From positions 1 to 20,875 of the forward strand of contig CANCKV010000001.1 of the NCBI GenBank assembly GCA_947378615.1: 20,875 nt of DNA, in the 5' to 3' direction. This document shows, one piece after another, positions 1 to 20,875 of this stretch. The stretch's first letter is position 1; each line of letters begins with the position of its first letter. The notes beneath the pieces were generated by a model, which saw only the letters and a list, made by a program, of their open reading frames with translations, made no database searches and had not been told where the DNA came from. The stretch is from Chitinophagaceae bacterium (GTDB lineage Bacteria > Bacteroidota > Bacteroidia > Chitinophagales > Chitinophagaceae). The position numbers were made by a program, and so were the translations under genes.

Positions 1-123
1 CTTTCATTTTGGACAACACATTAAAAACTAAAGACATTCAGAACGTTGTGCTTATTTTTGCAAAGTTTAAATAAATAGAATTTCATTGTTTTATTTTCAA
101 ATACAGCTTCAATACATTAAGAT

Positions 124-813
124 ATGAGTTCATTAACAACATTTGTCAATCATTTTAAGACAAAATCCTTACGGCAACTCGTTGCTAACTTTAGAAACGA
201 ATATATTTCAGATGGTATTAATGAAACAATCTTAAAAGATAATCCAATTGACCAATTTGAGGTTTGGTTCAATGAAGCCGTATCCAATAAACTGAATGAA
301 CCGAATGTCATGAGTCTTTCAACAATACAGGCTGACGGAAAACCGTCAAACAGAATCTTACTATTAAAAGGATTTGACGAAAAAGGGTTTGTGTTTTATA
401 CTAACTACGGCAGTAGAAAAGGGAAGGAAATAGAAGGGAATAACCATGCGGCAATGACCTTTTTGTGGTTGGAGTTGTATAAACAAGTCAGGATTGAAGG
501 AACCTTACACAAGGTATCCGCATTAGAATCAGATACATATTATAAAAGCCGACCACGAGGAAGTCAGATAGGTGCATGGGTTTCAGAACAAAGTCAACCG
601 ATAAATGACAGGGCAGAATTGGAAAGAAAAGTGGAGGAGGTAGAAGAACGGTTCAAAGGCAAACCTGTCACAAGACCCGAAAATTGGGGAGGGTATTGCT
701 TAGTTCCTGCTGTGGTAGAATTTTGGCAAGGTCGGGCAAGTCGTTTACATGACCGAATAGAATATAGACTTGGGGATGACCAAACTTGGACAAAACAAAG
801 ATTGGCGCCTTGA
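124..813 (+). CDS. pdxH: Pyridoxamine 5'-phosphate oxidase PdxH
   Basis: Oxidises pyridoxine or pyridoxamine 5'-phosphate to pyridoxal 5'-phosphate with FMN and O2; a soluble cytoplasmic homodimer. The 229-residue protein has family-typical length. Visible motifs are the FMN-contacting stretch SNRILLLKGF (75-84), FYTNYGSRKGKEI (91-103), the QVRIEG strand (121-126) and the C-terminal WQGRASRLHDR (201-211) with the terminal RLAP, close to the RLSP or RLAP end of bacterial PdxH. The ATG at 124 is preceded by an A/T-rich leader without a Shine-Dalgarno sequence. It is the only plus-strand gene here and converges on nifA, so it is a neighbour rather than a nif gene, although PLP is needed by cysteine desulfurases. 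Identification is secure. Confidence 0.95.
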   Translation: MSSLTTFVNHFKTKSLRQLVANFRNEYISDGINETILKDNPIDQFEVWFNEAVSNKLNEPNVMSLSTIQADGKPSNRILLLKGFDEKGFVFYTNYGSRKGKEIEGNNHAAMTFLWLELYKQVRIEGTLHKVSALESDTYYKSRPRGSQIGAWVSEQSQPINDRAELERKVEEVEERFKGKPVTRPENWGGYCLVPAVVEFWQGRASRLHDRIEYRLGDDQTWTKQRLAP

Positions 814-816
814 GTG

Positions 817-920
817 ATGGTGTAAATTATATGTTTTTGGCATTAGGACACACATCGTATTATTCCTCCGAGTTTCGTATGTCCTCAAAATTTTTAAAGT
901 AAAAAACTTATTTACACCAT
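817..920. repeat. Inverted-repeat element, possible MITE or IS remnant
   Basis: A perfect 11-bp inverted repeat, ATGGTGTAAAT (817-827) and ATTTACACCAT (910-920), bounds about 104 bp directly after the pdxH stop. Within it AGGACACACA and TATGTCCT form a second, imperfect nested pair. Read inward, both ends start GGTGTAAAT followed by T-rich DNA, which resembles the termini of IS256-type elements from memory. No transposase is present and no flanking target duplication was found. It could equally be a bidirectional terminator for the convergent pdxH and nifA genes, although the 82-nt loop is long for that. Confidence 0.5.
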
Positions 921-931
921 TCCCACAATAA

Positions 932-985
932 TCATTCAAGAATGAGTTAGGGAATTATCTTACAAAAATTTATCTTAAAAATTTT
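932..985. other. Short inverted repeats in the pdxH/nifA convergent gap
   Basis: TCATTC and GAATGA (932-945) form a short palindrome. Further on, CAAAAATTT and AAATTTTGC-like stretches (about 963-985) can pair, on the downstream side of nifA. Either could end nifA transcription, but neither has the G+C-rich stem plus T-run that would make this convincing. The remaining sequence up to 1015 shows nothing recognisable. Confidence 0.25.
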
Positions 986-1015
986 GCTAAACTCTGCATC
1001 ATAAGCTACACCCTA

Positions 1016-2635
1016 TCATACATCTTCGTCAATCTGATTCCTAATATTTTTATACATCTTGACATTGATATCATATCTCTTGATCCGAAGACCTATTATA
1101 CGTTCTGTAATTCCCATTATTTCAGCAGCTTTCACAAGATTGCCTCTAGTAGAGGTTAGCGTATCTATTAGCATTTGCTTTTCTACACCCTCCAATACAT
1201 TTTGAAGTGTTCCCTTTAATTCAGTATGTGATGATTCTGCTGTTTGCAGTGTAGGTGGCAAAATGTCGGAACTAATCACACCGTTTGTGCATAATATACA
1301 GGCACGTTCAATACAGTTTTCTAACTCACGTATATTTCCTGGCCAACTATAAATCATCAATAAATCGATGGCACTACTCGAAATCCGCTTAATGTTGGCA
1401 TTATTCGCTTTATTAAACTTTTCAATAAAATGGTCAGCAAGCGTAGGGATGTCTGTTTTTCTTTCCCTAAGAGAAGGTATAAATATTGGAAACACATTTA
1501 AACGATAATAAAGGTCTTCGCGGAAAAGGTTTTGCTTTATCAATTCTTCTAAGTTTCTGTTGGTTGCGGCTATTATCCTAACATCTGTTTTAATTGTTTC
1601 AATCCCTCCTACCCTATCAAACTCTCTTTGTTGTAATACTCGAAGTAACTTCACTTGAATTAACATTGGGAGGTCTCCGATTTCATCTAAAAAAATGGTT
1701 CCAAGGTCAGCTAATTCAAAACGCCCTTTTCGTTGGTTGGCGGCACCTGTAAAAGATCCTTTTTCATGCCCGAACAATTCGCTTTCAATCAAATTTTCGG
1801 GCAATGCCGAGCAGTTTACTTTAATGAAAGGCATTTTCGATCGGGAACTTGCATTATGTATTGCTTCAGCAACAAGTTCCTTTCCTACACCATTTTCACC
1901 TCTGATTAAAACGGTTGCATTAGTAGGTGCAACGGTGGAAACTAGCTTATAAACCTCTTCCATTTTGCCAGAATGACCAATAATCTTAAACGGTCTTTGA
2001 GGCCCTTTTAGTTCTTGGTTAAGCTTTTCATTCTCTTGTTTCAAGCGTTCGATTTCTTCCAATTGATCCTGTCTTAATTTCACTGCTTGTGCAATCATTG
2101 AACCAACGATACTTAACGTTTCTACATCTTGGGTAGTAGAAAATTTATCAGACTTCAATCTATAAATACCTATTGTACCCATTGCCTCTTCCTCCAATTT
2201 AATAGGCACACATATAAAGGATGTACTCTTATTCTTATTTAAATCAAATCCTGTTTTGTTTAAAAACCTTCTTTCTTGGGAAATATCAGGAATGGTTACT
2301 GAACATCCCGTCTTAACGACCATCCCTGTAATCCCTTCCCCAATCTTATAAATTCCTTTTGCTTTGGCAGAAGCGGTTAATCCGTACCCATCTTCAATGA
2401 AAATGGTTGACAAATCCCTATTTAAAATTGAAATAATACTTCTTTTTGCATAAATGTATTGACTCATCAATTCTAAAATCGGATAGAGTACATCCTTAAT
2501 ATCTACGCTACTATTCAATAATCTACTTATTTCAAAAAACATTGGGAGTTCCGATTCACCGTAGCATTCCCTCCCATGTTTGACACTACATTTTAGCATA
2601 TTCTCAATTTTTTTCTTTTTTTCCAAATTTAACAC
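1016..2635 (-). CDS. nifA: NifA, sigma-54-dependent nitrogen-fixation activator
   Basis: Enhancer-binding protein that remodels sigma-54 RNA polymerase at nif promoters. Domains in order: GAF sensor (about 30-190), a charged coiled-coil linker (188-210), an AAA+ ATPase with Walker A GENGVGKE (246-253), sigma-54 loop GSFTGA (293-298; Ser for the usual Ala) and Walker B TIFLDEIG (313-320), then a Fis-type helix-turn-helix (about 495-525). Cysteines 441, 446 and 449 end the AAA+ domain, but the CX4C linker of oxygen-sensitive rhizobial NifA is absent, so O2 sensing by that motif is not supported. The long form starts with GTG at 2635; an ATG at 2599 would give 527 residues and is equally plausible. 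It is the last gene of the cluster and has its own 176-bp upstream gap. The assignment as NifA rather than another enhancer-binding protein rests on domain order and context. Confidence 0.93.
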   Translation of the reverse strand: MLNLEKKKKIENMLKCSVKHGRECYGESELPMFFEISRLLNSSVDIKDVLYPILELMSQYIYAKRSIISILNRDLSTIFIEDGYGLTASAKAKGIYKIGEGITGMVVKTGCSVTIPDISQERRFLNKTGFDLNKNKSTSFICVPIKLEEEAMGTIGIYRLKSDKFSTTQDVETLSIVGSMIAQAVKLRQDQLEEIERLKQENEKLNQELKGPQRPFKIIGHSGKMEEVYKLVSTVAPTNATVLIRGENGVGKELVAEAIHNASSRSKMPFIKVNCSALPENLIESELFGHEKGSFTGAANQRKGRFELADLGTIFLDEIGDLPMLIQVKLLRVLQQREFDRVGGIETIKTDVRIIAATNRNLEELIKQNLFREDLYYRLNVFPIFIPSLRERKTDIPTLADHFIEKFNKANNANIKRISSSAIDLLMIYSWPGNIRELENCIERACILCTNGVISSDILPPTLQTAESSHTELKGTLQNVLEGVEKQMLIDTLTSTRGNLVKAAEIMGITERIIGLRIKRYDINVKMYKNIRNQIDEDV

Positions 2636-2708
2636 TTAGACTAATAAAAAAAATTGATACTAATCAACTTCCTAAATTATTTTTTATAATTCATGATTTA
2701 AGCAATCG

Positions 2709-2776
2709 TTTTCATGAAAAATTAAAGGAAACGAACCAAGATTTTTCGTTTTTCAAAAACAATAACAATTGTTTTT
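2709..2776. promoter_or_regulatory. Three consecutive inverted repeats upstream of nifA
   Basis: In the gap before nifA are a 12-bp palindrome TTTTCATGAAAA (2709-2720), the pair AAACGAA and TTCGTTT (2729-2735 and 2745-2751), and the pair AAAAACAAT and ATTGTTTTT (2755-2763 and 2768-2776, 4-nt loop). Three exact inverted repeats within 70 bp suggest operator sites for nifA control. The last could also be a weak A/T terminator for the preceding HEPN-like gene. No sigma-54 -24/-12 box was found here. Confidence 0.4.
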
Positions 2777-2811
2777 ATAAAATAATGCTACAATTAATTA
2801 CATTATAGAAT

Positions 2812-3210
2812 TTATGCATTAATAGTGATTCCATCAAGAACCAACGCTTTTATCTTATCAAGTACAATAACCATGTTTGAAATGTCTTCATCAGAAATAG
2901 CCTTTTTATCATATTTTGCTAGAGAACAAAGATTTTGAATATTGTCAAAATAGTACATCTGTTCAATAAGGTCATCATCAAGTTCAACAAACTTCTTCAT
3001 TTCCTTTGCCATTGTTTTCAATGTATGGCATAGTGGCAATTCATTTTTGGAAACAAATAATGCCATTATATACTTTTCCAATGACATGGAAATGGTATTG
3101 TACAAAATTTCATTCGTAAAGACGTTCTTTCGCCTTAAACCGCCAATTGATAACTTGTAATAGTCATTGGCTTCTTTTAAAAAATCGCTCTTACTAACTT
3201 CGTGGATCAT
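2812..3210 (-). CDS. Small HEPN-like helical protein
   Basis: With the ATG at 3210 this encodes 132 residues. The frame stays open to 3336, but the extra N-terminal part is basic, unlike the rest, and would overlap nifV by 50 bp, so I prefer the internal start. The protein looks all-helical. The stretch around residues 37-70, with YNTISMSLEKYIMALFV followed by an LPLCHTL turn, resembles the core of HEPN proteins (helix with EK, then a histidine before the next helix). The RX4-6H motif of HEPN ribonucleases is not present, so nuclease activity is not supported. It starts 76 bp after nifV and precedes nifA, which suggests co-transcription and a regulatory or partner role in nitrogen fixation. 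I do not recognise a named family; the HEPN call is tentative. Confidence 0.55.
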   Translation of the reverse strand: MIHEVSKSDFLKEANDYYKLSIGGLRRKNVFTNEILYNTISMSLEKYIMALFVSKNELPLCHTLKTMAKEMKKFVELDDDLIEQMYYFDNIQNLCSLAKYDKKAISDEDISNMVIVLDKIKALVLDGITINA

Positions 3211-3286
3211 GTGCTTAATATTAATTGTGATTGAATGAATTATTTCTTTAAAATTGATGAATATCCTTGTTGGTTTAATCTGTATT

Positions 3287-4408
3287 CTAAACAGAAAACT
3301 GATATAATTCCTTGACCTCATCCTGAGAAAGTGCACGCTTTAACCTGCGTGACCTTTCTTTTATCTTATCCAATAATTTATTGGATTCGGGTTTAGAAAT
3401 TGATAAGGCAACACTGTTCAGATAGTGCATCAAAGCAGCAGTACCCGAATGTTTTCCAAAAACAAATTCCCCTTGTTCCCTACCCACCATTTCAGGAATG
3501 ATTATTTGGTAACTAAGTCGGTTATTTAAGATACATTTTGTATGAATGCCCGATTCGTGACTAAAAACCTTACTTCCGATGATTGGCTTTTGACAATGAA
3601 TGTCTATTGCAGCCGCTTTACTTACGGTCTGACAAAGGCTATTCAACTTCTTTGTATTGATACCATGCGAGAAACCTCCCATCATTTCGAGTGCAACTGC
3701 CACTTCTTCCAAAGCTGCATTACCTGCCCTTTCTCCAATACCATTTACAGTAAGGCTTGTCGCATCCGCTCCCGATTGTACGGCAGTAATTGTATTGGCA
3801 GTTGCCATTCCTAAATCGTTGTGACCATGAAATTCCAAAGAAATATGTGGCACTTCTCTTTTTATCTTAGCAAACAGATGGTGAGTTTGCAAGGGCGTTA
3901 ATTTTCCTACCGTATCGGCAATACGCAATCTCGATGCACCTAACTGTTGTGCAAATCCTAAGAAATAAGAAAGGAAAGAATATTCAGCACGGGATGCATC
4001 CTGTGCACCGATAGCCACAAAGTCAAACTTATCGGTAGCATAGTTTATTAATTCTAACATATTGCTAATTACCCAATCATAATTTTTTCCCATTGAATTG
4101 AGCAAAATGTCTGACACAGGAAAGGAGATGTTGATACTGTTTACACCACTCTTCACTGCTGCCTCAATATCATGTTGTGTTGCCCTGCACCAAGCAGTAC
4201 ATTTAAAACCAAAATCCATAGAAACAATGGCTTTGATGTCATTTATTTCCTGTATTCCCATTGCAGGAGTGCCCACTTCTATTTCCCTGACACCCACCTC
4301 TGCAAGCAATTCGGCTATCTTCAATTTCTCGTGAAGCTCAAAAACGACTCCTGGTGTTTGTTCACCATCACGTAAGGTCGTATCAATTATCAGCACATCC
4401 TTTTTCAT
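3287..4408 (-). CDS. nifV: Homocitrate synthase NifV
   Basis: Condenses acetyl-CoA with 2-oxoglutarate to give homocitrate, the organic ligand of FeMo-co. It is a DRE-TIM metallolyase of 373 residues: TLRDGEQTPG near the N-terminus (11-20), metal-binding HGHND (194-198), GIGERAGN (223-230), and the C-terminal SHESGIH and GKHSG segments typical of homocitrate and isopropylmalate synthases. The protein lacks the long C-terminal regulatory domain of LeuA, which favours NifV over leucine biosynthesis, as does its position between nifB-ferredoxin and nifA. A candidate terminator lies upstream, so nifV may start a separate transcript that includes the HEPN-like gene. Confidence 0.93.
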   Translation of the reverse strand: MKKDVLIIDTTLRDGEQTPGVVFELHEKLKIAELLAEVGVREIEVGTPAMGIQEINDIKAIVSMDFGFKCTAWCRATQHDIEAAVKSGVNSINISFPVSDILLNSMGKNYDWVISNMLELINYATDKFDFVAIGAQDASRAEYSFLSYFLGFAQQLGASRLRIADTVGKLTPLQTHHLFAKIKREVPHISLEFHGHNDLGMATANTITAVQSGADATSLTVNGIGERAGNAALEEVAVALEMMGGFSHGINTKKLNSLCQTVSKAAAIDIHCQKPIIGSKVFSHESGIHTKCILNNRLSYQIIIPEMVGREQGEFVFGKHSGTAALMHYLNSVALSISKPESNKLLDKIKERSRRLKRALSQDEVKELYQFSV

Positions 4409-4492
4409 GGTTTTACATTTTAGTTAAAAAAAGGTCTCAACACATAGGCATATAGTCTCAGATAGAAAGACATAGTTTTTTCTATTCCTTAT

Positions 4493-4542
4493 AAAAAAGA
4501 AGTTCACATAGGATGCTACTTCGTAACATTCAGCAACTTCTT
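4493..4542 (-). terminator. Candidate intrinsic terminator after the ferredoxin gene
   Basis: On the minus strand AAGAAGTT (4542-4535) pairs with AACTTCTT (4504-4497), and the second arm runs straight into four more T (4496-4493). The 30-nt interior holds a smaller imperfect stem around ATGTTACGAAGTAGCAT. A stem ending in a T-run 50 bp after the ferredoxin stop fits intrinsic termination before nifV; the stem is A/T-rich, so read-through is likely. Confidence 0.5.
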
Positions 4543-4594
4543 ATTTTATTCCTTCTTTACAGAAATGGGTTAGTAAGAATTAATCAGAATTTAA

Positions 4595-4900
4595 TTAATC
4601 ACAAATCAGGTATTTCTCAACCGCCTTACCTTCTTCTAGAGCTTCGAGAATTTCATCAACCGCTTCTTCGTTAATGGCACCGTACCAAAAATTATGTGGA
4701 TGAACAACTATTACAATACTTTGCGAACAAACATTCAAGCATCCTGTACTTGAAATTACGGCATCGAAACCATGGGCTGGGGCTTCTTCCATCAAATAAT
4801 TAATAATTTCAGGGGCATGCTTTTTGTTACAACCACCTTTTGGTTCTGCACCAATACGATATGAATTACATACTAAAATATGAATTTCAGGCTTCTTCAT
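4595..4900 (-). CDS. Thioredoxin-fold [2Fe-2S] ferredoxin
   Basis: A soluble electron carrier of 101 residues. Cysteines 11, 24, 54 and 58 have the C-X12-C-X29-C-X3-C spacing of thioredoxin-like [2Fe-2S] ferredoxins (Shethna-type and NuoE-like fold); the segment STGCLNVCSQ (51-60) is characteristic. A further cysteine is at residue 100. Similar ferredoxins follow nifB in other nif clusters, including green sulfur bacteria. It may pass electrons to NifB, to cofactor assembly or to NifH, and the sequence cannot decide between these. It lies 180 bp after nifB, with a possible terminator in between. Confidence 0.88.
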   Translation of the reverse strand: MKKPEIHILVCNSYRIGAEPKGGCNKKHAPEIINYLMEEAPAHGFDAVISSTGCLNVCSQSIVIVVHPHNFWYGAINEEAVDEILEALEEGKAVEKYLICD

Positions 4901-5007
4901 GTTTGCTATTTTTTATTATTATGAAAAGTTTTTTTACTAAAAAATCATTCGAATCCCACTATTATACCACTTGGTTAAATGAAGAAATATATTAAGAACA
5001 CTATTTT

Positions 5008-5044
5008 AAAAAAAAATTACCTCTATTAAGTGTTGCCTAGTAAT
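5008..5044 (-). terminator. Candidate weak terminator after nifB
   Basis: On the minus strand ATTACT (5044-5039) can pair with GGTAAT (5021-5016), followed directly by a run of nine T (plus-strand A at 5008-5016). A larger imperfect stem between TGCCTAGTAATATT (5034-5047) and AATATTAGGCA (5077-5087) overlaps the end of nifB and could compete. The stem is short and the loop long, so termination would be partial at best. Confidence 0.35.
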
Positions 5045-5080
5045 ATTACTTTGTTATCCTATGGAAAAACTTGGAAAATA

Positions 5081-6352
5081 TTAGGCACACCCCACTGCTG
5101 TACCCCGACAAGTATCCCCACATTTGAAAGCATCTGGCATTTTAACCGTCTTTACTTCTTTATTGAAATACACCCCTTCCAATCCTTCGTCAATAATCCC
5201 TGTCATTTGAATGACTCTAATGCCAGAATTTTGTAAAATTTTCAAAGGTTTTGAGCCAACTCCTTCTATTAACATCGCCCTACAGTCCTTTAAAGTTTCA
5301 GCCAACAGTTTCCACCTTTCATCCCCACAACCTGGCTCAGGTGTCACTCTTTCTTCTACATATTGAAAGCCATTTTGAGTTTGTTTGAAAATATACAGTG
5401 TTTCTGCCTCACCAAGATGCATATTTACCAAAGCCCCTTCTAGTGTTGCTACGGCAGTGTATGGTCTATCTTCGGTAGGCTTCAACGGACGCATAGAATA
5501 TTCTCTCAACATGTCATTCGTACCTTCAAAATCATGACCAAGTAATCCTGCTGCATCTGCCCTACATCGAGAACAATGTGTCATTAAACTGATATGTTCT
5601 TTTACTTCTTTACGCAAATTAGTCATCATAGATGCAGTTGGTTTCTCAGTATCTTCAAATGCAGTGTCTTTAGTTGGCAAAATTGGAATACAATTCATCA
5701 CATCGGCACCTAGTGAAGCCACCTTCTTTGCCACTTCTTCCACATGTTTATCATTGACTCCTGGAACTATTACTGAATTAATTTTAACTGTTATTCCCTT
5801 AGCCTTTAACAATGGAATTGCTTCTAATTGACGACTAATCATTAGTTCGGCGGCGGCTTTACCACGATAGATTACCTTATTATCACGAACCCACGCATAG
5901 ATTTGACCACCTATTTCTGAATCAATAGCGTTGATAGTTATTGTTACGTGGGTAACATTATATTCGGCTATCTTATCGATATATGGTTTGAGGTTAAGTC
6001 CATTTGTAGAAAGACAAAATATCTTTTCTGGAAAAGCCTCATTTGCCAAACGCATCGTTTCAAGGGTTTCTTCAGGATTGGCAAATGGGTCGCCTGGTCC
6101 TGCAATTCCTATTACAGAAAGATTGGGCAAATGTGCATCCAAATCCTTTAAATACTCAACAGCCTGATAGGGAGAGAGGATTGCAGAACTCACGCCTGGT
6201 CGGCTTTCGTTTACGCAATCAAACTTTCTGTTGCAATAATTGCAACTTATATTACACTTTGGAGCCACTGGTAAATGTACTCGGGAATGTGTGTGACGGG
6301 CTTCTGCATCAAAACATGGATGTGCAGTAGTGTTTGTTGTTGCTGCTGACAT
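5081..6352 (-). CDS. nifB: NifB, radical SAM FeMo-co precursor synthase with NifX-like C-terminal domain
   Basis: Makes NifB-co, the [8Fe-9S-C] core of FeMo-co, by fusing two [4Fe-4S] clusters and inserting a SAM-derived carbon. The radical SAM motif CNISCNYC (C33, C37, C40) and AGPGDPF (84-90) are present, as is HCSRCRADAAG (259-269), which holds the conserved Cys pair near the auxiliary clusters. From about residue 298 a NifX/dinitrogenase iron-molybdenum cofactor-binding domain follows, so this is the two-domain form; no separate nifX is seen. The C-terminus is a cysteine-bearing tail (C411, C415, C422). The ATG at 6352 has the expected N-terminal HPCFDAEARHTHSRVHLPVA segment. It lies 181 bp after nifN, across a repeat-filled spacer. 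Confidence 0.97.
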   Translation of the reverse strand: MSAATTNTTAHPCFDAEARHTHSRVHLPVAPKCNISCNYCNRKFDCVNESRPGVSSAILSPYQAVEYLKDLDAHLPNLSVIGIAGPGDPFANPEETLETMRLANEAFPEKIFCLSTNGLNLKPYIDKIAEYNVTHVTITINAIDSEIGGQIYAWVRDNKVIYRGKAAAELMISRQLEAIPLLKAKGITVKINSVIVPGVNDKHVEEVAKKVASLGADVMNCIPILPTKDTAFEDTEKPTASMMTNLRKEVKEHISLMTHCSRCRADAAGLLGHDFEGTNDMLREYSMRPLKPTEDRPYTAVATLEGALVNMHLGEAETLYIFKQTQNGFQYVEERVTPEPGCGDERWKLLAETLKDCRAMLIEGVGSKPLKILQNSGIRVIQMTGIIDEGLEGVYFNKEVKTVKMPDAFKCGDTCRGTAVGCA

Positions 6353-6360
6353 AAAATTAG

Positions 6361-6533
6361 AGTTATAAGTTATGAAATATGAATTATGAAATATGAGTGA
6401 TGAAATATGAGTGATGAGTTCTTTTTTACTTGAAAAATATTAAGGTATGTTGTCATAATAAGTTAAGTATTCTAAATTATAAGTAGTTATGGGACTTCTC
6501 ACTCATCACTTATAACTCATAGTTCATCACTCA
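6361..6533 (-). repeat. Spacer repeat array with complementary arm, nifN/nifB
   Basis: The gap after nifN holds copies of ATGAGTGATGAAAT-like words (6361-6420) and, directly after the nifN stop, a complementary arm (about 6495-6533) containing CACTCATCACTTATAACTCA. The two can form a long imperfect hairpin in the mRNA with a loop of about 75 nt. It shares its words with the spacer after the TonB-receptor gene. Confidence 0.75.
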
Positions 6534-7943
6534 TTAAATATATTTATAGCCTATTGGCGAATTTTCTTGCTTGTATTCTATCAGGGCATTTACTATCCTA
6601 TCGAAAAGCTGCATTGTTCCCTGATAACCAAGATGTTGTAAACGTTGAGCCCCAAATCTGTCGTGGACTGGAAATCCTATTCGTACCAAAGGAATATTCA
6701 GTCTTCTTGCTATATAATACCCTTTGCTATGACCTATGATAATATCGGGTTTCAACTCATCTGCCATTTCATTCATGGATTCAAAGTCCATATTGTTCAT
6801 TATTTTCACATCTTTAGTTTTGCCTTCGGTCAATTCATCTATCATTTGTTTGAGACGTCCACCTGTTCCACCGGAAGCAATCAAGACAGGTTCGATTCCT
6901 ATTTCCAATAGTAACAGAACCATACCAATGACCAAATCTTCTTCACCATAGATAATGGCACGCTTTCCGAAGGTATATTTATGACCATCCACATAAGAAT
7001 CTATCAATCGCCCACGTTCATCTTTCAATTTTTGGGAAGTTGGCTTATTGGAAAACCACTCCAATAATTCAAAGAATTTATCGGTTTCCTTTATTCCTAT
7101 TGGCATTCCAATCCGATGATAAGGAATATTCCTATTGACTTCGAGCCATTCGCCTGCAGTCAACACTTGTTTGGCTTTATTGACCCTAGTATTCATGGCT
7201 CCTTCATTTAGGATATATCCAAACTCAATGGAACCTCTTGCAGCACCTGTACGTTTGATATCGGAAACCAAAGTTCCACCGGGAGGAATCAAATGATATT
7301 TTTCCCAATTTGGATTATCAAGAGAATCAGAATAGTCGGGAAACAGTACATAATCTAAACCAAAACTGCTTATAATCTCTTTCAAATGACGGATATCTTG
7401 AGGGGAAACAAAACCAGAAAAGATATTGATATGTTCCCCGACTTTGGCATCTTTTACTGCCAAAGTGGAAATAGTTGCAGAAACAGTCTCGTGGAAACCA
7501 TCGATGTGAGTGCCTTGATAACCTGGAGTAGAGGCATAAACCAATTCAGGCAATAATTCAGACCCCCAATTCATTTGTCGATATTCTTTTATCAACCGAT
7601 TAACATCCTCACCAATTGTTTCACTCAAACAGGCTGAAGAAATTCCAATTACTTCGGGTCTGTATTGTCTGATAATATTATCCAAACCAAGATTGAAGTT
7701 TTTATGTCCTCCAAAGATGGTGGTCTCTTCGCTAAAATTAGTAGAAGCAATATCAACAGGTTCCTTAAAATGACTGATTATATACCGACGGATATAAGTA
7801 GCACAACCTTGTGAACCATGAATCATCGGGATACAACCATGAATACCTTTGAACACAAGGCTCGCACCTAAAGGGGAACAAAGCTTGCAGGCATTGCGGA
7901 CGGAAGCGGCACTTCCTGGCATTTTTGTAGTAGATGATTCCAT
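6534..7943 (-). CDS. nifN: NifN, FeMo-co scaffold beta-like subunit
   Basis: Forms the NifE2N2 scaffold on which NifB-co matures to FeMo-co. The 469-residue protein is NifK-like: ACKLCSPLGASLVF (18-31), GIHGCIPMIHGSQGCATY (33-50), FGGHKN and CLSETIGEDV all match the NifK/NifN side of the family. It is placed directly after nifE, as usual, and differs from the real NifK upstream. The ATG at 7943 gives a typical short N-terminus. It is separated from nifE by a repeat spacer of 204 bp and from nifB by one of 181 bp. Confidence 0.93.
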   Translation of the reverse strand: MESSTTKMPGSAASVRNACKLCSPLGASLVFKGIHGCIPMIHGSQGCATYIRRYIISHFKEPVDIASTNFSEETTIFGGHKNFNLGLDNIIRQYRPEVIGISSACLSETIGEDVNRLIKEYRQMNWGSELLPELVYASTPGYQGTHIDGFHETVSATISTLAVKDAKVGEHINIFSGFVSPQDIRHLKEIISSFGLDYVLFPDYSDSLDNPNWEKYHLIPPGGTLVSDIKRTGAARGSIEFGYILNEGAMNTRVNKAKQVLTAGEWLEVNRNIPYHRIGMPIGIKETDKFFELLEWFSNKPTSQKLKDERGRLIDSYVDGHKYTFGKRAIIYGEEDLVIGMVLLLLEIGIEPVLIASGGTGGRLKQMIDELTEGKTKDVKIMNNMDFESMNEMADELKPDIIIGHSKGYYIARRLNIPLVRIGFPVHDRFGAQRLQHLGYQGTMQLFDRIVNALIEYKQENSPIGYKYI

Positions 7944-7970
7944 TGCTTTTTAATTTAAAGTGTGTTTTGT

Positions 7971-8147
7971 TGTACGTTATAAGTTTTACGTTATAAGTTA
8001 TAAGTTTTACGTTATAAGTTATAAGTTTTACGTTGTACGTTTTACGTTGTACGTTTTACGTTGTGAGTTTTACGTTGTGAGTTTTACGTTGTGAGTTTTA
8101 CGTTATATGTTTCAGAACGTTTAACGTATAACTTAAAACGTAATACT
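7971..8147 (-). repeat. Spacer repeat array with complementary arm, nifE/nifN
   Basis: About ten copies of words such as TTTTACGTTGTGAG and TTTTACGTTATAAG fill 7971-8113. Directly after the nifE stop is the complementary arm (8117-8145, containing ACGTATAACTTAAAACGTA). In the transcript this arm comes first, then a short loop, then the array, giving a large A/U-rich hairpin just beyond the nifE stop. Confidence 0.8.
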
Positions 8148-9473
8148 CTAACGGGTGAATTGCCAAACTGGGCTCATTGCGGTGGCGTAAATTTCTTTTG
8201 CAAAATTTAGCATCCCTTCATAACCTGCTAGTCCCTCCTTTCGTTCGTGATTATGGTCGCAGAAACCAAGACCTAACTTATAAGCAATAGGACGTTCCTT
8301 GACCCCACCAATGAAAATGTCTGCTTTCTTTTCTTTTACAAATTGAGAAAGTTCAATAGGGTTTGAGTCATCTACTATGATAGTTCCTTCATCACAAAGC
8401 TCTTGAATGAGTGCATAATCTTCGGGAGTTCCAGTTTGAGAACCAACTACCACTGTTTGTACTCCTATCAACCGTAGAGCTTTTATCAGAGAGATTGCCT
8501 TGAAAGAACCTCCTACATAGATGGCTGCCTTTTTACCTTGAAGTTTTTCCTTATACATTCTGATTACAGGCATGATTCGGGCAAACTCTTCTTTTATGAG
8601 GAGTGAGGCATTTTCCATCAACTCCTTTTCCTTAAAAAACTTTGCCACACCATATAGCGCATCTGACATATCCTCGACACCAAAATAAGATACCTTCATA
8701 AAAGGCTGACCATATTTTTCCTTCATAATTTTTGCCAGATACATCATTGAACCTGAACATTGTACTACATTTAGTCCTGCCTTGTGTGCGTTCCTAATGT
8801 CATCTACACGTCCATCACCCGTTATTGTAGCATTGATGTAGATACCCATTTTCCGATAATATTCCTGCAATAACCATAACTCACCTGCGATATTGAAATC
8901 GCCAAGAATATTGATGCTAATCTTAGGAATTTCCCTGTCTGAAGTACCTACTAAAGTTGCTAAGGCCTCACATGCCACCTTATAACCATCTTTTTTTGTG
9001 CCACTATAACCAGGAGATTGTACTGGAATAATGGTCAATTGCTTTTCTTTGCTTACCCGCCTACAAACGGCCTCCATGTCATCGCCGATGACACCTACCA
9101 AGCAAGTCGAGTAAACAAAGGCAGCCTTTGGTTTATATCGGTCAATCAATTCGGATAACGACTCGTAAAGTTTTGTTTCGCCACCAAAAACAACTTCTTT
9201 CTCATGCAAATCTGTTGAAAAGCTATTTCGATGCAACTCTGGACCCGATGATAAAGCCCCCCGAATATCCCATGTATAAGCAGCACAACCAATTGGGCCG
9301 TGAATGACATGGAGGGCATCACTTATAGGATACAATACCACCCTAGAACCACAAAATACACATGCACGCTGACTGACAGAACCTGCAAGACTTGGCTTCG
9401 CACATTGTATCTTTTGACTTGTATCGCCGCTACGAACAATTTGTTTTTCACGACCTGTAAGGAAATTATCCAT
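8148..9473 (-). CDS. nifE: NifE, FeMo-co scaffold alpha-like subunit
   Basis: Partner of NifN in the FeMo-co assembly scaffold. The 441-residue protein is NifD-like: ACVFCGSRVVLYP (37-49) with C38, HGPIGCAAYTWDIRG (58-72) with C63, STCLVGVIGDD (122-132) with C124, then QCSGSMMYLAKIM, which occupies the position of the NifD cofactor-cysteine segment. These three cysteines would hold the P-cluster-like [4Fe-4S] cluster. It lacks the NifD histidine segment HSYDYGGPY, consistent with a scaffold rather than a catalytic subunit. It follows nifK across a 246-bp spacer with repeats. Confidence 0.94.
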   Translation of the reverse strand: MDNFLTGREKQIVRSGDTSQKIQCAKPSLAGSVSQRACVFCGSRVVLYPISDALHVIHGPIGCAAYTWDIRGALSSGPELHRNSFSTDLHEKEVVFGGETKLYESLSELIDRYKPKAAFVYSTCLVGVIGDDMEAVCRRVSKEKQLTIIPVQSPGYSGTKKDGYKVACEALATLVGTSDREIPKISINILGDFNIAGELWLLQEYYRKMGIYINATITGDGRVDDIRNAHKAGLNVVQCSGSMMYLAKIMKEKYGQPFMKVSYFGVEDMSDALYGVAKFFKEKELMENASLLIKEEFARIMPVIRMYKEKLQGKKAAIYVGGSFKAISLIKALRLIGVQTVVVGSQTGTPEDYALIQELCDEGTIIVDDSNPIELSQFVKEKKADIFIGGVKERPIAYKLGLGFCDHNHERKEGLAGYEGMLNFAKEIYATAMSPVWQFTR

Positions 9474-9480
9474 GGCGGGT

Positions 9481-9719
9481 ATAGTTATGAGTTATGAATT
9501 ATGAGTGATGAGTAGTAGGTATTAAGTTTTACGTTATACGTTTTAAGTTTTACGTTGTACGTTGTACGTTGAGTAGAGAGTTGAAGGAAGTTACTTTTAG
9601 GAATATAAAATCAGAAATCGAGCTACATAAATTACAATTCAGTCTGCGTTAAACGTTAAACTTAAAACGTAATACCTATAACTAATAACCTAATACTTAT
9701 AACCTAATACTTCCTTAGC
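9481..9719 (-). repeat. Spacer repeat array with complementary arm, nifK/nifE
   Basis: The 246-bp gap after nifK contains both repeat types: ATGAGTTATGAATTATGAG (9488-9506) and TTAAGTTTTACGTTATACG (9522-9570 region). The opposite arm (9645-9718) with TTAAACTTAAAACGTAATAC and three CCTAATACTTATAA-like words lies directly after the nifK stop. The unrelated 75 bp between them would be the hairpin loop. Confidence 0.75.
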
Positions 9720-11102
9720 TTACATGGTCAATTCTACCTTTTCTTCCCTACATTCCCTGTCTTCCTTATCCAAAATTGCATTCAGCATTTTTACTACAAG
9801 GTTCATTCCACCAACATAACCTGTGATTGGAAAATGACTATGTCCCACACGGTCAAGAATTGGGAAACCAACCCTAATTAAAGGAATATTTTCGTCACGT
9901 GCAATATATTTTCCGTAGCTATTGCCAATAATCAAATCAACAGGTTCTTGTTTAATCCATTGATGAAGTAAGAACATGTCGGCACGTTCACCATTCTTAA
10001 ACTTCGCTTCAGGAACTTTTTCAGATAACAAGGCTGACATTGCTGTGCCAAACTTATTTCCTGGCGTACCACTAACGATATAAACAGGTTTCATATCTAG
10101 AGACAATAAGAATTCTGTAAGTGGGATAACCGTATCTGGGTCACCAAAAATGGCTACACGTTTACCATAAAAATACTGGTGCATATCGGCAATCATATCG
10201 ACCAAACGACCTCTTTGTTCGGTGATTTCATCAGGAACATGTACTCTTGCAGCCTTGCTTAATGCCATTACAAATTTATCGGTAGCCTCAAGACCAATTG
10301 GGAGATTTAGAATATCGAAAGGAACCTTACATTTATTTTCCAATAACACGGCTGCATCTTCAGAACAGAAAGGGCCTAAACCAATCGTATATCTGCTATC
10401 ACCTGTGCTAACTAAATCGGGAACTGTAACGCCACCTTTGGGATAAAACTCATGATGACCAGTTAGAGGGGCATCCAAAACATCGGAAGTATCTGGAAAA
10501 AGAATTGTTTTAATTCCCATGATGGAAGTTATGTTCTTAATTTCCCTCATATCGCTAGGTTCGCACCAACCTGCAATGATGTTTACCTGATTTTTCTTGG
10601 TCACACTCTTTCCAGAGAAGTATTTAACCATTGCCGTAACCATATTGGCATAACCTGTAACGTGGGAACCGACATAACTTGGTGTATTACAATGAATGAG
10701 AAATTTCCCCTCGGGAACATAATTATCATCCCTAGCCTTTTGAAGTATCTGATTCACATCATCGCCGATTGTTTCGGAAAGACAAGTGGTATGAACAGCA
10801 ATGATATCGGGATTATAAACCGTAAAGATGGTTTCGACGGCTTGCAGTAAATTGGCTTGTCCACCAAATACTGAAGTTCCTTCGGTAAAAGAACTTGTTG
10901 CAGCCATAACGGGTTCCTTGTAATGACGGGTCAAGGCACTACGGTGGTAAGAACAACAACCTTGAGAACCGTGGCTGTGTGGAAGACAACCATGAATACC
11001 AAGGGCTGCATACATTGCACCAACAGGCTGACAGGTTTTTGCTGGGTTAATTGTGAGCGCTTCCCTTTCTATAATAGTATCGTTTGTATGTCGTAATAGC
11101 AT
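9720..11102 (-). CDS. nifK: NifK, nitrogenase MoFe protein beta subunit
   Basis: Pairs with NifD to form the alpha2beta2 dinitrogenase that holds the P-clusters. The 460 residues begin just before the family core. P-cluster ligands are C24 (TCQPVGAMYAALG), C49 (HGSQGCC) and C107 (TTCLSETIGDD); Ser146 in PSYVGSHVTGY matches the P-cluster serine. The protein lacks the N-terminal extension of about 45 residues found in Azotobacter NifK, as is usual for group II/III enzymes. No delta-subunit gene (anfG or vnfG) lies between nifD and nifK, so this is the molybdenum type. It lies 218 bp after nifD, a wide gap for an obligate partner, filled by an array of 14-bp repeats. Confidence 0.97.
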   Translation of the reverse strand: MLLRHTNDTIIEREALTINPAKTCQPVGAMYAALGIHGCLPHSHGSQGCCSYHRSALTRHYKEPVMAATSSFTEGTSVFGGQANLLQAVETIFTVYNPDIIAVHTTCLSETIGDDVNQILQKARDDNYVPEGKFLIHCNTPSYVGSHVTGYANMVTAMVKYFSGKSVTKKNQVNIIAGWCEPSDMREIKNITSIMGIKTILFPDTSDVLDAPLTGHHEFYPKGGVTVPDLVSTGDSRYTIGLGPFCSEDAAVLLENKCKVPFDILNLPIGLEATDKFVMALSKAARVHVPDEITEQRGRLVDMIADMHQYFYGKRVAIFGDPDTVIPLTEFLLSLDMKPVYIVSGTPGNKFGTAMSALLSEKVPEAKFKNGERADMFLLHQWIKQEPVDLIIGNSYGKYIARDENIPLIRVGFPILDRVGHSHFPITGYVGGMNLVVKMLNAILDKEDRECREEKVELTM

Positions 11103-11126
11103 TTTGTTTAAATTTAAAAGTGAATA

Positions 11127-11281
11127 ATAATTGGTAATAGGTTATAAGTAATAGGTTATAAGTAGTATGTTTTAAGTTATACGTTTTAAGTTATACGTTC
11201 TAAGTTATACGTTTTAAGTTATACGTTTTAAGTTATACGTTTTAAGTTATACGTTTTAAGTTATGCGTTTTAAGTTTTGAG
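11127..11281 (-). repeat. 14-bp tandem array, nifD/nifK spacer
   Basis: Eight head-to-tail units of 14 bp run from 11170 to 11281. The unit is TTTTAAGTTATACG on the plus strand; units 1, 2, 4, 5 and 6 are identical, unit 3 has one change, unit 7 has one (ATGCG) and unit 8 is more diverged. Looser copies of AATAGGTTATAAGT precede it (11136-11168). Unlike the other spacers, no clear complementary arm follows the nifD stop. Near-identical units point to recent expansion by slippage or recombination. Confidence 0.9.
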
Positions 11282-11320
11282 TATTACTACTTAGATTGCA
11301 AACTCATTTAGAATCGATTT

Positions 11321-12934
11321 CTAAGCGGCGTATTCAGCTTCAATAGTTACTTCTCTTTCCCAAGGTGCCTTTATCTTTTTCCAAATTGTGGTATTTACAA
11401 TCATGGCAATATCCTTGTAAAAATTGATAGCTCCTTCAAATCCTGAGTAAGGACCACCGTAATCGTAACTATGTAATTGTTTCAATGGAATGCCCATTTT
11501 TTGTACACAAAATTTTTCTTTGATACCTGCACAAAATACATCTGGATGATATAATTCAATCAGTTTTTCCATTTCGTAATGGCTAAGGTCATCAATAATC
11601 AATGCCCCTTTCAGCATATCTTTCATCATACCATCATAAGAGTTGAATTCGATACCCTTTTCTGCCAAAGCTGCTTTTTCTTCTTCAGTCTTACGAGGAT
11701 TATAACGGGTTTCATCTTGTTCAATATCTAACTCTTCGATATTTCTGCTATCTGCGTCAACTTTGATAGTAGGAATAACACTTCTACCTTCATAATCATC
11801 ACGGTGACCAAATTCATAACCTGCAGACAGTGTACTCATACCAAGTTCGGTAAACAATTCCTGAAAATGGTGTGCCCTTGAACCACCTACAAATAGCATG
11901 GCAACCTTTCCTTTAGTTTGGTCATACACCTTTTCGAGTTCTGCATTTACCAACGCCATTTCTTCGGCAATCACTGCTTCGACCCTGTCGATTAATTCTT
12001 GGTCACCAAAGTACTCGGCAATTTTTCTGAAAGATTTCGCAGTAGCTTCTGCTCCAGTAAAGTTTACTTTGAACCAAGGCAAACCAAATTTCTTCTCCAT
12101 CATTTCGGCAACATAATTGATTGAACGGTGACAAACCACCACATTTAAATCAGCATGGTGAGCTGCTTCAAATTTTTCCATTGTAGAGTTACCACTGAAA
12201 GAAGAAACAAGAGTAAGGCCACATTTCTCGAAGATTCTTTCCAATTCAAAACCATCACCACCAATATTATAGTCGCCCAACATATTGACTTTGTATTTTC
12301 CTTCAGGAATCGTATTACCAAGACCAATAACGTGTTTCATCAAACCATTGTTAGCGATGTGGTGTCCCGCACTCTGACTAACACCCTTGTAGCCTTCGCA
12401 GCTAAATCCAAAGATATTGATGCCTAATTCGGCTTTCATTTCGCGGGCAACTGCATGTACATCATCTCCAATCAAACCAACAGGACAAGTAGAGAAGATT
12501 CCGATGCTTTTAGGTTTGAAGATTTCAAAAACTTCCCTAACTGCCTGTTTCAATTTTAGTTCTCCACCAAATACAATATTTGAGTCTTGCATATCGGTAG
12601 AAAAGCAGTAATTCATGAAGTTTTCTGATTCGGGAGTAGGAGGTAATGTTTGGTTACGACGTGTCAACCAAGCATAAAAGCTACAACCAATTGGACCATG
12701 AACGAGATTGATGATGTCGCGGGTTGGACCCAGTATCACCCCTTTACAACCTGCATAGGTACAACCACGTTGGGTAATTATACCTGGTGCTGTTCTTACA
12801 TTCGCTTGAATTGGGTGAATGACATCACTATCGTTTACTACAATAGATTTCTCCCTTTTCTTGGCTAACTTTTTAGGGTACTTTTTCAATACCTCTTCTT
12901 TCCATCTTTGTGTATCAATTTCTGTGTGAATCAT
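11321..12934 (-). CDS. nifD: NifD, nitrogenase MoFe protein alpha subunit
   Basis: Catalytic subunit that carries FeMo-co. Of 537 residues, C58, C84 and C150 are P-cluster ligands. FeMo-co is bound by C268 (VVCHRSINY) and H488 (QLHSYDYGGPY). Active-site residues equivalent to Azotobacter V70, R96, Q191 and H195 are V66, R92, Q187 and H191; the residue matching H451 is Ser497. About 60 extra residues near 375-440 correspond to the insert of Clostridium-type NifD and explain the length. All key residues are intact, so the enzyme should be functional. It starts only 11 bp after the nifI2 stop, so the two genes are closely coupled in translation. Confidence 0.98.
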   Translation of the reverse strand: MIHTEIDTQRWKEEVLKKYPKKLAKKREKSIVVNDSDVIHPIQANVRTAPGIITQRGCTYAGCKGVILGPTRDIINLVHGPIGCSFYAWLTRRNQTLPPTPESENFMNYCFSTDMQDSNIVFGGELKLKQAVREVFEIFKPKSIGIFSTCPVGLIGDDVHAVAREMKAELGINIFGFSCEGYKGVSQSAGHHIANNGLMKHVIGLGNTIPEGKYKVNMLGDYNIGGDGFELERIFEKCGLTLVSSFSGNSTMEKFEAAHHADLNVVVCHRSINYVAEMMEKKFGLPWFKVNFTGAEATAKSFRKIAEYFGDQELIDRVEAVIAEEMALVNAELEKVYDQTKGKVAMLFVGGSRAHHFQELFTELGMSTLSAGYEFGHRDDYEGRSVIPTIKVDADSRNIEELDIEQDETRYNPRKTEEEKAALAEKGIEFNSYDGMMKDMLKGALIIDDLSHYEMEKLIELYHPDVFCAGIKEKFCVQKMGIPLKQLHSYDYGGPYSGFEGAINFYKDIAMIVNTTIWKKIKAPWEREVTIEAEYAA

Positions 12935-12945
12935 AATTTTTAATT

Positions 12946-13326
12946 TTAATCTAATGTAGAAATACCTCTTTCACCTGAACTTACCTTGACAGACTCAAGT
13001 GCTTCGAGGACAAATATTTTTCCATCACCACTATTATTGGTTTGATTAACCTTAATAATGGTCTCAATTGCCAAATCCTTTTTATCATCGGTAACAACTA
13101 AGTTTATCATTCTTTTTGCTTTTAAATGATGTTCAGCTACCGATTCTTCCAATAAAGGATTGGGTTCAAGGTCTTCGATGGCATGTTTATAGTTTTCACC
13201 TAAAGCCCTTCCGTTTCCCCTTCCAGAAACACTCATTGCAGTAAAAGAAGGCAAACCAGCATCAGAAAGGGCTTTTTTTGTTTCATTCATTTTTCTGATA
13301 CGTATAATTGCTAGTATTAATTTCAT
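12946..13326 (-). CDS. nifI2: NifI2, PII-like nitrogenase switch-off regulator
   Basis: A PII-family protein of 126 residues. With NifI1 it forms a complex that binds dinitrogenase and blocks NifH access when 2-oxoglutarate is low (known from methanogens). It starts MKLILAIIRIRKM, has SVSGRGNGRA before an elongated, acidic T-loop region (about 45-70), and GDGKIFVLEALESVKVSSGERG near the C-terminus, where PII proteins bind ATP. The long T-loop without the uridylylated Tyr of GlnB and its place between nifH and nifD mark it as NifI2. Confidence 0.94.
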   Translation of the reverse strand: MKLILAIIRIRKMNETKKALSDAGLPSFTAMSVSGRGNGRALGENYKHAIEDLEPNPLLEESVAEHHLKAKRMINLVVTDDKKDLAIETIIKVNQTNNSGDGKIFVLEALESVKVSSGERGISTLD

Positions 13327-13377
13327 TTGTTAGAGTTATTGAGATAAAAATTCGGGTGAATGATATGGTTTATAGCT

Positions 13378-13450
13378 GAAAGTTGTACGTTTTAAGTTAT
13401 ACGTTTTACGTTGTACGTTGTATGTTTTAAGTTGTACTTAGTACGTTTTG
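13378..13450 (-). repeat. Spacer repeat array, nifI1/nifI2
   Basis: About five irregular copies of TGTACGTTTTAAGTTA-like words fill the middle of the 157-bp gap. Orientation and words match the arrays after nifD and nifE. No good complementary arm was found, apart from the short pair GAAAGT and ACTTTC at its edges. Confidence 0.7.
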
Positions 13451-13483
13451 AAACTTTCCTACTATCTATAAGATGATTTCTAA

Positions 13484-13813
13484 TTAAGAAACCTCTTTTT
13501 GGCCACTCGAGATAGTATAACTTTCAATAACTGGTGTTATAAAAATTTTCCCGTCCCCAAAAGCACCTTTTGCTCCTGTCCTTGCGGCTTCAATGATCGT
13601 GCTGATAACAAAATCCTTATCTGCATCTTTAATTACAATCAACAACAATTCTTTTGGAAGTTCATCATAAGTGATATCACCTACTTTTAGACCTCTTTGC
13701 TTTCCACGTCCAAAAACTGACATTTTTGTAGTGCCTGGAAAACCAACATTTATTAAGGCTTTTAAAACTGAACTTGCTTTTTCGGGACGTACAATTGCTC
13801 TTATTAGTAACAT
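13484..13813 (-). CDS. nifI1: NifI1, PII-like nitrogenase switch-off regulator
   Basis: A PII-family protein of 109 residues and partner of NifI2. It begins MLLIRAIVRPEKASSVLKAL, has the MSVFGRGKQRGLKVGD segment leading into a shortened T-loop (about 38-55), and AFGDGKIFITPVIESYTISSGQ at the C-terminus. These are the NifI1 hallmarks; a general GlnB or GlnK would carry a Tyr-containing T-loop and lie next to amtB or glnA. It lies 123 bp after nifH; that gap has only A/T-rich DNA and no repeat array. Confidence 0.94.
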   Translation of the reverse strand: MLLIRAIVRPEKASSVLKALINVGFPGTTKMSVFGRGKQRGLKVGDITYDELPKELLLIVIKDADKDFVISTIIEAARTGAKGAFGDGKIFITPVIESYTISSGQKEVS

Positions 13814-13936
13814 TATTTTTATTTTAAATGATGATTAAAAGTTTTGAAAAGAAAGATGATTTTTAGTTATTTTTTATTGAATCACCGCTTTTCTTTCATT
13901 TGGTGTAAAACTTGACTCTATAGAAAATCAATCCTA

Positions 13937-14782
<846 letters not shown>

Positions 14783-14796
14783 TCAATAATAATAAT

Positions 14797-14812
14797 TGCA
14801 ACAGGTATGCCA
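14797..14812 (-). promoter_or_regulatory. Sigma-54 (-24/-12) promoter of nifH
   Basis: Read on the minus strand the site is TGGCATACCTGTTGCA, against the consensus TGGCAC-N5-TTGCW: one mismatch (T for C at the sixth base) and exact GG-N10-GC spacing. Transcription would start near 14786, giving a leader of about 22 nt before the nifH ATG. The -24 half lies in the palindrome TGCCATGGCA. It is the only site of this quality I found in the gaps. Confidence 0.88.
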
Positions 14813-14858
14813 TGGCATGAATGTTTAATTTGGGGATAAGTACAAATCGGTTTACAAA

Positions 14859-14875
14859 GTATTGAAAAACAATAC
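14859..14875. promoter_or_regulatory. Small inverted repeat between promoter and upstream palindrome
   Basis: GTATTG and CAATAC (6-bp perfect arms) flank AAAAA, about 50 bp upstream of the -24 box. Its position between the putative activator site and the promoter suggests a second operator or a bend site; function unknown. Confidence 0.35.
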
Positions 14876-14932
14876 ATTTTATTTTTAGAATAAATTTGGA
14901 TGTAACATTTTGAAGAATTCAATAAATATTGA

Positions 14933-14954
14933 TTTCCTACATTGATGTAGGAAA
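14933..14954. promoter_or_regulatory. Candidate NifA upstream activator site (22-bp palindrome)
   Basis: TTTCCTACAT (14933-14942) and ATGTAGGAAA (14945-14954) are perfect arms around a TG centre. Its centre is about 132 bp upstream of the -24 box, within the usual range for an enhancer site of a sigma-54 activator. No classical TGT-N10-ACA NifA site occurs between 14765 and 15114, so this palindrome is the best candidate for NifA or another nif regulator. The rest of this 350-bp gap is A/T-rich, with no gene visible. Confidence 0.55.
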
Positions 14955-15114
14955 ATTGGGCAAGAATTACAAGAATGAAACTTAATAATAGATTATTTCA
15001 AAAGCTAATATGGAGTCAGAATTGTAGAAATACTAAAGAATGATAATAATTATGTTGCTAATAAAGCTTATATCAAAAGGAAATTGACCACTATTTCAAA
15101 ATGATAATAAATTT

Positions 15115-15624
15115 CTATTTAAAGCGATTATCTGAACGCAATTTTTCTAAAGGCAAATCAAGATTCTTTTCAAGCCACCCAACCTTAACATTTTCTCGAT
15201 TATCATACTTTGGAAAAAATGGTTTTATATCAATTAAAGGGGTTTCGTCAAGCTTGTCGACTTGTTCAATATGAATGATATTGCCTTCGATACCCAATAG
15301 TTTTACGGTAGAAAGTCCGATTGCATTAGGGCGTTTAGGGGCCTTACAGGAGAAAATGCCCCTCTTTTCAGCGTCCATAAATGGAACAACCTCTAAATCA
15401 TAGCCTTCAATTTTATGAACCCTATAGATTAATATGATGTGCGAAAATCCATCAAGGTCTTTCAATCCTTCCAAATAGTTAGGCAGTAATTCAATATATC
15501 CCTTAATTCCTTCAGCCGCAATTGGCTGAATGGGCATATTTTCAATTATCTTAAAGGGAGTATGAATCACACCAATTGGGTTGATAATGAAAGGTGCTAC
15601 ATTTTTGTTGTTTTCTTGTTTCAT
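15115..15624 (-). CDS. TrmO/TsaA-family protein (tRNA t6A37 N6-methyltransferase-like)
   Basis: The family founder TrmO methylates N6-threonylcarbamoyladenosine at position 37 of tRNA-Thr with SAM, using a beta-barrel fold. Family motifs visible: NPIGVIHTPF near the N-terminus, LKDLDGFSHIILIY, a PFMDAEKRGIFSCKAPKRPNAIGLS block, and DETPLIDIKPFFPKYD. I start at the ATG at 15624 (169 residues, preceded by AATAAAAAT); an upstream ATG at 15663 would add 13 residues. The length fits single-domain members. It lies between modC and nifH, 350 bp from the nif promoter. TsaA-like genes recur near nif and mod genes, as I recall, so a role beyond tRNA is possible, but the sequence does not show one. Confidence 0.85.
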   Translation of the reverse strand: MKQENNKNVAPFIINPIGVIHTPFKIIENMPIQPIAAEGIKGYIELLPNYLEGLKDLDGFSHIILIYRVHKIEGYDLEVVPFMDAEKRGIFSCKAPKRPNAIGLSTVKLLGIEGNIIHIEQVDKLDETPLIDIKPFFPKYDNRENVKVGWLEKNLDLPLEKLRSDNRFK

Positions 15625-15670
15625 ATTTTTATTATTTCTTTGATTATAAAAATTAATATGCAAATTCCTA

Positions 15671-15883
15671 AAAGTGGAATACTAATTTTCAAAACTGGAA
15701 TATTGGGCAAAAAAGTTGGAACTGCATTTTGCTAAACAGATGACATCCTGTATCAAGCTGCCGTATTTCGCAGGTTACTTGGAGGCTTTCGCAAAAGACA
15801 TGGAGGCTTTCGCAAAAGACATGGAGGCTTTCGCAAAAAATTGGAGAGCTTCGCAAAAAATATGGAGAGCTTCGCAATGACAT
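15671..15883. repeat. 20-21-bp periodic repeat array, modC/TrmO spacer
   Basis: Five clear units of 20-21 bp, GGAGGCTTTCGCAAAAGACA or GGAGAGCTTCGCAAAAAATA-like, run from 15781 to 15883. Weaker units with the same spacing extend to the left (AAAGTGGAATA at 15671, AAACTGGAATA at 15692, AAAGTTGGAA near 15711). Each unit carries a CAAAA or CAAAAAA tract, so A-tracts recur every two helical turns. The 411-bp gap has no credible gene. A minus-strand 66-codon frame through it (15689-15889) only translates the repeat. Confidence 0.85.
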
Positions 15884-15886
15884 GGT

Positions 15887-15906
15887 CACCTTATTTTACT
15901 AAGGTG
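15887..15906. other. Hairpin with 7-bp perfect stem
   Basis: CACCTTA (15887-15893) and TAAGGTG (15900-15906) flank a 6-nt loop, next to the end of the periodic array. A further 9-bp pair, AGGTTAATT (15909-15917) and AATTAACCT (15959-15967), follows. No T-run, so termination is not supported. Confidence 0.4.
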
Positions 15907-15996
15907 GAAGGTTAATTATCTTCGCAGACAGGCTGCATAACAACTCGGAAGGCTTGACAATTAACCTGCTCATTGATTTTGCGAGATGGAAAGCTA

Positions 15997-16027
15997 ATAT
16001 AGGTTTCATATAGGTTTCAACCTATAT
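15997..16027 (-). terminator. Possible 3' hairpin of modC
   Basis: ATATAGGTT (16008-16016) and AACCTATAT (16019-16027) are perfect 9-bp arms starting 9 bp after the modC stop; an extra direct copy ATATAGGTTTC lies at 15997-16007. Position fits an mRNA 3' end or stabiliser, but only two nucleotides separate the arms and no T-run follows. Confidence 0.35.
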
Positions 16028-16035
16028 CTACCTAT

Positions 16036-16746
16036 CTACGGTTCATCATTCACCTTTATTCCATTGTTTGCAAAGACTTCTCTAGGCTTTCCTTCACAAA
16101 AAACGTTTCCTTTTTCTATCCAAATCATCCTATCTGCAAGATTCACAATGTCGGCAGGGTCGTGACTGACCATTATCATTGCCATTGGATAGAATTGTTG
16201 TGCTTTTTTAATTTCATTCTGTAAAGAAATCCGCATCCAATAATCTAAAGACGAAAAGGGTTCATCTAATAGCAATACATCTGGTTTGCGTGCCAATGCC
16301 CTTGCCAAAGCCACCCTTTGTTTTTGACCTCCCGAAAGTTTGAGGCAACTTTGTTTGGCAAAAACTCCTAGTCCGAATAATCCGATTAAGTCATCCACCT
16401 CTTTTTTATTTGATATTGTTTGTGCAAACTGGATATTTTCTGCCACAGTCATATTGGGAAACAAGGCATAATCCTGAAACATCATCCCTATATGACGATT
16501 TTGTGGCTTAGCATTTATCTTTTTGCTTTTATCAAACCAAACCTCATCACCATATTTAATGCTGCCCTTATCGGGGATGGTGAGTCCTGCAATCATACGT
16601 AGAATAGTTGTCTTGCCTTCGCCTGATGGACCAAACAGGGCTACAATTTCTCCTTTATTAATTGTTGCATTGAAATTAAGATTGATTTTCCCATAAGGAG
16701 TCATCAGCCCTTTCTCAACCTCAACCTTGATTATATTACTTTCCAT
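16036..16746 (-). CDS. modC: ModC, molybdate ABC transporter ATP-binding protein
   Basis: ATPase that drives molybdate import with ModAB. In 236 residues: Walker A GPSGEGKTT (39-47), Q-loop MMFQDYALFP (88-97), signature LSGGQKQ (137-143), Walker B VLLLDEP (157-163) and H-loop SHD (194-196). All catalytic residues are intact. It is about 110 residues shorter than Escherichia coli ModC and has no C-terminal Mop/TOBE molybdate-binding domain, so it probably lacks the feedback inhibition known for full-length forms. The start overlaps modB by 16 bp, so the two are translationally coupled. Molybdate rather than sulfate specificity rests on context and ModA. Confidence 0.92.
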   Translation of the reverse strand: MESNIIKVEVEKGLMTPYGKINLNFNATINKGEIVALFGPSGEGKTTILRMIAGLTIPDKGSIKYGDEVWFDKSKKINAKPQNRHIGMMFQDYALFPNMTVAENIQFAQTISNKKEVDDLIGLFGLGVFAKQSCLKLSGGQKQRVALARALARKPDVLLLDEPFSSLDYWMRISLQNEIKKAQQFYPMAMIMVSHDPADIVNLADRMIWIEKGNVFCEGKPREVFANNGIKVNDEP

Positions 16747-17411
16747 ACCTCACTTTTTTTATTTGCTCCATAAATTAATGACAGTAATATAAATGATAGG
16801 GCAAACAAGATGAATGCATACTGATTGGCTGACTTGAAATTTAATTCCTGTACTTCATCATAAATTGCAATTGATGCCACCCTCGTTTCGCCCTGAATAT
16901 TGCCGCCGACCATCAATAAGAGTCCAAATTCTCCAATACAATGTGCGAATGTGAGCGCGATTGCTGTAACGATTGAAGGCTTTATATTGGGCAGAAGTAC
17001 TTTTAAAAAAGTTACAGTTTTCGATTTGCCTAGGGTGTAGGCCGCTTCGCTTAGACTATCGGGCAATGAACGTAATCCACTCAATAATGGCTGCACCATA
17101 AATGGCATACTAAATACGATGGATGCTATCAATATGCCAGTGAAGGAGAAGGCGAGATTGATATTGAAGTGTGAAGAAAGCAATGCGCCGAATGCATTTC
17201 GAGGGCTATATAATACGAGTATATAATAACCAATTACAGAAGGAGGCAGTACCATCGGCATACTTATCAATGCTTCGACAATCGGCTTTAAGAAAAACTT
17301 ACAAAAGGTTAGGCAATAAATAACGGGCAGACAAACGACCATAAGGATAATTGTCGTTAATCCTGCGAGCTTAAATGTTACCCATAATGTTTGTAAAAAG
17401 TCTATGTACAT
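16731..17411 (-). CDS. modB: ModB, molybdate ABC transporter permease
   Basis: Inner-membrane channel of the molybdate importer, with the ModB/CysT permease fold. I start at the ATG at 17411 (226 residues, MYIDFLQTLWVTFKLAG), because the longer open frame to 17522 is made of repeat DNA in the spacer and adds a segment not seen in ModB. About five or six hydrophobic helices are visible, and the ABC-contacting EAA loop reads SLSEAAYTLGKSKTVTFLKVLLP. The GEFGLLLMVGGNIQGETRVASIAIYDEV block is typical of ModB. It overlaps modC by 16 bp and lies 126 bp after modA. Confidence 0.93.
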   Translation of the reverse strand: MYIDFLQTLWVTFKLAGLTTIILMVVCLPVIYCLTFCKFFLKPIVEALISMPMVLPPSVIGYYILVLYSPRNAFGALLSSHFNINLAFSFTGILIASIVFSMPFMVQPLLSGLRSLPDSLSEAAYTLGKSKTVTFLKVLLPNIKPSIVTAIALTFAHCIGEFGLLLMVGGNIQGETRVASIAIYDEVQELNFKSANQYAFILFALSFILLSLIYGANKKSEVWKVI

Positions 17412-17537
17412 ATAACACTGATTAGAATAATTAGAGTGAAGCCCCAACCCCTGAAGGGGCAAAGAAACTACTTGATTCAAAAATATTATTATTAATCTTG
17501 CCACAAAGACTCTAAGCCTCAAAGAAGCACAAAGAGA
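17412..17537. repeat. modA/modB spacer with common Bacteroidota repeat words
   Basis: The gap contains the hairpin CCCCTGAAGGGG (17448-17459) in the context GAAGCCCCAACCCCTGAAGG, and a CCACAAAGACTCTAAGCCTC word (17503-17522). Both resemble sequences that recur in intergenic DNA of Bacteroidota, from memory. The G+C-rich stem is the strongest short hairpin in the window and could attenuate transcription between modA and modB. Confidence 0.6.
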
Positions 17538-18275
17538 TTAAGGGAAAGTGTATCCATTTTTCTCAAATATTGGTTTACAGCCTTTACTAAGGATGAATTT
17601 GATGAACTTTTCTGTGGCATCTTTATTTTTTGAACCTTTAAGTGCAACAATTCCTTGGTCAACGGGCTTGTAACTTTTAGTATCTAATAATAAGTAACTA
17701 CCTTTCATTTCGGGTGCTAAAGCCAATGATAATGCCAAAAACCCTATTTGGGCATTGCCAGATTGTGCATATTGAGCTGTTTGAGAAATATTATCAGCAT
17801 ACACAATTTTGTTTTTTACTTTATCTAACATTTGATAATATTTCAAACATTCAATTGCCCTTTCTCCGTAAGGTGCCACTTCGGGTTTGGCAATTGCGAT
17901 ATGAACCACCTCACTTTTTAAAAGAACATTAATAGATTGTGACTTTAAATCAATTGTATTACTCCATAAAACGAGTTTACCATAAGCATAAACATTTACA
18001 TCACCATTGACATTGCCATCAGCTTTGAGTTTCTCAGGAAATGTTCTATCTGCCGACATGAATACATCAAAATCAGCCCCATTAGTAATCTGTTGATATA
18101 AAGTACCTGAAGAACCAAAGGTTACTAATAAATGGATTTGAGGGTTTTGTTTCTCAAACGAAGCCTTTAACTCGTCGAGTACGTAACGAAGATTAGGTGC
18201 AGCAGCAATTTTGATATTTTGAGCTTGAACTGCATAATTTAAAATAATGAATAGAAACAAGATAGTTTTTTTCAT
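17538..18275 (-). CDS. modA: ModA, periplasmic molybdate-binding protein
   Basis: Captures molybdate in the periplasm for ModBC. 245 residues: a signal peptide (about 1-18, MKKTILFLFI, cleavage after VQA), then KIAAAPNLRYVLDELKASFEK, the oxyanion-binding GSSGTL segment (54-59), ADFDVFMSADRTFPEKL, and AKPEVAPYGERAIECL, which all match ModA. No lipobox cysteine is present, so it should be soluble rather than a lipoprotein. It follows the TonB-receptor gene by 144 bp across a hairpin-forming spacer. Tungstate binding cannot be excluded. Confidence 0.93.
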   Translation of the reverse strand: MKKTILFLFIILNYAVQAQNIKIAAAPNLRYVLDELKASFEKQNPQIHLLVTFGSSGTLYQQITNGADFDVFMSADRTFPEKLKADGNVNGDVNVYAYGKLVLWSNTIDLKSQSINVLLKSEVVHIAIAKPEVAPYGERAIECLKYYQMLDKVKNKIVYADNISQTAQYAQSGNAQIGFLALSLALAPEMKGSYLLLDTKSYKPVDQGIVALKGSKNKDATEKFIKFILSKGCKPIFEKNGYTFP

Positions 18276-18288
18276 GTGTTCTTTTTTA

Positions 18289-18412
18289 GTGATGAGTGAT
18301 GAGTGATGAGTTATGAAATATGAGTGGTGAAATATGAGTTGCTATTTTAATTAAATACTATACTGGTATAAATACACCCAAAATACTCATCACTCATAGC
18401 TCATCACTCTTG
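18289..18412 (-). repeat. Spacer repeat array with complementary arm, TonB receptor/modA
   Basis: GATGAGTGATGAGTTATGA-type words (18289-18340) face a complementary arm ACTCATCACTCATAGCTCAT (18384-18411) placed just after the receptor stop. The core of the stem is nearly perfect over about 16 bp, with a loop of about 45 nt. The same words occur in the nifN/nifB and nifK/nifE spacers. Confidence 0.78.
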
Positions 18413-18419
18413 AAATTGT

Positions 18420-20875
18420 TTATAATTCAAAAGTCAAAGCAGTGTAATAAAATCCTCCAACACTTGGTCCGCCAGTAAATGTATATGCGTATTTGTTCAA
18501 AGCATTGTTTGCACCAATTTTTATAATGGCTTTGTTTTTTAAGAAAATATAATTTACTTGAGCATCCAAAGTTGAATAACCTGCTACAGTGCCGTTTGCC
18601 AAAGAAGACTGCCATAGAAATTGAGCCTGTTGACGGAAATTAAGGTTGAATCCTATATTTTTATAGACATTCGTGTTCCCCAAAGAAACATTATATATCC
18701 ATTCGGGTGTATCAAATGCATCTTCCAAACCATCGTTTTCAGTTTGTCTATCCAACTTATTTACAGTAAGGTTACCCCCAATCAGATAGTTCTTAGGCAA
18801 CAGATAGGAAATACCGAATGTGCCTCCAAAGTTATAGCTTACACTTTTTGAATTAGTCCACAGACGGTATTTATTTTGCTTTGTTTTATCATTCAAATAA
18901 AAGGGAATACTATCAGTTATCGTAGTTTTGGGTACATCTGCATTTATTTGTGCAATCAGGTTCTTATAAATATTATAGAAGAAGTCCACATCCAAATTCA
19001 GGCGATTATCTAATAGCTTGGTACGGTAACCTAACTCAAGGCTACTTACCTGTTCGGGTTGCAAGTAGGTGTAAGTGTTTTTTTGAAGTAACGATTCTTC
19101 TTTGATGATAGCAGCGTTTGTAGTCAATCCATTCTTATTAACATCGGAGGTAACAGCGGCCTGCATTGCACTGACAGAAACATCGGTATAACTGTTTTCA
19201 AAGATACCACTAGACATGACAGGCAATCCCCCCACACGTTTTACACCTCCACTATTGATGTTGGAAAATGCCTCGAAAATACTTGGGAATCGATACCCAT
19301 TCTGAATAGCAACCCTGAAGTTATGTTGATTATTAGGCGAATAAACCAATGCCAAACGAGGATTGAATTTTGCATCAAAATATTGGTTCTTATCAATTCT
19401 TGCCACCGCATTTACCTTCAATTTATTATTAAGAAAATACTTGGTAGCCTGTAAAAAGCCACCTGCTTTCCAATAATTGAGATTGCCAACACCACTAGGA
19501 TTGATAAAATAATTGCCATCTGGTACAATTGAGTATTCAGAATAGTCAATACCATACATCATGTTGAGTCCATAGATTGATTTTAAACCGGGAAGCAGAG
19601 TTTCAGTGATATCATGTTGCAGGTCTGCATGATACAGATTTGCTTTTACCATTAAAGCGGCACCGATGTCCCAGTTATTTACTTTCCTAAGTGTATCTAT
19701 TAGGTGATTGAATTGAGCAGAACCAGGTTGAGGACGACCATTGTCAGCATAAGTTCTAGCATCAGACAACGCATCTGTAACAGATTTTCCTGCTGCATAA
19801 TCGGTTTTATATTGAGCGGTGAAATCACTGAACCATTTAGTGGCCGGTTTAAAATAATTGTCGATATTTTCTGCCATTGAACGGATGTTGTAAGAATTAC
19901 CCGAATTTTCTAGGTTGGCATAAGCCTTAAACTGTATGCTTTTACTTTTAAGGGTAAGTGAATGTTGTTGGGTTGTATAATTATCAAACCTGAATCGGTT
20001 GGTACGTTGGTATAAGGTATTCAAATTTGCATAACGAAAGGTGTAAGAAATTTCAGTCGTACTATTCCGACGATAGTACAATGATGCATCGGCTTTCCAA
20101 TTTTTTAACCCATAATCAGAAACCTGTTTTTCCAAATAACCTGTTCTAGTAACCACATATTGTTTCTTGTCTGCTAAAGTAAGTGTTTTTCTGTCGGAAG
20201 ATTCGTCACCATAGTTATTAATCAAGTCTTTTCCTGGGTTATTACTTCCAGTTAAATTAACTGAAGCGTTAGCAGAAGGACTTTGGTCTGTGCGGTTGTC
20301 TGCGTACCAATCGGCACCCTGACTAAATGTTCCATTTATTTTAAAGGCAAACTTATTATTGAAAGCCTTGGCAAATCGGATATTGGTTTCGCTAAATACT
20401 TTTGAATTGGTTTCGCTGTCGCCAATATGATTGACGCCTGTTTTTTGGGCAATACTAAATCCCTGATAGTCAAAGGGATTTTTTGTGATAAAGTTTGCCG
20501 TTCCATTTATAGCATTCATCCCATAAAGTGCCGATGCCGAACCAGCCAACACTTCTACACGTTGAATATCCAAATCAGCCGGGCCCATTGAGTTGGCAAT
20601 TGGTGCACCGATAGTGGGGGCCTGAATGTCGGCACCATCCACCATTTGCACAAAACGTACATTAGTGGTATTGGTAAAACCTCTTGCGTTAATTACTTTA
20701 AATCCAAGACTTGGGGTAATCATTACTACCCCCTTTACATTCTCAATGCCATCAAAGAAGGATGATTTTGCACTCTTTTTGATGTCACTCCCTGATAGGT
20801 TTTCAATACTCACGGGGGCTTGCATTCTAGTTTCCTTGGTTCTTGAGGCAGTTACAATTACCTCCTCCAAGTCAG
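18420..20875 (-). CDS. TonB-dependent outer-membrane receptor (5' end beyond window)
   Basis: Energy-coupled importer in the outer membrane. At least 817 residues are visible and the frame runs open through the right edge, so the N-terminus is missing; the TTG at 20868-20870 is not the start, since a codon for Asp precedes it. The visible part begins at DLEEVIVTASR, the junction where a carboxypeptidase-like domain usually ends and the plug starts. The plug shows VNAR-like GFTNTTNVRFVQMVDG and RVEVLAGSASALYGMNAINGTANFITKNP. The rest is an amphipathic beta-barrel ending TALTFEL. It lies directly upstream of modABC on the same strand, which suggests a molybdenum ligand (for example a chelated form), but the sequence does not show the substrate. 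Confidence 0.9.
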   Translation of the reverse strand, partial: DLEEVIVTASRTKETRMQAPVSIENLSGSDIKKSAKSSFFDGIENVKGVVMITPSLGFKVINARGFTNTTNVRFVQMVDGADIQAPTIGAPIANSMGPADLDIQRVEVLAGSASALYGMNAINGTANFITKNPFDYQGFSIAQKTGVNHIGDSETNSKVFSETNIRFAKAFNNKFAFKINGTFSQGADWYADNRTDQSPSANASVNLTGSNNPGKDLINNYGDESSDRKTLTLADKKQYVVTRTGYLEKQVSDYGLKNWKADASLYYRRNSTTEISYTFRYANLNTLYQRTNRFRFDNYTTQQHSLTLKSKSIQFKAYANLENSGNSYNIRSMAENIDNYFKPATKWFSDFTAQYKTDYAAGKSVTDALSDARTYADNGRPQPGSAQFNHLIDTLRKVNNWDIGAALMVKANLYHADLQHDITETLLPGLKSIYGLNMMYGIDYSEYSIVPDGNYFINPSGVGNLNYWKAGGFLQATKYFLNNKLKVNAVARIDKNQYFDAKFNPRLALVYSPNNQHNFRVAIQNGYRFPSIFEAFSNINSGGVKRVGGLPVMSSGIFENSYTDVSVSAMQAAVTSDVNKNGLTTNAAIIKEESLLQKNTYTYLQPEQVSSLELGYRTKLLDNRLNLDVDFFYNIYKNLIAQINADVPKTTITDSIPFYLNDKTKQNKYRLWTNSKSVSYNFGGTFGISYLLPKNYLIGGNLTVNKLDRQTENDGLEDAFDTPEWIYNVSLGNTNVYKNIGFNLNFRQQAQFLWQSSLANGTVAGYSTLDAQVNYIFLKNKAIIKIGANNALNKYAYTFTGGPSVGGFYYTALTFEL

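Follow-up and report, generated by a model that had tools for sequence, protein, structure and literature searches.

The nif operon and its intergenic gaps

The window, a stretch of 20,875 nucleotides from a Chitinophagaceae bacterium (GCA_947378615.1, contig CANCKV010000001.1), carries a nif operon together with modA and a TonB-receptor gene. Tandem heptamer arrays occupy six of its gaps: TonB/modA, nifI1/nifI2, nifD/nifK, nifK/nifE, nifE/nifN, and nifN/nifB. An initial annotation had reported arrays of 14-bp-like words in these gaps; arrays are present at all six places and the tandem words are real, but the unit is 7 bp, with 14 and 21 as its multiples. The gaps that it described as free of arrays also hold up. 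The nifH/nifI1, nifB/fdx, and fdx/nifV gaps contain no array (best lag-7 identity 0.37-0.43), and the nifI2/nifD gap is 11 bp long. The features are as follows.

18288..18340, + strand: TonB/modA array with AGTGATG and TGAAATA words; the G-word arm adjoins the modA start; paired stretch 18288-18311
18385..18408, - strand: TonB/modA complementary arm, after the TonB-receptor stop
13378..13450, + strand: nifI1/nifI2 single heptamer array with GTTGTAC and GTTTTAA words, without a paired arm
11137..11280, + strand: nifD/nifK single heptamer array, words ATACGTTTTAAGTT, without a paired arm
9483..9575, + strand: nifK/nifE heptamer array, adjoining the nifE start; paired stretch 9496-9561
9647..9713, - strand: nifK/nifE complementary arm, after the nifK stop
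7969..8112, + strand: nifE/nifN heptamer array with GTTATAA, GTTTTAC, and GTTGTAC words, adjoining the nifN start; paired stretch 7982-8024
8103..8147, - strand: nifE/nifN complementary arm, after the nifE stop
6361..6419, + strand: nifN/nifB heptamer array, words TATGAGTGATGAAA, adjoining the nifB start; paired stretch 6394-6419
6494..6534, - strand: nifN/nifB complementary arm, after the nifN stop; paired stretch 6508-6533

The complementary arm claimed for four gaps is found in TonB/modA, nifK/nifE, nifE/nifN, and nifN/nifB. These gaps are end-to-end inverted repeats with scores of 20, 33, 23, and 20, respectively, each reached by none of 200 dinucleotide shuffles. The nifI1/nifI2 and nifD/nifK gaps contain no inverted repeat beyond chance (192 and 145 of 200 dinucleotide shuffles score as high), and mononucleotide shuffles leave the outcome for all six gaps unchanged. 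Folding of the sense RNA against 200 dinucleotide shuffles is clearly favored in three of the six spacers (z of -6.3 for TonB/modA, -3.3 for nifN/nifB, and -2.6 for nifK/nifE) and weakly in nifE/nifN (z -1.6; 13 of 200 shuffles as low). The nifI1/nifI2 (z -1.1) and nifD/nifK (z +0.7) arrays have no folding partner. The antisense strand of the four arm-bearing gaps also folds (z -2.6 to -5.2, 100 shuffles).

Genome-wide spread and polarity of the arrays

The arrays are not specific to the nif genes and lie between many other genes of this bacterium. In a sample of 59 contigs that leaves out the contig of the window, heptamer arrays are found in 74 of the 366 gaps that are 50 bp or longer. A lag comparison over 60 contigs (822 kb of genome) yields 73 arrays at lag 7 and 61 at lag 14, with zero to three at each of lags 5, 6, and 8-13.

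Array orientation follows a strand-symmetric polarity rule in which the left edge of a gap bears G-words and the right edge C-words. G-left, G-right, C-left, and C-right arrays number 25, 1, 3, and 28 in co-directional gaps and 10, 0, 0, and 9 in convergent gaps; the counts rest on these two gap types, divergent gaps being too few. In co-directional gaps, the C-words are on the start-proximal side. Array-free gaps lean weakly the same way, with G/C counts of 2386/1977 at the left edge and 1963/2506 at the right. The uniform orientation of the nif arrays is thus real, but it results from a rule that holds across the genome, convergent pairs included, and is nothing special to this operon. Their consistent position, which the initial annotation found unexpected, is the same rule as it appears in an operon on one strand. 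All three frames are closed by stop codons within 40 nt at 51% and 57% of the edges of array-bearing gaps, versus 31% of other edges, which is at most suggestive of stop codons as a function of the heptamer words.

Association with four-helix-bundle genes

Across the genus, arms of this kind also enclose genes of the PF05635 family, the four-helix-bundle (4HB) 23S-rRNA-intervening-sequence protein, S23p. PF05635 matches occur in 12 of the 13 genomes of the genus; wider samples have them in 112 of 147 genomes for the family and 157 of 198 for the phylum. Inverted flanks are found at 17 of 27 genus 4HB genes, compared with 9 of 779 among other ORFs and none of 136 short ORFs, the other ten 4HB genes falling below the threshold. 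Heptamers are present on both flanks of 16 of the 27, versus 28 of the 779. The 27 genes come from 31 PF05635 loci, which are best-scoring matches rather than a random draw (three had no ORF found and one was dropped for a short flank).

The family sample (27 ORFs from 26 of 29 loci) has inverted flanks at 16 of 27 4HB ORFs versus 1 of 43 neighbours; of its 12 high-scoring left arms, two are not rich in G. In the phylum sample, 11 of 27 4HB genes have such flanks and 16 are below the threshold. A stricter test demanding complete flanks kept 27 of 30 phylum, 21 of 29 family, and 25 of 30 genus loci. Sister species have 4HB genes flanked by words of the nif type (L173, L174, L177, and L188).

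Differing states of individual gaps among sister species

At the rpoN, araA, and argC gaps, sister species hold a 4HB element, a hairpin without an ORF, or a short gap. The genes flanking these elements encode proteins: rpoN, argC/argD, and araA with an NrtR-type NUDIX gene. The gene after rpoN matches no Pfam family, and the deep forks of the rpoN tree are weak. The rpoN gap was measured in nine of 12 loci and the argC gap in eight of nine; for a further set of 25 loci, nine are given and five were measured.

The argC/argD site differs between species by the presence or absence of a 490-525-bp unit, which is found in two of the eight measured genomes and bears words of the nif type. Between the two species that share it, the element is 98.5% identical, versus 86.0% for argC and 88.6% for argD, so that identity steps near the borders of the element. 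The short argC/argD gaps of sister species retain a few C-words, and one ends like the right end of the element; because of these remaining words, the short gaps may not be pristine empty sites.

These observations bear on whether the arrays are plain microsatellites, in which polymerase slippage expands the heptamers and template switching makes the second arm without any mobile element. Heptamer over-representation in many bacteria has been ascribed to slippage in work cited in PMC4692102 and PMC4679880, the words at one gap differ between species, and arrays without an ORF far outnumber 4HB genes in this genome. Slippage is nonetheless unlikely as the whole account, given the polarity rule, the inverted heptamer flanks at 4HB genes, and the unit present or absent at argC/argD with its step in identity. 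It may still shape the arms of the element.

nif operons of relatives

In the closest nif operon found, that of Paraflavisolibacter caeni (nifH 92%, nifE 82%), the gaps between nifH and nifB are 16-45 bp long and free of heptamers. Some other Bacteroidota do have heptamer hairpins between their nif genes (for example, L013 and L014), with words and places that differ between operons. Of 289 nif gaps from other genomes, 61 pass an inverted-repeat test with 60 shuffles, and 15 of the 61 are heptameric. The left arm is G-rich in 22 of the 61, C-rich in 36, and equal in three; the polarity rule is therefore not universal. Twenty of 40 listed inverted repeats in these gaps read CCCC...GGGG and represent a different family, and lags 8, 9, and 16 are also raised over the 80 nif loci of relatives. 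No 4HB gene was found in any of the 80 loci, so 4HB genes are tied to the nif gaps by the words they share, by polarity, and by other sites.

A functional role, in which the hairpins and arrays would fix NifD/K/E/N/B ratios by serving as 3' stabilisers, RNase sites, or translation signals, could draw on the spacers that fold better than shuffles, on the hairpins in other nif operons, and on arrays lying just before start codons, where MacGregor 2015 (PMC4679880) suggested translational control. The 3' stabiliser or processing reading of the initial annotation gains no positive support here. Arrays fill gaps across the genome, the closest nif operon has none, words and places vary between nif operons, and two of the six arrays are unpaired. 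Functional nif elements are distinctly improbable as an account of the arrays, which may still affect processing or ratios; nif-specific regulation is set aside as the main reading in view of the spread of the arrays over the genome and of a polarity that holds in convergent gaps too.

Another candidate origin is a MITE or REP element mobilized by a transposase, for example Y1_Tnp (RAYT). Such elements would likewise be short, intergenic, inverted, and numerous, and inverted flanks occur at nine of the 16 genus Y1_Tnp genes testable among 30 loci, but none of the 16 has heptamers on both sides and the array-bearing genome G000 has no match in a search limited to the Y1_Tnp family (assembly 68% complete), which makes this origin highly improbable and Y1_Tnp a rejected carrier. 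Any target-site duplication of the MITE kind would be masked by the degenerate repeats that border the elements on either side. GIY-YIG was also rejected as a carrier in a thin test: seven of 30 loci were kept under complete flanks, and of five testable short-gene loci none is heptameric on both sides, the one with a high inverted-repeat score included.

A misbinned contig was considered and rejected, as the GC content of the window (0.366) and its tetranucleotide distance are inside the range of 59 other contigs, of which 19 deviate more from the mean. Some chance of misbinning stays, as a search of 98 relatives found nifE in none.

A proposed mobile intercistronic hairpin element

We favor the reading that the nif spacers contain copies of a mobile hairpin element, without an ORF in four gaps and one-armed in two, with a probability of about 0.7. 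They are probably selfish intercistronic relatives of rRNA intervening sequences. The possibility raised by the initial annotation of selfish short repeats tolerated between genes is thereby supported and sharpened, the repeats resembling the arms of a mobile hairpin element that carries a 4HB gene in sister species.

The element would consist of heptamer G-words, a loop or 4HB gene, and complementary heptamer C-words, with PF05635 in the full form. It sits between genes, often almost edge to edge with the coding sequences, and inside operons too. Arms within a polycistronic RNA would form a stem that RNase III may cut, as in rRNA intervening sequences, and such a cut would leave each cistron whole. 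Copies without an ORF may have lost their 4HB gene, or the gene may enter hairpins already in place. Slippage of the heptamers and copying from one arm to the other could keep the two matched. The nif operon was seemingly acquired within the genus and may have been colonised after its arrival.

More broadly, there is perhaps a slightly better than even chance that a large, unnamed class of intergenic mobile elements exists in Bacteroidota: intercistronic intervening sequences with short tandem-word arms (G-words 5', C-words 3') and a 4HB gene in the full form, with ORF-less copies in operons and rRNA intervening sequences as members. If so, rRNA intervening sequences would be the members whose landing site was a ribosomal RNA gene, and some of the heptamer repeats reported from elsewhere may be what is left of such elements. 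The arms would be mostly heptamers in this genus, with ORF-less copies in about a fifth of this genome's sampled gaps. Such a class would link heptamer gap repeats, the multi-copy 4HB genes of Bacteroidota, and the origin and movement of rRNA intervening sequences. No earlier description tying heptamer gap repeats to 4HB genes was found in titles and abstract openings of the open-access literature. With full, ORF-less, and short versions of gaps at hand among sister species, mobility and RNase III processing can be tested directly. Hairpins inside operons of Bacteroidota should, with due caution, not be taken for evolved regulators.

Comparison with known systems

REP/RAYT systems share short intergenic inverted repeats, some of which flank a gene, but their carrier is Y1_Tnp, whose genus loci lack the paired heptamers. 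The BrickBuilt MITE of Porphyromonas gingivalis, also from Bacteroidota, is a tandem repeat within an inverted-repeat intergenic element; it differs in its 23-nt unit and separate leader and tail, and its abstract names no 4HB gene (PMC4596501). The heptameric simple repeats of Xanthomonas and Nostoc are likewise tandem and mostly intergenic, but their unit is the G-rich, quadruplex-forming GGGAATC, and the available part of that account mentions no carrier gene (PMC4692102).

The TAACTGA direct repeats of MacGregor 2015 (PMC4679880) resemble the arrays in their forward orientation near a start codon. They use other words: no tandem of TAACTGA or TCAGTTA occurs in nine gaps of the window. Inverted partner arms and a 4HB carrier are seen here, whereas neither 'S23' nor 'helix bundle' appears in the main text of that paper.

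The rRNA intervening sequence of Coxiella, in helix 45 of 23S rRNA, contains an S23p ORF, terminal inverted repeats, and tandem heptamers (PMC4990558). Sequences of this type interrupt rRNA genes, and RNase III excises them (PMC4990558). The elements described here are located between protein genes, bear heptamers on both arms, and are only predicted to be cut by RNase III; the nif-region copies are flanked by nif and modA/TonB-receptor genes, not placed within a 16S or 23S rRNA gene. Both have stem-forming terminal inverted repeats, which in the nif region are found in four of six gaps (not nifI1/nifI2 or nifD/nifK), and, in the full form, a PF05635-type ORF; not every rRNA intervening sequence carries one, and here it is absent from the nif copies and present in sister elements at other gaps. 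They also share tandem heptamers next to the ORF, decay of the ORF in part of the copies, and a patchy distribution (PMC4990558), the last, with horizontal transfer, being exemplified here by the argC/argD element.

Heptamer arrays in the window

The minus strand of the window encodes a TonB receptor, modABC, a TrmO-like gene, nifH, two PII-type genes, nifD, nifK, nifE, nifN, nifB, a ferredoxin, nifV, and nifA. The names nifI1 and nifI2 of the PII-type genes are assigned by position, as is nifN, for whose ORF the NifK model gives the highest score. Tandem 7-bp words (heptamer arrays) are present in six gaps, at the sites where the initial annotation had placed arrays of 14-bp-like words:

6361-6533, after nifN, inverted repeat
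7971-8147, after nifE, inverted repeat
9481-9719, after nifK, inverted repeat
11127-11281, after nifD, one array
13378-13450, after nifI1, one array
18289-18412, after the TonB-receptor gene, inverted repeat

The nifI1/I2 and nifD/K gaps differ from the other four, whose inverted repeats run end to end (0 of 200 dinucleotide shuffles each). In these four, the second arm lies directly or almost directly 3′ of the upstream stop; the initial annotation had described such a complementary arm in four gaps. The predicted RNA folding is clearly better than in shuffles in three of them (z −6.3, −3.3, and −2.6) and weak in nifE/N (z −1.6). The antisense strand of these four gaps also folds, and the hairpin feature is therefore symmetric in DNA.

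The modC/TrmO gap (15752-15885) contains a distinct repeat, approximately five copies of the 21-bp unit TGGAGGCTTTCGCAAAAGACA, and both of its strands fold better than shuffles. A 174-aa ORF at 2812-3336 overlaps the nifV ORF and has no match in NCBIfam or Pfam.

Genome-wide distribution and polarity

Scanning the window's own genome (G000) with the strict pattern GTTWTAMGTTWTAMGTT gives 84 matches versus 0 for the reversed control, and the pattern is seen in 11 of 13 genus genomes. The own assembly (590 contigs, 68% complete) was sampled through its longest contigs, with ORFs from a simple custom caller. Across 60 contigs (822 kb), the midpoints of 71 of 73 lag-7 arrays fall in intergenic sequence, even though ORFs cover 82% of the total; lags 5, 6, and 8-13 give 0-3 arrays each. 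Of the 366 gaps of 50 bp or more outside the window contig, 74 carry arrays (co-directional, 52/257; convergent, 17/57; divergent, 5/52). For 62 of 97 arrays, clipped to the gap, no more than 10 bp separate the array from a coding end.

In the own genome, left edges carry G-rich words and right edges C-rich words. Counts of G-left/G-right/C-left/C-right are 25/1/3/28 in co-directional and 10/0/0/9 in convergent gaps, with 15 neutral. Polarity is identical in the congener G008 (18/1/1/14 and 4/0/0/3, respectively), and weaker across all gaps of 80 nif loci (co-directional, 16/6/8/24; 37 neutral). Array-free gaps are slightly skewed the same way. Because an inverted repeat that begins with G-words reads alike on either strand, it makes no difference which strand the flanking genes occupy. 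The uniform orientation noted by the initial annotation is real in the nif operon, although it reflects the genome-wide G-left/C-right rule in a one-strand operon.

Association with a four-helix-bundle gene

Matches to PF05635 (23S rRNA-intervening sequence protein, S23p; 4HB genes) number 0-9 per genome in the genus, 12 of 13 genomes having at least one, whereas 14 control genomes have none. Relatives with solved structures include 2gsc and 2rld. Among the top-scoring matches in the genus, 17 of 27 4HB genes have inverted-repeat flanks versus 9 of 779 other ORFs, and none of 136 control ORFs of at most 160 aa does. Heptamers occupy both flanks of 16/27 versus 28/779. Inverted flanks recur in family (16/27 versus 1/43 neighbour ORFs) and phylum (11/27) samples, which likewise consist of top-scoring matches. 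The left arm is G-rich in 15/15 genus, 10/12 family, and 11/11 phylum high-scoring cases. Beyond the genus, many arms use different words and periods. Of 16 Y1_Tnp genes, 9 have inverted flanks, but none has heptamers in both flanks.

Words of the nif type flank 4HB genes in three congeners: GTTATACG-type in G010 (L174) and G006 (L173), and TGATGAG/TTATGAG-type in G002 (L177, L188). The L188 element (1446-1827) adjoins a co-directional ribonucleotide reductase small-chain gene. At another locus (L002, 1449-1821), a 4HB element lies between ABC transporter ATPase and permease genes, all co-directional.

Alternative states and probable movement

Single gaps exist in several states among sister species. 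The gap between rpoN and a 209-aa ORF without a Pfam match was measurable in 9 of 12 genomes. An intact 4HB gene flanked by heptamer arms fills 490-495 bp there in G007, G004, and G006, and ORF-less heptamer hairpins of 100-153 bp take its place in G000, G008, and G003. In G010 the gap is 79 bp long and pairs weakly; in G005 and G012 it spans about 100 bp and contains just a few C-words. The araA/NrtR-type NUDIX gap holds a 4HB element in G000 (L338) and 122 ORF-less bp in G008, the genome nearest to G000 on the rpoN tree; their left arms match at 25 of 26 bases. In G001 (L342), a related 4HB gene (87%) faces the other way, as would be seen after an inversion of the element or two separate arrivals. 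The hairpins of G007 and G002 at this gap are ORF-less.

The argC/argD gap contains a 525-526-bp element with nif-type words in G010 and G006. In G001, G007, and G004 the gap spans 35-40 bp and has a few C-words, ending in G004 much like the right end of the element; in G011, G005, and G012 it spans 32-105 bp and has no such words. The G006 and G010 elements are 98.5% identical (4HB ORF, 99.2%), compared with 86.0% for argC (last 200 nt, 84.5%) and 88.6% for argD (first 200 nt, 92.5%). On the rpoN tree, whose deep forks are weak, G006 falls with G004 and G003, and G010 with G007 (100/99 for each group). The simplest account is a recent transfer confined to about the element. Likewise, the rpoN-gap elements of G004 and G006 are 96.1% identical versus 86.7% for rpoN and 91.4% for the next gene.

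Words in the rpoN gap vary among species, and left arms tend to pair with their own right arms, G010 pairing poorly; the observed sum is reached by 4 of 5040 assignments (observed and ties counted), related species not being independent. In the G000 sample, arm scores of at least 15 occur in 24/61 array gaps for own arms, 104/720 for mixed-gap arms, and 7/202 array-free gaps.

History of the nif operon

The nif operon (1016-14764) looks acquired within its genus, since nifE is absent from all 98 relatives searched (12 of the same genus) and the closest operon found is that of Paraflavisolibacter caeni (L005). The nifH-nifB gaps of the latter measure 16-45 bp and lack heptamers. Some other Bacteroidota nif operons contain heptamer hairpins built from different words (L013, L014), and others have distinct inverted-repeat families. 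Thus, nif spacers seem to have been colonised repeatedly. None of the 80 nif loci of relatives contains a 4HB gene. The nif gaps of L020, L026, L027, L029, L031, L037, and others carry a different inverted-repeat family reading ACCCCTAACCCCTAAAGGGG, and the L029 nifE/N gap an 8-bp GATTGGTT array plus its complement.

Proposed mechanism and comparison with known systems

Anatomy, polarity, spread, carrier-gene association, alternative states, and element-limited identity are established at the level of sequence. In the mechanism proposed, the arms would form a stem in mRNA, which RNase III may cut, separating cistrons and leaving coding regions unharmed. The element would be tolerated in operons for the same reason as rRNA intervening sequences (IVSs) in rRNA, and heptamer slippage and copying between arms would refresh the stem.

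MacGregor (2015) reported heptamer arrays close to start codons and discussed translational control, rearrangement, or transport on a mobile element as possibilities (PMC4679880). IVSs are hairpin elements, some carrying an S23p ORF. The Coxiella IVS ends in a 28-bp terminal stem and has, upstream of its ORF, two or three tandem GACAGAT heptamers where RNase III cuts; these vary from strain to strain, and in one strain much of the ORF is deleted (PMC4990558). The gap elements share this anatomy of hairpin and heptamers, with an S23p ORF in the full form. Unlike IVSs, they sit between protein genes and are by definition not IVSs; they may nevertheless work like them.
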